In this document: positions 1 through 64,000 of the stretch, piece by piece
How positions within the stretch are numbered: position 1 is the stretch's first letter
How the letters are laid out: each line of letters starts with the position of its first letter
NCBI RefSeq assembly: GCF_002286975.1
Contig: NZ_NSKB01000005.1
Coordinates: forward strand, 434,001-498,000
DNA length: 64,000 nt
Direction of reading: 5' to 3'
Source: Halomonas salipaludis
GTDB taxonomy: Bacteria > Pseudomonadota > Gammaproteobacteria > Pseudomonadales > Halomonadaceae
The notes under the pieces: generated by a model
What the model saw: the letters and a program-made list of their open reading frames with translations, nothing else
Databases searched by the model: none
What the model was told of the DNA's origin: nothing
Made by a program: the position numbers and the translations under genes

Positions 1-505
1 TCCAGATCAGGTCGACGTAGAGCAGCCGCTGCGGGGTCCAGCTTTTCACGCTACGCTTGGTACCGAAGTAGGCTTGGCGCGCGACGCGATCGCGCAGCGT
101 CGCAGAGCGCGCCAGGCTCGAGGCGAGCAGCACCCCACCCCAGGAGTGAGCGACCAGATGCAGGCGCGCGGCGCCGGACAGCGCCAGGCAGGCCTCGATT
201 GCCGCCGGGATCTCGTCGACGATGACGTCGGTCTGGTCCAGCGCGATGCCGCGTGCCGGCTGCGGCGGTGCCTCGCCGCGGCCGCGCTGGTCGGCGACGA
301 ACACTTCATAGCCGTGGCGGGCCAGCCACGGTGCCAGGCCCTTGCCCGAGCGACTGTGAAAGATACGCCCCGACTCGATGGCGCCGTGCCAGCACAGCAC
401 GCAGCCGCGCGGTCTGCCCTGCGGACGAAAGCGGGTGAGGTGCACGGCGCCCTGTGCGAGGGGCACGGCGTGGCGTTCGACGGGGCTGACGGCAAGGTCG
501 GACAT
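1..505 (-). CDS. Alpha/beta hydrolase, N-terminal part (runs off the left edge)
   Basis: About 168 residues are visible, starting MSDLAVSPVERHAV. An HGAIESGR segment (oxyanion-loop region) and AHSWGGV, the nucleophile elbow with the presumed catalytic Ser, mark an alpha/beta hydrolase. A DQRGRGEAPP stretch between them fits the strand that precedes the lid in lysophospholipase or esterase-like members. The catalytic Asp and His would lie beyond the window, so substrate cannot be judged. The ATG is preceded by AAGGAG at good spacing. The gene is divergent from fadH with a long hairpin element between them. The family call is firm; the specific enzyme is not known. Confidence 0.85.
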   Translation of the reverse strand, partial: MSDLAVSPVERHAVPLAQGAVHLTRFRPQGRPRGCVLCWHGAIESGRIFHSRSGKGLAPWLARHGYEVFVADQRGRGEAPPQPARGIALDQTDVIVDEIPAAIEACLALSGAARLHLVAHSWGGVLLASSLARSATLRDRVARQAYFGTKRSVKSWTPQRLLYVDLIW

Positions 506-545
506 GAGGGCTCCTTGGCGATGATGAAATGCCGCTACGGCCTTG

Positions 546-701
546 GAGGGTGTCTACAAATTACTGCGCTTGGCCATGCTGCGTTGAAATCACCTTCAAA
601 ATGCTCATTTACACACTCGTAAACTCGCGCGCGAGCCCGGTCCGTTTTTCAGCTGATTTCGCCTTGCCTGGCCTTCGCTCGTGACTTTTGTAAACACCCT
701 C
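546..701. repeat. Long imperfect hairpin element, copy A
   Basis: The ends are GAGGGTGTCTACAAA (546-560) and TTTGTAAACACCCTC (687-701), which pair at 14 of 15 positions. The interior is itself a degraded palindrome; for example GCGCTTGGCCA on the left faces GCGAAGGCCA on the reverse strand of the right arm. The same internal landmarks (ctgcgttgaaa/ctgcgttaaa, catttacac..cgtaaact, ccttcgctcg) recur in the element at 2809-2947, so this is a family member rather than a chance hairpin. There is no open reading frame inside. It sits in the divergent gap upstream of fadH. A small non-coding MITE-like or REP-like element is the likeliest explanation. Confidence 0.75.
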
Positions 702-711
702 TTGGTCGGGA

Positions 712-739
712 TTGAGTCTCTGGGCGGTTCGTCTACACT
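712..739 (+). promoter_or_regulatory. Candidate sigma-70 promoter for fadH
   Basis: TTGAGT (712-717) and TACACT (734-739) are separated by 16 bases and lie downstream of the hairpin element, about 60 bases before the fadH start. It was identified by eye only. Confidence 0.4.
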
Positions 740-795
740 CTACCGCAGAATTGTCATACAGTTGTTTGAATTTTGCCGCAAACGAGGCAGCCGCC

Positions 796-2808
796 GTGAC
801 CGACTATCCACACCTGTTCCGTCCCCTGACCCTGGGCAGCGTGACGCTGCCCAACCGCGTGCTGATGGGCTCCATGCACACCAATCTCGAGGAGGCGCCG
901 GACGGCTACGCGCGCCTCGCCGCCTTCTATGCTGAGCGCGCCCGCGCCGGGGTTGCGCTGATCGTTACCGGCGGCATCGCGCCCAACCCCGAGGGCGCGG
1001 TGTTCCAGGGCGCTGCCAAGCTGACCTGCAGCGAGGAGGCCGAGCGCCATCGGCCGGTGGTCGAGGCGGTGCACGCCGAGGGCGGGCGCCTGTGTCTGCA
1101 GATCCTCCACGCCGGGCGCTACGCCTACTCCCCCGAGCTGGTGGCACCCTCGGCGCTGCAGGCGCCGATCAACCCCTTCACACCGCGTGCGCTCTCCAGT
1201 GACGAGGTCGAGCAGCAGATCGACGACTATGTGCGCTGCGCCAGCCTGGCCTGCGACGCCGGCTACGACGGCGTCGAGGTGATGGGCTCGGAAGGCTACC
1301 TGATCAACCAGTTCCTGTGCCTGCGCACCAACCAGCGCGAGGACGCCTGGGGCGGAGCATTCGAGAACCGCATGCGCTTGCCGGTGGAGATCGTGCGGCG
1401 CATCCGTGCCGCCCTGGGCGACGATTTCCTGATCATCTTCCGGTTGTCGATGATCGATCTGGTCGAGGAGGGCAGCAGCTGGGACGAGATCGTGACCCTG
1501 GGCCGGGCCATCGAGGACGCCGGCGCCAGCCTGATCAACACTGGCATCGGCTGGCACGAGGCGCGGGTGCCGACCATCGTCACCAGCGTGCCGCGGGCGG
1601 CCTTCAGCGAGGTCACCCGGCGCATGAAGGCCGAGTTGTCGATTCCGCTGATTGCCACCAACCGCATCAATATGCCCGAGGTGGCGGAGCGGGTACTGGC
1701 CGACGGCCACGCCGACATGGTCTCCATGGCGCGCCCCTTCCTCGCCGACCCCGAGTGGGTGGCCAAGGCCGCCGAGGGGCGCAGTGCCGAGATCAATACC
1801 TGCATCGCTTGCAACCAGGCGTGCCTCGACCACACCTTCCAGGGCAAGCTGACCTCGTGCTTGGTCAACCCGCGCGCCTGCCACGAGACCGAGCTCATCA
1901 TCGAGCCCGCCGCCGAGCCGCGCGATATCGCGGTGGTCGGCGGTGGCCCGGCGGGCCTGGCGACCGCAGTGACCGCGGCCAGCCGCGGCCACCGGGTCAC
2001 GCTGTTTGAGCGTGCCGGCGAGCTCGGCGGCCAGTTCAACTATGCGCGCAAGATTCCCGGCAAGGAGGAGTTCGACGAGACCCTGCGCTACTACAAGGTG
2101 ATGCTCGACAAGCACCGCGTGCGGGTGCGCCTCAACTGCGAGGCCGACGCCCATACGCTGCGCGACTTCGACGCTGTGGTGCTGGCCAGCGGCGTGCGGC
2201 CGCGGCGCCTCGATCTGCCCGGCAGCGAGCATCCCAAGGTGATGAGCTACGCCACGGCGATCACCCACCCCGAGCGAGTCGGGCGGCGGGTGGCGATCAT
2301 CGGCGCTGGCGGCATCGGCTTCGACGTCGCCGAGCTGCTGACCCATGTCGACCACCCGGCGCTGGATACCCACGCCTGGTGCGACGAGTGGGGCGTCGAC
2401 CTGGGTGTCGCCGAGCGCGGCGGGCTCAAGCCACGCCAGCGCCCCGAGGTGCCGCGCCAGGTGTTTCTGCTGCAGCGCAAGGCCTCCAAGCCCGGCAAAG
2501 GGTTGGGCAAGACCACCGGCTGGGTGCACCGTGCCGCGCTCAAGCAGCGTGGCGTTGAAAGCCTGGCCGGCTGCGAGTACCTGGGCATCGACGATGACGG
2601 CCTGCATCTCCGCCACGACGGCGAGCCGCGCCTGCTCGAGGTCGACAGCGTGGTGGTGTGTGCCGGGCAGGAGTCGGTGCGTGAGCTGCTGGCGCCACTG
2701 CAGGCAGCAGGCGTCGCGGTGGAGATCATCGGCGGCGCCGATGAGGCCGCCGAGCTGGATGCCAAGCGCGCCATCGATCAGGGGACGCGGTTGGCGGCGC
2801 GGCTCTAG
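796..2808 (+). CDS. fadH: NADPH-dependent 2,4-dienoyl-CoA reductase
   Basis: This 670-residue protein matches the E. coli FadH architecture and length (672). An N-terminal OYE-like TIM barrel binds FMN (GSEGYLINQFL, GIGWHEARVPTI with the catalytic-region His). A 4Fe-4S ligand cluster follows (CIACNQACLDHTFQGK then SCLVNP). The C-terminal FAD/NADP part contains VVGGGPAGLA and IIGAGGIGFD. It reduces 2,4-dienoyl-CoA esters during beta-oxidation of unsaturated fatty acids in the cytoplasm. I chose the GTG start because GAGG lies 8 bases upstream and the protein then begins TDYPHLFRPL, aligned with the E. coli N terminus. An in-frame ATG further upstream adds 28 residues with no counterpart. It is transcribed alone. 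Confidence 0.96.
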   Translation: MTDYPHLFRPLTLGSVTLPNRVLMGSMHTNLEEAPDGYARLAAFYAERARAGVALIVTGGIAPNPEGAVFQGAAKLTCSEEAERHRPVVEAVHAEGGRLCLQILHAGRYAYSPELVAPSALQAPINPFTPRALSSDEVEQQIDDYVRCASLACDAGYDGVEVMGSEGYLINQFLCLRTNQREDAWGGAFENRMRLPVEIVRRIRAALGDDFLIIFRLSMIDLVEEGSSWDEIVTLGRAIEDAGASLINTGIGWHEARVPTIVTSVPRAAFSEVTRRMKAELSIPLIATNRINMPEVAERVLADGHADMVSMARPFLADPEWVAKAAEGRSAEINTCIACNQACLDHTFQGKLTSCLVNPRACHETELIIEPAAEPRDIAVVGGGPAGLATAVTAASRGHRVTLFERAGELGGQFNYARKIPGKEEFDETLRYYKVMLDKHRVRVRLNCEADAHTLRDFDAVVLASGVRPRRLDLPGSEHPKVMSYATAITHPERVGRRVAIIGAGGIGFDVAELLTHVDHPALDTHAWCDEWGVDLGVAERGGLKPRQRPEVPRQVFLLQRKASKPGKGLGKTTGWVHRAALKQRGVESLAGCEYLGIDDDGLHLRHDGEPRLLEVDSVVVCAGQESVRELLAPLQAAGVAVEIIGGADEAAELDAKRAIDQGTRLAARL

Positions 2809-2947
2809 GCTCTGTCCGAAAAAAGGCTGCGCTCGGCCATACTGCGTTAAACATCGGCTCAAAGTACTCATTTACACCCCGTAAACTCCGTCTTTTCGCC
2901 GATTTTTGCCTTGTCTGACCTTCGCTCGCCAACTTTTCAGACAGAGC
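2809..2947. repeat. Long imperfect hairpin element, copy B
   Basis: The ends GCTCTGTCCGAAAA (2809-2822) and TTTTCAGACAGAGC (2934-2947) pair at 13 of 14 positions. They differ in sequence from the ends of copy A (546-701), yet pairing is kept in both. The interior shares the blocks catttacac..cgtaaact and gaccttcgctcg with copy A. It fills exactly the gap between the fadH stop and the stop of the convergent response-regulator gene, so it may also act as a bidirectional terminator. No coding content. Confidence 0.75.
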
Positions 2948-4027
2948 TTAGGCGTCGGCGTAGCAGGTCATTGCCCCGGCCAGCAGCAGGGCAATTAGAT
3001 CAGCCTGGCGGTGGGTGTCGGTCTTCTGGAACAGGTTGCGCAAGTGAAAGGCTACGGTGGTGGTGGCGATTGACAGCCGCTCGGCAATCTCGTCGGTGCG
3101 CCAGCCTTCGGCCAGCGCCACGGCGATGCGTGCCTCGCCCGGGGTCAAGCCGAATAGACTGGCCAGCATCTGCTGGGAGAGCTGACCGCGGTGCTCGGGG
3201 TCGGCCAGCATCACCACCACCGAAGGGGCCGAGACCATCATCGCGTCGGGATGCGGCAGTGAGCAGGCCAGTAGCAGCAGGTCGCGACGTTCGCCGGGTC
3301 GTGGCAAGCGTAGGCAGCGAGTGGTGTCCTCGCCAGCCTGGCTGGCCGCCAGCGCGGCGTCGAGGATCTTCTTCAGCGCCCGAGAGTCGCGCTTGCTAAG
3401 TGCCATCAAGGAGTCGTCCAGACGCAGACCGTTCTGTTCGCAGACCAGGAGCTGTGCCTGACGGTTGGCGAATAGGTGCTTGCCCTCGTGGTCGAGCAGC
3501 ACCATGCCCGGCGCCACCAGGTCCAGCGCTCGGGTGGCGGCGCCGAAGGCCTGCTTGGATGTTTCGTGGCGCAGTTGGGCCATGGCCCGACGCAGTTCGT
3601 CGAGCTCCTCATGAGCCTTGTGACGCATGCGCTGCACCTGACGCAGGCGGGCCTCGATGGTTGCCAGCAACAGGTCGAAATCGACCGGTTTGACCAGGTA
3701 GTCATCGGCGCCGAGACGCTTGCCGTCGATGATTTCGCTAGGACCGGAGAGGGCGGTGAGAAACACGAAAGGCGTATCGGCAAGGTCGGGTCGGCGTTGG
3801 CGGATGTCCTCGAGTATGCGGTAGCCGTTATGCCCCGGCATGTTGATATCGCACAAGATCAGATCGGGAGCCGCCTGCTCGAGCTGACGCATCGCCTCGT
3901 CGCCGTCGGCGGCTTCGATCACGCCGTAGCCGGCTTCCTTGAGTTCTTCGCAGATGTCGTGACGCAGATCGTGTTGATCCTCGGCGCATAGGATCAGCGG
4001 CGATCGCGGGGCCGTGGTGGGTGTCAT
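2948..4027 (-). CDS. Response regulator, receiver plus LuxR-type HTH
   Basis: The protein has 359 residues. An N-terminal receiver domain (about 10-125) has the acidic pair at E16-D17, the phospho-acceptor Asp60 in LILCDINMPG, Thr91 and Lys113 in LVKP. The middle (about 130-270) is a coiled-coil and PAS-like linker containing VLLDHEGKHLFANRQA. The C terminus (about 293-350) is a LuxR/GerE helix-turn-helix (LTPGEARIAVALAEG, TVAFHLRNLFQKT). It probably binds DNA when phosphorylated by the kinase whose stop codon overlaps its ATG (ATGA). Targets are unknown; the divergent von Willebrand A gene cluster is the nearest candidate. Confidence 0.9.
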   Translation of the reverse strand: MTPTTAPRSPLILCAEDQHDLRHDICEELKEAGYGVIEAADGDEAMRQLEQAAPDLILCDINMPGHNGYRILEDIRQRRPDLADTPFVFLTALSGPSEIIDGKRLGADDYLVKPVDFDLLLATIEARLRQVQRMRHKAHEELDELRRAMAQLRHETSKQAFGAATRALDLVAPGMVLLDHEGKHLFANRQAQLLVCEQNGLRLDDSLMALSKRDSRALKKILDAALAASQAGEDTTRCLRLPRPGERRDLLLLACSLPHPDAMMVSAPSVVVMLADPEHRGQLSQQMLASLFGLTPGEARIAVALAEGWRTDEIAERLSIATTTVAFHLRNLFQKTDTHRQADLIALLLAGAMTCYADA

Positions 4028-5799
4028 TGAGCCTCTCCCGTTTCAATAGCGGCCGTATCGGCATGCGGCAGTAGCAAGCGGAAGGTGGTGCCTGTGCCGG
4101 GGCGCGAATGGACATCGATGTCGCCATGCTGGATGCGTGCCAGATGACGGGCGATATTGAGTCCAAGTCCGATGCCAGGCTGGTCGGTGGCATTGGAGGA
4201 GCGAAAGAAGCGTTCGAACAACTGCGCTTGATCCGCTGCGTCGATGCCGCGTCCGTGATCGCGAACGGCACAGTATATGCTTGCCTCGTCATGCCCCAGG
4301 CAGACCTCGACGGCGCTGTCGTCGGGCGAATACTTGAGGGCATTGGAGAGCAGGTTGGTGAGGATCTGCTCGACCAGCACGGGATCGCAGTAGGCCATGA
4401 TCGGCGTGTCATCGCCGGGACTCAGGTGGATGCGCGATGTGCCGCTGGCTTCGCCATGCAGGCGACAGCATTGCTCCGCCAGTTGGCGCAGGTCGCAGCG
4501 TGTCGAAGCGGCCTCGATCTGGCCGCCATCCAGGCGGGCGGCGGTCAGCGAGCTGCCCACTAGACGCGTCATGTGGGCGACCGAGTCGCGCAGGCGTCGG
4601 TAGCGTTGCTGTCGCTCCTCGCCACCCAGGCGCTCGCCGCGCCGCTGCAGGCGCTGCAGGCCGGAGTCGATCACCGCCAAAGGGGTGCGGAACTGGTGCG
4701 AGACCATGGCCGCGAAGCTGCGGTAGAAGTCGCTGACGCCGCGTTCGCGCTGCAGGGCGCGTTGCAGTGCCTCGGTGGCCTGCTTGTAAGGTGTGATATC
4801 GGCCAGCCGCATGACATGACCACCATCGCGGCTAGCGCTCATGGTCAGCTGCAACCAGCCCAGCTCGGTGATATGCAGATCGCAGCGTAGCGTACGTTCG
4901 CGAGGATCGTTGGCGGCGTCCTCCAATTCGCCGTTATCGTCGCACTCACGGAGTACCGCCAGGGCGTGTTCGAGGGAGCACCCCAGGGGGAGTGCTCGAC
5001 TGGCCTCGGGCAACATCTGGATCAGCTTGGGATTGACCAATGCCAACCGTCCATCGGTATCGAAGGCAGCAAAGGCATCCGGCGCCGTATCGATGGCAGC
5101 GGCCACGCGATGTCGCGCCGCCTCGAGATCCTGGGTGCGACGTTCCACTTCGACTTCCAACTGGTCGCGATGCTCGGCCAGCGCCTGCTGGGCGGCGCGG
5201 CGCTGACGCAGCGCACCGATGAGCAAATAGCCCAGGGCCAACCCGCAGAGCATCAGCCCCACCACCGAAGCGATCACCTGCAGGGTGCTGTCGCGGTGCC
5301 GGTCGAGGCGTTCACCGGTGGTTTCCCACTCCTCGACCATCACGGCATTGGCAATGCGGTTGAGATCTTGCATCAATGGCTTGAGCTCGGCGTGGATGCT
5401 ATCGGCCGCCGCCACTGCGTCTGGCGCGATGGCGTCGAGTTGCGGTTCGATGGCCGCCAGGCGTTCGAAGGCGTCATCGACCCGCTCGGCGAACCCCAGC
5501 GCCGCCAGGTAGCGACGCTGAGGCCCCTCGTCGAGCAATACCAGCCGGCTGGTCAGCACGTCATAACGGAGTGCCGGTCGGGCGGCCTGGTCACCCAGCG
5601 TGAGGCGATGCACTTCTTCATCGAGCCGGTGGCTGGCCACCTGCGCCTGGGTGATAACCCACAGCATGTTCTCGCTGACGTTGCTGCGCATGTCCTGCTC
5701 GACCTGGATCAATCGCACCAGGGAGAACGTCAGCAGTCCGGCGAAGGCGATCATCGCCAGGGCCGGCAGTGCATAGGCAGGGCGGCGGCGCCAGACCAT
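4024..5799 (-). CDS. Membrane sensor histidine kinase (hybrid partner absent)
   Basis: This 591-residue kinase has a first membrane segment (about 8-32), a roughly 145-residue periplasmic region rich in Ala, Glu and Arg that is probably helical, and a second membrane segment (about 175-197). A coiled coil and a PAS domain (AAIDTAPDAFAAFDTDGRLA) follow. The HisKA box MVSHQFRTPL carries the phospho-acceptor His (about residue 368), and the HATPase domain has DHGRGID and GIGLGLNIARHL. I start it at MVWRRRPAYA, whose ATG overlaps the stop of the upstream gene (TGATG); an in-frame ATG 30 bases earlier lies inside that gene. It forms an operon with the upstream periplasmic protein and the downstream regulator. 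The signal it detects is unknown. Confidence 0.9.
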   Translation of the reverse strand: MVWRRRPAYALPALAMIAFAGLLTFSLVRLIQVEQDMRSNVSENMLWVITQAQVASHRLDEEVHRLTLGDQAARPALRYDVLTSRLVLLDEGPQRRYLAALGFAERVDDAFERLAAIEPQLDAIAPDAVAAADSIHAELKPLMQDLNRIANAVMVEEWETTGERLDRHRDSTLQVIASVVGLMLCGLALGYLLIGALRQRRAAQQALAEHRDQLEVEVERRTQDLEAARHRVAAAIDTAPDAFAAFDTDGRLALVNPKLIQMLPEASRALPLGCSLEHALAVLRECDDNGELEDAANDPRERTLRCDLHITELGWLQLTMSASRDGGHVMRLADITPYKQATEALQRALQRERGVSDFYRSFAAMVSHQFRTPLAVIDSGLQRLQRRGERLGGEERQQRYRRLRDSVAHMTRLVGSSLTAARLDGGQIEAASTRCDLRQLAEQCCRLHGEASGTSRIHLSPGDDTPIMAYCDPVLVEQILTNLLSNALKYSPDDSAVEVCLGHDEASIYCAVRDHGRGIDAADQAQLFERFFRSSNATDQPGIGLGLNIARHLARIQHGDIDVHSRPGTGTTFRLLLPHADTAAIETGEAQ

Positions 5800-6332
5800 C
5801 AGCGGATCTCGAGTTGCTCGAGCTGCCACACCCAGCGGTAGTCGTAGCGAATATCCTGCAACTCGCTGTGGTCGTCACGCGGGTAGACGATCCACAGCGG
5901 CCCCTTGTCCCGGGGGGTGAGCGTTTCGCCGTCCATGGTGTCGGCCAGTAGTACATCGTAATCGTGAAAATCCTGCATGGGGATGTCGATGATGTAGTCG
6001 TTCAGCGCCGTGGCGACGACTTCATCTCCCTGAGCCCCGACGGCATCGAGCAGGTCGCGCATCAGGACCCCTTCGAAGTGGCTGACGCCGTCAGTGACAA
6101 CGGTTGTCGTATCCAGCGTCTGGCGGGGCAGGCTGGCGAACAGGCTGCGGTCGATGTGCGCCTCCTCGCCAATATTGGGGTGGGCGATATCGCCGCTGAC
6201 GCGGAGTAGAGGTGTCGTGTCGGGCGGCGGGAGTGCGGCGGCTGCGACAGGCAATGCGATGCCTGCCAGCAGCCCAGCGGCACGCAGGCGAAAGGAGACG
6301 GCGGTAATGTCGGAGTCGTCGCACTCTAGCAT
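5799..6332 (-). CDS. Periplasmic protein with oxidoreductase molybdopterin-binding-like fold, no cysteine
   Basis: The product is about 177 residues (start uncertain; the frame is open to 6389). A hydrophobic stretch LRAAGLLAGIALPVAAAALP looks like a signal peptide. The mature part (LLRVSGDI, LLDAVGAQGDEVVATALNDY, GPLWIVYPRD, then WVWQLEQLEI at the end) resembles the small stand-alone relatives of the sulfite-oxidase/YedY molybdopterin domain. The mature part contains no Cys at all, so the Mo-ligating residue of true oxidases is missing and catalysis is unlikely. Gene order in front of a sensor kinase suggests an accessory sensing role. That role is inference. Confidence 0.65.
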   Translation of the reverse strand: MLECDDSDITAVSFRLRAAGLLAGIALPVAAAALPPPDTTPLLRVSGDIAHPNIGEEAHIDRSLFASLPRQTLDTTTVVTDGVSHFEGVLMRDLLDAVGAQGDEVVATALNDYIIDIPMQDFHDYDVLLADTMDGETLTPRDKGPLWIVYPRDDHSELQDIRYDYRWVWQLEQLEIR

Positions 6333-6356
6333 GATGGCCTCATATGGCGATGGGGG

Positions 6357-6369
6357 TATGGTCACCATA
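6357..6369. promoter_or_regulatory. Candidate operator in the divergent region
   Basis: TATGGTCACCATA is a perfect 13-base palindrome about a central C, lying between the two-component operon (minus) and the von Willebrand A cluster (plus). A regulator binding here could serve both directions. No direct evidence. Confidence 0.25.
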
Positions 6370-6490
6370 GCTAATATTGTGAATCTCATCTTCCGGCTAC
6401 GCCTGCGATCTGTCCCCGTCTGAATGAACGGGGGAAGCCTTGATGGTGTGCACTAGGCTTGGGTCACACAAAAACAGCAGGGGAATCAGT

Positions 6491-9400
6491 ATGCGAGTCG
6501 CAGGCCGAGCGGGTGCGGCGCTGCTGGCACTGGTAGTGGCGCAGGGTGTCGATGCCTATCCGCAAATGACGTTCTCACAAGAACCCAACGACACGCCTGA
6601 GCAAGCCCAGTCGGTTAGCGGCGAGGCGAGGCTGGTCGGCGAGGTGTCCGGCGATGATCGTGACCTGTTCTGGTGGGGATTGGATGACAACCACACCGAC
6701 CGGGTGTGGCAGGCCGAACTACAGGGGGATACCGAGGGAGCCATCGAGGCGCGGTTCTCCTGGCCCGCCGAGGAAGAAGCGTCGGCGCCGAGCGGGGTCG
6801 CACAGTTCGGTGAGGCGGAGCCCGAGGAGGCCGCCGCCGAGGAGACACGACTGCTGTCCCTCGAGGCCAGTGCGTCCCAGCCCAGGCAGCGTCTCCAGCA
6901 GCTGATTGTTCCCCCAGGAGAGCACCTTATCAGCTTGCTGCCTCAGGCGGCGGGGGGCGAGTACCAGCTGACCCTGACCGAAGCAGGGCGTTTGCGGGTG
7001 CGTGGCCAAGTGGGGCCCGACGAAGCAGATGACCTGGAGGTGACGCCGGATCGACAGTGGTTCTTCCATCTCGATGTGCCAGAGCACGAGATCCCCCTGC
7101 GGCCGGAGGAGGATGCCGAGGCGTTGCTATGGCGGCTCGATCTGCTGGGTGAGCTGGGCGTGTCGCTGGAAGCCTGGATCGAGAATGACGCCGGTGAGCG
7201 GATTGCCGAGGTACATGCCGATTCACCCGTTCAGCACCACTGGGGGCGGTTGGATCTTACCGGGGACGTTCGCCTGCACCTGCGCAACCCGGAGGGGAGC
7301 GCGATTGGTCGGGTCGGGCTGGCGCTGGTCGAGGATGGTCAACGCCCTGAGCCTGCTGCGGATGAGCAGGACGTCGTCGAGGTCGAGGCCGCGTCGGAAG
7401 AGGAGGCACGGTGGTTCGGGCTTGGCGAGACGGTGTCGCTCGAGCTGGTGCCGCGCGAGCGCCAGTACCTGGCGTTCTCCCTGGATGAGTCGGCGGTGGG
7501 ACAGCGCCTGGATGTGGTAGGCGACACGGACCGCGATATCGAGGTCTGCCTGAGCCAGCGTGATGACCGCGACCCGGTGTGCCGGGATGGGCCAGCCGAG
7601 GCGCTGTTCGACCAGATGCAGCTTGCAGCAGGGGACTACCTGCTGCAGCTACGACTGTCGCGGCGGGCCGATGACCCGATCCCCACCCAGGTGCGGCTGA
7701 TCGAGACGGACTTGCCCGATCGGGAAGGCTGGGTGGCTACCCCCAATGATGATCGCGACTGGGCTGCGGTGCTCAGGGCTGATGAGGTCCGCCAGGGCCG
7801 CTTCGCGGGGACAGACACCGCCTGGTTCGAGCTCCTGGTCAGCGATGAGACGCAGGTCTGGGCGTTCCAGGCCGAAGGCGATCCGATCGAGCGCCTGGCG
7901 CTCTACCATGATGGCGATCGCCGCCCCTTCCTCGACAGTGAGCAGTCCCGGCGTGGTGACCCGCTGCCGCAACGGCGGCTGAGCCCGGTGCGTCTGCTGC
8001 CGGGGCGCTATCAGGTGCGCCTGGAGGGGGATAGCACCGATTATCGTCTCGAGGCCCTGCCCCTGGGAGAGCCTCAGCCGGGCCGCGAGATGGAACCCAA
8101 CGACGAGCCGGAAGATGCTAATCCGCTATGGCTGGGAGAATCCGTCGAGGGGCATTTCCATAGCGAGGATGATGAGGACCACTTCCACTTTCACCTGCCC
8201 GGCGACAACCGCCTGGTGCTGGATTTTGAGCCACCGGCAGACGGGACGCTCGAGGCGCGACTGTTCTGGCAGGGTGACGAGCTGCTGCGCACCCTCGACC
8301 TGGAGGAGGCCACGCGCATCAGTCGGATGCTGCCCCCCGGCGACTATATCCTGCGACTCGTTGGTAATGGTCCCTCGCAGCACCCCTATCGCATCCGGTT
8401 AGGTATTGGTGATCCCTGGCACCATCAGGGTGCAGTGGGGCTACTGGACAATATCGCACAGGCTCCTTTGGTTCCCGGGGACGGGGTTATTGATGAAGAG
8501 ATGGGGGGCGTGGATGATGCCGAGGGCTATCTGCGACTGCCCGTTACCGAGCTGGCTCGCACCCTTCACTTCGAGGCACGAAGCCCTGGGGGGCGTGTCC
8601 GTTTCGTGAATGCCGAGGGTGACGAGCTCGCGTTCGAGGAGACCGACGAGCGGCGTCGCCATGCCGTGACCGTGCCGGGAGGAGAGCAGTGGTACCTCTG
8701 GGCCTCCCTCAGTCGCCGCCTGAGGAACTTGACGTTGGAGGACCCAGCGCAGCCTTTCACGCCGGAGATATCGCCCGTTACCGCTGAGCTGGACAGTGAG
8801 AGCGTTCGCCTCCCGCCCTTCCTGCCCCATGCCCAGCGCCTCGAGGCTCGTCTGACGGTCCGTAATGAGGGAGAGGATTCCCTGATGCTGCCCTTGAAGG
8901 CCCACGCCAGCCATTCGGGCTGGTCGCTTGACGGGCTACCTGAGTCACTCTCCCTGGCCCCCGGGGAGCGTCGTGAAGTACCCCTGACCTGGACGCTGCC
9001 GCCTGAGATGCTGGAGAGCGATCCATCATCGCTCTTCGTGGCGGTGGGCGAGCATACGGCGCACCGTGGCCTGGAGCTGGATCCCTCGGCAGCGGCCCTG
9101 GATCCGCAACCGGCACCCCCTGTCCCCGAGGCCCTCGATGGAATGGTTGACCTGGCCTGGAGTGCCCTGGGGGCGCACTTCGTCGATGCCGATAGCGGCG
9201 AGCCCATCGATGGCCTGCCCCAGCGGCGCGGAGGCTCGGCACGCTTCCTGATTGACGGTATGGCCAGCGCCGCTAGCTCCATCGAGGTCGACGTCGACCC
9301 GGGGGAGGCCTTGCCACCTATCCGCCTGGCCGGTGAAGGAGGCACGGTGCACGGCCTGGGCTTCAATCAGCGCTCTCTGCACGATCACAGCTATCGCTGG

Positions 9401-11887
9401 CAAGCGGTCGAGATCGCGCTGGGTGAGTCCCTGGACGATCTGGACGTGGTCACGAGCGTGACGCTGGACAGCCGCGACGGCGAGCAGTTCTTCGCCTTCG
9501 ATGCGCCGCTGGAGGCTCGCTATGTGCAGTTGCGGCCGCTGTCGATCTTCCTTGCCGAAGGTGAGCGTCGGCGTTCTCGCCATGGCAGTGGCGAGTTGCG
9601 GGTGCTGGGAGAGCCCTCCGGTGCACTGGGGGCGCGTCGTCATGACCTTCTGAATCATGAGCTGGGCGGGCATTGGATCTATACCCTGCCGGATATCGAT
9701 CGCCTCTATGGCTTTCAGGGGCAGCGCTACACCCATCGCAGCGTTACCGGCGGGCGCAGCGTCCGTGGTGGCCAGCGTATTAACGGCGAGCGTATCGAGA
9801 TGGTCTTCGCCTTCCTCCAGCATCGGGCGGCGCGGATCGACGAGCTGCGCTGGATCGAGAACCTCGACTGGGACGGCCTGCCGGTGGAGGAGGTTTCGGT
9901 ATATACCTCCCTTGAGTCACCGGTGGGGCCCTGGGAGCACCAGGCCGATTGGGCGCTGGCACGTGACGGCGAGGGAGCGGCGAGTCTTTCGCTCGCCGAG
10001 ACGCCGCGGGCACGCTACCTGCGTCTGGCCTTCGACGAGCCTGACATACCGGAAGGCGAGCGTCGGGCCAGCTGGCGTATCCCCGAGGTGCTGCAGGCCA
10101 TCGAGGCCGATGCCCTGGGCAGCGGCCGCTCGATTCTCGGTCACTGGGGGCTGGATAGCCCCCGCGGCCTGCTGGAAGCGGAGCAGGAGAGGGCCCAGGT
10201 GCAGGTGCGTGAGGTCGAGGATGCCGATAGCCATACTGAGGCGCCCTACGCGCTGACGGATGGCGTGGTGGGGCGAGTCGTGGAACCGGGGGATACTCGC
10301 CACTATGCCCTGACCCTCGACGCGCCGGATAACACCCTGGCGTTTGAACTGGAAGAGCCGGCACGCGATCGGCTGCGCGCCACCCTGCATGACCCGCAGG
10401 GCGACGTCGTGCCCCTCGACTGGTCATCGGCCGGTGCCGGCCGGCGACACGCCGAGGCGGTGGATATTCCGCAAGGCGAGTATCGCCTGACGGTGACCGA
10501 GCCGCCGCGCTCCATCGTCTTCCTGTGGGATGGCAGCGGTAGTCTGTCCAGTCACCAGCCGGCGATCTATCAGGCGCTGAACCGCTTCGCCGAGGGGCTG
10601 GAGCCCGACAAGGAAGTGTTCAACATGCTGCCTCTGGGCGGGCCCCTGCTGATCGATGGCTGGGCCACACAGCCTGCTCAGGTGGCCCAGACCCTGGCTG
10701 CCTATGATGGTGATTTCACCAGCTCGAACTCGGAACCGGCGCTGGCCCTGGCCAGCCGAGCGCTGGCACAGCGCGAGGGGCAACGGGCGATCTTCCTGAT
10801 CACCGACGCCGAGCAGACCGGGCGCGACCTGGCGGCCTGGGAGTCACTGGCTGAGGTTCGACCGCGGATCTTCAGCCTGGAGGCCACCCATGGCTCACGC
10901 AAGGACACTGAAGAGAACCGCTGGTACCAGAATCAGATGCTGAGCTGGGCCCAGGTGGCCGATGGACGCTATCGCTATACCGTCGACCGTACCGACCTGA
11001 TTCGCGGATTCGAGGCGGGGATGCGTGAGCTGCGCCAGCCCAGCGAGTTCGAACTGTCGATAGCGCGGCGCTACCAGGAGCCACCCGAGCCTGGCAGCCT
11101 GCGGGTGGTCAGCACCGACCCCGAACAGCCGGCGGTGGCCGGCGGCGTGGTGCACCTGATCTTCGACGCCTCGGGCTCGATGCTGCGCCAGATGCAGGGC
11201 GGGCGGCGCATCGAGGTGGCCCGGCGCATCGTCCAGCAGACCCTCGACGAGCGCATCCCCGCGGAGGTTCCGGTGGCCCTGCGCGCTTACGGGCATACCG
11301 AACCCCACAGCTGCGAGACCGAGCTGCTGGTGTCGCCCAGTGCTGGCAATCATGACGCGGTGCGCGACGTCATGGCGGACATCCAGGCCATCAACCTGGC
11401 GCGTACACCGTTGGCCGACTCCCTGGATGCGGTACTCGACGACCTCGACGGCTACCAGGACCAGCCGCGCCTGGTGGTGATGCTCACCGACGGCGAGGAG
11501 ACCTGCGACGGCGACGTGGCCGCGTCTGTCGATAGCCTGATCGAGGAGGGGGTCGACGTGCGCCTGAATATCGTCGGCTTCCATATCGATGAGATCGGCC
11601 TGCAGGCCGAGTTCGAGCGCTTCGCCACCCGTGGCGGCGGAGAGTACTTCGACAGCCACGACGGCGACGAGCTGATGGCCGGGCTGAACCAGGCGCTGGC
11701 CGCCACCTGGCGGGTGCAGGACGGCGAAGGCGACGAGGTCGCCAGAGGGCGGGTGGGTGATGCCCCCGTCGAGCTGGGCGTTGGCGAGTACGAGCTGGTG
11801 GTGGAAACCCAGGCGGGTGAGCAGCGCAGGGCCTTCGCCATCGGGGCGAATCAGAGCAAGACACTGGAGGTGGGAAGTGACGACTAG
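6491..11887 (+). CDS. Giant exported protein with two von Willebrand A domains, PPC-like and discoidin-like modules
   Basis: The product has 1798 residues. The start MRVAGRAGAALLALVVAQ has AGGGGAA just upstream and gives a clean signal peptide ending near VDA; an in-frame ATG 51 bases earlier gives a poor one. Two PPC-like (pre-peptidase C-terminal) units begin at EPNDTPEQAQ (about residue 31) and EPNDEPEDAN (about 535). Two F5/8-type-C-like regions lie around residues 940-1210. The first vWA domain has DGSGS at 1347 and ITDAEQTG; the second has DASGS at 1559 and LTDGEETCDG, so both keep a MIDAS-type metal site. The protein is highly acidic, as expected for an exported halophile protein. It is the first of seven same-strand genes; the next gene overlaps its stop. 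Adhesion or assembly scaffolding in the periplasm is a guess. Confidence 0.85.
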   Translation: MRVAGRAGAALLALVVAQGVDAYPQMTFSQEPNDTPEQAQSVSGEARLVGEVSGDDRDLFWWGLDDNHTDRVWQAELQGDTEGAIEARFSWPAEEEASAPSGVAQFGEAEPEEAAAEETRLLSLEASASQPRQRLQQLIVPPGEHLISLLPQAAGGEYQLTLTEAGRLRVRGQVGPDEADDLEVTPDRQWFFHLDVPEHEIPLRPEEDAEALLWRLDLLGELGVSLEAWIENDAGERIAEVHADSPVQHHWGRLDLTGDVRLHLRNPEGSAIGRVGLALVEDGQRPEPAADEQDVVEVEAASEEEARWFGLGETVSLELVPRERQYLAFSLDESAVGQRLDVVGDTDRDIEVCLSQRDDRDPVCRDGPAEALFDQMQLAAGDYLLQLRLSRRADDPIPTQVRLIETDLPDREGWVATPNDDRDWAAVLRADEVRQGRFAGTDTAWFELLVSDETQVWAFQAEGDPIERLALYHDGDRRPFLDSEQSRRGDPLPQRRLSPVRLLPGRYQVRLEGDSTDYRLEALPLGEPQPGREMEPNDEPEDANPLWLGESVEGHFHSEDDEDHFHFHLPGDNRLVLDFEPPADGTLEARLFWQGDELLRTLDLEEATRISRMLPPGDYILRLVGNGPSQHPYRIRLGIGDPWHHQGAVGLLDNIAQAPLVPGDGVIDEEMGGVDDAEGYLRLPVTELARTLHFEARSPGGRVRFVNAEGDELAFEETDERRRHAVTVPGGEQWYLWASLSRRLRNLTLEDPAQPFTPEISPVTAELDSESVRLPPFLPHAQRLEARLTVRNEGEDSLMLPLKAHASHSGWSLDGLPESLSLAPGERREVPLTWTLPPEMLESDPSSLFVAVGEHTAHRGLELDPSAAALDPQPAPPVPEALDGMVDLAWSALGAHFVDADSGEPIDGLPQRRGGSARFLIDGMASAASSIEVDVDPGEALPPIRLAGEGGTVHGLGFNQRSLHDHSYRWQAVEIALGESLDDLDVVTSVTLDSRDGEQFFAFDAPLEARYVQLRPLSIFLAEGERRRSRHGSGELRVLGEPSGALGARRHDLLNHELGGHWIYTLPDIDRLYGFQGQRYTHRSVTGGRSVRGGQRINGERIEMVFAFLQHRAARIDELRWIENLDWDGLPVEEVSVYTSLESPVGPWEHQADWALARDGEGAASLSLAETPRARYLRLAFDEPDIPEGERRASWRIPEVLQAIEADALGSGRSILGHWGLDSPRGLLEAEQERAQVQVREVEDADSHTEAPYALTDGVVGRVVEPGDTRHYALTLDAPDNTLAFELEEPARDRLRATLHDPQGDVVPLDWSSAGAGRRHAEAVDIPQGEYRLTVTEPPRSIVFLWDGSGSLSSHQPAIYQALNRFAEGLEPDKEVFNMLPLGGPLLIDGWATQPAQVAQTLAAYDGDFTSSNSEPALALASRALAQREGQRAIFLITDAEQTGRDLAAWESLAEVRPRIFSLEATHGSRKDTEENRWYQNQMLSWAQVADGRYRYTVDRTDLIRGFEAGMRELRQPSEFELSIARRYQEPPEPGSLRVVSTDPEQPAVAGGVVHLIFDASGSMLRQMQGGRRIEVARRIVQQTLDERIPAEVPVALRAYGHTEPHSCETELLVSPSAGNHDAVRDVMADIQAINLARTPLADSLDAVLDDLDGYQDQPRLVVMLTDGEETCDGDVAASVDSLIEEGVDVRLNIVGFHIDEIGLQAEFERFATRGGGEYFDSHDGDELMAGLNQALAATWRVQDGEGDEVARGRVGDAPVELGVGEYELVVETQAGEQRRAFAIGANQSKTLEVGSDD

Positions 11888-14294
11888 GTTGGGCTTGCTG
11901 GGAGTATTGCTGGCGCTGGCGCCGATGGCCTCGGCAGAAATGATGTGTGCAGGTTCGCCCGGCATGAGCGAGAGCGATCAGCGCTATCTCGAGCAGCGGG
12001 TGCTGAGCCTTGACCGCGCCGTGCGCGGCGCCTACCAAGAGCTGCCCTGGGAGAGCCTCAGGGTGAGCGATGCTCAGCAAACGGTGGGGAACCACCCCGA
12101 TGCGCTCTTTGCCTGGGTGCGCGACGAGACCCGCTGGCTGCCCTATGACGGAGAACTGCGCGGAGCGGCCGGGGTGATGCAGGATCGCATGGGCTCCAGC
12201 CTGGATCGTGCCCTGCTGCTGGCGGCGCTGATGGAGGAGGCCGGTCACAGCGTGCGCCTGGCCCGGACCGAGCTACCCACGCAGGCACTCGAACGGCTCG
12301 AGTCGGCCTGGTCCCATGAGCCGGTGGCCCGGCGGCCAGACGGCCCCGTCGAGATGGACCTCTCCAGTGCCTCTGTCGCGGCACTGGCCGAGCGGCTCGA
12401 GAGCGACCCCGGAGAGCTGGCCGAATCGTTGCATGAGCAGCGGGCGTCGGCCGACGCACGGCAGACACGGCTGCAGGTCGACGGCCGACGCCAGGCCGAG
12501 GCGCTGACGGCGTTGCTGGATGGCTCCCTGGCAGCCGCCGACGCTTCGCAGGCTGTCCCGGCGGATCACTGGTGGGTGCAGCGACGCACCGACGACGGCT
12601 GGTCGGACTACGATCCGGCCCTCCCTGGGCATTCCGAGGGAGATCGTCTGATTGAGGCGGGCGACGTCGAGCGTCACTACCCTGAGGCGCTTCCCGAGGA
12701 TGCACGCCACTGGCTGACCATCGAAGTGGTGGCCGAGCAGCTCGAGGGCGATCGGCTAAACGAGGCGGTGGCCTTCGCGCATCGGATGCCTGCCGCTGAG
12801 CTGCTGGGGCGGCAGCTGCACCTGGAGCTCTACCCTATGGAGCTGCCGTCGCCCCAGTCGCTGCTCGACGGAAGCGTCGATCTCGATGCCCTGCCGCAGG
12901 CCCTGTTTGATCAGGAGCAGTGGGTACCTTACCTGCGCCTGGGCGACAGCCTTGAGCGCCAGGACGCCATCATGGCCGATGGCAGCGTGGTCGAGCTTGG
13001 CTCGGATGCCTCCATTGCCGGTGCCTTCGGCGAGGCCGGCAGTGCCCTGGGCGAGGTGAGCGTCGGCGGTTTGAGCGCCGGAGCAGCGGACACCCCGCCG
13101 GAGCTGACTGCGGTGATGGCGCGTTTCCACACCGAGGCGCCGGGCCGCGAGACAGATACCGTCGAACGTCCGGTGATGGATCTGATCGGTCCCGCACGGC
13201 GCAGCGCGGGTGTCGAGACCTTCGACGTCGACGATGCGCTCCGTGAGCAGCGCGCGGTCGAGTTGTTGAGCACCCTGGAGGTGCTCGGCCAGACGACCTG
13301 GGTGCAGCCGGCCCAGCTGGCCGCCTGGCACTACGAGGGGCTGATGGACAATCGCCAGGCGGCCCTGGCCGGGACCTACCTCGGCGCCCAGGGCGATGAC
13401 AGCTTTATCGGCGAAGCCCTGGAATCGCGCAGCACCCGTCGCTTGGTGCTGGATCAGCTCGCCGCCATGCGACTGGCCTACAGCCCCTATCCCGAGCGAG
13501 TCGCGCTGACGCGACTCAATCTGCTGGGCTACGTGACGCTGATGGAGTTCGAGGCGGGCGAGCACCGGCGCCGCGAGGGCTTCGACATCCTCGACAATCG
13601 CGTCGCAGTGCCCGACGGCGAGGCGGTGGCGGAGACACGAATCGCTCAGGGGGCGCTGGACACCCTGCTGGAGGCCGAGCTAGCGGTGGAGACGCGCGCT
13701 GCCCTGGGCAACACCGCCCGGGCCTTCCTGCATGACCTCGACGAGGGAACCGAGTGGCGGCACGTCGCGAGCCTGGACGGCCTGGTGGCCCTCGACTGGC
13801 AGCCGGATCCCGACCTCGAGGCGCACCTCGCAGCACGTCTGGACGAGGGGCAGGCACTGCTTCTGCCCGACGCGCCGGCACGCGATGATGCGCCGACCTG
13901 GTGGCAGCTCGATCCCGCCACCGGCGACCTGCTGGGCTACGGGAGAGATCGCCGCGGTCAGTTCGTCGAGGGGATCCTGACCCTGATGAGTGCCGGCGAT
14001 AACGCCATGGGCGCGGTGGGCATGGTGCAGAGCATCTGGGACTGCCTGTTTACCGCCAGCGATCCGCTGTGCTGCACCCAGGACGCCGCCGCTCAGGAGA
14101 TGATCAGCAGCGCCGTCAGCGCCGGCCTGGGCGGTCTCGCCGAGGCCCATGACATCAATATCGTCATTGGACGCGAGCTGGTGTCCGGGGGCGCCTTCGA
14201 CCGGCTCAACTCGGCGGGCATCAGCCAGGCGGCCGGCGACGTGGCCGACGCCGGATCCGAATTTATCGTCGATTCCTGGGGCCGCTGCAACTGA
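11877..14294 (+). CDS. Exported transglutaminase-like protein, nucleophile position apparently Ser
   Basis: The protein has 805 residues from a GTG start at 11877 that overlaps the preceding stop by 11 bases; AGGTGGGA lies just upstream and TTRLGLLGVLLALAPMASA is a signal peptide. The region FAWVRDETRWLPYDGELRG, then DRMGSSLDRALLLAALMEEA, then DHWWVQRRTDDGWSDYDPAL follows the order of a transglutaminase-like core (nucleophile helix, His strand, Asp-Pro strand). Where active members have Cys, this protein has Ser (SSLDRALLLAAL). The C-terminal half is unrecognised; near the end are DCLFTASDPLCC and a small-residue-rich tail. It is coupled to the vWA gene and probably works with it. The loss of the catalytic Cys is an alignment by eye. 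Confidence 0.7.
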   Translation: MTTRLGLLGVLLALAPMASAEMMCAGSPGMSESDQRYLEQRVLSLDRAVRGAYQELPWESLRVSDAQQTVGNHPDALFAWVRDETRWLPYDGELRGAAGVMQDRMGSSLDRALLLAALMEEAGHSVRLARTELPTQALERLESAWSHEPVARRPDGPVEMDLSSASVAALAERLESDPGELAESLHEQRASADARQTRLQVDGRRQAEALTALLDGSLAAADASQAVPADHWWVQRRTDDGWSDYDPALPGHSEGDRLIEAGDVERHYPEALPEDARHWLTIEVVAEQLEGDRLNEAVAFAHRMPAAELLGRQLHLELYPMELPSPQSLLDGSVDLDALPQALFDQEQWVPYLRLGDSLERQDAIMADGSVVELGSDASIAGAFGEAGSALGEVSVGGLSAGAADTPPELTAVMARFHTEAPGRETDTVERPVMDLIGPARRSAGVETFDVDDALREQRAVELLSTLEVLGQTTWVQPAQLAAWHYEGLMDNRQAALAGTYLGAQGDDSFIGEALESRSTRRLVLDQLAAMRLAYSPYPERVALTRLNLLGYVTLMEFEAGEHRRREGFDILDNRVAVPDGEAVAETRIAQGALDTLLEAELAVETRAALGNTARAFLHDLDEGTEWRHVASLDGLVALDWQPDPDLEAHLAARLDEGQALLLPDAPARDDAPTWWQLDPATGDLLGYGRDRRGQFVEGILTLMSAGDNAMGAVGMVQSIWDCLFTASDPLCCTQDAAAQEMISSAVSAGLGGLAEAHDINIVIGRELVSGGAFDRLNSAGISQAAGDVADAGSEFIVDSWGRCN

Positions 14295-14304
14295 GGAGAT
14301 GCCA

Positions 14305-15717
14305 ATGAATCAGCCACACACGCGTAAGGCCGCACTAGGCATGGCGGGGCTGCTGGCCTTGCTCGGCCTGGGTGCAGCGACGCCGGCGGCGGCCCAATCG
14401 CCCTGCGCCGAGGTGGTTCGGGAGGGGCTACCCGCCCTGGGGTGCAACCGTGCCTTCACCCTGCACGTCAAGGACATGGCCTTCAGCGACGAGCTGAACG
14501 GCCAGGCACCGCCGCCCGGGCAGCGCTGGGCCACACTGGACGTACGTTTCGACAGCTGGATGCCCAGCGACCTGGTGTTCGGCCTGGGGTATCCCGAGCC
14601 ATTGCTGGTGGCCTCGCTGGAGCGCCAGCTTTACCTGCTGGTGGATGACCGGCAGGTGGTGCGGCCGACCCTGCCGGACGGTTCGGCCCTGGAGGATGAG
14701 TTCGTGCTGCCGCGGGCGGGGGCCCAGCGCCAGGGGGAGGTCGCGTTTGCCGTGCCCGACGCATCACTGTCGCAGCTGTCGCTGCACTACTACCACGACC
14801 AGTACGCGCCTATCGTGGTGCCGCTGCTGGGTGGGCGTGCCGAGCCCGATGAGGGACGCGACGCCGCGAGTTGGCAGCAGGGTCATGATCTCATGTCACT
14901 GGGCGTTCACGGCGTCGGCCGTCATGACCGCTGGCAGGGTGAGGCGTCTCCCGAGGGGATGCAGTGGCTGGTGGTGGACCTGCGCGGCCAAGGAGAGTGG
15001 CGCACGCCGGTGGACGCCCGGGCGCTGGAAGCGTCGGCCGAGCCCGATGTCGAGTCATCTCTGCACCGGGTGATGGAGTATATTGAGGCGCCGGGACTGC
15101 TGCAGGTGGTGGTGGACGGTCGCTACGCCTATGTGCGTGACCTCGAGCTTAGCAGCCTGGGCGATGATCCGGCGCTGCTGCCCGATGCCTGGGCCGGCGG
15201 TGAGGCGGTATTCCCGATACCCGATGACGCCGAGCGCATCGAACTGGTGGCCTATATGCCCCAGTTTGGCGGTACCGATATCTCCTCCGAGATTCGTCCG
15301 GCGCTGCGCTTTGCGCTGGAGGAGGGCGAGCGCGAGCCGGATGCTGAACCGCGAGAGATGCTAGAAGACGGCCCGATCCGCTTCCGGGTCCATGACCTGG
15401 TGCTGCATGACGCTTTCGCCGATCACGTCGCCGAGGAGGGGGAGACGCTGGTCTGGATCGAAGCGGCCATGGCCAACCAGAGCGAGGTCGGCGGCATGAT
15501 GGAAGTGGGTCATCGCCTTCGCCCGCGTGTGCCAGAGGGAGAGCTGCTGGGAGTCTACCAGGCCGGCCCCATGCCGCAGCCGGAACCCTTCTGGCTGCCG
15601 GCCGACGATGAGCCGCGTCACTTCCAGCTGCTCTATCGCTATCCCGCGGACGCCGAGACGCTCGAGTTCGAGTATGGCGGCGTCGCCGTCGTCGAAACGC
15701 TGTCGCTGTCCCACTGA
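14305..15717 (+). CDS. Exported protein of unknown function
   Basis: The protein has 470 residues. GAGGAG sits 6 bases before the chosen ATG, and MNQPHTRKAALGMAGLLALL begins a signal peptide ending near PAAA|QSP. The mature protein begins with CAEVVREGLPALGCNRAF, whose two Cys could form a disulfide. It appears to contain repeated beta-rich units: ALGCNRAFTLHVKDMAFSDE near the start and GPIRFRVHDLVLHDAFADHV near residue 355 look like two copies of the same unit, each followed by a WxxxD/E segment. I recognise no family. It lies 10 bases after the transglutaminase-like gene and 20 before the WD40-like gene, so it belongs to the same operon. Confidence 0.75.
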   Translation: MNQPHTRKAALGMAGLLALLGLGAATPAAAQSPCAEVVREGLPALGCNRAFTLHVKDMAFSDELNGQAPPPGQRWATLDVRFDSWMPSDLVFGLGYPEPLLVASLERQLYLLVDDRQVVRPTLPDGSALEDEFVLPRAGAQRQGEVAFAVPDASLSQLSLHYYHDQYAPIVVPLLGGRAEPDEGRDAASWQQGHDLMSLGVHGVGRHDRWQGEASPEGMQWLVVDLRGQGEWRTPVDARALEASAEPDVESSLHRVMEYIEAPGLLQVVVDGRYAYVRDLELSSLGDDPALLPDAWAGGEAVFPIPDDAERIELVAYMPQFGGTDISSEIRPALRFALEEGEREPDAEPREMLEDGPIRFRVHDLVLHDAFADHVAEEGETLVWIEAAMANQSEVGGMMEVGHRLRPRVPEGELLGVYQAGPMPQPEPFWLPADDEPRHFQLLYRYPADAETLEFEYGGVAVVETLSLSH

Positions 15718-15737
15718 GCGGAATCTACGGAGGGGTG

Positions 15738-16817
15738 ATGACCAGCCTGTTCTTCACCGGTGTGATCGCTCTGTGGAGCGTCCAGCGACAGGGGGGGCGC
15801 TATGCCATTGCCCTCTGCCTGGCGGTGAGCGTCTCGTCGGCCTGGGCACAAGACAGTGGCTCGCCGGACTGGTCGGCCGCCGACATGCAGCATGAGCTTG
15901 AGCTGGAGGCGAGCGTCACCCAACTGGCGTTCTCTCCCGACGGGGCGCTTCTGGCCAGTGCCACCGAGTTCTCCCTCAAGGTGTGGGACCTGGCGTCCGG
16001 CACGCTCAAGCACCGGTTGGATGGCCATCGCTCCCCGGAGGTGGACCGCGCGTTGCCCGTCACCGGGCTGGCTTTCAGTCCCGATGGCAGTCTCCTGGCG
16101 AGTACCAGCTGGAACCCCGGCGTAATGCCCGATGCCTCGCTCAAGCTCTGGGACCCGGCAACGGGTGAACCGCGCCAGGCCCTGGCGGGTGGCCAGGGGT
16201 GTCGGGAAGTCGCTTTCTCGGCCACGGGTGACAGCGTATGGGCGGCCTGCGGCTGCGACGTGCAGCGCTACTCGCTGGAGACGGGCGATGTGGCTGAACG
16301 CGCCGAGCATTTCCCCGGTGGGCTGCTACCCCAGGGTGACGCTGAGGCGGCGGCCGCTGAGCTGCCGATGCCCAGGCAGGGCCCCGCCGCCGCGCTCGCC
16401 TTGAGTGAGGAAGGCATGCGACTGGCCTGGGCCGGCCAGCCGCCCACCTACCCCATGCCGATTCTGCGTGTCTGGCAGGCCGAGACAGCCGCCGAGGTGG
16501 ACTATCTCGCCCTCGACCTTCCCGGCGTGACCACCACGCATGACCCCGTGGCCCTGGCCCGGGAGCACTATAGCCTGGAGCTGCCCAATCCGGTGACCGA
16601 GGAGCGTATCGAGCAGTGGATGCGGGACTCGGGGGAGGTGCGCGTCATGCTCACCCTGAACAATCTGAAGGACGATGCCTCTCGGGCGTGGCGCTATCGG
16701 CTGACCTTCGAGCCGCTGGAGGATGGCCGCTGGGAGCTGGTCCGGGTGGAGCGCAAGCACCAGTGCCGGCGTGGGCCCACCGCGCCGGATGAGTGGACGA
16801 CTCGGCCCTGTGTCTAG
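15738..16817 (+). CDS. Exported WD40-like repeat protein
   Basis: The product has 359 residues with a GGAGGGG ribosome-binding site. The N terminus has a long n-region and then a hydrophobic stretch YAIALCLAVSVSSAWA followed by Q, a plausible signal cleavage site. Two clear WD-type repeats follow (TQLAFSPDGALLASAT..LKVWDLASG and TGLAFSPDGSLLASTS..LKLWDPATG), then a weaker one (REVAFSATGDSVWAAC) and LALSEEGMRLAWAG. This is fewer blades than a full seven-blade propeller. The last 110 residues are not WD40-like (ALAREHYSLELPNPVTEERI onward) and end with two Cys. It is probably a protein-protein interaction partner in the cluster. Last gene before a strong hairpin. Confidence 0.75.
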   Translation: MTSLFFTGVIALWSVQRQGGRYAIALCLAVSVSSAWAQDSGSPDWSAADMQHELELEASVTQLAFSPDGALLASATEFSLKVWDLASGTLKHRLDGHRSPEVDRALPVTGLAFSPDGSLLASTSWNPGVMPDASLKLWDPATGEPRQALAGGQGCREVAFSATGDSVWAACGCDVQRYSLETGDVAERAEHFPGGLLPQGDAEAAAAELPMPRQGPAAALALSEEGMRLAWAGQPPTYPMPILRVWQAETAAEVDYLALDLPGVTTTHDPVALAREHYSLELPNPVTEERIEQWMRDSGEVRVMLTLNNLKDDASRAWRYRLTFEPLEDGRWELVRVERKHQCRRGPTAPDEWTTRPCV

Positions 16818-16842
16818 TGGCCATGGCGGAACCCTGCCGGGA

Positions 16843-16884
16843 CGACCCCGTGGCCCCGTTCGTATGAAGGGGGCCACGGGGTCG
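16843..16884 (+). terminator. Strong hairpin, likely terminator or attenuator within the vWA cluster
   Basis: A perfect 15-bp stem, CGACCCCGTGGCCCC (16843-16857) with GGGGCCACGGGGTCG (16870-16884), encloses a 12-base loop. No long T run follows, so read-through to the next gene, or a role in mRNA stability, is possible. Confidence 0.55.
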
Positions 16885-16938
16885 ATGCCCGTCTAGTCTG
16901 TCGGTACCTGATGATCTGCTCATACGATAGGGGGACCC

Positions 16939-17928
16939 ATGTGGGACTTTCGGATCGGTCAGTCTCTGGGGCTGATGGCCAAGACGCTACCTTTTATCTT
17001 ATTTCGGCTGGCCGTCTATTTCGGCGTGGCGCTGGCCTATGTGTTGATGACCGGCGTTGGCGCCGGGGTTGGCTGGGGCATCGGTGGCTTCGGCGATGAG
17101 GGCTTTCGTGCCGCCAGCACCTTCTGGGGCGGCGTCGCCGGCTTCGGCATCATCGGTGTCGTCATGTACGTACTGCGTGAGTACCTGCTCTACATGGTCA
17201 AGGCTGGGCATATTGCCGTGCTGGTGGAACTGCTCGACGGCCAGTCGCTGCCCCAGGGGCGTAGCCAGATCCAGCATGCCACGGCATCGGTCAAGGAACG
17301 CTTTGGCCAGGCCAGCGCCCTGTTCGCCGTGGACCAATTGATCAAGGGGGTGCTGCGTGTCCTCACCGGCCTGGTGCGAGGCATTTTCGGCTTGCTGCCG
17401 ATTCCCGGCGCACGTCAGTTCCTGCGGCTGCTGCAGATGTTCCTGCGCATCGCGGTGGGCTTCATCGACGAGGTGATCCTCGCCTATAGCTTTCGCACCC
17501 GGGCCGACAATCCCTGGGGAGCGTCTCGGGACGGTCTGGTGCTGTACGGCCAGAACCTCAAGCCGATGTTCAAGAATGCCGCCTGGCTGGCGCTGATCGT
17601 CTACGGGCTCTCCTTCGTCATCTTCCTGATCATGTTGGCTCCGGCGGCCCTGGTGGCCTATCTGATTCCCGGCGGCTGGTCGGCGACGGGAGTGGTAGTG
17701 GCGCTGCTGTTCGCCTGGAGCGTCAAGGTGGCGGTGCTCGAGCCCTTCGCCATCACCTGCATGATGCAGGCCTACTTCAAGACCATCGAGGGGCAGACCC
17801 CCGACCCCGAGTGGGAAGCCAAGCTGGATGGCCTCTCTGCCAAATTCCGCACGCTCAAGGGCAAGGCCAGCGAGGCGGGCGCGGCAGGCCACGGCAGCGA
17901 AACGCAAGGGGCGCAGCCCTCACGTTGA
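16939..17928 (+). CDS. Polytopic inner-membrane protein of unknown function
   Basis: The protein has 329 residues and an AGGGGGA ribosome-binding site. Hydrophobic segments lie near 16-45, 65-82, 125-150, 210-235 and 240-265, so about five to six membrane helices are expected. Glycine-rich stretches (GVGAGVGWGIGG) occur in the second. Conserved-looking soluble loops include AGHIAVLVELLDGQSLPQGR and AYSFRTRADNPWGASRDGL. The last 45 residues are hydrophilic and probably cytoplasmic. I do not recognise a transporter signature. It is the only integral membrane protein of the vWA cluster, so it could link the exported proteins to the cell interior; this is inference. Confidence 0.75.
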   Translation: MWDFRIGQSLGLMAKTLPFILFRLAVYFGVALAYVLMTGVGAGVGWGIGGFGDEGFRAASTFWGGVAGFGIIGVVMYVLREYLLYMVKAGHIAVLVELLDGQSLPQGRSQIQHATASVKERFGQASALFAVDQLIKGVLRVLTGLVRGIFGLLPIPGARQFLRLLQMFLRIAVGFIDEVILAYSFRTRADNPWGASRDGLVLYGQNLKPMFKNAAWLALIVYGLSFVIFLIMLAPAALVAYLIPGGWSATGVVVALLFAWSVKVAVLEPFAITCMMQAYFKTIEGQTPDPEWEAKLDGLSAKFRTLKGKASEAGAAGHGSETQGAQPSR

Positions 17929-17989
17929 GCGCTGCCGAGTAGGCTGTCAGCAAGCTAATAACAAGTCGGTAATAGGGAGTGAAACGGAC

Positions 17990-18982
17990 ATGACCCATGG
18001 GAGCAATAGCGCATGGCGGGTAGGCGTGCTCGTAGCCAGTCTGGGCTTATTGGCAGGGTGTGATGACGCTGCCAATGACCAGCAGGCGGAGGATGAAACC
18101 GGCACCTCGGGTGCTGACAGCGGCGAGCTGGCAGACTTGCTGGAGAGCGTTGAGAGCGGTGAGTCGACGCTGTCTATCAGCGGTGCTGTCACCTCCACGG
18201 GCGAATACACCACGGCGGATGACCCACGCTACGGCGGAGTCAGCAACGATGTCTTTCGGCCCGCCCGGGGGGGCGGTTCTTCCCGCAGTGGCAGCAATGC
18301 CGACGGGCCCTACGCCATTTCAATCTATACCGATGCCACTCACGAGGATGATCCCGACAATGTCGTACGCGCCTGGGTCACGCTGGTGTTGCCGCAAGGC
18401 GCCGAGGCGGGTAACCGCTATCAGGTGGCCGGCTTTTCCGATGCCGATGACGACCAGGTCCAGGCCCATGTCCGCGGTGACGGCATGGCCTGGACCTTCT
18501 CGCGTCAGGTCTCGGGCAGCGTTTATCTGGGCGAGCACTCTGATCGGGTCGGTGCCGCCTGGCAGCTGGAGGCCGCCGACGGGCGTGGCGAGGACGCAAG
18601 CCGGGTGGCAAGCGAGGGGGCGGTCAAGGATCTGCCGCTGACGCTGCAGTCCGAGGTGGAGTATGAGCTGACCGTCAATGGGGAAACCGAGTCCAGGTTG
18701 GCCCGTGTCACCAGCCGCGGCAGCATGCTGAACATTGGCCACGGGGTCTATCTCTACCTGCCGTCGGGCGCAACAGCGGGAAGTTATCCGGTCCAGGCAG
18801 GTCGCGATGATGACAGCGTGCGGGCTCAGTTCACTCGGCATGACGTCGATGAGGTCGACGGGGAGTTGACGTTGGCGGCCAACGGCGAGCGTTTCGACGC
18901 CGAGTTCAGCATCGATGCCAGCGGCGAGGATGATGTGCACCTGGCGGGTAACCTGCGCTGGTTCGCGCTGGAAGATGAATAA
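17990..18982 (+). CDS. Lipoprotein of unknown function
   Basis: The protein has 330 residues. MTHGSNSAWRVGVLVASLGL leads to the lipobox LLAG|C, so it should be lipid-anchored after cleavage. An acidic linker (DDAANDQQAEDETGTSGADS) follows. Two halves look alike: SISGAVTSTGEYTTADD.. GPYAISIYTDA and LTVNGETESRLARVTSRGSM, each ending in a pattern of the type V-LP-GA-AG-RYQVAG / YLPSGATAGSYPVQAG. This suggests an internal duplication of a beta-sandwich unit. Asp2 after the Cys would, by the E. coli rule, favour inner-membrane retention. It lies 61 bases after the membrane-protein gene. Confidence 0.8.
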   Translation: MTHGSNSAWRVGVLVASLGLLAGCDDAANDQQAEDETGTSGADSGELADLLESVESGESTLSISGAVTSTGEYTTADDPRYGGVSNDVFRPARGGGSSRSGSNADGPYAISIYTDATHEDDPDNVVRAWVTLVLPQGAEAGNRYQVAGFSDADDDQVQAHVRGDGMAWTFSRQVSGSVYLGEHSDRVGAAWQLEAADGRGEDASRVASEGAVKDLPLTLQSEVEYELTVNGETESRLARVTSRGSMLNIGHGVYLYLPSGATAGSYPVQAGRDDDSVRAQFTRHDVDEVDGELTLAANGERFDAEFSIDASGEDDVHLAGNLRWFALEDE

Positions 18983-19038
18983 CCCAGTGACCTGCTCGGT
19001 TGCTGCGTTGAAATGCCACATGAATGAGGAAAGCGACC

Positions 19039-19668
19039 ATGGATAACAAACGCACGCTTGGTATTGCGCTCTTGGGGAGTCTTCTGACGCTGCCGGCCAC
19101 CGCGACGGCGCTGGCCGATGAGGTGGTCGAGCAGATCGAACTGGGCCTCGATCTCTATCAGGAAGAGGACTATGGTGGCGCCATCGCCGAGCTGGAATTC
19201 GCTATCAACGATATCCGCAGCCTGGTATCCGGCCGCATCGCCGAGACCTTTCCCGAGCCCCCGTCGGGCTGGAGCGCCGAACAGGCCCAGTCAGCCGGAG
19301 GCGGTGGGGCAGCCGCCTTGCTGGGTGGCGGTGGGGCCATGCTCGAGCGCCAGTATCGCCAGGAGGGCGGTGACGGCCAGATGGAAGCGACACTGATGGT
19401 CGACAATCCCATGGTTCAGGGCATGGCGGCGATGTTCAATAATCCGGCACTGATTGCAGCCCAACCCGAGCTTGAGCGGGAGCGCATGGGGCGTGAGACG
19501 GCCATCGTCAAGTGGGAAGCTGATCGCTCCCGGGCCGAGGTCTCCCTGCTGTTGGATAGCCGCATCCTGATGCAGGTGACCGGGCAGAACCTGGACTCTC
19601 CGGACGTGGCGGTAGAGCTGCTGCGTGACTGGGACCTCGACGCTGTGCGGGAGCAGGCTGCACGCTGA
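19039..19668 (+). CDS. Small exported protein with a tetratricopeptide-like N terminus
   Basis: The protein has 209 residues. I start at MDNKRTLGIALLGSLLTLPA, with GAGGAAAG upstream, rather than at the ATG 15 bases earlier, because this gives a standard signal peptide (cleavage near ALA|DEV). The mature N terminus IELGLDLYQEEDYGGAIAEL reads like one TPR helix pair. A glycine-rich hinge (SAGGGGAAALLGGGG) follows, then a Met-rich segment (MVDNPMVQGMAAMFNNPAL). The C terminus is a beta-rich stretch. I recognise no enzyme motif. It closes the seven-gene same-strand run before a hairpin at 19716. Confidence 0.75.
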   Translation: MDNKRTLGIALLGSLLTLPATATALADEVVEQIELGLDLYQEEDYGGAIAELEFAINDIRSLVSGRIAETFPEPPSGWSAEQAQSAGGGGAAALLGGGGAMLERQYRQEGGDGQMEATLMVDNPMVQGMAAMFNNPALIAAQPELERERMGRETAIVKWEADRSRAEVSLLLDSRILMQVTGQNLDSPDVAVELLRDWDLDAVREQAAR

Positions 19669-19715
19669 GGTCTGTCGAGCGCTCGACACGATACGACGCA
19701 ACGAACCGCACATTA

Positions 19716-19735
19716 CGCCGGGGGCATCCCCGGCG
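19716..19735 (+). terminator. Candidate terminator after the vWA cluster
   Basis: CGCCGGGG and CCCCGGCG pair around a GCAT loop 47 bases after the stop codon. The following bases are not T-rich, so it would be a weak intrinsic terminator. Confidence 0.4.
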
Positions 19736-19964
19736 ATTCCTGCCTTCTGCAGTACAAGTCCCGCATATGATCAACGTTATTCAACGAACTTGCTCGAGGA
19801 AATGCGCTCTGAGGGGTAACGGGTCGCGTCGGGACGACTAGCGTTGAATCGGCGGCGTCCGGTATCCAACCAGCGCCGCCTAATTCTGTCTACGCTGATA
19901 GAGTCACCTCGCCCGGCAAGAGGTTCGACGCCGCCGCCGAGGGTCCGCGCTTAAGGAGGCTTCG
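19736..19964 (+). other. Leader region of the prkA operon
   Basis: There is no gene here. GGCGGCG (19851-19857) can pair with CGCCGCC (19874-19880), which is followed by taattct. TTAAGGAGG just before 19965 is a near-perfect ribosome-binding site. I could not identify a sigma-54 or sigma-70 promoter with confidence. Confidence 0.4.
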
Positions 19965-21887
19965 ATGAGCATCTTCGATCATGTGCAGAACCGCTACGAA
20001 CGTGTTCAGCAGGAAGAGATCAGCCTGCAGGAATATCTGGAACTGTGTCGCAGCGAGCCCACCGCTTACGCCACCGCCGCCGAGCGGATGCTGGTGGCCA
20101 TCGGCGAGCCCGAGGTGATCGATACCGCCAAGGACTCCCGTCTATCGCGGATTTTCTCCAACAAGGTGATTCGCCGCTATCCGGCGTTCTCCGAGTTCTA
20201 CGGCATGGAGGAGGCGATCGAGCAGATCGTCGCCTACTTCCGCCATGCTGCCCAGGGCCTCGAGGAGCGCAAGCAGATTCTCTACCTGCTGGGCCCGGTG
20301 GGTGGCGGCAAGTCGTCGCTGGCCGAGCGCCTCAAGCTGCTGATGGAGCGGGTACCGTTCTATGCCATCAAGGGCTCGCCGGTGTTCGAATCGCCGCTGG
20401 GACTGTTCTCTCCCGAGGAGGATGGCGAGCTGCTCGAGAAAGAGTACGGCATCCCGCGGCGCTACCTGAAGAGCGTGATGTCGCCCTGGGCGGCCAAGCG
20501 GCTCAAGGAGTACGGCGGGGATATCTCGCAGTTCAAGGTGGTCAGGCTCTATCCGTCGCGGCTCAACCAGATCGCCATCTCCAAGACCGAGCCCGGCGAC
20601 GAGAACAACCAGGACATCTCCTCGCTGGTGGGCAAGGTGGATATCCGCCAGCTCGAGCTCTACTCCCAGGACGATCCGGACGCCTACAGCTTCTCCGGCG
20701 GCCTGTGCAAGTCCAACCAGGGGCTGATGGAGTTCATCGAGATGTTCAAGGCACCGATCAAGGTGCTGCATCCGCTGCTGACCGCCACCCAGGAGGGCAA
20801 CTACAACCCCACCGAGGGCATGGGCGCGATTCCCTTCGACGGCGTGGTGCTGGCTCACTCCAACGAGAGCGAGTGGCAGGCGTTCCGCAACAACCGCAAC
20901 AACGAGGCCTTCCTCGACCGCGTCTACATCGTCAAGGTGCCCTACTGCCTGCGCGTCACCGAAGAGATCAACATCTACAAGAAGTTGCTCGAGCACTCGT
21001 CGTTGGCCGAAGCGCCCTGCGCTCCCGATACCCTGCGCATGCTGGCGCAGTTCTCGGTACTCTCGCGGCTCAAGGAGCCGGAAAACTCCAGCGTCTACTC
21101 CAAGATGCGCGTCTACGATGGCGAAAACCTCAAGGATACCGACCCCAAGGCCAAGTCGATCCAGGAGTATCGCGACTCGGCAGGCGTCGACGAGGGCATG
21201 GACGGGCTCTCCACGCGCTTCGCCTTCAAGATCCTCTCCAAGGTGTTCAACTTCGACAACCACGAGATCGCCGCCAACCCGGTGCACCTGCTCTACGTGC
21301 TGGAGCAGCGCCTCGAACAGGAGCAGCTGCCCAAGGAGGCCCACGAGCGCTACCTGCGCTATATCAAGGAGTACCTGGCACCGCGCTACGTCGACTTCAT
21401 CGGCAAGGAGATCCAGACGGCGTATCTGGAGTCCTACTCCGAGTATGGCCAGAACATCTTCGATCGCTACGTGACCTACGCCGACTTCTGGATCCAGGAT
21501 CAGGAGTATCGCGACCCCGAGACCGGCGAGCTGTTCAATCGCCAGTCGCTCAACGAAGAACTGGAGAAGATCGAGAAGCCGGCGGGCATCTCCAACCCCA
21601 AGGATTTCCGCCACGAGGTGGTCAACTTCGTGCTGCGCGCGCGGGCCCAGAACAACGGCATGAATCCCAGCTGGCAGTCCTACGAGAAGCTGCGCGGGGT
21701 AATCGAGCACAAGATGTTCGCCAACACCGAGGAGCTGCTGCCAGTGATCTCCTTCAATGCCAAGGCATCACAGGCGGATCAGCGCAAGCATGAGGACTTC
21801 GTGGCCCGCATGGTAGACCGCGGCTATACCGAGAAGCAGGTGCGCCTGCTCTCCGAGTGGTATCTGCGGGTTCGCAAGTCGCAGTAG
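19965..21887 (+). CDS. prkA: PrkA family serine protein kinase (YeaG)
   Basis: The protein has 640 residues, the usual PrkA length. An AAA-type N-terminal domain has Walker A GPVGGGKSS at 110-118. The family signatures FYAIKGSPVFESPLGLFSPE and the region around NPTEGMGAIPFDGVVLAHSN are present, and the C-terminal PrkA kinase-like part runs from about 390 to the end. It is cytoplasmic. In enterobacteria YeaG acts with YeaH in nutrient-stress responses. It leads a three-gene operon with YeaH (15 bases on) and SpoVR (23 bases further). Identification is secure; the client proteins are not known. Confidence 0.95.
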   Translation: MSIFDHVQNRYERVQQEEISLQEYLELCRSEPTAYATAAERMLVAIGEPEVIDTAKDSRLSRIFSNKVIRRYPAFSEFYGMEEAIEQIVAYFRHAAQGLEERKQILYLLGPVGGGKSSLAERLKLLMERVPFYAIKGSPVFESPLGLFSPEEDGELLEKEYGIPRRYLKSVMSPWAAKRLKEYGGDISQFKVVRLYPSRLNQIAISKTEPGDENNQDISSLVGKVDIRQLELYSQDDPDAYSFSGGLCKSNQGLMEFIEMFKAPIKVLHPLLTATQEGNYNPTEGMGAIPFDGVVLAHSNESEWQAFRNNRNNEAFLDRVYIVKVPYCLRVTEEINIYKKLLEHSSLAEAPCAPDTLRMLAQFSVLSRLKEPENSSVYSKMRVYDGENLKDTDPKAKSIQEYRDSAGVDEGMDGLSTRFAFKILSKVFNFDNHEIAANPVHLLYVLEQRLEQEQLPKEAHERYLRYIKEYLAPRYVDFIGKEIQTAYLESYSEYGQNIFDRYVTYADFWIQDQEYRDPETGELFNRQSLNEELEKIEKPAGISNPKDFRHEVVNFVLRARAQNNGMNPSWQSYEKLRGVIEHKMFANTEELLPVISFNAKASQADQRKHEDFVARMVDRGYTEKQVRLLSEWYLRVRKSQ

Positions 21888-21902
21888 GCCGAGGAGGTCG
21901 CC

Positions 21903-23183
21903 ATGACCTATTTCATCGATCGGCGAGCCAACGCCAAGCACAAGAGCGCGGTCAATCGGCAGCGCTTCCTCGACCGCTATCGCACGCATATCAAGCGTTC
22001 GGTGGAGGAAGCGGTCAACCGTCGCTCGATTACCGACATGGAGCGTGGCGAGAAGGTCTCGATTCCCGCCCGCGATATCTCCGAGCCGGTCTTCCAGCAC
22101 GGTCCTGGCGGTGAGCGCACCATCGTCGCCCCAGGCAACAAGGAGTTCGTCGAGGGCGACCGCCTGCGTCGCCCCGGCGGCGGTGGAGGTGGCGGTGCCG
22201 GTGAGGGCAGCGCCTCCAACCAGGGCGAGGGCATGGACGAATTCGCCTTCAGCCTGACCCGCGAGGAGTTTCTCGACTTCGTGTTCGATGGGCTGGAACT
22301 GCCGCACCTGGAGCGCAAGCAGTTGAAGGACCTCGATGAGGTGCGGCCGGTGCGCGCCGGGATCTCCCGCGACGGGGTCCCGGCACGCATCAACATCGTG
22401 CGTTCGATGCGCGAGGCCCATGCGCGGCGCATCGCCATGCGCGCGCCGATTCGCCGCGCCCTGCGCGAGGCCCAGGAAGCGCTTGACGCCGAGGAGCGCA
22501 AGGATGCCGTGCTGCGCAACCCGACGCGCATCGCTGAACTCAAGGCCGAGATCGAGCGCCTCGAGAAGCGCCTCGAGGCGGTGCCGTTCATCGATACCTA
22601 CGACCTGCGCTACAACAATCTCACCAATCAACCGCAGCCCTCCAACAAGGCGGTGATGTTCTGCATCATGGACGTCTCGGGGTCGATGACCCAGGCCCAC
22701 AAGGACATCGCCAAGCGCTTCTTCCTGCTGCTCTACCTGTTTCTCGAGCGCAACTACGAGAAGGTCGAGTTGGTCTTCGTGCGCCACCACACTGCGGCCA
22801 AGGAGGTCGACGAGGAGGAGTTCTTCTACTCCCGGGAGACCGGCGGCACCATCGTCTCCAGCGCGCTGACGCTGGTCGACGAGATCATCGCCGACCGCTA
22901 CCCGGCGGGGCAGTGGAACCTCTACGTGGCCCAGGCCTCGGACGGCGACAACTGGGACGACGACTCCACCACCTGCCGCGACCTGCTGCTCAAGTCGCTG
23001 ATGCCGCGGCTGCAGTACTTTACCTACGTCGAGATCACCCCCCACGCCCACCAGGCGCTATGGGAGGAGTACGAGACGGTGGCGGCGCGCTTCCCGTCGC
23101 GCTTCGCCATGCGTCAGATCGTCGAAGGCAACGATATCTATCCGGTGTTCCGTGAGCTGTTCAGGCGCCGCGAAGAGGCCTGA
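21903..23183 (+). CDS. yeaH: YeaH/YhbH family protein (DUF444), vWA-like
   Basis: The protein has 426 residues. The N terminus [20 protein letters not shown] is the family signature. A glycine-rich linker ([11 protein letters not shown]) follows at about 92-102. The C-terminal half is a von Willebrand A-like domain with MDVSGSM (MIDAS) and [14 protein letters not shown]. It is found with PrkA and SpoVR across proteobacteria and is thought to act in the same stress pathway. A GAGGAGG site lies upstream. Confidence 0.94.
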
Positions 23184-23206
23184 CGGCACCCCGGGGAGGA
23201 GATTGC

Positions 23207-24763
23207 ATGACATTACGCAAGCCTATCGCCAGCGGATCGGACTGGAACTTCGAGGTGCTCGACACCTTCGAGCGCGAGATCGCCCGGCTGGCCGACGAGT
23301 ATCGCCTCGACACCTATCCCAACCAGATCGAGGTGATCACCTCCGAGCAGATGATGGACGCCTACGCCAGCGTGGGCATGCCGGTGGGCTATCATCACTG
23401 GTCGTTCGGCAAGCAGTTCCTGGCCGTTGAGCAGGCCTACCGGCGTGGCCAGATGGGCCTGGCCTACGAGCTGGTAATCAACTCCGACCCGTGCATCGCC
23501 TATCTGATGGAGGAGAACACCCTGATGATGCAGGTGCTGGTGATGGCCCACGCCTGCTACGGTCACAACTCCTTCTTCAAGGGCAACTACTTGTTTCGCA
23601 CCTGGACCGACGCCTCCTCGATCATCGACTACCTGGTGTTCGCGCGAAAGTACGTCGCCGAGTGCGAGGAGCGTCACGGTGTGCAGGCGGTGGAGCAGCT
23701 GCTGGATGCCTGCCATGCGCTGCAGAACTACGGCGTCGACCGCTACAAGCGGCCCTCGCCGATCTCCGCCGCCGAGGAGGCCCAGCGCCAGAAGGAGCGC
23801 GAGGCCTACCTGCAGGCCCAGGTCAACACCCTGTGGCGTACCATCCCCAATCTCAGCGGCAGCGAGCCCGAAGAGGCGCTGCCGAATGACGACGACCCGC
23901 TCGGGCTGCATCAGCATCAGCGCTATCCGCCGGAGCCCCAGGAGAACCTGCTCTACTTCATCGAGAAGAATGCGCCGCTGCTGGCGCCCTGGCAGCGCGA
24001 GATCGTGCGTATCGTGCGCAAGTTGGCACAGTACTTCTATCCCCAGCGCCAGACTCAGGTGATGAACGAGGGCTGGGCGACCTTCTGGCACTACACCTTG
24101 ATGCATCGCATGTTCGACGACGGCCTGGTCGACGAGGGGCTGATGCTCGAGTTCCTGCAGTCGCACACTGCAGTGGTCAACCAGCCCGATTTCGACAGTC
24201 CCCTCTACGGCGGCATCAACCCCTACGCGCTGGGCTTCGCCATGTTCAGCGACATCAAGCGTATCTGCCAGTCACCCACCGACGAGGATCGCGAGTGGTT
24301 CCCCGACACCGCCGACAGCGACTGGTTGGAGACGTTGCACTTCGCCATGCGCAACTTCAAGGATGAGTCCTTCATCCAGCAGTTTCTGTCGCCCAAGGTG
24401 ATTCGCGATCTCAAGCTGTTCAGCGTGGTCGACGATGACCAGGAGGAGATGCTCGAGGTCAGCGCGATTCATGACGAGCGCGGCTATCAGCGGGTACGCG
24501 AGGCGCTCTCGGTACAGTACGCACTGTCGGTGCGTGAGCCCAATATCCAGGTCTATGCCGCCGATATTCGCGGCGACCGCTCGCTGACCCTACGGCATAT
24601 CCAGGATCGTCGCCGGCCGCTGGCCAAGAGCGTCTACCCGGTGATACGCCACCTTCACCAGCTATGGGGCTTCACCGTGAAACTGGAGTCGCTGGAGGAG
24701 GGCGAGGTGGTGCGCCGCTACCAGTGGCCGTTGCCCGAGGAGGGACGACGGGACTCGACCTGA
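23207..24763 (+). CDS. SpoVR family protein (YcgB)
   Basis: The protein has 518 residues. Family landmarks are VGMPVGYHHWSFGKQF, then MAHACYGHNSFFKGNYLF, MNEGWATFWHYTLMHRMFD and NPYALGFAMFSDIKRI, in that order. Its biochemical function is not established; in Bacillus the founding member affects spore cortex formation, but here the context is the proteobacterial PrkA-YeaH-SpoVR stress operon. GGGGAGGAG precedes the ATG. Cytoplasmic. Confidence 0.94.
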   Translation: MTLRKPIASGSDWNFEVLDTFEREIARLADEYRLDTYPNQIEVITSEQMMDAYASVGMPVGYHHWSFGKQFLAVEQAYRRGQMGLAYELVINSDPCIAYLMEENTLMMQVLVMAHACYGHNSFFKGNYLFRTWTDASSIIDYLVFARKYVAECEERHGVQAVEQLLDACHALQNYGVDRYKRPSPISAAEEAQRQKEREAYLQAQVNTLWRTIPNLSGSEPEEALPNDDDPLGLHQHQRYPPEPQENLLYFIEKNAPLLAPWQREIVRIVRKLAQYFYPQRQTQVMNEGWATFWHYTLMHRMFDDGLVDEGLMLEFLQSHTAVVNQPDFDSPLYGGINPYALGFAMFSDIKRICQSPTDEDREWFPDTADSDWLETLHFAMRNFKDESFIQQFLSPKVIRDLKLFSVVDDDQEEMLEVSAIHDERGYQRVREALSVQYALSVREPNIQVYAADIRGDRSLTLRHIQDRRRPLAKSVYPVIRHLHQLWGFTVKLESLEEGEVVRRYQWPLPEEGRRDST

Positions 24764-24804
24764 CACGCCCCGCCATGATCTCCCCGAACGGCGGCAAGAG
24801 ACAG

Positions 24805-24827
24805 AAAAACGCCGCACGAAGCGGCGT
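24805..24827 (-). terminator. Intrinsic terminator of the HiPIP gene
   Basis: On the minus strand a 7-bp stem ACGCCGC/GCGGCGT with a TTCGT loop runs straight into TTTTCT. On the plus strand the same hairpin may help end the spoVR transcript, but there it lacks a T run. Confidence 0.8.
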
Positions 24828-24852
24828 CTTGTGGCGCTGGAACCATGCTGTA

Positions 24853-25167
24853 TCAACCCATTTCGACCCACGATTGGCACCAGCCGGCCGGCTCGACACT
24901 GTTTTCCGGGAACAGCGAGCAGCCTTCATTGGCCTCGGTGTAGAACATGCAGTTGTCGCAGCGCTCGCCCTCTTCATAGGCAGGGTGATCGCTGGCGTCG
25001 CTGGCATCCTCCACGTAGTTGAGGGCCTCGGCCTCGGGGGCGCTCGGGTCCAGGCGCGGCAGGCTGTCGGCGAAGGCGCTCTTCGACAGAATGCCCGCAC
25101 CCAGCGGCAGGGCAGCCATGCCCAGCAGACTGTTACGCATGAAGTCACGACGACTCTGGTTAGCCAT
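24853..25167 (-). CDS. High-potential iron-sulfur protein (HiPIP)
   Basis: The precursor has 104 residues. A Tat signal (SRRDFMRNSLLGMAALPLGA) ends near AFA|DSL. The mature part holds the four cluster ligands Cys70, Cys73, Cys83 and Cys97 in the family spacing C-x2-C-x9-C-x13-C, with GWCQSW at the end. HiPIPs carry single electrons in the periplasm at high potential, often to a terminal oxidase. A caa3-type oxidase lies 2 kb away on the other strand, a plausible but unproven partner. AAGGAGA precedes the ATG, and a terminator follows the gene. Confidence 0.95.
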   Translation of the reverse strand: MANQSRRDFMRNSLLGMAALPLGAGILSKSAFADSLPRLDPSAPEAEALNYVEDASDASDHPAYEEGERCDNCMFYTEANEGCSLFPENSVEPAGWCQSWVEMG

Positions 25168-25509
25168 GGTATCTCCTTATCATCCTTTATTGGGGGCTTC
25201 GCTATGCCCTGCCAGGGGCGGCGAAGACTCCCTTCACGGTGCTTGAGGGCGACCCAGGGGCCGTCCATGGTCGGGCGGTGTCCGCCTCTATGAATGGGGG
25301 TAAGCGTTGGCTACCCCGCAGCGCAGGCCTCGAACATTGCGCGAGACTGGCGCTATCCTACAACGAGCGAGCCCGTCATCGACCTGTATGTGACAGTACC
25401 CACGCCGTGCAGTTCGCCCTCATGCTAGAGCATCTGGCCGGTGTTCCGCGAATCTGCGTCGAGATGTCGCGCCAGGCGCGGCGCCACACTATCGAATCAA
25501 GGAGAGATC
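25168..25509. other. Divergent intergenic region between HiPIP and ogt
   Basis: These 342 bases hold the ribosome-binding sites of both genes and must hold both promoters, but I found no convincing -35/-10 pair, operator palindrome or small gene. Short open frames here lack the codon pattern of the real genes. Confidence 0.4.
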
Positions 25510-25980
25510 ATGCGTTATACCCAGTTCGCCTCGCCGTTCGGCGAGATTCTGCTGGCCGGTGATCGACACGGCCTGACGCATCTGGTGCTGCTCGACGGCG
25601 AGGCGAGCCTCGAGGTCGGCGACGACTGGCAGCGCGACGATGCCGGCTTCGCCACCGCGCGTGACCAGGTGCTGGCTTATCTCGATGGGCGTCGGCGCAG
25701 TTTCAGTCTCGAGCTGGCGCCCCAGGGTAGCGACTTCCAGCGCCAAGTGTGGGCGGCACTGCTGCGCATTCCCTACGGTGCGACGCGCACCTACGGTGAG
25801 CTGGCCAAGCGGCTGGGAAGGGAAGGGGCGGCGCGCGCCATCGGCGCCGCCAACGGCGCCAACCCGCTGCCGCTGCTGATTCCCTGCCACCGGGTGGTGG
25901 CCGCCGACGGCCTGGGAAGCTATAGCGGCGGCGAGGCGCTCAAGGCGCGGTTGCTGGCGCTCGAGTCATCGCGGCAGTGA
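25510..25980 (+). CDS. ogt: Methylated-DNA--[protein]-cysteine S-methyltransferase
   Basis: The protein has 156 residues. It contains the acceptor motif PCHRVV with Cys126, the helix-turn-helix region (FQRQVWAALLRIPYGATRTY) and the GSYSGG loop near the C terminus. It removes methyl groups from O6-methylguanine in a suicidal transfer to its own Cys. The start with AAGGAGAG upstream gives the short Ogt/MGMT form with a compact N-terminal domain and no Ada regulatory domain. It is transcribed alone. Confidence 0.95.
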   Translation: MRYTQFASPFGEILLAGDRHGLTHLVLLDGEASLEVGDDWQRDDAGFATARDQVLAYLDGRRRSFSLELAPQGSDFQRQVWAALLRIPYGATRTYGELAKRLGREGAARAIGAANGANPLPLLIPCHRVVAADGLGSYSGGEALKARLLALESSRQ

Positions 25981-26066
25981 GCGGTGGCGCTTGGCGCCCG
26001 AGGCACCGCTGGGGTAGGGTGTTTGGCATAACGTCCTGACTCGAACTGCTACGCAAGGATGCCGCC

Positions 26067-26486
26067 ATGCCGTGGATCAAGTTCGTGCATATCGCCGCAC
26101 TGGTCTGCTGGTGCGGCGCCCTGCTTTACCTGCCAGCCCTGCTGATGGCCAGCGTGCGGCAGCGCGCCGATGGCGGCTTCGATCATGATGCCCCGCCGAT
26201 CCCTCGCTACCTGTTCAACAGTGCCGCCACCCCGGCGGCGCTGCTGGCCATAGCCTCCGGCACCCTGCTGTTCCTGGTTCACGGCCTCACCGGCGGCTGG
26301 CTGGTGCTCAAGCTTGCTTCAGTGGTCGGCATGGTGTTGTGCCATGCACTGTGTGGCTGGCTGATCCTGCGCGTCGAGCAGCAGCACTGGCGGGGGGTAT
26401 GGACGCTGAGCGCACTGATTGCCACGCTGGCGTCAGTGTTGATGTTGGCGGTCATCGCACTGGTGCTGGCCAAGCCGTTCGCCTGA
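26067..26486 (+). CDS. CopD/HemJ-like small membrane protein
   Basis: The protein has 139 residues in four predicted membrane helices. The opening WIKFVHIAALVCWCGALLYL resembles HemJ and CopD-family proteins, where the early His can bind heme. It is shorter and less conserved than true HemJ protoporphyrinogen oxidase, and it lacks a neighbouring heme gene, so I would not assign that enzyme. AAGGA precedes the ATG. It lies between ogt and a convergent DUF2231 gene. Confidence 0.65.
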   Translation: MPWIKFVHIAALVCWCGALLYLPALLMASVRQRADGGFDHDAPPIPRYLFNSAATPAALLAIASGTLLFLVHGLTGGWLVLKLASVVGMVLCHALCGWLILRVEQQHWRGVWTLSALIATLASVLMLAVIALVLAKPFA

Positions 26487-26539
26487 CGCCATTCATGAGG
26501 AGGCGCCGAATGCAGCACTCGCCAGGGATACGGCCGCGC

Positions 26540-27016
26540 TCAGTCGTCGACGTCGACCCCCACCGCATGCTCGTAGACCAGCTGGCCGCCGAGCCAGCCG
26601 GCCAGGGCGATCATCGCCGCGGTCATCAACGACAGGGCCAGCCCCCAGGGCAGCATGTCGCTGGGGTCGTCGAGCCGGAACAGCCAGTTGAGCGAGGCCA
26701 GCGAGAGCATCATCACGGCGATGATGGCGTGGCTCCAGCCGGTGATCAGGCGACGAATGCGCTTGACCGTGACCAGGTCGATGATGCCCGCGACGCTGGC
26801 GATCCAGCCGCCGAAGGCGCCGACGCCGGCCAGCCACAGGCTGGCACGGGCCCAGAAGGGATCGCCACTCAACAGATAGCCCAGGTCGCTGGCCACCAGC
26901 GCCATCAGCGCGGCCACCGGGAAGTGGATCATCACCGGATGCAGCGGGTGGCCGCCGAGAGAGACGCGACTCTTGATCGAACGCTGTGGAATCTTGGGGG
27001 AGGGGGGCTTGGCCAT
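26540..27016 (-). CDS. DUF2231 family membrane protein
   Basis: The protein has 158 residues. GGHPLHPVMIHFPVAALMAL is the DUF2231 signature, and four hydrophobic segments follow. I start at MAKPPSPKIPQRS, which has AAAGGA upstream; an ATG 48 bases earlier overlaps the divergent cytochrome oxidase leader. Members often lie beside respiratory oxidases and may bind heme, but a function is not established. It is divergent from the cox genes. Confidence 0.85.
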   Translation of the reverse strand: MAKPPSPKIPQRSIKSRVSLGGHPLHPVMIHFPVAALMALVASDLGYLLSGDPFWARASLWLAGVGAFGGWIASVAGIIDLVTVKRIRRLITGWSHAIIAVMMLSLASLNWLFRLDDPSDMLPWGLALSLMTAAMIALAGWLGGQLVYEHAVGVDVDD

Positions 27017-27058
27017 GGTCGCGTCCTTTGCGCCAGCGGTGCAGTAGGGGTATCTGGC

Positions 27059-28084
27059 ATTCAACGCGTCCCGCGGCGGTGGGTCAACCGTGGCGCGCGC
27101 TGCCTGGCGGCGTGGCTGGGGCTCATGCTGGTCGGCTGCAGCGGCGATCGCTCGATTCTCGACCCGGCCGGCCAGGCCGCCCGCGAGGTGGCCTGGCTGT
27201 GGTGGGGCATGCTGGCCTTCTCTACCGTGGTGCTGGTGGTGATCACCGCGCTGTGGCTCTACGCTTTCCGCGGTGGCCGGCGCGTGGCCCGCTCGAGCCG
27301 CGACGAGCAGCGCATCGCGCGGCGCTGGATCATCGGCGGCGGGCTGCTGTTGCCGGGGCTATCGATCGTGCTACTGCTGGCCTTCGGCGTACCCGTCGGG
27401 CAGCGCATGCTGCCACTGCCGCTGCCCGACGGCCAGCAGGTCGAGCGCATCGAGGTGACCGGCCATCAGTGGTGGTGGGAGGTGCGCTACCCGGATGCCG
27501 AGGGCGGCGAGGTGGTGACCTCGAACCAACTGATGATGCCGGTGGGCGAGCCGGTGGATTTTCATGTGACCGGCGCGGACGTGATCCACGCCTTCTGGAT
27601 TCCGCGCCTGGGTGGCAAGATCGACATGATCCCCGGGCGCACCAACGTGATCCGCCTCGAAGCCGATGCCAGCGGGGTGTTCGGCGCCCAGTGCGCCGAG
27701 TTCTGCGGTGCCCAGCACACCAACATGCAGCTCCACGTCGAAGCCATGCCGCGCGACGACTTCAATGCCTGGCTGGCCGAGCGCCAGGCGCCGCCCGAGC
27801 AATCCGACGATCATCAGGCGGCACGCGATACCTTCGTCGAGCACTGCGCCAGCTGCCACCGCGTCGCCGGCGTGAGCGACGGCCAGCAGGGTCCCGACCT
27901 CAGCGATATCGGCGACCGCGTCAGCCTTGGCGCCGGGCGCCTGGCGATGGAGGAGGGCGCCATCGCCCATTGGTTGCGCCATCATCAGCAGCTCAAGCCC
28001 GGTAACCGCATGCCGTCCCACGACCACCTCGATGCCGAGACGCTGGATGCGCTCGGCGCCTGGCTGGAGACCCTGAGCCCATGA
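27059..28084 (+). CDS. ctaC: Cytochrome c oxidase subunit II with fused cytochrome c domain (caa3 type)
   Basis: The product is about 341 residues. Lipobox LMLVG|C is followed by two membrane helices (about 40-65 and 85-108). The CuA domain has GHQWWWEVRYPD, DVIHAFWIP and the copper ligands in CAEFCGAQHTNM. A C-terminal cytochrome c domain carries CASCH and a later Met (GNRMPS). The frame has no ATG, GTG or TTG between a distant upstream region and the lipobox that would give a signal peptide. An ATT codon at 27059 has AGGGG 8 bases upstream and gives a normal lipoprotein leader, so I place the start there. It overlaps the next gene by ATGA. The start is the only doubtful point. Confidence 0.9.
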   Translation: MQRVPRRWVNRGARCLAAWLGLMLVGCSGDRSILDPAGQAAREVAWLWWGMLAFSTVVLVVITALWLYAFRGGRRVARSSRDEQRIARRWIIGGGLLLPGLSIVLLLAFGVPVGQRMLPLPLPDGQQVERIEVTGHQWWWEVRYPDAEGGEVVTSNQLMMPVGEPVDFHVTGADVIHAFWIPRLGGKIDMIPGRTNVIRLEADASGVFGAQCAEFCGAQHTNMQLHVEAMPRDDFNAWLAERQAPPEQSDDHQAARDTFVEHCASCHRVAGVSDGQQGPDLSDIGDRVSLGAGRLAMEEGAIAHWLRHHQQLKPGNRMPSHDHLDAETLDALGAWLETLSP

Positions 28085-30612
28085 GCGAGACCGCCCAGAC
28101 GTCGACGCCGCGAGATCCCCAGCGCCTGCATGAGGACATGCACGAGGTATGGGGCAACCCGCGTGGCCTCAAGGCGCTGTCCATCGTCAATCACACCACC
28201 CTGGGCCTGCGTTTCATGGCCACCGGGATGGTGTTCTTTTTGATCGGCGGGATCCTGGCGATGCTGGTGCGTACCCAGCTGGCCTTCCCCGACCAGGAGT
28301 TCATGGCGCCGGAGATCTACAACCAGGTCTTCACCATGCACGGCACGCTGATGATGTTCCTGTTCGCCATCCCCATGCTCGAGGGGCTGGCGATCTACAT
28401 GATCCCCAAGATGATCGGTGCCCGCGACCTGGTCTGCCCGCGCCTCACTTCGCTGGGCTACTGGTGCTACCTGTTCGGCGGCATCATCCTGACCTCGAGC
28501 CTGTTCCTGGAGGTGGCGCCGGACAGCGGCTGGTTCATGTATACCCCGCTGAGCAGCGGCGAATTTTCGCCGGGACCGGGCTCCGACTTCTGGCTGCTGG
28601 GCATCACCTTCGTCGAGATCTCGGCGCTCTCGGCCGGCGTCGAGCTGGTGGTGTCGATCCTGCGCACCCGCACCCGCGGCATGTCGCTGGACAAGATGCC
28701 GTTGTTCGCCTGGTACATCCTGGCCATGGCGCTGATGATCGTGGTCGGCTTTCCGCCGCTGATCCTGGCCAGCATCATGCTCGAGCTGGAACGCGCGGTG
28801 GGCATGCCGTTCTTCGAGGTAGCCGCCGGCGGCGACCCGATCCTCTGGCAGCATCTGTTCTGGCTGTTCGGTCACCCCGAGGTATACATCATCTTCCTGC
28901 CCGCCGCAGGCATCGTCTCGACGCTGATCCCGGTGTTCGCCGGCCGTCCCATCGTCGGCTATCGCTGGGTAGTGCTGGCGATCATCGTCACCGGCTTCAT
29001 CAGTTTTGGGCTGTGGGTGCACCACATGTTCACGGTGGGGATTCCGCAGCTGGCCCAGGCGTTCTTCTCCGCCGCCAGCATGCTGGTGGCGGTGCCCACC
29101 GCGATCCAGGTCTTCGTGTGGCTGGCCACGCTATGGCTGGGGCGGCCGGTGATGAAGCTGCCGATGCTGTGGGTCCTCGGTTTCCTGATCATCTTCGTGT
29201 GCGGCGGCCTGACCGGGGTGATGCTGGCGCTGGTGCCGTTCAACTGGCAGGTCCATGACACCCACTTCGTGGTCGCCCATATGCACTATGTGCTGGTCGG
29301 CGGCATGCTGTTCCCGCTGATGGCCGGGCTCTACTACTGGCTGCCGCTGTTCTCGGGGCGCATGCCCTCCGAGCGCCTGGGTCGCTGGGGCTTCTGGCTG
29401 ACCTTCATCGGCTTCAATGCGACCTTCCTGATCATGCACTGGACCGGTCTGCTGGGCATGCCGCGGCGCATCTATACCTACGAGACGGTGATGGGCTGGG
29501 ACATCTTCAACATGCTGTCGTCGATCGGCGGGTTCGTGATGTCGGCGGGGATTGCCATGGTGCTGCTGGATATCGCCCTGCACTTCCGCTTCGGCCGGCC
29601 GGCGCCGCAGAACCCCTGGAACGCCGATACCCTGGAGTGGACCACCTCGATGCCGCCCAGCGCCTACAACTTCGCCAGCCTGCCACGGGTCGACAGCCGC
29701 CATCCGCTGTGGGACGACCCCGAGTTGCCGCGCTCCATCGCCGAGGGCCGGCACGACCTGGCGGTGATCGACCACGGCCGCCGCGAGCTGTGGGGCAGCG
29801 ATCCGCTCACCGGCAAGGTGCGCGAGATCGTTCACCTGCCAGGCAACTCCTGGTGGCCGCTGTTCGCCTCGTTGGCGCTGGCGGTGGTCTGTGTGTGCCT
29901 GCTGGCGCGGCTCTATCCGCTGGCCGGCCTTGCCACCCTGGCGGCGGTGGGCTTCCTGCTACGCTGGTCGTGGGAGAACGGTGCGCACCCCAGAGCCGCA
30001 CCCGACGCCCAGGTGCAGCCCGGCGACCCGCCGCTTCACTCGCGGACCATGGATGGCCCGGGGCTATGGGCGATGTCGATTGCGCTGCTCGCCAACGGCT
30101 CCTTCTTCCTGTCGTACCTGTTCGGCTGGTTCTACCTGTGGACGGTCTCACCGGAATGGCGCATGCCCGACACCTCGCCGCTGTCGCTGCCGCTGATGGT
30201 GCTGGCGGGAGTAGCGCTGACGGCCGGTACGCTGTGGCTGGAAAAACTGGTGCGCGGCCTGCGCCGCCAGGATGACCGCGGCCTGGCCCTGGGGCTGTTC
30301 GCGGTCACCGCACTGGGCGGCGCACAGCTGGCGCTGCTCATCTGGGTGATCTGGCAGGCCGGTCTCGCCGCCACCGAGACGGCCCACGACGCGGTGCTGC
30401 TGCTCGGCCTGATCTACGTGCTGCTGCACGGCGCTCTGGGCACCATACTGACCCTGCTGCAGGGGCTGCGGGTCGGTTACGGCTACGTCAGCGCCGAGGC
30501 GCCCTTCGAGCCCGCCGTGGTGGCTCGGCTGTGGCGCTACAATTTGATGGTCTTCTGGATCGTGGTATTCGCCCTGGTGACGATGCCGATGTGGCTGGGA
30601 GGTGGGGCATGA
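28081..30612 (+). CDS. ctaD: Cytochrome c oxidase subunit I fused to subunit III
   Basis: The protein has 843 residues. The subunit I part (about 30-560) has the heme and copper ligand segments FTMHGTLMMFLFA, FGHPEVYII, WVHHMFTVGIP and VVAHMHYVLVG. After a hydrophilic linker (PPSAYNFASLPRVDSRHPLW) come five more membrane helices typical of subunit III (SIALLANGSFFLSYLFGWFY, ALLIWVIWQAGLAA, LLHGALGTILTLLQG). It pumps protons while reducing O2 with electrons from the CuA site of the neighbouring subunit II. Its ATG overlaps the subunit II stop, and its stop overlaps the next gene, so the three are one operon. Confidence 0.94.
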   Translation: MSETAQTSTPRDPQRLHEDMHEVWGNPRGLKALSIVNHTTLGLRFMATGMVFFLIGGILAMLVRTQLAFPDQEFMAPEIYNQVFTMHGTLMMFLFAIPMLEGLAIYMIPKMIGARDLVCPRLTSLGYWCYLFGGIILTSSLFLEVAPDSGWFMYTPLSSGEFSPGPGSDFWLLGITFVEISALSAGVELVVSILRTRTRGMSLDKMPLFAWYILAMALMIVVGFPPLILASIMLELERAVGMPFFEVAAGGDPILWQHLFWLFGHPEVYIIFLPAAGIVSTLIPVFAGRPIVGYRWVVLAIIVTGFISFGLWVHHMFTVGIPQLAQAFFSAASMLVAVPTAIQVFVWLATLWLGRPVMKLPMLWVLGFLIIFVCGGLTGVMLALVPFNWQVHDTHFVVAHMHYVLVGGMLFPLMAGLYYWLPLFSGRMPSERLGRWGFWLTFIGFNATFLIMHWTGLLGMPRRIYTYETVMGWDIFNMLSSIGGFVMSAGIAMVLLDIALHFRFGRPAPQNPWNADTLEWTTSMPPSAYNFASLPRVDSRHPLWDDPELPRSIAEGRHDLAVIDHGRRELWGSDPLTGKVREIVHLPGNSWWPLFASLALAVVCVCLLARLYPLAGLATLAAVGFLLRWSWENGAHPRAAPDAQVQPGDPPLHSRTMDGPGLWAMSIALLANGSFFLSYLFGWFYLWTVSPEWRMPDTSPLSLPLMVLAGVALTAGTLWLEKLVRGLRRQDDRGLALGLFAVTALGGAQLALLIWVIWQAGLAATETAHDAVLLLGLIYVLLHGALGTILTLLQGLRVGYGYVSAEAPFEPAVVARLWRYNLMVFWIVVFALVTMPMWLGGGA

Positions 30613-30953
30613 GCCGCCTGGCGCTGACCCATCCGCTGCATCTGGTCATCGGGCTGACGCTGTGGAGCCTATGGTTCGTGGCGATCTACGGTGGGCTGTC
30701 GGTGGCCTGCGCGGTGGCGCCGCCGGCACCGCAGCAGGGCGCGCTGACCGCCATCAATGTGGTACTGGGCCTGCTCACCGCGGCGACCACGGCGCTGCTC
30801 GCCTGGCTAGCCTGGGCCTGTCTGCAGATGGCCCGTGACGAAATGGGCAGGCCGCGTTTCGTGGCCGCGGTATCCGCTGGGCTCTATCTGTTCTCGGCGG
30901 TGGCCACGCTGTTCGTGGGGATTCCGGTGATCGGCGTGCCGCCGTGCCTGTAA
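30609..30953 (+). CDS. Small membrane protein at the end of the oxidase operon
   Basis: The product has 114 residues with three predicted helices (HLVIGLTLWSLWFVAIYGGL, AINVVLGLLTAATTALLAWL, AAVSAGLYLFSAVATLFVGI). Its ATG overlaps the subunit I-III stop, so it is translationally coupled and probably part of, or an assembly factor for, the oxidase. It resembles accessory subunits by position and size only; I recognise no specific family. It ends VIGVPPCL. Confidence 0.8.
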   Translation: MSRLALTHPLHLVIGLTLWSLWFVAIYGGLSVACAVAPPAPQQGALTAINVVLGLLTAATTALLAWLAWACLQMARDEMGRPRFVAAVSAGLYLFSAVATLFVGIPVIGVPPCL

Positions 30954-30999
30954 CGGAGCATCTTGCTGTGCGATGACAGTGACCATCGCAGTGGCCAAT

Positions 31000-31121
31000 G
31001 CGAGGAACGCTGGGGGCAGGGCGAAGAGGGGGTTCTACGCCAGGGATGGCGTAGGTAGCGCCCAGGGATGGGTTTACAGCGCCCCCTCGTAGTCCTGCCG
31101 CCGGATTAGCTCCGAGCTGCC
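31000..31121 (+). repeat. Interspersed repeat family 2, copy 1
   Basis: About 120 bases occur again in the opposite orientation at 36482-36605. One 47-base block (ggtagcgcccaggga.. ending ..cctgccg) differs at only two positions. The centre is a perfect hairpin, CTACGCC/GGCGTAG (31035-31041, 31048-31054). It lies in the 249-base gap after the oxidase operon, with no coding content. Confidence 0.75.
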
Positions 31122-31202
31122 ACCTAGCTTGTGCAAAGGACGCCGGGCGCGCCACGCTGCTATAATCCCGCCACCGCTTTACCCCCATTCAAGGAGCGAC
31201 CC

Positions 31203-31478
31203 ATGCAGAACGCCGTGATTCTGATCAACGCCGAGAAGGGCAAGATCAAGGCCGTGGCCGAGCGCCTGGCCGACGTCGAGGGCATCAGCGAAGTGTTCTC
31301 CACCTGCGGTCGCTACGACCTGGTGGCGATCGCCCGCACCCGCGACTTCGAGGGGCTGGCCCAGTTGGTCACTGAGCGCCTCGACCAGGTCGAGGGGATC
31401 CGTGAGACCGAGACCCTCAATGCCATGCAGGTACACTCGCGCCACGACCTGGAGACGATGTTCTCGGTCGGTTGGTAA
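31203..31478 (+). CDS. Stand-alone Lrp/AsnC ligand-binding domain protein
   Basis: The protein has 91 residues and consists only of the AsnC/Lrp effector-binding (RAM) fold: AVILINAEKGKIKAVAERLA, then STCGRYDLVAIARTRDFEGL and a closing segment with ETLNAMQVHS. No DNA-binding helix-turn-helix is present. Such proteins assemble into ring oligomers and bind amino acids; some partner with full Lrp regulators. AAGGAG precedes the ATG. It is apparently monocistronic, 30 bases or so after a short GC-rich leader. Confidence 0.9.
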   Translation: MQNAVILINAEKGKIKAVAERLADVEGISEVFSTCGRYDLVAIARTRDFEGLAQLVTERLDQVEGIRETETLNAMQVHSRHDLETMFSVGW

Positions 31479-31565
31479 GTACTTACTGGGGCGCTTTAGC
31501 TAACGTGGTGCGTTCCGGCGTGGCCCCGTTTCACGGATGATCGAGAGTCAGCAAGTGTTCACTAT

Positions 31566-32423
31566 ATGAAGCGACGCATATCTCGCTGGCGCCGACGGGC
31601 GCGCGGCTTCGGTATCAGCCTGGTATTCGTGCTGGTCGGCAGCGGCCTGTGGTACAGCCAGGAGCAGGAATATCGCGACCAGCTGGTGTGGATGGGGGTG
31701 CCGACCTGGGAGTCGCCGACGCCGACCAGCCTGCATCGGGTGCTGCGCAACGACGGCTTCCTGGTCGGCTGGTCGGACCTGCGCGTCAACCCGCTGTGGG
31801 TCAGCTACACCCTGCATGAGGTGGAGGATCCGCGTGCCGGCCCGCGGCCCAATTTTCAACGCGACTGGCGCACCCTGTGGCCGATCGCGCCGGATAGCTA
31901 CTTCGGCAGCGGCTATGACCGCGGCCACCTGGCGCCCAACTACGCCATCGCCGCAGTGCATGGCGTCGAGGCCCAGGCGCAGAGCTTCTTGATGAGCAAT
32001 ATCTCGCCGCAGCGCCCGGACCTCAACCGACGCCTTTGGCAGCGCCTCGAGGAGGTGGTGATCGACCATTTCGTGCCGCGCTTCGGGGTGGTGCAGGTGA
32101 TCACCGGCCCGGTGTTTCCCGAGCGATTCATGGACAACGTTTTCAATCGCGTGGGGCTGGTGGAGATTCCCGAGGCCTTCTACAAGATCCTGGTGGTGCC
32201 CGCCGAGCAGCCGCTGGCGCTGGCCTTCATCATGCCCCAGGAGGTCGCTGGCGATGAGCCCCTCGACGACTACCTGGTCAGCATCGACGAGGTCGAGGCG
32301 CGCACCGGGCTGGATTTCTTTCCCAACCTGCCCGCGGCCGAGGCACAGCGACTGGAGAGCCGGGTGGTCAGCGACGGCTGGGCGCTGGGTGAGGTCGCCA
32401 GGCTGCCGGGCCGCTTCGACTAG
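31566..32423 (+). CDS. DNA/RNA non-specific endonuclease (NUC1 family)
   Basis: The protein has 285 residues. A basic N terminus and one hydrophobic segment (GISLVFVLVGSGLWY, 16-30) indicate export or membrane anchoring. The beta-beta-alpha metal fold has DRGHLAP with His121 as general base and MSNISPQRPDLNR with the metal-ligand Asn. A NUC1-type tail with GPVF and FYKILVV follows. It cleaves single- and double-stranded nucleic acids, probably in the periplasm or outside. No strong ribosome-binding site is visible before the ATG, so the start could be a little different. Confidence 0.9.
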   Translation: MKRRISRWRRRARGFGISLVFVLVGSGLWYSQEQEYRDQLVWMGVPTWESPTPTSLHRVLRNDGFLVGWSDLRVNPLWVSYTLHEVEDPRAGPRPNFQRDWRTLWPIAPDSYFGSGYDRGHLAPNYAIAAVHGVEAQAQSFLMSNISPQRPDLNRRLWQRLEEVVIDHFVPRFGVVQVITGPVFPERFMDNVFNRVGLVEIPEAFYKILVVPAEQPLALAFIMPQEVAGDEPLDDYLVSIDEVEARTGLDFFPNLPAAEAQRLESRVVSDGWALGEVARLPGRFD

Positions 32424-32531
32424 CCTAGTCAGTGCTTAGCTAGCAGTGCTCAGTGAGCAGGCACGAGAATGCGCCACCTTGATGGTTTCGGGGCGGTGGT
32501 GCAGAGATATTAGAGGGGATATTACCAGCAG

Positions 32532-32618
32532 TGGTGCCCAGAAGAGGACTTGAACCTCCACGTCCGTAAGGACACTAGCACCTGAAGCTAGCGCGTCTAC
32601 CAATTCCGCCATCTGGGC
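32532..32618 (-). tRNA. tRNA-Leu(CAG), copy 1
   Basis: Eighty-seven bases including an encoded CCA. Acceptor stem GCCCAGA/TCTGGGC, anticodon loop TTCAGGT with CAG, long class II variable arm TGTCCTTACGGACG and T-loop GGTTCAAGTCC. First of four head-to-tail copies as listed by position; it is the last in transcription order. Confidence 0.97.
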
Positions 32619-32658
32619 AGCGGATACATCGAAGGGGGCTCTTGCTGCACGATACGCG

Positions 32659-32745
32659 TGGTGCCCAGGAGAGGACTTGAACCTCCACGTCCATAAGGAC
32701 ACTAGCACCTGAAGCTAGCGCGTCTACCAATTCCGCCACCTGGGC
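32659..32745 (-). tRNA. tRNA-Leu(CAG), copy 2
   Basis: Same body as copy 1 but with acceptor stem GCCCAGG/CCTGGGC and one change in the variable-arm loop (TTATGG rather than TTACGG). The 8 bases before and after (CACGATAC, GTATCGTG) are complementary, extending the acceptor stem in the precursor. Confidence 0.97.
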
Positions 32746-32767
32746 GTATCGTGTGGTCATGTTCGCG

Positions 32768-32854
32768 TGGTGCCCAGGAGAGGACTTGAACCTCCACGTC
32801 CGTAAGGACACTAGCACCTGAAGCTAGCGCGTCTACCAATTCCGCCACCTGGGC
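32768..32854 (-). tRNA. tRNA-Leu(CAG), copy 3
   Basis: Same as copy 2 in the acceptor stem and as copy 1 in the variable arm, with encoded CCA. Flanks TCATGTTC and GAACATGA are complementary over 8 bases, again extending the precursor stem. Confidence 0.97.
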
Positions 32855-32920
32855 GAACATGAACCGTCGAGCTGATAAAGAGCGTGGGACTTGCATCCCG
32901 TGACATCCGAAGACGTCGAT

Positions 32921-33007
32921 TGGTGCCCAGAAGAGGACTTGAACCTCCACGTCCGTAAGGACACTAGCACCTGAAGCTAGCGCGTCTACCAATTCCGCCA
33001 TCTGGGC
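32921..33007 (-). tRNA. tRNA-Leu(CAG), copy 4
   Basis: Identical in sequence to copy 1, with encoded CCA and no complementary flanks. It is the promoter-proximal copy; the promoter should lie in 33008-33219 on the minus strand, where I could not pick out a clear one. Confidence 0.97.
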
Positions 33008-33219
33008 AAGTGGCCAGCATCATACCGATTGCGCAGTGAATTGCAAGCCCAGAGCGCCGCCTGGGCGCCTTTTCAGTGCACCAGCGAGCACTGCGGGTCG
33101 GCAATGGTTGGGTGTGGAGAGCGGCGGCGCTATACTGCCGCCATGACATTGACAACACGACCGAATATTGCCTCCCGCCCGCAGTGCCTCGCGCGCAATT
33201 CTTCAAGGACGCCCCTCGC

Positions 33220-35607
33220 ATGACTCATTGGACGCTCAGCGACGACCCCCACGCGGAACGTGAAGCCCACAAGTACGACAATCCCGTCCCCAGTCGCGAA
33301 TACCTGCTGGCCCGTCTGGAAGACTACGGCAAGCCGATCACCCACGAGAACATGAGCCGCATGCTGGGCCTCGAGGATGACAATCAGCTCGAGGCGGTGC
33401 GCCGCCGCCTGGCGGCGATGGAGCGCGACGGCCAGATCCTGCGCGACCGCCGCGGCGCCTATGCGTTGATCAACAAGCTCGACCTGATCAAGGGCAAGGT
33501 GCTTGGCCATCGCGACGGCTTTGGCTTCCTGATCCGCGATGACGGCAAGAAGCCCGACCTGGTGCTGCCGCCGCGTCAGATGCGCCGCGTGTTCCACGGC
33601 GACCACGTGCTGGTGCGGGTCAGTGGCCGCGACCGCCGCGGCCGCGACGAGGCGACCATCGCCGAGATCATCGCCCGCAATACCCAGACCATCGTCGGCG
33701 TCTACCGCCAGAACAGCGATGAGTTCGGGGTGCTGATTCCCGAGAATTCGCGCATCTCCCAGGAAGTGATCATTCCCCATAGTGCCTGCGGCGGCGCCCA
33801 GGACGGCCAGGTGGTCTCGGCCAAGATCGTCAAGCAGCCCGAGACCCGGGTACAGCCGGTGGGCGAAGTGGTCGAGGTGCTCGGCGAGCGCATGGATCCG
33901 GGGATGGAGATCGACATCGCCATCCGCAGTCACGATATTCCCGCCGACTTCCCGCCCGACGTGCTCGACCAGATCGCCAGCATGTCGGCCGAGGTCGCCG
34001 AGGAGGACAAGGCGCACCGCATCGACCTGCGCGACGTGCCGCTGGTGACCATCGACGACGAGAGCGCCAAGGACTTCGACGACGCGGTGTGCGCCTGGAA
34101 GACCAAGTCCGGCAGCTGGAAGCTGCTGGTGGCGATCGCCGACGTCTCGCACTACGTGCGCCCCGGCACTGCCCTGGACCAGGAGGCCCACACCCGCGGC
34201 AACTCAGTGTACTTCCCGGGGCAGGTGGTGCCGATGCTGCCGGAGTTGCTCTCCAACGGACTCTGCTCGCTGAACCCAGACGTCGACCGCCTGGCGATGG
34301 TCTGCGAGATGAACATCTCCCAGAGCGGTACGATCAGCCGCTACCGCTTCTACGAGGCGGTGTTCCGCTCCCATGCTCGTCTCACCTACAACAAAGTTGG
34401 CAAGATCCTCGAGAGCGAGGAGAGCCCCGAGCGTGCCGCGTTGCGCGACGAATACCGCGAGCTGGTGCCGTCGCTGGAGAATCTGCACGCGCTCTACCAC
34501 CTGCTGCGTGAGTCGCGCAGCGAGCGCGGCGCCATCGAGTTCGAGACCACCGAGACGGCGATCCTGTTCAATGAGGAGCGCAAGATCGAGAACATCGTGC
34601 CGCGTTCACGCAACGATGCCCACAAGATCATCGAGGAGTGCATGCTGGCCGCCAACGTGGCCACCGCGCGTTTCCTCGACAAGCACGACCTTCCGGCGCT
34701 GTACCGCATCCACCAGCCGCCGACGCCGGAGCGTCTCGACAAGCTGCGCCTGTTCCTCAACGAGCTCGGCCTGTCGCTGGGTGGCGGCGATGACCCCACG
34801 CCTCAGGACTATCGTGCGCTCGCCGAGGTGATCAAGGATCGCCCCGATGCCGACATCATCCAGACCGTGATGCTGCGCTCGATGAACCGCGCGGTCTACT
34901 CGCCGCACAACGAGGGCCACTTCGGCTTGGCCTATCCGGCCTATGCCCACTTCACCTCGCCGATCCGCCGCTATCCTGATCTGCTGGTGCACCGCGCGAT
35001 TCGTTCGGTGGTGCGCGGCCCACGGCAGACCGCCACGGTGCTGCGCGCCGATGGCGCACCGGTGGATCCGCCGAGCAGCTGGTGTCCCTATACCTTCGAG
35101 CAGATGATCGAACTCGGCGAGCACTGCTCGATGACCGAGCGCCGCGCCGACGACGCCACCCGCGATGTCGAGGACTGGCTCAAGTGCGAGTTCATGTCCG
35201 ACAAGCTCGGCGAGGTCTACGACGGCACCATCGCCTCGGTCACCCAGTTCGGTATCTTCGTGCGCCTCGACGACATCTATGTCGAGGGCCTGGTCCACGT
35301 CACCTCGCTGCCCTCCGACTACTACCACTACGAGGCCGAGAAGCACCGCCTCAAGGGCGAGCGCTCGGGAGTCTCCTATCGCCTGGGCGACGGCGTCACC
35401 GTGCAGGTGGCGCGGGTCGACCTCGATGAGCGCAAGCTCGACTTCGATCTGGTCGACGACAAGCCGCGGCCGAAGCGCACGCCCAAGCGCGGCAAGCCGA
35501 GCGCTGCCAAGTCGGACGGCGCCAAGAGCGACAAGGCCGAGGCGCCGGGCGGCAAGCCGCGCCGCCGCCGCGGCCCGCGCAAGCCCAAGGGCGGTGGCAA
35601 GCGCTGA
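33220..35607 (+). CDS. rnr: Ribonuclease R
   Basis: The protein has 795 residues. In order: a winged-helix N-terminal domain (about 20-80), two cold-shock-like domains, the RNB catalytic domain with TIDDESAKDFDDAV and IADVSHYV (metal-binding aspartates), an S1 domain (GTIASVTQFGIFVRLDDIYV) and a Lys/Arg-rich tail. It degrades structured RNA from the 3' end. I start at MTHWTLSDDPH (AAGGA upstream); the frame is open further upstream but only over tRNA-flanking DNA. The stop overlaps the rlmB start (TGATG), the conserved gene pair of gammaproteobacteria. Confidence 0.96.
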   Translation: MTHWTLSDDPHAEREAHKYDNPVPSREYLLARLEDYGKPITHENMSRMLGLEDDNQLEAVRRRLAAMERDGQILRDRRGAYALINKLDLIKGKVLGHRDGFGFLIRDDGKKPDLVLPPRQMRRVFHGDHVLVRVSGRDRRGRDEATIAEIIARNTQTIVGVYRQNSDEFGVLIPENSRISQEVIIPHSACGGAQDGQVVSAKIVKQPETRVQPVGEVVEVLGERMDPGMEIDIAIRSHDIPADFPPDVLDQIASMSAEVAEEDKAHRIDLRDVPLVTIDDESAKDFDDAVCAWKTKSGSWKLLVAIADVSHYVRPGTALDQEAHTRGNSVYFPGQVVPMLPELLSNGLCSLNPDVDRLAMVCEMNISQSGTISRYRFYEAVFRSHARLTYNKVGKILESEESPERAALRDEYRELVPSLENLHALYHLLRESRSERGAIEFETTETAILFNEERKIENIVPRSRNDAHKIIEECMLAANVATARFLDKHDLPALYRIHQPPTPERLDKLRLFLNELGLSLGGGDDPTPQDYRALAEVIKDRPDADIIQTVMLRSMNRAVYSPHNEGHFGLAYPAYAHFTSPIRRYPDLLVHRAIRSVVRGPRQTATVLRADGAPVDPPSSWCPYTFEQMIELGEHCSMTERRADDATRDVEDWLKCEFMSDKLGEVYDGTIASVTQFGIFVRLDDIYVEGLVHVTSLPSDYYHYEAEKHRLKGERSGVSYRLGDGVTVQVARVDLDERKLDFDLVDDKPRPKRTPKRGKPSAAKSDGAKSDKAEAPGGKPRRRRGPRKPKGGGKR

Positions 35608-36410
35608 TGGCGATACACAAGCGCCGCAAGCCGTCGCCGAAAGGCAATAGAGCCCAGCCCCCCGGCGGCCTGGATGCGGTCTACGGCGTGCACGCGGTGC
35701 GTGCACTGCTCGAGCGCGGCGAGCGCCCCCGTGAGCTGTGGGTGCAGGAGGGCGGGGCCGCGGCGCGGCTTGCCGAGCTGGTCGACACTGCCCAGCAGCG
35801 CGGCGCACGGCTGGTCAGCCAGCCTCGCGAGCTGCTCGATGAGCTGGCCCAGGGGGCGGCCCACCAAGGCATCGTTGCGTTCTGTACGCCGCTGGCCGCC
35901 GAGGGAGAGGCTTCCCTGTGGCTGCGTCTCGAGGCATGGCCGGTCGATGCGCCGCCGCCGCTGCTGCTGATCCTCGACGGCGTTACCGATGTGCACAACT
36001 TCGGCGCCTGCCTGCGCAGTGCCGATGCCGCCGGCGTGGACGGTGTGATCGTGCCCAAGGACAAGGCCGCGCCGCTCAACGCCACCGTACGCAAGGTGGC
36101 CTGTGGCGCGGCGGAGAGCGTGCCGGTCTATCAGGTCACCAACCTGGCGCGGGCCATGGCCAAGCTCAAGGCGCTGGGGGTGTGGATCACCGGCACCGCC
36201 GGCGAGGCCGACGCCAGCCTGTTCGAGGCCGACTTTCGCGGCGCCACGGCGCTGGTGATGGGCGCCGAGGGCAAGGGCATGCGGCGCCTGACCCGCGAGG
36301 CCTGCGACGGCCTGGTCAAGCTGCCGATGGCCGGCAGCGTCTCCAGCCTCAACGTTTCAGTGGCCACTGGCGTCTGCCTGTTCGAGGCGGTGCGACAGCG
36401 CCATCAGTGA
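35607..36410 (+). CDS. rlmB: 23S rRNA (guanosine-2251-2'-O)-methyltransferase
   Basis: The protein has 267 residues. GLDAVYGVHAVRALLERGER opens the N-terminal L30e-like substrate domain. The SPOUT catalytic domain has LDGVTDVHNFGACLRSADAA, MGAEGKGMRRL and LPMAGSVSSLNVSVATGVC, the three trefoil-knot motifs. It methylates G2251 in the P-loop of 23S rRNA. The N terminus is about 20 residues longer and more basic than E. coli RlmB. Translation is coupled to rnr. Confidence 0.95.
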   Translation: MAIHKRRKPSPKGNRAQPPGGLDAVYGVHAVRALLERGERPRELWVQEGGAAARLAELVDTAQQRGARLVSQPRELLDELAQGAAHQGIVAFCTPLAAEGEASLWLRLEAWPVDAPPPLLLILDGVTDVHNFGACLRSADAAGVDGVIVPKDKAAPLNATVRKVACGAAESVPVYQVTNLARAMAKLKALGVWITGTAGEADASLFEADFRGATALVMGAEGKGMRRLTREACDGLVKLPMAGSVSSLNVSVATGVCLFEAVRQRHQ

Positions 36411-36481
36411 GATACACGGCGCTAGACGCTGGAAGATAAGTACGGCGGGCCTTGTTCCCCTTCAAGATTATCGCAGGAAGC

Positions 36482-36605
36482 GGCACCGCTCGGGACTGAT
36501 CCGTCGGCAGGCCTACGAGGGGGCGCTGTAAACCCGTCCCTGGGCGCTACCTTGCGCCATCCATGGCGCAAACCCCCTCTTCGACCTGCCCCCGGCGTCC
36601 CTCGC
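36482..36605 (-). repeat. Interspersed repeat family 2, copy 2 (inverted)
   Basis: This is the reverse complement of the repeat at 31000-31121 with few changes. The central hairpin is TTGCGCC/GGCGCAA (36552-36571), whereas the other copy has CTACGCC/GGCGTAG, so paired positions changed together. It lies in the 386-base gap between rlmB and rpsF, upstream of the rpsF promoter. Confidence 0.75.
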
Positions 36606-36653
36606 TCCATCTCAATGCCGAGCGGTGTCGCCCTGTGTATCCCTCCCTCCAGC

Positions 36654-36682
36654 TTGCGAAATTTGCCTTTAGTCCTTAGAAT
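36654..36682 (+). promoter_or_regulatory. Sigma-70 promoter of the rpsF operon
   Basis: TTGCGA (36654-36659) and TAGAAT (36677-36682) are separated by exactly 17 bases. Transcription would begin near 36689, leaving a leader of about 108 bases before rpsF. Confidence 0.7.
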
Positions 36683-36688
36683 ATTGGC

Positions 36689-36711
36689 GCCCGTGCGTCC
36701 TTCGTGCGGGC
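36689..36711 (+). promoter_or_regulatory. Leader hairpin, possible S6:S18 autoregulatory element
   Basis: GCCCGTGCG and CGTGCGGGC form a 9-bp stem (two G-U pairs) around TCCTT at the very start of the predicted rpsF mRNA. Many bacteria repress this operon by S6-S18 binding to a leader structure. I cannot confirm the specific CCG-bulge geometry here. Confidence 0.4.
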
Positions 36712-36796
36712 ATTAGTGTTTCCACTATCACCTCCTTGCTTCCCCTGGTCGTGCCACGTCAGGCCTCAGGAAGCTGTCAAACCGAAAGGAGCTAGC

Positions 36797-37198
36797 ATGC
36801 GTCATTACGAAATCGTGTTCATGGTCCACCCGGACCAGAGCGAACAGGTTCCGGCGATGGTCGAGCGCTACACCACTCTCGTCACTGAGAGCGGCGGTAC
36901 CGTGCATCGTCTGGAAGATTGGGGTCGCCGTCACTTGGCCTACCCGATCAATAAGATCCACAAGGCTCACTACGTGATGATGAACGTCGAGTGCCGCGGC
37001 GAGACCCTCGAAGAGATCGAGAACATCTTCCGCTTCAACGACGCCATCCTGCGTAGCTTGGTCGTGCGCTGCAAGGAAGCCATCACCGAAGCATCACCGA
37101 TGATGAAGCCGGCGGAAGACAAGCGTCCGCGTCGCGAGGACAAGCCCCGCGAGCGGAACGAGAACGAGAACGAAGAAGAAACCGCCGAAGCCAACTGA
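36797..37198 (+). CDS. rpsF: 30S ribosomal protein S6
   Basis: The protein has 133 residues. [20 protein letters not shown] and [20 protein letters not shown] are S6 signatures. The tail beyond about residue 105 is low-complexity and charged (ending [13 protein letters not shown]), similar to the glutamate tails of other S6 proteins. GAAAGGAG precedes the ATG. First gene of rpsF-rpsR-DUF2232-rplI. Confidence 0.97.
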
Positions 37199-37225
37199 TT
37201 TCGCACGACCATAGGAGACTTTTTC

Positions 37226-37453
37226 ATGGCACGCTTTTTCCGTCGCCGCAAGTTCTGCCGTTTCACCGCCGAAGGCGTGAAGCAGATCGATTACAAGGAT
37301 ATCGATACGCTCAAGGCCTACGTCACCGAGACCGGCAAGATCGTACCGAGCCGCATCACCGGCACCAAGGCCCGCTACCAGCGCCAGCTGTCTACCGCGA
37401 TCAAGCGGGCGCGCTACCTGGCGCTGCTGCCGTACACCGATAGCCACCAGTAA
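37226..37453 (+). CDS. rpsR: 30S ribosomal protein S18
   Basis: The protein has 75 residues. [20 protein letters not shown] is the typical gammaproteobacterial N terminus, and [20 protein letters not shown] is the S18 signature. It binds next to S6 in the 30S platform. AGGAGA precedes the ATG. Confidence 0.98.
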
Positions 37454-37465
37454 GCCATTGGCGTG

Positions 37466-38317
37466 ATGCTGCCCGTCGCTCGCTGGTTGATGCGTGGCAC
37501 CCCTTATGCGGTGGGGGCCGCGGCACTCGCCGCCGTCGTTCCCTGGCTGTTCTGGTTCAGTGCCGCCATTGCCGCCCTGGTGACGCTGCGTCACGGCCTG
37601 GCATCGGCGATGCCGGTGATCCTCGCCGCAGCGCTGCCCTCCGGCTGGTGGTGGATGCAGGGCGATGCCATTCCGCTGGCCACGGTGCTGCTGGTCACGC
37701 TGATGGCCAGCGTGCTGCGTGCGCGGATGCGCTGGAGCGAGGCGCTGATCGTCGGCGCCCTGGCCGGCGCGGCGATGGTCCAGTTGGGACTGTTCGTGCC
37801 TCCCGGGGGGGCCGGCCCGCTGCTCGAGCAGGTGCGGCAGAACTCGGCAGAGGTCGATCGCATGCTCACCGAGTTCGCCAATCAGGGGCTCGATACCGAG
37901 CGCCTGGCGGTGTTGCTGATCGGCGGGGTGACCGGCCTGATCGTGCTGGTGGCCGCGGTAGCCTGCCTGGCCTTGGCGCGCAGCTGGCAGGCCGGGCTGT
38001 ATAACCCTGGCGGCTTTCGCCAGGAGTTCCACGCCCTGCGCGTGGCGCCCAGGGAACTGGCGGTATTGGTGGTGCTGGGCGTGATCGGCATGCTGCTGGG
38101 GATCCCGGCGCTGGCGATGCTCAGCTGGGTGCCGCTGCTGGTGGCCGGTGTCGCGCTGGTACATGGTTTTATTGGTGTAAAGGGGATGAACGGGCTGTGG
38201 TTGGTGGCCTTCTATGTATTGCTGATAACCACCTGGCCCATGATTCTGATTGTACTGCTTCTGGCCTTCATCGACTCGCTCGTGGACTTCCGCGGGCGCC
38301 TGGCCCGAAGCGACTGA
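37466..38317 (+). CDS. DUF2232 (YybS-like) membrane protein
   Basis: The protein has 283 residues with about seven to eight hydrophobic helices (AAALAAVVPWLFWFSAAIAA to MILIVLLLAFIDSLVDFRGR). It lies between rpsR and rplI, the usual place for this family in Pseudomonas and relatives. A function is not established. The ATG at 37466 is preceded by an in-frame GTG, and there is no strong ribosome-binding site, so it may be translated by coupling from rpsR. Confidence 0.85.
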   Translation: MLPVARWLMRGTPYAVGAAALAAVVPWLFWFSAAIAALVTLRHGLASAMPVILAAALPSGWWWMQGDAIPLATVLLVTLMASVLRARMRWSEALIVGALAGAAMVQLGLFVPPGGAGPLLEQVRQNSAEVDRMLTEFANQGLDTERLAVLLIGGVTGLIVLVAAVACLALARSWQAGLYNPGGFRQEFHALRVAPRELAVLVVLGVIGMLLGIPALAMLSWVPLLVAGVALVHGFIGVKGMNGLWLVAFYVLLITTWPMILIVLLLAFIDSLVDFRGRLARSD

Positions 38318-38332
38318 CAAGAGGTTAACGAG

Positions 38333-38779
38333 ATGGAAGTCATTCTGCTCGACAAGATTGGCAAGCTGGGTGGCCTGGGTGACAAGGTCACCGTCAAGCC
38401 CGGTTATGGCCGCAACTACCTGGTGCCCTACGGCCTCGCCGTGCCGGCCACCAAGGACAACGTCGCCGCGTTCGACGCGCAGCGCGCCGAGCTCGAAGCT
38501 CAAGCCGCCGACCGCAAGGCTGAGGCCGAAGCGCGTGCCGCTCAGCTGAGCGAGATCGAACTGTCGCTGGTCTCCAAGGCCGGTGACGAAGGCAAGCTGT
38601 TCGGCTCCATCGGTCCGCGCGACCTGGCCGAAGCGATCGCCTCTGCCGGTATCGACATCGCCAAGAGCGAAGTGCGCATGCCGGAAGGCCCGATCCGTGC
38701 CACTGGCGAGTACGACATCGACCTGCAGCTGCATGCCGAAGTCGCTACCAGCGTGCGCGTGGTAGTGGTCGCCGAGTAA
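38333..38779 (+). CDS. rplI: 50S ribosomal protein L9
   Basis: The protein has 148 residues, the normal length. [20 protein letters not shown] and the signature [20 protein letters not shown] are present. A long connecting helix ([20 protein letters not shown]) and the C-terminal RNA-binding domain ([16 protein letters not shown]) follow. Last gene of the rpsF operon before a terminator. Confidence 0.98.
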
Positions 38780-38840
38780 GCGCGATACGTCATAGGCGGC
38801 TTTTGTCCGCCGCCGTCGGGTGTCATCGCCCGGCGCCTCT

Positions 38841-38871
38841 CAAGCCCCCGTAGCCCTGCTGCGGGGGCTTG
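38841..38871 (+). terminator. Terminator of the rpsF operon
   Basis: A perfect 10-bp stem, CAAGCCCCCG with CGGGGGCTTG, around an 11-base loop, followed by cttgtgtct. The T tract is poor but the stem is strong and well placed, 61 bases after the rplI stop. Confidence 0.75.
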
Positions 38872-38911
38872 CTTGTGTCTGGCCCGGCGTGGCAGTCGAT
38901 CGCGCTTGCTA

Positions 38912-38926
38912 AAATGTCAGACATTT
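38912..38926. promoter_or_regulatory. Operator of the dgo operon (GntR/FadR type)
   Basis: AAATGTCAGACATTT is a perfect 15-base palindrome about the central A, 35 bases before the regulator start. It contains TGTnnnACA, the core bound by FadR-subfamily GntR proteins. The adjacent gene encodes such a regulator, so autoregulation is likely. Confidence 0.7.
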
Positions 38927-38961
38927 AATAGGCTGATGGCCTGTCATCGTGGAGAGCCATC

Positions 38962-39711
38962 ATGTCGCTAGATCACCTGCCCCGCCACCAGGGTGGCGCC
39001 GACGCCCTGGCACGGCTGTTGGGTCAGGCACTATTGGCCGGTAGCTGGCAGCCGGGCGAGGTCTTCCCCCGCGAGCTGGACCTGTGCAAACACTTCGAGG
39101 TCAGCCGTAACCAGGTACGCAATGCGCTGGCCAGCCTCACCGCCACCGGCCTGATCGAGCGCACCGCCGGGCGCGGCACCCGGGTCTGCCAGATCAGTGA
39201 CTGGCACCTGCTCGACCCGCTGATGAGCGAGTGGTTGGCCGGGCTGGAGGCTCCCGACCCCAAACTGGTGCGTGAGATCTTTGCCTTCCGCTACTCCGCC
39301 GAGCCGGTGGTTGCCAGCCTCGCCGCGAATGCCGCGGTGGCCGCCGACATCGCGGCAATCGAGCAGGCCTTCGACGGCATGCGCATCACCGCCAGCGCCC
39401 AGCAAGCCGCCCGCCATGTCGAGTACGACCTGGCCTTCCATGAAGCGATCTACCGGGCCAGCCACAATCTGGTGTGGCGGCAGATGGGCCATCTGCTGCG
39501 GCCCTCCATCATGGCGCTGATCCAGCACTCGCAGCACAGCGTTGCGACCCTCGACGACAGCCTGGTGCGCCATGGCCGGGTGCTGGCGGCGATCCGCGCA
39601 GGCCAGCCCCAGGCCGCCGAGCGTGCCGCTCGCGAGGTGCTCAAGCGCACCGCCATCGACCTCGGCATCGTCGCCGAGGCAGCCGACACCCTACCGTCGA
39701 ACGAACGCTGA
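38962..39711 (+). CDS. dgoR: GntR/FadR-family regulator of galactonate use
   Basis: The protein has 249 residues. A winged-helix domain ([20 protein letters not shown], about 33-52) is followed by the GTRV hinge and an all-alpha FCD ligand domain ([20 protein letters not shown] with metal-binding His). It heads a run containing dgoD, dgoK and dgoA, the same content as the E. coli dgo operon, where DgoR is a repressor released by D-galactonate. GGAGAG precedes the ATG. A matching palindrome lies upstream. Confidence 0.88.
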
Positions 39712-39721
39712 GGAATCGCAT

Positions 39722-40870
39722 ATGAAGATCACTCGACTCAAGACCTGGCAGGTGCCGCCGCGCTGGCTGTTCCTCAAGATCGAGACCGACGCGGGCTGCT
39801 ACGGCTGGGGTGAGCCGGTCATCGAGGGGCGCGCTGCCACCGTCGAGGCCGCCGTCCATGAACTCGCCGACTATCTGGTCGGCCAGGATCCGCACCGCAT
39901 CGAGCATCTCTGGAATATCCTCTATCGTGCCGGTTTCTACCGCGGCGGTCCGATCCTGATGAGCGCCATCGCTGGCATCGACCAGGCGCTGTGGGACCTC
40001 AAGGGCCGCGATCTCGGGGTGCCGGTGCATCAACTGCTGGGCGGCGCGGTGCGCGACAAGATGCGCATGTATGCCTGGACCGGCGGCGACCGGCCCAGCG
40101 AAGTGGGCGAGGGGGCCCGGGCGCTGGTCGAGCAGGGCTTCACCGCCTTCAAGATGAACGGCACGCCGGAGCTGGCCATTGTCGACTCCCACCACAAGAT
40201 CGACGAGGCGGTGGCGCGGGTCGCCGAGGCGCGCCAGGCGGTGGGGCCCGCCGTCGGTATCGGCATCGATTTCCACGGCCGCGTGCACCGCCCGATGGCC
40301 AAGGCGCTGCTGCGCGAGCTGGAACCCTTCCATCCGATGTTCGTCGAGGAGCCGGTGGCCCCCGAGCACCTGCCGTGCCTCAAGCAGATCGCCGGCGGTC
40401 TCGGCTATCCGCTGGCGACCGGCGAGCGGCTACACACGCGCTTCCAGTTCCGCGACCTGCTGGCCGACGGCATGATCGATATCATCCAGCCTGACCTCTC
40501 CCACTGCGGCGGCATCAGCGAGGGGCTCAAGATCGCCGCCCTGGCCTCGGCCCACGATGTGGCGCTGGCACCGCACTGCCCGCTGGGTCCGCTGACCCTG
40601 GCCACCTCGCTGCAGCTGGATGCGGTGTGCCACAACACCTTCATCCAGGAGCAGAGCATGGGCATCCACTACAACCAGGGCAACGACGTCCTCGACTATC
40701 TGGTCGACAAGTCGGCGCTGGCCATCGAAGACGGCTTCTGCGCCATTCCCCAGGGCCCCGGGCTGGGTGTGGAGATCGATGAGGCGTTCGTCGAGGAGCG
40801 CGCCAAGGTCGGCCACCGTTGGCGCAATCCGGTGTGGACCCACGCCGACGGCTCGGTAGCCGAATGGTGA
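39722..40870 (+). CDS. dgoD: D-galactonate dehydratase
   Basis: The protein has 382 residues, the E. coli DgoD length, and aligns end to end with it ([20 protein letters not shown] at the start, ending VAEW). It belongs to the enolase superfamily. Mg ligands are carried on [12 protein letters not shown] and GERLHTR, and catalytic His on APHCPLGP. It dehydrates D-galactonate to 2-keto-3-deoxygalactonate. It sits 10 bases after dgoR, and its stop overlaps dgoK. Confidence 0.93.
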
Positions 40871-41823
40871 GCGCGGTGGCCCAACGCCTGAGCTGGATCG
40901 CCGTCGACTGGGGCTCCAGCAACCTGCGCGCCTGGGCCCTGGATGCCCAAGGTGAGGTGCTGGCCCGGGCCACCAGCCCGCAGGGCATGCTGTCGCTCGC
41001 TCCTGGCGATTACGAAGCGGCACTGCTCGACGCGATTGGCGGCTGGCTGCCCGACAGCGGGCGCGTCGCGGTGCTGGTGTGCGGCATGGCTGGTGCCCGC
41101 CAGGGCTGGCGCGAGGCCGCCTACCTGCCGCTGCCGGCACGTCTGGACGACCTGCAGCGCGGCGCAGTGAGCCCGCCGGTCTGTGATCCGCGCCTGGCCG
41201 TGCAGCTGCTGCCGGGGCTGTGCCAGACCCGCGAGGGTGCCTTCGATGTGATGCGCGGCGAGGAGACCCAGCTGGCCGGCCTGGTGGCACACGAGCCTGG
41301 CTTCTCGGGACTGGTTTGCCTGCCCGGCACCCACGCCAAGTGGGCACGCATCGAGCGGGGCGTAGTGCCCCGTTTCACTACCTGCATCACCGGCGAGCTG
41401 TACGGCTTGCTGGCCCGCCACTCGCTGCTCAAGCACTCGATCGGCAACGACGACCCCAGTGTTGCCGGTGACCGCGAGGCCTTCGTCGCCGCGGTGCGTC
41501 AGAGCCATAGCGCGCCGGGGCGCTATAGTGCGGCGCTGTTCGGGCTGCGTGCCGCCGATCTGCTGGATGGCGAGCTGCCCAGCGGCGCTGCGCGTGGGGC
41601 CCGCCTGGCCGCGCGACTTTCAGGGCTCACCATCGGCCTGGAGCTGGCCGGCCTGGGCAGTGAGTTGGACGCCGAGGCCCCGGTCACGCTGATCGGTGAC
41701 GCCGGCCTGTGCGCACGCTATGCCTTGGCGCTGGAGTCCCTGGGCCACGCCAGCCGCTGCCTGGACGGCGAGGCCGCCGTGCTGGCCGGCCTGAGCCTGG
41801 CCCAGGCGTCTCGCCAGGCTTGA
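40864..41823 (+). CDS. dgoK: 2-dehydro-3-deoxygalactonokinase
   Basis: The protein has 319 residues. [15 protein letters not shown] is the N-terminal phosphate-binding segment of this kinase family; [12 protein letters not shown] and [12 protein letters not shown] are its conserved substrate and nucleotide segments. It phosphorylates 2-keto-3-deoxygalactonate at C6 with ATP. The ATG lies 7 bases inside dgoD, so translation is coupled. The next codon, GTG, is an equally possible start. Confidence 0.93.
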
Positions 41824-41856
41824 GGCCTGATCATGGAATCTGCTGGAGACTGCCCT

Positions 41857-42462
41857 ATGACACTGCCCCTGATCGGTATCCTGCGCGGCGTTACCCCCGA
41901 GCAAGCGGTAGCGGTAGGCGAGGCGGCACTCGCCGCCGGGATCACGACCCTCGAGGTGCCGCTCAATTCGCCCCAGCCGTTCGACAGCATCGCGCGGCTG
42001 CGCGAGGCGCTGGGAGAGCGTGCGCTGGTTGGTGCGGGCACCGTGCTGAGCCCCGCCCAGGTTCGCGAGGTGCACGCCGCCGGCGGGCAGCTGGTGGTCT
42101 CGCCCAACTGTCGCCCGGCGGTGATCGAGGCGACGCGACGGCTCGACATGCAGAGCTGGCCGGGGGTGGTCACGCCCAGCGAGGCCTTCGACGCCCTCGA
42201 CGCCGGCGCCAGCGGGCTCAAGCTGTTCCCCGCGGTGCAGGTGGGTATCGCCGGCATGCAGGCGCTGCGTGCGGTGCTGCCTGCCGGCACCCGGCTCTAC
42301 GCGGTAGGCGGTATCGGTGTCGACAACTTCGCCGCCTGGCGCGCCGCCGGCGTCGACGGCGCGGGCCTGGGTAGCGCGCTTTACCAGCCGGGGCAGGCGG
42401 CTGGCCAGGTGGGCGAGCAGGCTCGCACCCTGGTGGCGGCCTGGCAGGCCAGCACGGCCTGA
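41857..42462 (+). CDS. dgoA: 2-dehydro-3-deoxy-6-phosphogalactonate aldolase
   Basis: The protein has 201 residues of the KDPG/KDPGal aldolase family. TTLEVPLNSP holds the catalytic Glu, LVGAGTVLSP is the phosphate/substrate strand, and SGLKLFPAV holds the Schiff-base Lys. It splits KDPGal into pyruvate and glyceraldehyde 3-phosphate. The start MTLPLIGILRG has GGAG 8 bases upstream; an ATG 24 bases earlier is less likely. In E. coli this gene and dgoD, once thought fused, are separate as here. Confidence 0.93.
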   Translation: MTLPLIGILRGVTPEQAVAVGEAALAAGITTLEVPLNSPQPFDSIARLREALGERALVGAGTVLSPAQVREVHAAGGQLVVSPNCRPAVIEATRRLDMQSWPGVVTPSEAFDALDAGASGLKLFPAVQVGIAGMQALRAVLPAGTRLYAVGGIGVDNFAAWRAAGVDGAGLGSALYQPGQAAGQVGEQARTLVAAWQASTA

Positions 42463-42663
42463 GTCGCTTCGACCCCGCTCGAACACTACTGTTACCTTGA
42501 GGCCGACAATCGCCTCGGGGTTAGCGGTCTCGCTGAACCGCCGCTGCGGTTGAGCTAGGCCTGGTGGCAGGGCTGCCTGATCCATGCCTGCTGCTAGCTG
42601 AGGCCCACGCCTAGCGCTTAGACATTGGTAGTAATATTACATATTGCTTTTTGCAGTGACGGG

Positions 42664-42677
42664 CTTAAACGATTAAG
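42664..42677. promoter_or_regulatory. LacI-family-type operator O1 upstream of the porin
   Basis: CTTAAACGATTAAG is a palindrome with a central CG and one mismatch pair, the form bound by LacI/GalR-type repressors. Its centre lies 148 bases before that of the second site. Confidence 0.55.
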
Positions 42678-42810
42678 TTTGCTCACAAGCCACTCTTGCA
42701 TGCCCTGAGTGGCGGTGAGCGGACGGCGTCGCGAATAGTCTTGCGACACCCTGGTAGGGCATTGCACGCCAGCCTTGCAACTGTTCTGCGGCCTGGTTTC
42801 GGGCCTGTAG

Positions 42811-44378
<1,568 letters not shown>

Positions 44379-44409
44379 TCGCACGCCTGGCATGCTGTTT
44401 CGATCCTTT

Positions 44410-44434
44410 CCCCACGCCTCGGCGTGGGGATTTT
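44410..44434 (+). terminator. Intrinsic terminator after the porin
   Basis: CCCCACGC/GCGTGGGG with a CTCG loop (44410-44429) is followed by ATTTT. It lies 32 bases after the porin stop and 108 before dnaB. Confidence 0.9.
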
Positions 44435-44541
44435 CGTGTACGGCTCGGAGTGTCCGCCTGGGTTGGGGTAGAATGCGCCTTGGTTGGGCGCGAGCATCCG
44501 GCGCGCCATCCGTCCCGACTCCCCTCAGGCCGTGAAGCGTC

Positions 44542-47433
44542 ATGAACGACATCGTAGAGACCGATAAGGAAACCGCCGCGCTCAAGGTGCCGCCCCATTC
44601 GCTGGAAGCCGAACAGTCGGTGTTGGGTGGACTGATGCTCGACAACCAGGCCTGGGACACCGTCTCCGAGCGGCTGGTGGGGGGAGACTTCTACCGCTAT
44701 GAACACCGGCTGGTGTTCAACGCCATGCAGGGCCTGGCCGAGGGCGGCCACCCGCTGGACGTGGTAACCCTCTCCGAGGCGCTGGAGAACCGCGACCAGT
44801 TGGATACCGTGGGCGGGCTGGCCTACCTCGCCGAGCTGGCGCGCAATACCCCGTCGGCGAGCAATATTCGGGCCTACGCCGATATCGTCCGTGAGCGTGC
44901 CACCCTGCGCAAACTGATCCAGGCTGCCAACCAGGTCGCCGAGAGTGCCTTCGCGCCCCAGGGGCGGCCCGCCGACGAGCTGGTCAACGAGGCCGAGCGG
45001 CTGGTGTTCCAGATCAGCGAGGAGCGGCCCAAGTCGGGCGGCCCGATCGGCATGAGCGAGCTGCTCGCCAAGGCGGTGGACCGTATCGACGAGCTGTTCA
45101 ACATGCAGGGCGAGATGAGCGGGCTGTCGACCGGCTTTCGCGATCTCGACGACATGACCTCGGGGCTGCAGCCCTCCGACCTGGTGATCATTGCTGGACG
45201 CCCGTCGATGGGCAAATGCATCATGGCTGGCTCTCGCCTGGTAGACCCGAGCAGTGGTGCCCTGATCACCATCGATGAGCTGGTGGCTCGCCAGCAGGCT
45301 GATCTGCTGACACTGAACGACGATTTTCGCCTCTCCCCATCCAAGGCCAGTGCTTTCGTTGATGATGGCCGCAAACCGGTCTTCCGGTTGCGTACTGCGC
45401 TGGGCCGCGAGATTTGCACGACCCTGACCCACCCCTTCCTGACTGGGGAGGGCTGGCAGTCGTTGGCGCATCTGAAGGTGGGGGAGCGTGTCGCCGTGCC
45501 GCGGCGTATTCCCGTATTCGGCCAGTCACGGATGCCTGAACACCAGGTAAAGGTGCTGGCCTATATGGTTGCCGATGGCGGCACCACCCAGAGCTGCGCC
45601 ATGTTCACCAATAGCGATCCGCGACTGCGCGAGGATTTCGCTGCGGCGATTCGAGCGTTTTCTGGCCTGGTTTGTCGGTTGGTGGAGAGCGACGGACGCA
45701 CACCGGCACTGCGTGTCAGCAGGGAGCGAACGGCGCTAGCGCACTCACGTCAGGCCTTCGCCAAGACGTTGCGGCAGACGCTGGCGCGCGCAGGGATGAG
45801 CGGTGAAGCGTTGGCGGGAGTTCTCAACGTCAGCAAGGCGGCGGTCAGTGCCTGGTGCAACGGTCGCAGCATGCCAGCTGAAGCGACGTTTGGGCGTCTC
45901 TGCCACGAGCTGGGCGTGCCAGCGGCGGAGCTTGAGGTAGCCAATTACGCCGATGTGGCAAAAAATTCCACCAACCCGTTGCGGCGCTTTCTTGAAACGC
46001 ACGGGGTGTGGGGGCTGCAAGCCCCGCAGAAACGTATCCCGGAGGCTGTCTTCCAGCTTGAGCGGCCGCTGTTGGCGTTGTTTCTCAACCGTCTGTTTGC
46101 CTGCGACGGTAGCGCTTTCGTGCAGGCCAATGGCCAGGCGAGGATCAGTTATGCATCCTCGAGTCGTGAATTGATCCGTGACATTCAGCATCTACTACTG
46201 CGCTTCGGCATCCTGGCCAAGGTGCGCGAGAAGACCAATGGCTATGCAAACCTTGTCCATGCCCCCTGGGAGCTGGAGGTGCTGGACCGCGCCAGTATCG
46301 AGGTCTTCGCGTCTGATATCGGGATATTCAGCAAGGAGGCCCGGCTGGCCGAGGTCGTCACTTGCCTGATGGGCAAGCGAGTTCATAGCAATCGTGACAG
46401 CTTGCCCGAATCAGTGAATCATTATGTCAAGGTTGCCAAAGGCAATCGAACCTGGAAATTCCTGTTCGAGGCGGCTGGTAGGCGATTGCCTGAAGGTGGC
46501 AACCTCCATCTCACCGGGAGCAGTGCGCGCTGTCTGTCGCGTGCTCGGGCGGCTGAGTTTGCCGACGTGCTCGAGGATGAGTACCTGGCGAACCTGGCGC
46601 AGTCGGATCTCTACTGGGATGAGATCGTCGAGATCACCCCGCTGGGGCTGCAGCAGGTCTACGATCTGAGCGTAGATGGAACCCACAATTTCGTTGCCGA
46701 GGACGTCTGCGTCCACAATACCACCTTCGCCATGAACCTGGTCGAGCATGCGGTGATCTCCAGCGACAAGCCGGTGGTGGTGTTCTCCATGGAGATGCCC
46801 GCCGAATCGCTGATGCTGCGCATGCTGTCGTCGCTGGGGCGCATCGATCAGACCCGGGTGCGCACCGGCCAGCTTGAGGATGAGGACTGGCCGCGGCTGA
46901 CCTCGGCGGTCAACCTGCTCAAGGACAAGCAGCTGTTCATCGACGACACCGCGGCGCTGTCGCCCAACGAGATGCGCTCGCGGGTGCGGCGCATCGTTCG
47001 CGAGCACGGCAATATCGGCCTGATCATGATCGACTATCTTCAGCTGATGCAGATCCCTGGCTTCTCCGAGAATCGTACCGGCGAGATCTCCGAGATCTCG
47101 CGCTCGCTCAAGGGGTTGGCCAAGGAGTTCGGCTGCCCGGTGGTGTCGCTGTCGCAGCTCAACCGTTCGCTGGAGCAGCGTCCCAACAAACGCCCGGTGA
47201 TGTCGGACCTGCGCGAGTCGGGCGCCATCGAGCAGGACGCCGACGTGATCGCCTTCGTTTATCGCGACGAGGTCTATAATCCGGACAATCCCGACAATCA
47301 GGGGCTCGCCGAGCTGATCATCGGCAAGCAGCGTAACGGGCCCATCGGCACGGTGCACATGGCGTTCATCGGCAAGTACACGCGCTTCGAGGATCTGGCC
47401 CCGGATAGTTACGGCCAGCACTTCGGTGAATAG
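44542..47433 (+). CDS. dnaB: Replicative DNA helicase DnaB containing an intein
   Basis: The precursor has 963 residues; without the intein it is 462, close to E. coli DnaB (471). The N-extein (1-225) has the N-terminal domain (VPPHSLEAEQSVLGGLMLDN), linker helix and the start of the RecA-like domain up to IIAGRPSMGK. The C-extein resumes at TTFAMNLVEHA and contains VVVFSMEMPAESLM, LIMIDYLQLMQIPG and SQLNRSLEQR. The Walker A motif GRPSMGKTT is restored only by splicing. The spliced protein unwinds DNA at the fork as a hexamer. It follows the rpsF operon region as in many gammaproteobacteria, here separated by the dgo-porin block. Confidence 0.96.
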   Translation: MNDIVETDKETAALKVPPHSLEAEQSVLGGLMLDNQAWDTVSERLVGGDFYRYEHRLVFNAMQGLAEGGHPLDVVTLSEALENRDQLDTVGGLAYLAELARNTPSASNIRAYADIVRERATLRKLIQAANQVAESAFAPQGRPADELVNEAERLVFQISEERPKSGGPIGMSELLAKAVDRIDELFNMQGEMSGLSTGFRDLDDMTSGLQPSDLVIIAGRPSMGKCIMAGSRLVDPSSGALITIDELVARQQADLLTLNDDFRLSPSKASAFVDDGRKPVFRLRTALGREICTTLTHPFLTGEGWQSLAHLKVGERVAVPRRIPVFGQSRMPEHQVKVLAYMVADGGTTQSCAMFTNSDPRLREDFAAAIRAFSGLVCRLVESDGRTPALRVSRERTALAHSRQAFAKTLRQTLARAGMSGEALAGVLNVSKAAVSAWCNGRSMPAEATFGRLCHELGVPAAELEVANYADVAKNSTNPLRRFLETHGVWGLQAPQKRIPEAVFQLERPLLALFLNRLFACDGSAFVQANGQARISYASSSRELIRDIQHLLLRFGILAKVREKTNGYANLVHAPWELEVLDRASIEVFASDIGIFSKEARLAEVVTCLMGKRVHSNRDSLPESVNHYVKVAKGNRTWKFLFEAAGRRLPEGGNLHLTGSSARCLSRARAAEFADVLEDEYLANLAQSDLYWDEIVEITPLGLQQVYDLSVDGTHNFVAEDVCVHNTTFAMNLVEHAVISSDKPVVVFSMEMPAESLMLRMLSSLGRIDQTRVRTGQLEDEDWPRLTSAVNLLKDKQLFIDDTAALSPNEMRSRVRRIVREHGNIGLIMIDYLQLMQIPGFSENRTGEISEISRSLKGLAKEFGCPVVSLSQLNRSLEQRPNKRPVMSDLRESGAIEQDADVIAFVYRDEVYNPDNPDNQGLAELIIGKQRNGPIGTVHMAFIGKYTRFEDLAPDSYGQHFGE
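45217..46719 (+). mobile_element. DnaB intein with LAGLIDADG homing endonuclease and extra HTH
   Basis: The intein has 501 residues, from Cys at 45217 to Asn at 46717, inserted between Lys and Thr of the P-loop. Block A is CIMAGSRLVDPSSGALITID. Block B is TTLTHPFLTGEGWQSL with the catalytic Thr-x-x-His. Endonuclease motifs are LAYMVADGGTT (intein residues about 110-121) and LNRLFACDGSAF (about 289-300), both with the acidic residue kept. Between them (about 181-222) an XRE-like helix-turn-helix is recognisable (GEALAGVLNVSKAAVSAWCN). Blocks F and G read VYDLSVDGTHNFVAEDVCVHN minus one residue each side, ending His-Asn before the Thr nucleophile. All splicing residues are present, so it should be active. 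Confidence 0.95.
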
Positions 47434-47504
47434 GGCCGGCCTTGAGCCGCGGCGCCCAGCCCGTATAATGCCGAGCCCCACGCAACCCGCAATCAGGAGG
47501 CCTC

Positions 47505-47798
47505 ATGGCAGGCGGATTTCGACGCGGTAACCGCAAGCGCATTCCCAAGCTCGAGGGACGTGGCGAGCTCCAGGAGCTCGAGCGCGAAGGCCCGTTCAAG
47601 GAGTGGTTGGGCATGCCCGATCTCTACCGCTACCGGCTGGTGGTCGACGGCGTGACCTACAGCTACCAGACCGAGGACTCCGAGGTGCCGGTCAAGGTCG
47701 GCGACCGGGTGGTGTTCCGCTACAAGGAGACCAAGGCCGGCAACTGGGTCGATCGCAACTCACTGGGCAAGGCGATCGATCCGGCCGACTATCAGTAA
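47505..47798 (+). CDS. Small conserved hypothetical protein
   Basis: The product has 97 residues, with a very basic N terminus (MAGGFRRGNRKRIPKLEGRG) and a beta-rich C-terminal part (YRYRLVVDGVTYSYQTEDSE, then DRVVFRYKETKAGNWVDRNS) that could be an OB- or SH3-like fold. CAGGAGG precedes the ATG, and codon use matches the neighbours, so it is a real gene. I recognise no family. It lies 71 bases after dnaB. Confidence 0.75.
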   Translation: MAGGFRRGNRKRIPKLEGRGELQELEREGPFKEWLGMPDLYRYRLVVDGVTYSYQTEDSEVPVKVGDRVVFRYKETKAGNWVDRNSLGKAIDPADYQ

Positions 47799-47947
47799 GT
47801 ACGCAGAAAGCCGGCTTGTGCCTGGAACTTGACGACTTGGACAGAGTCACAAATGTGTCGCTGTAGGGACACGACGCTGTCATCGGGTGGCGCCATGCTC
47901 ACCCCTATTTACCTACCTATCGTCGTCATTTTTCGGGAGCTGGATCC

Positions 47948-48250
47948 ATGGAGTTCGATCATCTCAAGGCGTTCGTGGCCGACCACGACAATTTCGAGAT
48001 TCGCGTCATCAGCCACGCCGGCAGCCGCTACTATCAGCTCGAGCTGGAAGACGTGGAAGGGCAGCGCCATATGCTGTGCCGGCGCGGCAAGCCGGTGATG
48101 TTTCGCGCCCTCGACGACATCTACCTCGAGCTCAAGCGCGCCGGCATCCATCGCGCCTACCTGGTGCAGTACGTGGCCCACGACGAGATGATCGGGCGCG
48201 ACGCCCACTATCATGACCCGCTGTCGTCGCGCATGCCGCTGGTCTTCTAG
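47948..48250 (+). CDS. DUF6482-like small protein
   Basis: The protein has 100 residues. HLKAFVADHDNFEIRVISHA and GSRYYQLELEDVEGQRHMLC, followed by RALDDIYLELKRAGIHRAYL, give an alpha/beta fold common in short proteins of Pseudomonas and Halomonas. The end is rich in His (DAHYHDP). Function unknown. GGGAG precedes the ATG. It is convergent with the DCC-family gene, 4 bases apart. Confidence 0.7.
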   Translation: MEFDHLKAFVADHDNFEIRVISHAGSRYYQLELEDVEGQRHMLCRRGKPVMFRALDDIYLELKRAGIHRAYLVQYVAHDEMIGRDAHYHDPLSSRMPLVF

Positions 48251-48254
48251 GCCT

Positions 48255-48653
48255 TCAGCGACCCTTGCGCCGCGCCTGCCACCAGCGCCCCAGCCGCACC
48301 CGGCGGCGCGCGAACCAGCGATATCCCGCGTCCAGCGCGCCTGCCAGCCCCGGTAGGCCGCTTATCCACACCAGCCGACGGTAGCCGAGCACCGCATACA
48401 GCGCACGGCTGGCATCCATCCCCACAAACCATTCGCCCGCTGCGTCGCGCAGATGCAGCCGACCCATCATTGTCTCGAAACTGCTGCCCAGCGCCTCGGC
48501 ATCGAAGCCGTCGGCCTGGATATCCACCAGTGCCACCCGGTCGCGACGTGGATGGCGCGCCAGCCACGCCACTTCGCGCTGGCATAGCGGGCAGTGCCCG
48601 TCGTGGTACAGCGTCACCGGTGAGCGGGCGGCGAGGGGGCGATGGCGTGGCAT
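48255..48653 (-). CDS. DCC-family thiol-disulfide oxidoreductase (DUF393)
   Basis: The protein has 132 residues. LYHDGHCPLCQREVAWL carries the family's D-x-x-C-P-x-C motif (CPLC). VALVDIQ and MDASRALYAVLGYRRLVW follow as in other DCC proteins. It is predicted to act in thiol redox chemistry, but substrates are not known. Its ATG overlaps the photolyase stop (TGATG), so the two are co-translated. The frame is open much further upstream, but that part runs antisense to nothing and in a different frame of the photolyase gene. Confidence 0.85.
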   Translation of the reverse strand: MPRHRPLAARSPVTLYHDGHCPLCQREVAWLARHPRRDRVALVDIQADGFDAEALGSSFETMMGRLHLRDAAGEWFVGMDASRALYAVLGYRRLVWISGLPGLAGALDAGYRWFARRRVRLGRWWQARRKGR

Positions 48654-50242
48654 CAAGGGGTCTCCAGGTGATAGCCGGCGCGATGCGCCTGATGCTGTGT
48701 GCCGCCGCCGTAACTCTCCTCGCCATCGAGGCGGGCAAGGAACGCCTCGGCCTGCTGGCGGATGGCATCGCGCTTGGCGTCGGTCATGCGCCGCAGCGAG
48801 CCGTAGATCAGCGCCATGCGCGGGTTGTCGGCGAGGCGCTCGGCGTGGCGCTCGAGGAAGTGCCAGTAGAGGCTGTTGAGCGGGCAGGCGTGGGTACCGG
48901 TAATCTGCTTGGGATCGTAGCGGCACTGGCGGCAGTGGTCGGACATGCGATCGATGTACTTGCCCGAGGCGCAGTAGGGCTTGGAGCCCATCAGGCCGCC
49001 GTCGGCGTGCAGCACCATGCCCAGGGTATTGGGCAATTCGACCCACTCGCAGGCGTCGGCGTAGACCGCCAGGTACCAGTCGCACAGCGCCTCGGGAGCG
49101 ACGTCGCAGAGCAGCGCAACATTGCCGGTGACCATCAGCCGCTGAATATGATGGGCGTAGGCGTTGTCGCGGGTCATCTCGATGGCGCGCCTGAGGCAGC
49201 GCAGCTCGGTGTCGCCGCTCCAATAGAAATCTGGCAGCTGGCGCCGGGCAGCGAGGTGATTGCGGGTCTTGTAGGTGGGCATCTGGGTCCAGTAGAGACC
49301 GCGCACGTACTCCCGCCAGCCGAGGATCTGGCGAATGAAGCCCTCCACGGCGTTGAGCGGGGCGCGGCCCTCGTGGTAGGCGCGCTCGGCCGCCTCGCAC
49401 ACCTCGCGGGGCGACAGCAGGCCGATGTTGAGCGCCGGGGCGAGCCGCGAGTGGAATAGCCAGGGCTCGGCGTCGCTGATGGCGTCCTGGAAGCGGCCGA
49501 AGTCGGGCAGTGCGTTGGCCAGGAAGTGGCGCAGGTCGGCCAGCGCCTGGCGGCGTGTCACCGCCCAGTTGAAGCCCGTCAGGTCGCCAAAGTGGTCGTC
49601 GAAGTGCTCGGCCACCAGCGCCAGCACGTCGCGGGTGATGGCGTCGCGGCGATGCCGCGGCGGGGCGGGAGGCGCCGCATCGGCGGCGAGCGGCTGGCGG
49701 TTATCGTGGTCGAAGTTCCACTTGCCACCGGCCGGCTCGCTGCCCTCCATCAGCAGGCCGCTGCGGCGCCGCTGTTCACGGTAGAAGTACTCCATGCGCA
49801 GCGACTTGCGGCCCTCTGCCCAGGCGGCGAAGTCGTCTGGGGTGGTGAAAAAGCGCGTATCCTCGTGCAGCTGCCAGGGCAGGGCGGCGTCGCGGCGCGC
49901 CTGCATCGCCTGCCATAGCCGCCACTCCCCCGGGCGTACCGCCTGAATGCTGTCGCAGCCGTAGCGCTCGGCGAGGCGCTCGGCTTCGGCGATCAAGCTG
50001 TGGGCATTGTCGTCGTCATCGAGCCGGCTGTAGTGCACGCTGACGCCGCGCTGGCGCAGCTCCTCGGCGAAGTGGCGCATCGCCGACAGCATCATGGCGA
50101 TCTTCTGCGGATGGTGCGGCACGTAGCGGCCTTCATCTTTGACCTCACACAGTGCCACCACGGCATTGGCCGGGGCGTCGCGCAGGATGGCGAGGTCGTG
50201 GCTGAGCTGATCACCGAGCACCAGCAGCAGTGGCTTGGACAT
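48653..50242 (-). CDS. phrB: Photolyase/cryptochrome of the iron-sulfur bacterial (6-4) group
   Basis: The protein has 529 residues. LLLVLGDQLSHDLAILRDAP starts the antenna-binding domain in the style of the FeS-BCP group rather than the class I photolyases. The FAD domain has FNWAVTRRQALADLRHFLAN and LGWREYVRGLYWTQMP. The C-terminal Cys set in CASGKYIDRMSDHCRQCRYD and ACPLNSLYW fits a 4Fe-4S cluster. Homologues repair (6-4) photoproducts or act as photoreceptors. It is co-transcribed with the DCC gene. An inverted repeat overlaps its promoter region. Confidence 0.92.
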   Translation of the reverse strand: MSKPLLLVLGDQLSHDLAILRDAPANAVVALCEVKDEGRYVPHHPQKIAMMLSAMRHFAEELRQRGVSVHYSRLDDDDNAHSLIAEAERLAERYGCDSIQAVRPGEWRLWQAMQARRDAALPWQLHEDTRFFTTPDDFAAWAEGRKSLRMEYFYREQRRRSGLLMEGSEPAGGKWNFDHDNRQPLAADAAPPAPPRHRRDAITRDVLALVAEHFDDHFGDLTGFNWAVTRRQALADLRHFLANALPDFGRFQDAISDAEPWLFHSRLAPALNIGLLSPREVCEAAERAYHEGRAPLNAVEGFIRQILGWREYVRGLYWTQMPTYKTRNHLAARRQLPDFYWSGDTELRCLRRAIEMTRDNAYAHHIQRLMVTGNVALLCDVAPEALCDWYLAVYADACEWVELPNTLGMVLHADGGLMGSKPYCASGKYIDRMSDHCRQCRYDPKQITGTHACPLNSLYWHFLERHAERLADNPRMALIYGSLRRMTDAKRDAIRQQAEAFLARLDGEESYGGGTQHQAHRAGYHLETP

Positions 50243-50254
50243 GAATTGACCTGA

Positions 50255-50284
50255 AGTTATACAAATAATGCTGATAGTATAACT
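50255..50284 (-). promoter_or_regulatory. Inverted repeat in the photolyase promoter
   Basis: AGTTATAC and GTATAACT are perfectly complementary 8-base arms with centres 22 bases (two helical turns) apart, immediately upstream of the photolyase ATG. The right arm as read on the minus strand also supplies a TATACT-like -10. Light-responsive MerR-type (LitR/CarH) regulators bind similar TATACA-rich sites; that link is a guess. Confidence 0.5.
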
Positions 50285-50422
50285 CGATTCTCCTCGGCGG
50301 CGAGCCGGATGCTAGAATCGCACCACGACTTAGACTCAACCCAGGGCGACTGCGACTGCTTGGTGAAGGGCAAACAAGTCCCTGCCCACGGTTGCGCGGC
50401 GACCCAATAAGGATGCCAATGC

Positions 50423-51496
50423 ATGTCAGCAAGTGATGTGGAACTCGACCAGCCGGGCCAGGGCCGGCTGGCCCATGCCGGACCCGATCACCCGCCGGTG
50501 GCCCGCGCCAAGATCGGCGTGGTGATCGCCAACCTGGGCACCCCCGACGCCACCGACTACTGGTCGATGCGCCGCTACCTCAATGAGTTTCTCTCCGACA
50601 AGCGGGTCGTCGACTACGCCTCCTGGAAGTGGCAGCCGCTGCTGCAGGGCATCATCCTGACCAAGCGTCCGTTCAGTTCCGGCAAGGCCTACCGCAGCAT
50701 CTGGAACGAGGAGAACAACGAGAGCCCGCTGCTGACCATCACCCGCGACCAGACCGCCAAGCTCAGCGCCCGCCTCGAAGCGGCGCTGGGCGACAAGGTA
50801 GTGGTGGACTTCTGCATGCGCTATGGCAATCCCTCCACCGATAGCGTGCTGCGCCGGCTGCAGGCCCAGGGCTGCGAGAAGATCCTGTTCTTCCCGCTCT
50901 ACCCGCAGTACGCCTCGCCGACCACCGCCACCGCCAACGACCAGGCCTTCCGCACCCTGATGAAGCTCAAGTGGCAGCCGGCGATTCGTACCGTGCCGGC
51001 CTACTTCGAGCACCCGGCCTACCTCGATGCCCTGGCGGCCTCGGTCAACGAAGCCTATGCCGCCGCCGAGTCACGGCCGGATATCCTGGTGGCCTCCTAT
51101 CACGGCGTGCCCAAGCGCTATCTGATGGAGGGCGACCCCTACCACTGCCAGTGCCAGAAGACCACGCGCCTGCTCAAGGAGCGGCTGGGCTGGGACGACA
51201 GCCAGATCGTCACCGCCTTCCAGTCGCAGTTCGGGCCCGAAGAGTGGGTTGGCCCGCCCACCGTCGACCACGTCGCCGAGCTGGCGCGCCAGGGCCACAA
51301 GCATATCGCGGTGGTCTCGCCGGCCTTCGCCGCCGACTGCGTGGAGACCCTCGAGGAGATCAACGAGGAGATTCGCGACAGCTTCCTCGAGGCCGGTGGC
51401 GAGCACTTCACCTACGTGCCCTGCCTCAACGACCGCGACGACCATATCGAGGCGCTGGCGCAGGTGGCACTCAATGAGCTGGGTGGCTGGATCTAG
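50423..51496 (+). CDS. hemH: Ferrochelatase
   Basis: The protein has 357 residues. VVIANLGTPDATDYWSMRRY and LNEFLSDKRVVDY begin the family domain. ASYHGVPKRYL holds the catalytic His, and GDPYHCQCQKT is the substrate-side loop. FQSQFGPEEWVGP with the active-site Glu-rich FAADCVETLEEI follows. It inserts Fe2+ into protoporphyrin IX, the last step of heme synthesis, at the cytoplasmic membrane surface. AAGGA lies 9 bases before the ATG. The stop codon TAG overlaps the opposite-strand stop of mrpG by two bases. Confidence 0.97.
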   Translation: MSASDVELDQPGQGRLAHAGPDHPPVARAKIGVVIANLGTPDATDYWSMRRYLNEFLSDKRVVDYASWKWQPLLQGIILTKRPFSSGKAYRSIWNEENNESPLLTITRDQTAKLSARLEAALGDKVVVDFCMRYGNPSTDSVLRRLQAQGCEKILFFPLYPQYASPTTATANDQAFRTLMKLKWQPAIRTVPAYFEHPAYLDALAASVNEAYAAAESRPDILVASYHGVPKRYLMEGDPYHCQCQKTTRLLKERLGWDDSQIVTAFQSQFGPEEWVGPPTVDHVAELARQGHKHIAVVSPAFAADCVETLEEINEEIRDSFLEAGGEHFTYVPCLNDRDDHIEALAQVALNELGGWI

Positions 51497-51927
51497 CGGC
51501 GCAGTCGCCAGCGGCGCTTCTGCCCCTCGCTGGCCGGGCGCCGCGGCCGTGGCGGGCGCGCTACCCGGCCCTGGCCGACGTCCTCGTCGCGCAGCTCGGG
51601 GGGCGAGCCGCGGGTGTCGCGGGTGTAGGGCAGGTGCATGTGCAGGCCGGTCTTGGCCAGCATATGGCCGGTGACCGGCGCGGTGATGAACAGAAACAGG
51701 GTGATCAGCAGCTCCTGCACGTGGAGGCCCGGCTGTACCACGCTGAAATAGACCATCGACGCCATCAGGATGCAGCCGATGCCCAGGGTCGTGCCCTTGG
51801 TCGGCCCGTGCAGGCGCATGAAGAAGTCCTTGAACTGCAGCATGCCCAGCGAGCCGACGAAGGCGAATAGTCCACCGGCGATCAGCAGCAGGCCGATCAG
51901 CCATTCGAGAAATACGTAGAACGCCAT
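51493..51927 (-). CDS. mrpG: Mrp antiporter subunit G, system 1
   Basis: The protein has 144 residues. Three helices (FLEWLIGLLLIAGGLFAFVG, LGIGCILMASMVYFS, LLITLFLFITAPVTGHMLAK) and FKDFFMRLHGPTKGTTLG are MrpG/PhaG marks. The tail beyond about 110 is basic and disordered. AGGAGG precedes this ATG; the frame extends upstream but only over mrpF. Last gene of the minus-strand operon. Confidence 0.92.
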   Translation of the reverse strand: MAFYVFLEWLIGLLLIAGGLFAFVGSLGMLQFKDFFMRLHGPTKGTTLGIGCILMASMVYFSVVQPGLHVQELLITLFLFITAPVTGHMLAKTGLHMHLPYTRDTRGSPPELRDEDVGQGRVARPPRPRRPASEGQKRRWRLRR

Positions 51928-51938
51928 GCCATGGCCTC

Positions 51939-52208
51939 CTATTCGATGATGTCGCCGCGCAACAGGTAGCGGCAGATTGCCATGGTGCTGACGAAGCCGA
52001 GCATGGCGATCAGAATCGCCGCCTCGAAATAGACCTTGGTGTTGAGCCACAGCCCCAGCAGCACGATCAGCGCGATGCAGTTGACGTACATGGTATCAAG
52101 GGCCAACAGCCGGTCGGGAATGTCGGGCCCGCGGGCTAGGCGCACCACGTTCATCGCCAGGGCGGCAACGATCAGCGCCAGGCTGATCCACAGCGCGGTA
52201 TCTAGCAT
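51939..52208 (-). CDS. mrpF: Mrp antiporter subunit F, system 1
   Basis: The protein has 89 residues with three helices. VVRLARGPDIPDRLLALDTM is the MrpF/PhaF signature loop. The ATG lies 7 bases inside mrpE, so it is translationally coupled. Confidence 0.94.
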   Translation of the reverse strand: MLDTALWISLALIVAALAMNVVRLARGPDIPDRLLALDTMYVNCIALIVLLGLWLNTKVYFEAAILIAMLGFVSTMAICRYLLRGDIIE

Positions 52209-52699
52209 TCGAAGATCTCCTTGAGCGGCCGCTCGTAGCGGCTGCGAATCTCCTCGACCAGCGCCTGCTCGTCGTCGAGGTCGAGCACGTGGATCAGCAG
52301 CGACGAGCGGTCGAGGCGGATATTGGTCGACACGGTGCCCGGGGTCAGGGTGATGGTGTTGGCCAGCAGGGTAATGGTCAGCGGCTCGCGCACCAGCAGC
52401 GGGTACTCGACGAAGCCCGGCCGCGGCGCGCGACCGGGCTTGAGTATCAGGTAGCTGACCTCGAGGTTGGCCTTGAGGATGTCCCACAGCACGCGGGCCA
52501 CGAAGCGGCACAGCGTCCAGGGTTTGCGCACCCGCGGTAGCGGCTCCCACAGGCGCCGTATCAGCAGCGGTATTGCCACCGCAAGCCCAGCGCCCAGCAG
52601 CAGTTGGCCAGGGGATAGGCTGCGCCCCAGCAGTAGCCACACCACCAGCAGCACCAGTGACAGGGTGGGCGTCGGCAGCAGTCTGCCCAGCGATCTCAT
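52202..52699 (-). CDS. mrpE: Mrp antiporter subunit E, system 1
   Basis: The protein has 165 residues. Two N-terminal helices lead to a soluble domain with LLANTITLTPGTVSTNIR, the MrpE signature, and LLIHVLDLDDEQALVEEIRS. The ATG overlaps the mrpD stop (ATGA). Confidence 0.94.
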   Translation of the reverse strand: MRSLGRLLPTPTLSLVLLVVWLLLGRSLSPGQLLLGAGLAVAIPLLIRRLWEPLPRVRKPWTLCRFVARVLWDILKANLEVSYLILKPGRAPRPGFVEYPLLVREPLTITLLANTITLTPGTVSTNIRLDRSSLLIHVLDLDDEQALVEEIRSRYERPLKEIFEC

Positions 52700-54201
52700 G
52701 GTCGTACCCCCGCGGTGGTGGTCGGTGGTGTCGAGACGACCTCGCTGCGTGCCAGCTGGGCGGCGGTGGCCTCGGCGTAGCCGCTGATCGGGCCGGCGAA
52801 CAGCGTCAGCAGCGGCAGGCTGGCGAGCAGCCACAGCACGCCGATGAGCTGCCCGGGGCGTACCCGCTGGTTGCCCGGCTTGCCCTTGTGGCTGGCCCAG
52901 AATAGCACCGAACCGGCCCGCGACAGCGCGATTAGCGCGGCCAGCGTGGCCAGCAGCAGTAGCGCCCACAGCCACAGGCCCTGCTCGCTCCCCGCCGCCT
53001 GCAGCAGCCATAGCTTGCCCAGTGCGCCGGACAGCGGCGGCAGGCCGACCATGCCGATGGCGGCGACCATGAATAGCCCGCCGAGCAGGCGCTGCTGATT
53101 CAGGCGCCGCCCGCATACCAGCCGTGTACCGGCCTGGCCGCGCTGGCGGTCGATCAGCTCGGCGATCAGGAACAGCGCGGCGGCGACCAGCGTCGAGTGC
53201 ACCAGATAATAGAGCAGCGCCGCGTCGCTGGCGTGCTGGCCCATGCCGACGGCCGCCAGCAGGGCCCCCACCGAGACCAGTACCAGGTAGGCGACCAGCA
53301 TGCGCAGGTCGCGGGCGCCCAGCGCACCTAGCGTAGCCAGTGCCAGGGTCGCCAGGCCGGTGACCCACAGCCAGGTCTGGACCGGCGCACTGGCGGGTGT
53401 GCCGGCAAAGATCAGCGACTCCACGCGCAGCAGCGCATAGACACCGACCTTGGTCATGATCGCGAACAGCGCGGCCACCGGGGCCGGCGCGGCGGCATAG
53501 GTGCGCGGCAGCCAGAAGTACAGCGGCAGCGCCGCGGCCTTGAGGCTGAACACCACCACCAGCAGCAGCGCGCCGGTGGTGGCCAGCGCCGCCCGGTCGC
53601 CGTCCAGCGCCGCCATGCGCTGGCCCATGTCGAGCATGTTGAGGGTGCCGGTGGCGCCGTAGAGCACGCCCAGGGCGACCAGGAACAGTGCCGAGCCGAT
53701 CAGGTTGAGCACCACGTAGTGCAGGCCGGCGCCTACCCGTGCCTTGCCGCCGCCGTGCATCAGCAGCGCGTAGGAGGCCAGCAGCAGGATCTCGAAGAAC
53801 ACGAACAGGTTGAACAGGTCGCCGGTCAGAAAGGCGCCGTTGAGCCCCATTAGCTGCAGCTGAAAGAGGCCGTGGAAGTGGCTGTCCTGGGCGTCCTCGC
53901 CGGAGCAGGCGAAGGTCACGCAGCCCAGCGCCAGCACCGCGGTGAGCAGCACCATCAGCGCCGCCAGGCGATCGAGAGTCAGGGCGATGCCGAACGGTGC
54001 CTGCCAGTTGCCCAGCGCATAGTGATAGACCTCGTCGCTGCCGGCCAGCTGCAGCAGCAGTGTGGCAAGCGCGACCAGCAGCAGCGTGGCGACAGTGCTG
54101 ATCAGGCGCTGGCGCGCGTCGTCGAGGCGCAGGCCGAGCAGAACCAGTGCGGCCAGCATCGGCAGCAGGATCGGTAGGATCGGCAGGTGCTGGGCGATCA
54201 T
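52696..54201 (-). CDS. mrpD: Mrp antiporter subunit D, system 1
   Basis: The protein has 501 residues with about 14 membrane helices, homologous to the proton-pumping subunits of complex I (NuoN/L). Landmarks are GDLFNLFVFFEILLLASYAL with the key Glu, FSLKAAALPLYFWLPRTYAA with the key Lys, and LYYLVHSTLVAAALFLIAEL. It forms one of the ion channels of the multi-subunit Na+/H+ antiporter. The tail beyond 480 is hydrophilic. Confidence 0.95.
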   Translation of the reverse strand: MIAQHLPILPILLPMLAALVLLGLRLDDARQRLISTVATLLLVALATLLLQLAGSDEVYHYALGNWQAPFGIALTLDRLAALMVLLTAVLALGCVTFACSGEDAQDSHFHGLFQLQLMGLNGAFLTGDLFNLFVFFEILLLASYALLMHGGGKARVGAGLHYVVLNLIGSALFLVALGVLYGATGTLNMLDMGQRMAALDGDRAALATTGALLLVVVFSLKAAALPLYFWLPRTYAAAPAPVAALFAIMTKVGVYALLRVESLIFAGTPASAPVQTWLWVTGLATLALATLGALGARDLRMLVAYLVLVSVGALLAAVGMGQHASDAALLYYLVHSTLVAAALFLIAELIDRQRGQAGTRLVCGRRLNQQRLLGGLFMVAAIGMVGLPPLSGALGKLWLLQAAGSEQGLWLWALLLLATLAALIALSRAGSVLFWASHKGKPGNQRVRPGQLIGVLWLLASLPLLTLFAGPISGYAEATAAQLARSEVVSTPPTTTAGVRP

Positions 54202-54538
54202 CGCGGTGGCTCCTCGTCGCCCTGCTTGCCGTCGACGTGGTCGTTGCCCAGTTCGCTACGCGCGCGAATCGCCAGGATCACCATGAAGGCGGTCATGGCG
54301 AAGCCGATCACGATGGCAGTCAGCACCAGCGCCTGGGGTAGCGGGTCGCTGGGCGACAGCGACTCGCCGATCACCGGGGCGGCGTGGGTGTTGAGCCCGC
54401 CCATCGAGAACAGGAACAGGTTGACCGCATAGGAGAGCAGCGTCAGGCCGACGATCACCGGGAAGGTGCGGCCGCGCAGCATCAGGAACAGCCCGCAGGC
54501 GGTCAGGGTGCCGACCACCGCGGCGAAGAGCGCTTCCA

Positions 54539-54539
<1 letters not shown>
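54198..54539 (-). CDS. mrpC: Mrp antiporter subunit C, system 1
   Basis: The protein has 113 residues with three helices, homologous to NuoK. GLFLMLRGRTFPVIVGLTLL and [20 protein letters not shown] are the MrpC signatures. The mrpAB stop and this ATG share one base (TAATG). Confidence 0.95.
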
Positions 54540-57331
<2,792 letters not shown>

Positions 57332-57657
57332 CGAGAATCGGTCCCGTCGCAGCGGGGCACGCACGGGGCGTTGCCATGCGGGTTATTGTCGTGGCGTGGC
57401 GACGCTGTCGTTCAGCGCGTCAGGCGATAAAACTCCAGCAAAAACAGGGGGTAAACGCGGAAGGAGGGGAGCTCTTCAGACGCGATGGACCGCTATTTCT
57501 TGCCAACTATCACATTGATTCTATAGGCTTTACTTCCATCATTGTAGGCTTGCATGTCGCCCCGCAGTTAACCATTAGGCGTAGGATATTTATATCGTTG
57601 CGCCATCTGCCGTCCTGCGAGCGCGGGTGACGACGACCACAAGGAGAGACCCGCGTT
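57332..57657. other. Shared divergent control region of the two Mrp operons
   Basis: The 326 bases between the two mrpA genes carry both promoters. The part 57500-57600 is A+T rich. I see no long palindrome or riboswitch-like structure, and no gene. Confidence 0.5.
57568..57596 (+). promoter_or_regulatory. Candidate promoter of Mrp system 2
   Basis: TTAACC (57568-57573) and TATATC (57591-57596) are 17 bases apart; the leader would be about 55 bases. Each box matches four of six consensus positions. Confidence 0.35.
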
Positions 57658-59994
57658 ATGCAACTAGCCGTGCTTTCAGGCTTCGTGCTGGCCGCTTTCG
57701 CCCCGCTGCTGCAACGCTGGTGCGGTGCACGAACCAGCCTGGTGCTTGCGCTCTATCCTGCCGCCCTGGCGCTGTGGCTGTTGACCCAGCTACCGGCGGT
57801 AATGGGCGGCGAGGTGCTGGTGTTCAGCCTGGAGTGGGTGCCGGCGCTGGGCATGAGCCTGACCTTCCTGCTCGACGGTCTGTCGATGCTGTTTGCGCTG
57901 CTGATCACGGTGATCGGTGCCTTCGTGTTGATCTATGCCGGCGGCTATCTCAAGGGCCACCCCGACCTGGTGCGCTTCCACGTGGTGATCGTCGCCTTCA
58001 TGGTGTCGATGCTGGGGTTGGTGCTCGCCGATGGCCTGATGACACTGTTCGTGTTCTGGGAATTGACCAGCATCACCTCCTATCTGCTGATCGGCTTCAA
58101 TCACACCGACCTCGAGGCACGCAAGTCGGCCCGCCAGGGGCTGTTCGTCACCGTCGGCGGTGGCCTGGCGCTGATGGCGGGGCTGGTGATGCTGGCGATT
58201 GCCGGCGACAGCTGGTCGCTGCAGGAGCTACTCAACGGCGGCGACGTGCTGCGCGAGCATGCTCTCTACCTGCCGATGCTGCTGTGCCTGCTGGGCGGCG
58301 CCTTCACCAAGTCGGCGCAGTTTCCGTTCCACTTCTGGCTGCCCAACGCCATGGCCGCCCCGACGCCAGTGTCGGCCTATCTGCACTCGGCGACCATGGT
58401 CAAGGCCGGCATCTACCTGCTGGCGCGGCTGCACCCCGGACTCGGCGGCACCGAGCTGTGGATCGGCATCCTCTCGGTGGTTGGTGCCCTGACCATGTTC
58501 ACCGGCGCCTTCCTGGCGCTGCGGCATACCAACATCAAGAAGCTGCTGGCCTACTCGACGATCATGGCGCTGGGCACCTTGACCATGCTATTGGGCATCG
58601 GCACCGAAGGTGCGCTGATCGCCTTCGTCACCTTCCTGCTGGCTCACTCGCTGTACAAGGGGGCGCTGTTCATGGTGGCCGGTATCCTCGACCACGAGAC
58701 CGGCACCAAGGATGTCACCGCCATGGGCGGGCTGCGCCGGCTGATGCCGGTCACCGCGCTGGTGGCTTGCATTTCGGCGCTGTCGTTGGCCGGGGTGCCG
58801 CCGCTGTTCGGCTTCATTGGCAAGGAGTTGATGTTCGAGTCGGTGCTCGACGCCGGCAGTTTCCGTGCCATCATCTTCCTGCTCAGCTTTGCGGCGGCGA
58901 TCTTCACCATCGCCGTGGCGGCCATCGTGGTGCTGCGGCCGTTCTTCGGCGAGCGCCGCGAAACGCCCAAGGCGGCCCATGAGGCGCCCAGCTCGATGCT
59001 CGCCGGACCGGTGGGACTGGCGACGCTGACGCTGGCATTCGGCCTGCTGCCGGTACTGGCCGGTACCGGCCTGCTTACCGCGGCGGCTTCAGCGGTGGCC
59101 GGCGAGCCGCTGACGGTGTCGCTGTCGCTGTGGCATGGCATCAACCTGCCGCTGATCATGTCGCTGGTCAGCCTGGCGCTGGGCTACCTGCTGTTCCGCC
59201 ACTGGGATCGGGTGCGTGGCAACCTGGCGCGTCTCGACCCGCTGTTCGCCCACGGCCCCGAGGCCGGCTACGAAAACCTGATGGATGGCATCGTGCGGGT
59301 CTCCGAGTGGCAGACTCGGGTGCTGCAGAACGGCTATATGCGTAACTACATCATGGTCATGGTGGTGGTGCTGATCGCCCTGGTGGGCAATTCGCTGCTG
59401 CTGCGCCATGCGCCCGAGTTCGCCATCAGTCTCGACGTGCAGTTCCACGAGGCGGTGGTGGCTGGGCTGATGGTATCGGGGGCGCTGTTCGCCTGCATCT
59501 CGCGCTCGCGGCTGGCAGCAGTGGCCTCGGTGGGCATCATGGGCTTCTGTATCGCGCTGACCTTCATCCTGTTCAGTGCCCCGGACCTGGGCATCACCCA
59601 GCTGCTGGTCGAGACCCTGACCGTGATCCTGTTGATCCTGGTGTTGTTCCGGCTGCCGCGCTTCGCCAGCCTGTCGACGCCGCTGGAGCGGGTCCGCGAC
59701 CTGGTGGTGGCGGGCTCGATGGGGGTGCTGATCATGCTGCTGATCCTCACCGTGGTGGCCAGCAACCAGTTCGTGCCGGTGTCCGGCTACATGATCGAGA
59801 ACAGCGTGCCGCTGGCCCATGGACGCAATATCGTCAACGTGATCCTGGTCGACTACCGTGCGCTGGATACGCTGGGCGAGATCTTCGTGCTGGCGCTGGC
59901 GGCGATCGGCGTGATCGCGATGCTCAAGCTACGCGCACCCAAGCCCGAGCCCAAGGGCGCGGGCAAGGGAGCCAAGGAGTCTGCCGATGGTTAA
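57658..59994 (+). CDS. mrpA: Mrp antiporter subunit A, system 2
   Basis: The protein has 778 residues. [20 protein letters not shown] and [20 protein letters not shown] carry the key Glu and Lys. The MrpA-specific end has [20 protein letters not shown] and [20 protein letters not shown], after which it stops with a hydrophilic tail and no MrpB domain. It is thus the unfused counterpart of the system 1 protein. AAGGAGAGA precedes the ATG. It overlaps mrpB by 8 bases. Confidence 0.95.
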
Positions 59995-60418
59995 GTCGGG
60001 TACCATCATTCTGAATACCGCCGCACGGCTGCTGATGCCGCTGCAGCTGCTGTTCTCGGTGTTCCTGCTGCTGCGCGGCCACGACGAGCCGGGCGGCGGC
60101 TTCATCGCCGGCCTGGTGGCGGCGGGCGCCTTCATCCTCTACCTGTTCGCCTTCGGGGTGACGGCGACCAAGGAAGTGCTGCGCATGGTCGACCCCCGCG
60201 ACCTGATCGGCCTGGGGCTGCTGCTGGGCACGCTGTCGATCCTGCCGGCCTGGTTCGTGGGTGAGGCGTTCTTCACCGCCCAGTGGTGGGAGATTCCGGG
60301 TATCGACTTCAAGGCATCGACGCCGCTGATCTTCGATATCGGCGTCTACCTGGCGGTGCTCGGCACCCTGCTGGCGGCGATCATGACGCTGATGGAGGTG
60401 GACAAGGATGAGCCCTGA
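59987..60418 (+). CDS. mrpB: Mrp antiporter subunit B, system 2
   Basis: The protein has 143 residues with four helices. [20 protein letters not shown] is the MrpB signature, and [17 protein letters not shown] is the last helix. Translation is coupled to mrpA. Confidence 0.95.
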
Positions 60419-60463
60419 TCCCGTGACGCCGACGATTCACACGCCGACTCTTCAGGAGGTGCC

Positions 60464-60811
60464 ATGGAACCGCTGATGGCGCTCGCCATAGGCCTGCTCT
60501 ACGCCACCGCGATCTACATGATGCTGCGGCGCTCGATCGTCAAGCTGGTGATCGGCCTGATGCTGCTGTCCAACGCCGCCAACCTGCTGATCTTTACCTC
60601 GGCAGGGATGACCCGCGGCGCGCCGCCGTTGATTCCCGAAGGCGCCCTGGCGCCGGCCGGCCAGGTGGCCGACCCCTTGCCCCAGGCACTGGTGCTGACG
60701 GCGATCGTGATCGCCTTCGGCGTGCTGGCCTTCGCCGTGGTACTGATTCGCCGCGCCTATGAAATCGTCAAGGCCGATGATCTGGACAAGATGAAGGATA
60801 CCGACACGTGA
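60464..60811 (+). CDS. mrpC: Mrp antiporter subunit C, system 2
   Basis: The protein has 115 residues, NuoK-like, with three helices. [20 protein letters not shown] and [20 protein letters not shown] match subunit C of system 1. CAGGAGG precedes the ATG. The only gap of note (45 bases) in the operon is just before it. Confidence 0.95.
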
Positions 60812-62370
60812 GGCCTGAAGTCGCACTCCCCGTTATCATTCCGCTGCTGTCCGGTGCGGTATCGCTGCTGTTCTGGCGCTCGCGCCCCATGCAGCGCTTC
60901 ATCGCCGTGGCGGGTACCCTGGCGCTGCTGGTGGTTGGCCTGTGGCTGATCACCAGCGTCTCCCGCGAGGGCTATGTGGTCATCCACATGGGCAGCTGGC
61001 AGGCCCCCTACGGGATCAGCCTGGTGGCCGACATGCTCAGCGCGATCATGATCCTGCTGACCGGCATCATCGGCCTGGGGCTGGCAATTTATTCGCTGGC
61101 CTCCACCGGCCCCAATCACGAGAAGTTCGGCTTCTATCCGCTGATGCATCTGCTGCTGGCGGGGGTGGCCGGGGCCTTTCTGACCGGCGACATCTTCAAC
61201 CTCTACGTGTGGTTCGAGGTAATGCTGGTGGCCTCCTTTGCGCTGTTGATCCTTGGCGGCGAGAAGGCGCAGATGGAGGGCGCGATCAAGTACGTGACCC
61301 TCAACTTGCTGGCCTCGGTGATCTTCCTCACTGCCATCGGCCTTCTCTACGGCATGGTCGGCACCCTCAACATGGCCGATGTCGGCCAGCGCCTGGCCGA
61401 AGCCGAGAACCAGGGCATGGTCGAGGTGCTGGCGGTGATGTTCATGATCGCCTTCGGCATCAAGGCCGCGGCCTTTCCGCTGTTCTTCTGGCTGCCGGCC
61501 TCCTATCACACCCCGCCGGTGGCGGTGTCGGCGCTGTTCGCCGGGCTGTTGACCAAGGTCGGGGTCTACTCGCTGTTCCGCGTGTTCACGCTGATGTTCG
61601 ACCAGACCATGGATTATGTGCAGGACATCCTGCTGTGGGGCGCGGCCTTGACCATGGTCACCGGGGTGCTGGGAGCGGCGGCGCAGTACGAGTTCCGGCG
61701 CATCCTGTCGTTCCATATCGTCAGCCAGATCGGCTACATGATCCTGGGGCTGGCGCTGTTTACGCCGCTGGCGCTGGCCGGCGGGATCTTCGCGGTGATG
61801 CACAACATCATCGTCAAGACCAACCTGTTCCTGATCAGCGGCATTACCCACCGGCTGCAGGGCACCTACCAGCTCAAGAAGATGGGCGGGCTGTTCAAGG
61901 AACGGCCGTGGCTGTCGGTGGCGTTCTTCCTGTCGGCCTTCTCGCTGGCCGGGGTGCCGCCGCTGTCGGGCTTCTTCGCCAAGTTCGTGATCGTGCGTGC
62001 CGGCATCGAGGCCGAGGCCTATGTGGTCACTGCGGTTGCGCTGGCGGTGGGCCTGATGACCCTGTATTCGATGGTCAAGATCTGGAACGAGGTATTCTGG
62101 AAGAAACTGCCCGAGGACAACCTGGTGCCGGAAGCCTCTACGCCCAGCGGCGACGAGGGGCGCCTGGTCAAGAGCTCGTTGGGACTGATGTACCTGCCGG
62201 TGGCGATCCTGGCGCTGTTCACGGTGCTGATCGGGGTCTTCGCCCAGCCACTGATGGAGATGATGCTGATGGCCGGCGAACAGCTGATGAATTCCCAGGG
62301 CTACATCGACGCGGTGCTGGGCGACGATCAGGATGTGCTGTTGCGTGAAGCCCTGGAGGTGAATCCATGA
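60808..62370 (+). CDS. mrpD: Mrp antiporter subunit D, system 2
   Basis: The protein has 520 residues from a GTG start that overlaps the mrpC stop (GTGA). [20 protein letters not shown] has the key Glu, and [20 protein letters not shown] has the key Lys. It is more divergent from the system 1 MrpD than a recent duplicate would be (for example the loop after helix 14 is different and longer). Confidence 0.95.
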
Positions 62371-62840
62371 CCGGTGCGATCTGGAACCTGCTGCTGGCGC
62401 TGGCCTGGGTCATCCTGGGCGGCGAGTTCACCGGTATCAATCTGGTGGTGGGGCTGGTCTTCGGCTACATCACGCTGGTGCTGATCGAACCCCAGGTCGA
62501 TGCACTCAAGGGCTACCCGGGGCGGATACCGCGGATCCTGATGTTTATCGGCTTCTTCATCAAGGAGTTGATTCTGGCCAACCTGCGGGTGGCCTTCGAT
62601 ATCCTGACCCCGCCTTGGCACATGCAGCCGGGGGTGATCGCGATGCCGCTCAAGGCCGAGACCGAACTCGAGATCACCATGGTGGCCAACCTGATTTCGC
62701 TAACCCCGGGGACCCTGAGCCTGGATGTCTCCGATGACAAGCGGGTGCTCTACATTCACGCCATGTTCCTCGATAACGAGGAGGAGCTGCGGCAAAGCCT
62801 GCAAGAGATGGAGAGCCGGGCGCTGGCGCTGTTCCGCTGA
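62367..62840 (+). CDS. mrpE: Mrp antiporter subunit E, system 2
   Basis: The protein has 157 residues. VANLISLTPGTLSLDVSDDK and LYIHAMFLDNEEEL are the MrpE marks. ATG overlaps the mrpD stop. Confidence 0.94.
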   Translation: MTGAIWNLLLALAWVILGGEFTGINLVVGLVFGYITLVLIEPQVDALKGYPGRIPRILMFIGFFIKELILANLRVAFDILTPPWHMQPGVIAMPLKAETELEITMVANLISLTPGTLSLDVSDDKRVLYIHAMFLDNEEELRQSLQEMESRALALFR

Positions 62841-62867
62841 CCGTTCGACGCCCTGTGAGGAGTGACC

Positions 62868-63137
62868 TTGGATACCGTGATTCTGATAAGTCAGGTGCTG
62901 ATGGGCCTGGCGATGATACTCGCCTTCGTACGCCTGGTGCGTGGCCCCAGCCTGCCCGACCGCGTCGTGGCGCTGGAGCTGTTCGCCAGCATCATCGTTG
63001 GTCTGGTCGGCGTGCATGCGATCAGCTCCGACCTGTCGAGCTTTCTCGATGCGGCGATCGTCATCGCGCTGATGGCGTTTCTGTCCGCCATCGGCTTCGC
63101 GCGCTTTCTGGAACGTGGAGGACCCCGCGATGATTGA
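62868..63137 (+). CDS. mrpF: Mrp antiporter subunit F, system 2
   Basis: The protein has 89 residues from a TTG start, equal in length to the system 1 subunit. GAGGAG lies 5 bases before the TTG; an in-frame GTG 6 bases earlier overlaps that site and is unlikely. VRLVRGPSLPDRVVALELFA is the signature loop. Confidence 0.93.
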   Translation: MDTVILISQVLMGLAMILAFVRLVRGPSLPDRVVALELFASIIVGLVGVHAISSDLSSFLDAAIVIALMAFLSAIGFARFLERGGPRDD

Positions 63138-63534
63138 AGTGATCAAGGGCACGTTTATCATCGTCGGCGCGCTGTTCATGCTGCTGGCATCGCTGGGTAT
63201 CCTGCGCCTGCCGGACCTGCTGACGCGCATGCACGCCACCACCAAGGCGGCGGCCCTGGGGGTGATCCTGGTGATGCTGGCGGTCGCCATGCACTTCGCC
63301 GAAGTCGGCGTGGTGGCACGCGCCTTCGCCATCATCACCTTCATCCTGATGACCGCACCGGTGGCTGCCCACGTGATCGGTCGCGCCGGCTACTTCGTCG
63401 GCTCCAAGCTGTGGAGTGGCACGGTCAAGGATGAGCTCAAGCCCAACTACGACCCATTGACGCACGAGCTCAAGAGTGGCCTCGAGACCGAGGCCAACGC
63501 CGCCCGGCAGCCCAAGAATACTGACAAACCCTGA
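63130..63534 (+). CDS. mrpG: Mrp antiporter subunit G, system 2
   Basis: The protein has 134 residues. LGILRLPDLLTRMHATTKAA and LMTAPVAAHVIGRAGYF are MrpG marks, with three helices. The ATG overlaps the mrpF stop by 8 bases. The tail is hydrophilic. Confidence 0.94.
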   Translation: MIEVIKGTFIIVGALFMLLASLGILRLPDLLTRMHATTKAAALGVILVMLAVAMHFAEVGVVARAFAIITFILMTAPVAAHVIGRAGYFVGSKLWSGTVKDELKPNYDPLTHELKSGLETEANAARQPKNTDKP

Positions 63535-63555
63535 AAGAGGACGAGCATGCGGCTA

Positions 63556-63587
63556 CAACAGGGCCACCCGGCAGGGTGGCCCTGTTG
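63556..63587 (+). terminator. Terminator of Mrp system 2
   Basis: A perfect 13-bp stem, CAACAGGGCCACC/GGTGGCCCTGTTG, encloses a 6-base loop 21 bases after the mrpG stop. A T run appears only about 17 bases later. Confidence 0.7.
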
Positions 63588-63724
63588 CGTTGGGGGCAAG
63601 GCTGTCTTTTTATGTACATGGGGTGTAGATTTATATCACTGTTGTATAGGTGTTGGGTATGTAGGCACCGAGGCCCGCCTGCTTCAGGCGGCCAGTCCAT
63701 CGGGCACCCCGGGTGCAAGCGAGT
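63588..63724. other. Promoter region of the DUF2256-photolyase pair
   Basis: This is an A+T rich stretch with TGTACATGGGGTGTAGAT and TTGTATAGG. TTGTATA also occurs in the promoter of the other photolyase (minus strand near 50255). No gene. Confidence 0.4.
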
Positions 63725-63883
63725 ATGAGCATGCGTCGATCCGCCGATCTGCCAGCCAAGCAGTGTGAGCAGTGCCAGCGCCCTTACCAATGGCGACGCA
63801 AGTGGGCGCGCTGCTGGGACGAGGTGCGCTATTGCAGCGAGCGCTGCCGCCGCGAGGCACGTCTCGCCAGGCGGCTGGCATGA
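63725..63883 (+). CDS. DUF2256 zinc-ribbon-like protein
   Basis: The protein has 52 residues (MSMRRSADLPAKQCEQCQRP onward). Paired Cys in CEQC and CSERC, with PYQWRRKWARCWDEVRYC between them, are the DUF2256 pattern, likely binding zinc. Members usually lie next to cryptochrome or photolyase genes; here the stop overlaps the next ATG (ATGA). It may assist that protein, but this is not established. An ATG 6 bases downstream is an alternative start. Confidence 0.88.
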   Translation: MSMRRSADLPAKQCEQCQRPYQWRRKWARCWDEVRYCSERCRREARLARRLA

Positions 63884-64000
63884 GCTGCGCCGTGGTGTGG
63901 CTGCGTCACGACCTGCGGGTGGCGGACAATCCGCTATTCGGTGCGCTGGATGGCGCAAGCTCGCTGGCCTGTGTCTATGTGCTGGATGCTCGTGAACTGC
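63880..64000 (+). CDS. Photolyase/cryptochrome, N-terminal fragment (runs off the right edge)
   Basis: Forty residues are visible: MSCAVVWLRHDLRVADNPLF is the start of the antenna-binding Rossmann domain (consensus W-R-DLR--DN), followed by ACVYVLDAREL. It is a different subgroup from the FeS type at 48653-50242. DUF2256 association and the N terminus suggest a cryptochrome-DASH-like or class I enzyme; the part that decides is outside the window. Confidence 0.88.
   Translation, partial: MSCAVVWLRHDLRVADNPLFGALDGASSLACVYVLDAREL

Follow-up and report, generated by a model that had tools for sequence, protein, structure and literature searches.

A presence/absence block in Halomonas salipaludis encoding a giant vWA protein, a transglutaminase-like protein without a catalytic Cys, and a divergent sensor operon

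The window, i.e., the whole stretch of 64,000 nucleotides that was analysed, comes from a genome of 5.48 Mb. Ten genes in its left part, together with the block in which they lie, form the subject of this report:

2808..19770, no strand: presence/absence block, missing from G004, a genome of the same genus
2948..4027, minus strand: response regulator with REC and LuxR-type HTH, 359 aa (Pfam Response_reg 2.4e-25, GerE 4e-10)
4024..5829, minus strand: membrane sensor histidine kinase with PAS, 601 aa (Pfam HATPase_c 2.5e-26, HisKA 2.1e-10; two hydrophobic segments)
5799..6389, minus strand: small, probably exported molybdopterin-fold (PF00174) protein, a probable sensor accessory (Pfam Oxidored_molyb 9.4e-9)
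6491..11887, plus strand: giant vWA protein, exported, 1798 aa, PPC-like, discoidin-like, and two C-terminal vWA domains (Pfam and homologues)
11877..14294, plus strand: TG, exported transglutaminase-like protein without catalytic Cys, 805 aa from GTG 11877 (weak profile matches, alignment)
14299..15717, plus strand: 2unit, exported, two or possibly three beta-type repeats (internal profile comparison)
15735..16817, plus strand: WD40-type exported protein, a dispensable accessory (Pfam WD40 1.9e-14)
16939..17928, plus strand: TM, polytopic membrane protein, more widespread than any other part except the common domain types (hydropathy, profile searches)
17990..18982, plus strand: lipoprotein, an accessory (lipobox LLAGC)
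19024..19668, plus strand: small, exported, 214 aa, often kept next to the sensor operon in relatives (hydrophobic signal-like N-terminus)

The seven plus-strand ORFs of an earlier, preliminary description (6491-19668) are real, and so is the tight packing that it reported for the first four, which were said to overlap or to lie fewer than 20 bases apart. The vWA stop (TAG, 11885-11887) overlaps the likely TG start by 11 bases, 2unit starts 4 bases past the TG stop, and the WD40 gene begins 17 bases past 2unit; the gaps after that are 121, 61, and 41 bases. Divergent from these genes is the sensor operon (2948-6389), which encodes the molybdopterin-fold protein, the PAS histidine kinase, and the LuxR-type regulator. 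A scan for promoters and terminators found no promoter, and terminators were fewer than in shuffles. Four proteins (2unit, TM, the lipoprotein, and small) had no Pfam match at E<=1, and absence judged by profile is therefore weaker for these four.

The limits of the block are set by G004. In a blastn comparison of G004:C1:433000-452999 with the window, G004 joins position 2807 to 19771 with 4 extra bases, and the 16,963 bases it lacks are the sensor operon and all seven envelope genes. The alignment covers window positions 1-550, 701-2807, and 19771-22549 (positions 551-700 are a further small difference), and no inverted repeat was found within the two block-edge regions. The best match to the sensor kinase in G004 is at 35%, and only in the kinase domain. 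Nucleotide identity of prkA to the window is 97.1% in G004, 95.2% in G002, 93.1% in G001 (Franzmannia pantelleriensis strain AAP), and 91.1% in G003 (Halomonas sp. ML-15); because G004 is the closest of these four genus-mates by prkA and the other three all carry the block, it is simpler to suppose that G004 lost the block than that the others gained it repeatedly. The preliminary description had proposed a unit of seven genes, with the two-component operon as merely a divergent neighbour. The exported and membrane proteins do behave as a unit, but its limits were drawn too narrowly: a single indel removes the operon along with the seven genes, and the operon shares the TM locus in every TM-bearing Halomonadaceae genome sampled (see below). 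These two observations rule out the sensor operon as a mere neighbour.

Clustering goes beyond chance. Gene order is the same in the three other Franzmannia carriers, except that G002 and G003 lack the WD40 gene and G003 also lacks the lipoprotein gene, of which it keeps a 29-aa remnant. The genes vWA, TG, 2unit, and TM accompany one another in two genera, namely in the four carriers of Franzmannia and in Thioalkalivibrio denitrificans; identities in T. denitrificans are 53% for TM, 47% for vWA, 44% for TG, and 50% for 2unit, and TM lies upstream of vWA-TG-2unit, whereas it is downstream in the window. Ties among the seven genes differ in strength, however, since WD40 is present in only two and the lipoprotein in three of the four Franzmannia carriers; both genes are dispensable. 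Homologues usually scattered in other genomes had been named as the pattern that would speak against a unit. WD40 shows that pattern and the lipoprotein shows it in part; it was not seen for vWA with TG, for vWA, TG, 2unit, and TM together, or, in Halomonadaceae, for TM with the sensor operon. One could also regard the block as an accessory island whose envelope genes are loosely related and have no joint function, being held by chance and common regulation, as WD40 and the lipoprotein come and go and TM, the sensor operon, and vWA-TG are each found without the others. An island of this kind is unlikely, because four of its genes stay together in a distant genus with TM on the other side, and the vWA-TG pair recurs across seven lineages in both orders. 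We are instead rather confident that the ten genes of the 17-kb block, sensor operon and envelope genes together, form one unit.

Both vWA domains of the giant protein, recognised earlier from the sequence alone, are found by Pfam, and their MIDAS residues are conserved. The second domain retains the complete DxSxS/T/D motif in all nine aligned homologues; the first keeps DxSxS and D in 9/9, with Ser replacing Thr in 8/9. The window protein shows the discoidin-like module weakly (F5_F8 E=0.18), and relatives show it clearly at the corresponding place (L071 E=1.8e-13, L124 1.3e-6, L070 1.2e-4, and Sad1_UNC 3e-5 in L013). The PPC-like module stands at the level of a motif: it has no Pfam match in the window protein and weak ones in L071 (E=0.0011) and L070 (0.026). 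In the class sample, vWA matches occurred in 23 of 369 genomes, own included, and eight of the 22 others were fetched, two of these being G355 and G360. Homologues of the giant protein are found in three more Franzmannia genomes, T. denitrificans, G032, G355, G360, G922, and a plasmid of Indioceanicola profundi.

A giant vWA, defined by a match that spans the discoidin-like and both vWA parts, is present in ten genomes or records (for I. profundi, tblastn covered 94% of the 932-aa query). Each of the ten also encodes, on the same strand as the vWA gene, a TG homologue that either adjoins it or lies no more than 3.1 kb away. The ten represent seven lineages, namely Franzmannia (four genomes), T. 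denitrificans, G032, G355, G360, G922, and the Indioceanicola plasmid; five were found via vWA, and T. denitrificans and G922 via TG. The order is vWA-TG in Franzmannia, T. denitrificans, and G032, and TG-vWA in G355, G360, G922, and Indioceanicola. No TG match was found in the fetched DNA of G058, G216, G223, G283, G206, and G258, in which the vWA match is without the discoidin part. Within Halomonadaceae, the TG profile matched 5 of 151 genomes (the four Franzmannia carriers and G032), and within the order to which T. denitrificans belongs it matched 10 of 47 genomes. The latter matches were rejected as further copies of the system, as only G922 among the nine besides T. denitrificans has a giant vWA. 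In six of these genomes (G936, G938, G943, G944, G951, and G952) the TG match is mainly of ~70 residues and lies in a different three-gene set; the match in G930 is weak, and TG of G941 is on a 3,989-base contig.

The label "transglutaminase-like" rests on weak profile and fold matches. Transglut_core scored E=0.012, below cut-off, in the window protein; among the six proteins scanned it was above cut-off in one (L070, 24.4 against 23 bits) and below it in L013, L071, L124, and L137 also. The best match of the TG profile to PDB sequences (E=0.031) was the transglutaminase-like region of dynein regulatory complex subunit 7 (9fqr), a eukaryotic protein in which a Cys aligns with the Ser of the TG profile, and at most the fold is shared. 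The structural model has a fair core, with pLDDT of 72-91 in ten-residue steps over 121-160 and 251-320, but its overall mean is 49.7, and Foldseek gave no match at E<=0.001, the top match being at E=0.018 and transglutaminase 2 at rank 7. The position of the catalytic Cys is Ser, Ala, or Leu in all ten aligned homologues, and the Indioceanicola copy, outside the alignment, reads GNAAD there; His and Asp are each kept in seven of the ten, the same three (G922, G941, and G032) being without both. The Cys-His-Asp triad required of a transglutaminase or LapG-type enzyme is thus incomplete in all of them, and TG probably has no enzymatic role.

Cross-linking of peptides by a catalytically active TG, one of the functions first suggested for the cluster, would fit a transglutaminase-like fold and the retention of His and Asp in most homologues, but it is highly improbable because each of the ten homologues has another residue in place of the catalytic Cys. 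The same substitution bears on release of the giant vWA protein by TG cleavage. LapG is a periplasmic transglutaminase-like protease that acts on large adhesins and whose activity needs a C-H-D triad (PMC13090378), and the likeness of the block to LapG/LapD adhesin control is a transglutaminase-like fold beside a very large protein. Besides the missing Cys, and the loss of both His and Asp in three homologues, Pfam recognised neither a LapD-like nor a type I secretion protein among the block proteins; the block was accordingly rejected as a Lap system, and we give a Lap-like release mechanism very little credence.

Repeats 1 and 2 of 2unit, the basis of the "two-unit" architecture first proposed, were recovered by profile comparison with a probability of 94.9%; a third repeat is suggested by its match to repeat 1 (E=6e-4), with no support from repeat 2. 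Among the loci tested for it, 2unit occurs only in the Franzmannia carriers and T. denitrificans; its model is poor (mean pLDDT 50.6), and neither its profile nor that of TM matched any PDB sequence. The WD40 assignment holds for the N-terminal part of that protein only. TM has six or seven hydrophobic segments, in keeping with a polytopic protein, and the LLAGC lipobox and the signal-like N-terminus likewise agree with the lipoprotein and small exported protein first described. A copy of the lipoprotein in G035 is 51% identical, and small is present in all four Franzmannia carriers, G035, G439, G525, and G533, with a 40-aa remnant in G530. A defence or phage origin was rejected, there being only one weak match per library: 2unit to a PHROGs family of unknown function (E=0.00055; six of the seven proteins were scanned, WD40 being left out) and TM to PADLOC (E=0.0017; seven proteins scanned).

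TM at first appeared to be genus-specific, as the first class sample contained it in 2/369 genomes (own included). A wider profile and other samples removed that impression, with TM in 9/151 sampled Halomonadaceae genomes, 12/398 genomes of a phylum sample (own included), and, by tblastn, 87 of 72,556 plasmid records, 62 of which are Pseudosulfitobacter. All nine Halomonadaceae TM genomes have a close molybdopterin-fold/HK/RR orthologue in the TM locus, about 0.2 to 10.6 kb away, where close means that the molybdopterin-fold protein is at least 55% identical, a line set after inspecting the list. Only 2 of the 142 Halomonadaceae without TM have a close sensor orthologue (Fisher p=6e-13, in a test that ignores shared ancestry). 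These two of the 11/151 genomes above the line are G439 and G525, both with small beside the operon; more distant molybdopterin-fold matches occur in 116/151 genomes at E<=1e-5. In G827, which belongs to another family, TM adjoins genes for an RR, an HK, and a molybdopterin-fold protein. Ten of the eleven other phylum-sample TM genomes were fetched (all but G687), and nine of these, the exception being G827, show no match to another module protein nearby. TM also stands alone in G193 and would therefore have a role outside this set too. Nor is the sensor operon obligatory, as T. denitrificans has the core with no molybdopterin-fold match. Molybdopterin oxidoreductases carry a metal-binding Cys. 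It was not found in the block protein; in the seven readable homologues, Cys is either absent or confined to the leader, with none in the mature domain.

Eleven plasmid TM loci were inspected, picked for variety among the matches listed; those of Roseibium and Labrenzia are near-copies. The molybdopterin-HK-RR genes are present in seven of the eleven, the other four lacking the sensor, and a VWA-annotated gene lies directly downstream of TM in six. The plasmid vWA proteins are smaller than the giant, whose place they often fill; they resemble a 667-aa protein of G531, with identities of up to 58%, and only the second vWA domain of the window giant aligns with them. A protein family of about 168-190 aa is common to G533 (Halomonadaceae), T. 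denitrificans, and several plasmid loci. Ig-like or polysaccharide genes adjoin TM in four of the eleven, two of these four being the near-copies. The best reading is one locus type, in which a sensor and a membrane anchor recur and the exported vWA machinery changes, Franzmannia having the elaborate form.

The preliminary description knew of no named system with this content, and our literature searches, with most subscription papers outside reach, likewise gave no name. The proteobacterial dedicated sortase system (TIGR03785 HK, TIGR03787 RR, and TIGR03789 PdsO) is similar in having a dedicated two-component system with exported proteins, and it has a vWA-type target protein; one related locus, in G035, also has an OmpA-type gene (L088). 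However, the block regulator has a LuxR-type HTH, the window HK scored 90 bits against a cut-off of 612 for TIGR03785, the RR 68 against 336 for TIGR03787, and the L088 OmpA-type protein 51 against 152 for PdsO. No sortase profile matched among the ten block proteins (HK and RR judged on their best 25 NCBIfam matches). With scores below the NCBIfam cut-offs, the sensor pair and the G035 OmpA-type neighbour were rejected as members of that system.

The main rival to the binding function proposed below is a Bat-like periplasmic chaperone or assembly machine, in which vWA, Ig-like repeats, and the transglutaminase fold would hold clients during envelope assembly under stress control. Bat operons have Ig-like BatD and transglutaminase partners, and their resemblance to the block lies in vWA proteins with partners of these kinds. 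The vWA proteins of Bat-type operons adjoin a MoxR ATPase (PMC5700661), and vWA domains of MoxR-vWA pairs are proposed to capture substrate peptides (PMC7159879). One plasmid vWA relative also has a weak BatA match (19 bits against a cut-off of 380). Yet Pfam found neither MoxR AAA+ nor DUF58 among the ten block proteins, which rules out the block as a Bat operon; the next AAA+ gene is prkA, retained in G004 without the block. The giant vWA protein has no NCBIfam BatA match and no membrane segment above the hydropathy threshold, so membrane anchoring of the BatA/BatB type was not seen. A Bat-like machine is thus doubtful. MoxR-vWA ternary conflict systems, as described in PMC7159879, share a vWA component, variable partners, and, on rare occasions, a transglutaminase-like peptidase domain, but centre on a MoxR AAA+, whereas the block has no MoxR match and has exported proteins.

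We tentatively favour, at somewhat under an even chance, a sensor-controlled envelope complex anchored in the inner membrane, in which the ligand-binding parts are the metal-binding vWA domains and the dead transglutaminase fold; its likeliest purpose would be conditional adhesion or matrix or envelope binding in saline habitats. The molybdopterin-fold protein and the histidine kinase would read a periplasmic signal, the LuxR-type regulator would switch the operon, and TM would tether the complex to the inner membrane. Ligand binding may fall to the giant protein, or at other loci to a small vWA protein, through metal-dependent vWA sites, and in the giant also through its discoidin-like module. 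TG would then serve as a binding partner or substrate-recognition subunit, and WD40, the lipoprotein, and small as exchangeable accessories. As a first guess, the MIDAS and discoidin modules, together with the Ig-like or polysaccharide genes at four plasmid copies, suggest adhesion or matrix binding. Pfam revealed no adhesin anchor, no secretion partner, and no beta-barrel in the block, four of whose proteins have no Pfam match at all, and the giant protein could stay periplasmic.

More tentative still is the wider proposal of a modular, plasmid-borne, previously unnamed envelope system of saline-habitat proteobacteria, in which the sensor operon and TM recruit interchangeable exported vWA machines and the pair of giant vWA and dead transglutaminase is the most elaborate. 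If this is correct, TM would mark a regulated envelope system in the plasmid records, a recurrent Cys-less transglutaminase-like family would gain a partner and a testable role, the sensor would give a handle on the inducing signal, and one locus type would be seen to swap a single-vWA protein for a giant two-vWA protein. Nine of the eleven plasmid loci inspected come from marine, saline, or alkaline sources by raw count; of the remaining two, one is without a source and the other, from a haloarchaeon, is given as "sediment". TM is annotated "hypothetical" in all plasmid matches listed, and at the Qingshengfaniella plasmid locus the kinase is annotated "ATP-binding protein".

The block of sensor operon and envelope genes is followed by a gene whose product matches the Pfam AAA_PrkA family (5e-183), and then by two further ORFs that resemble yeaH and spoVR. 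The same-genus genome G004 lacks the block but still carries prkA.

Window 19965-24763: prkA, then two yeaH-/spoVR-like ORFs

Within the block itself, the WD40 match is confined to the N-terminal part of the WD40 protein (window 15735-16817), a stretch that seems too short to form a complete propeller; the C-terminal remainder has no domain assignment.

Two copies of the polytopic membrane protein gene look broken, one in a genome of the phylum sample (G687) and the other being the second copy of G827, from another family. A distant relative, 35% identical across 69% of the query, adjoins a histidine kinase gene on a haloarchaeal plasmid.

G687:C9:137770-138712: membrane protein gene, split across two frames
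L107 5968-6911: second G827 copy, last part in another frame
L145 8770-9762: distant relative, plasmid of Natrononativus

A large operon member of Roseinatronobacter, 1247 aa long, matches a bacterial Ig-like domain and, weakly, a matrixin-type metalloprotease; Qingshengfaniella has a homologue of it, and Martelella a short one.

L139 13496-17239: large operon member
L140 1204-3486: homologue

A conserved three-gene set of a different kind was observed in the order of Thioalkalivibrio denitrificans (L126-L131, from G943, G944, G938, G936, G951 and G952). Several members are truncated by contig ends; the set comprises proteins of ~900-930 aa and 1207-1211 aa, adjoining a ~880-1044 aa protein with a transglutaminase-like core.
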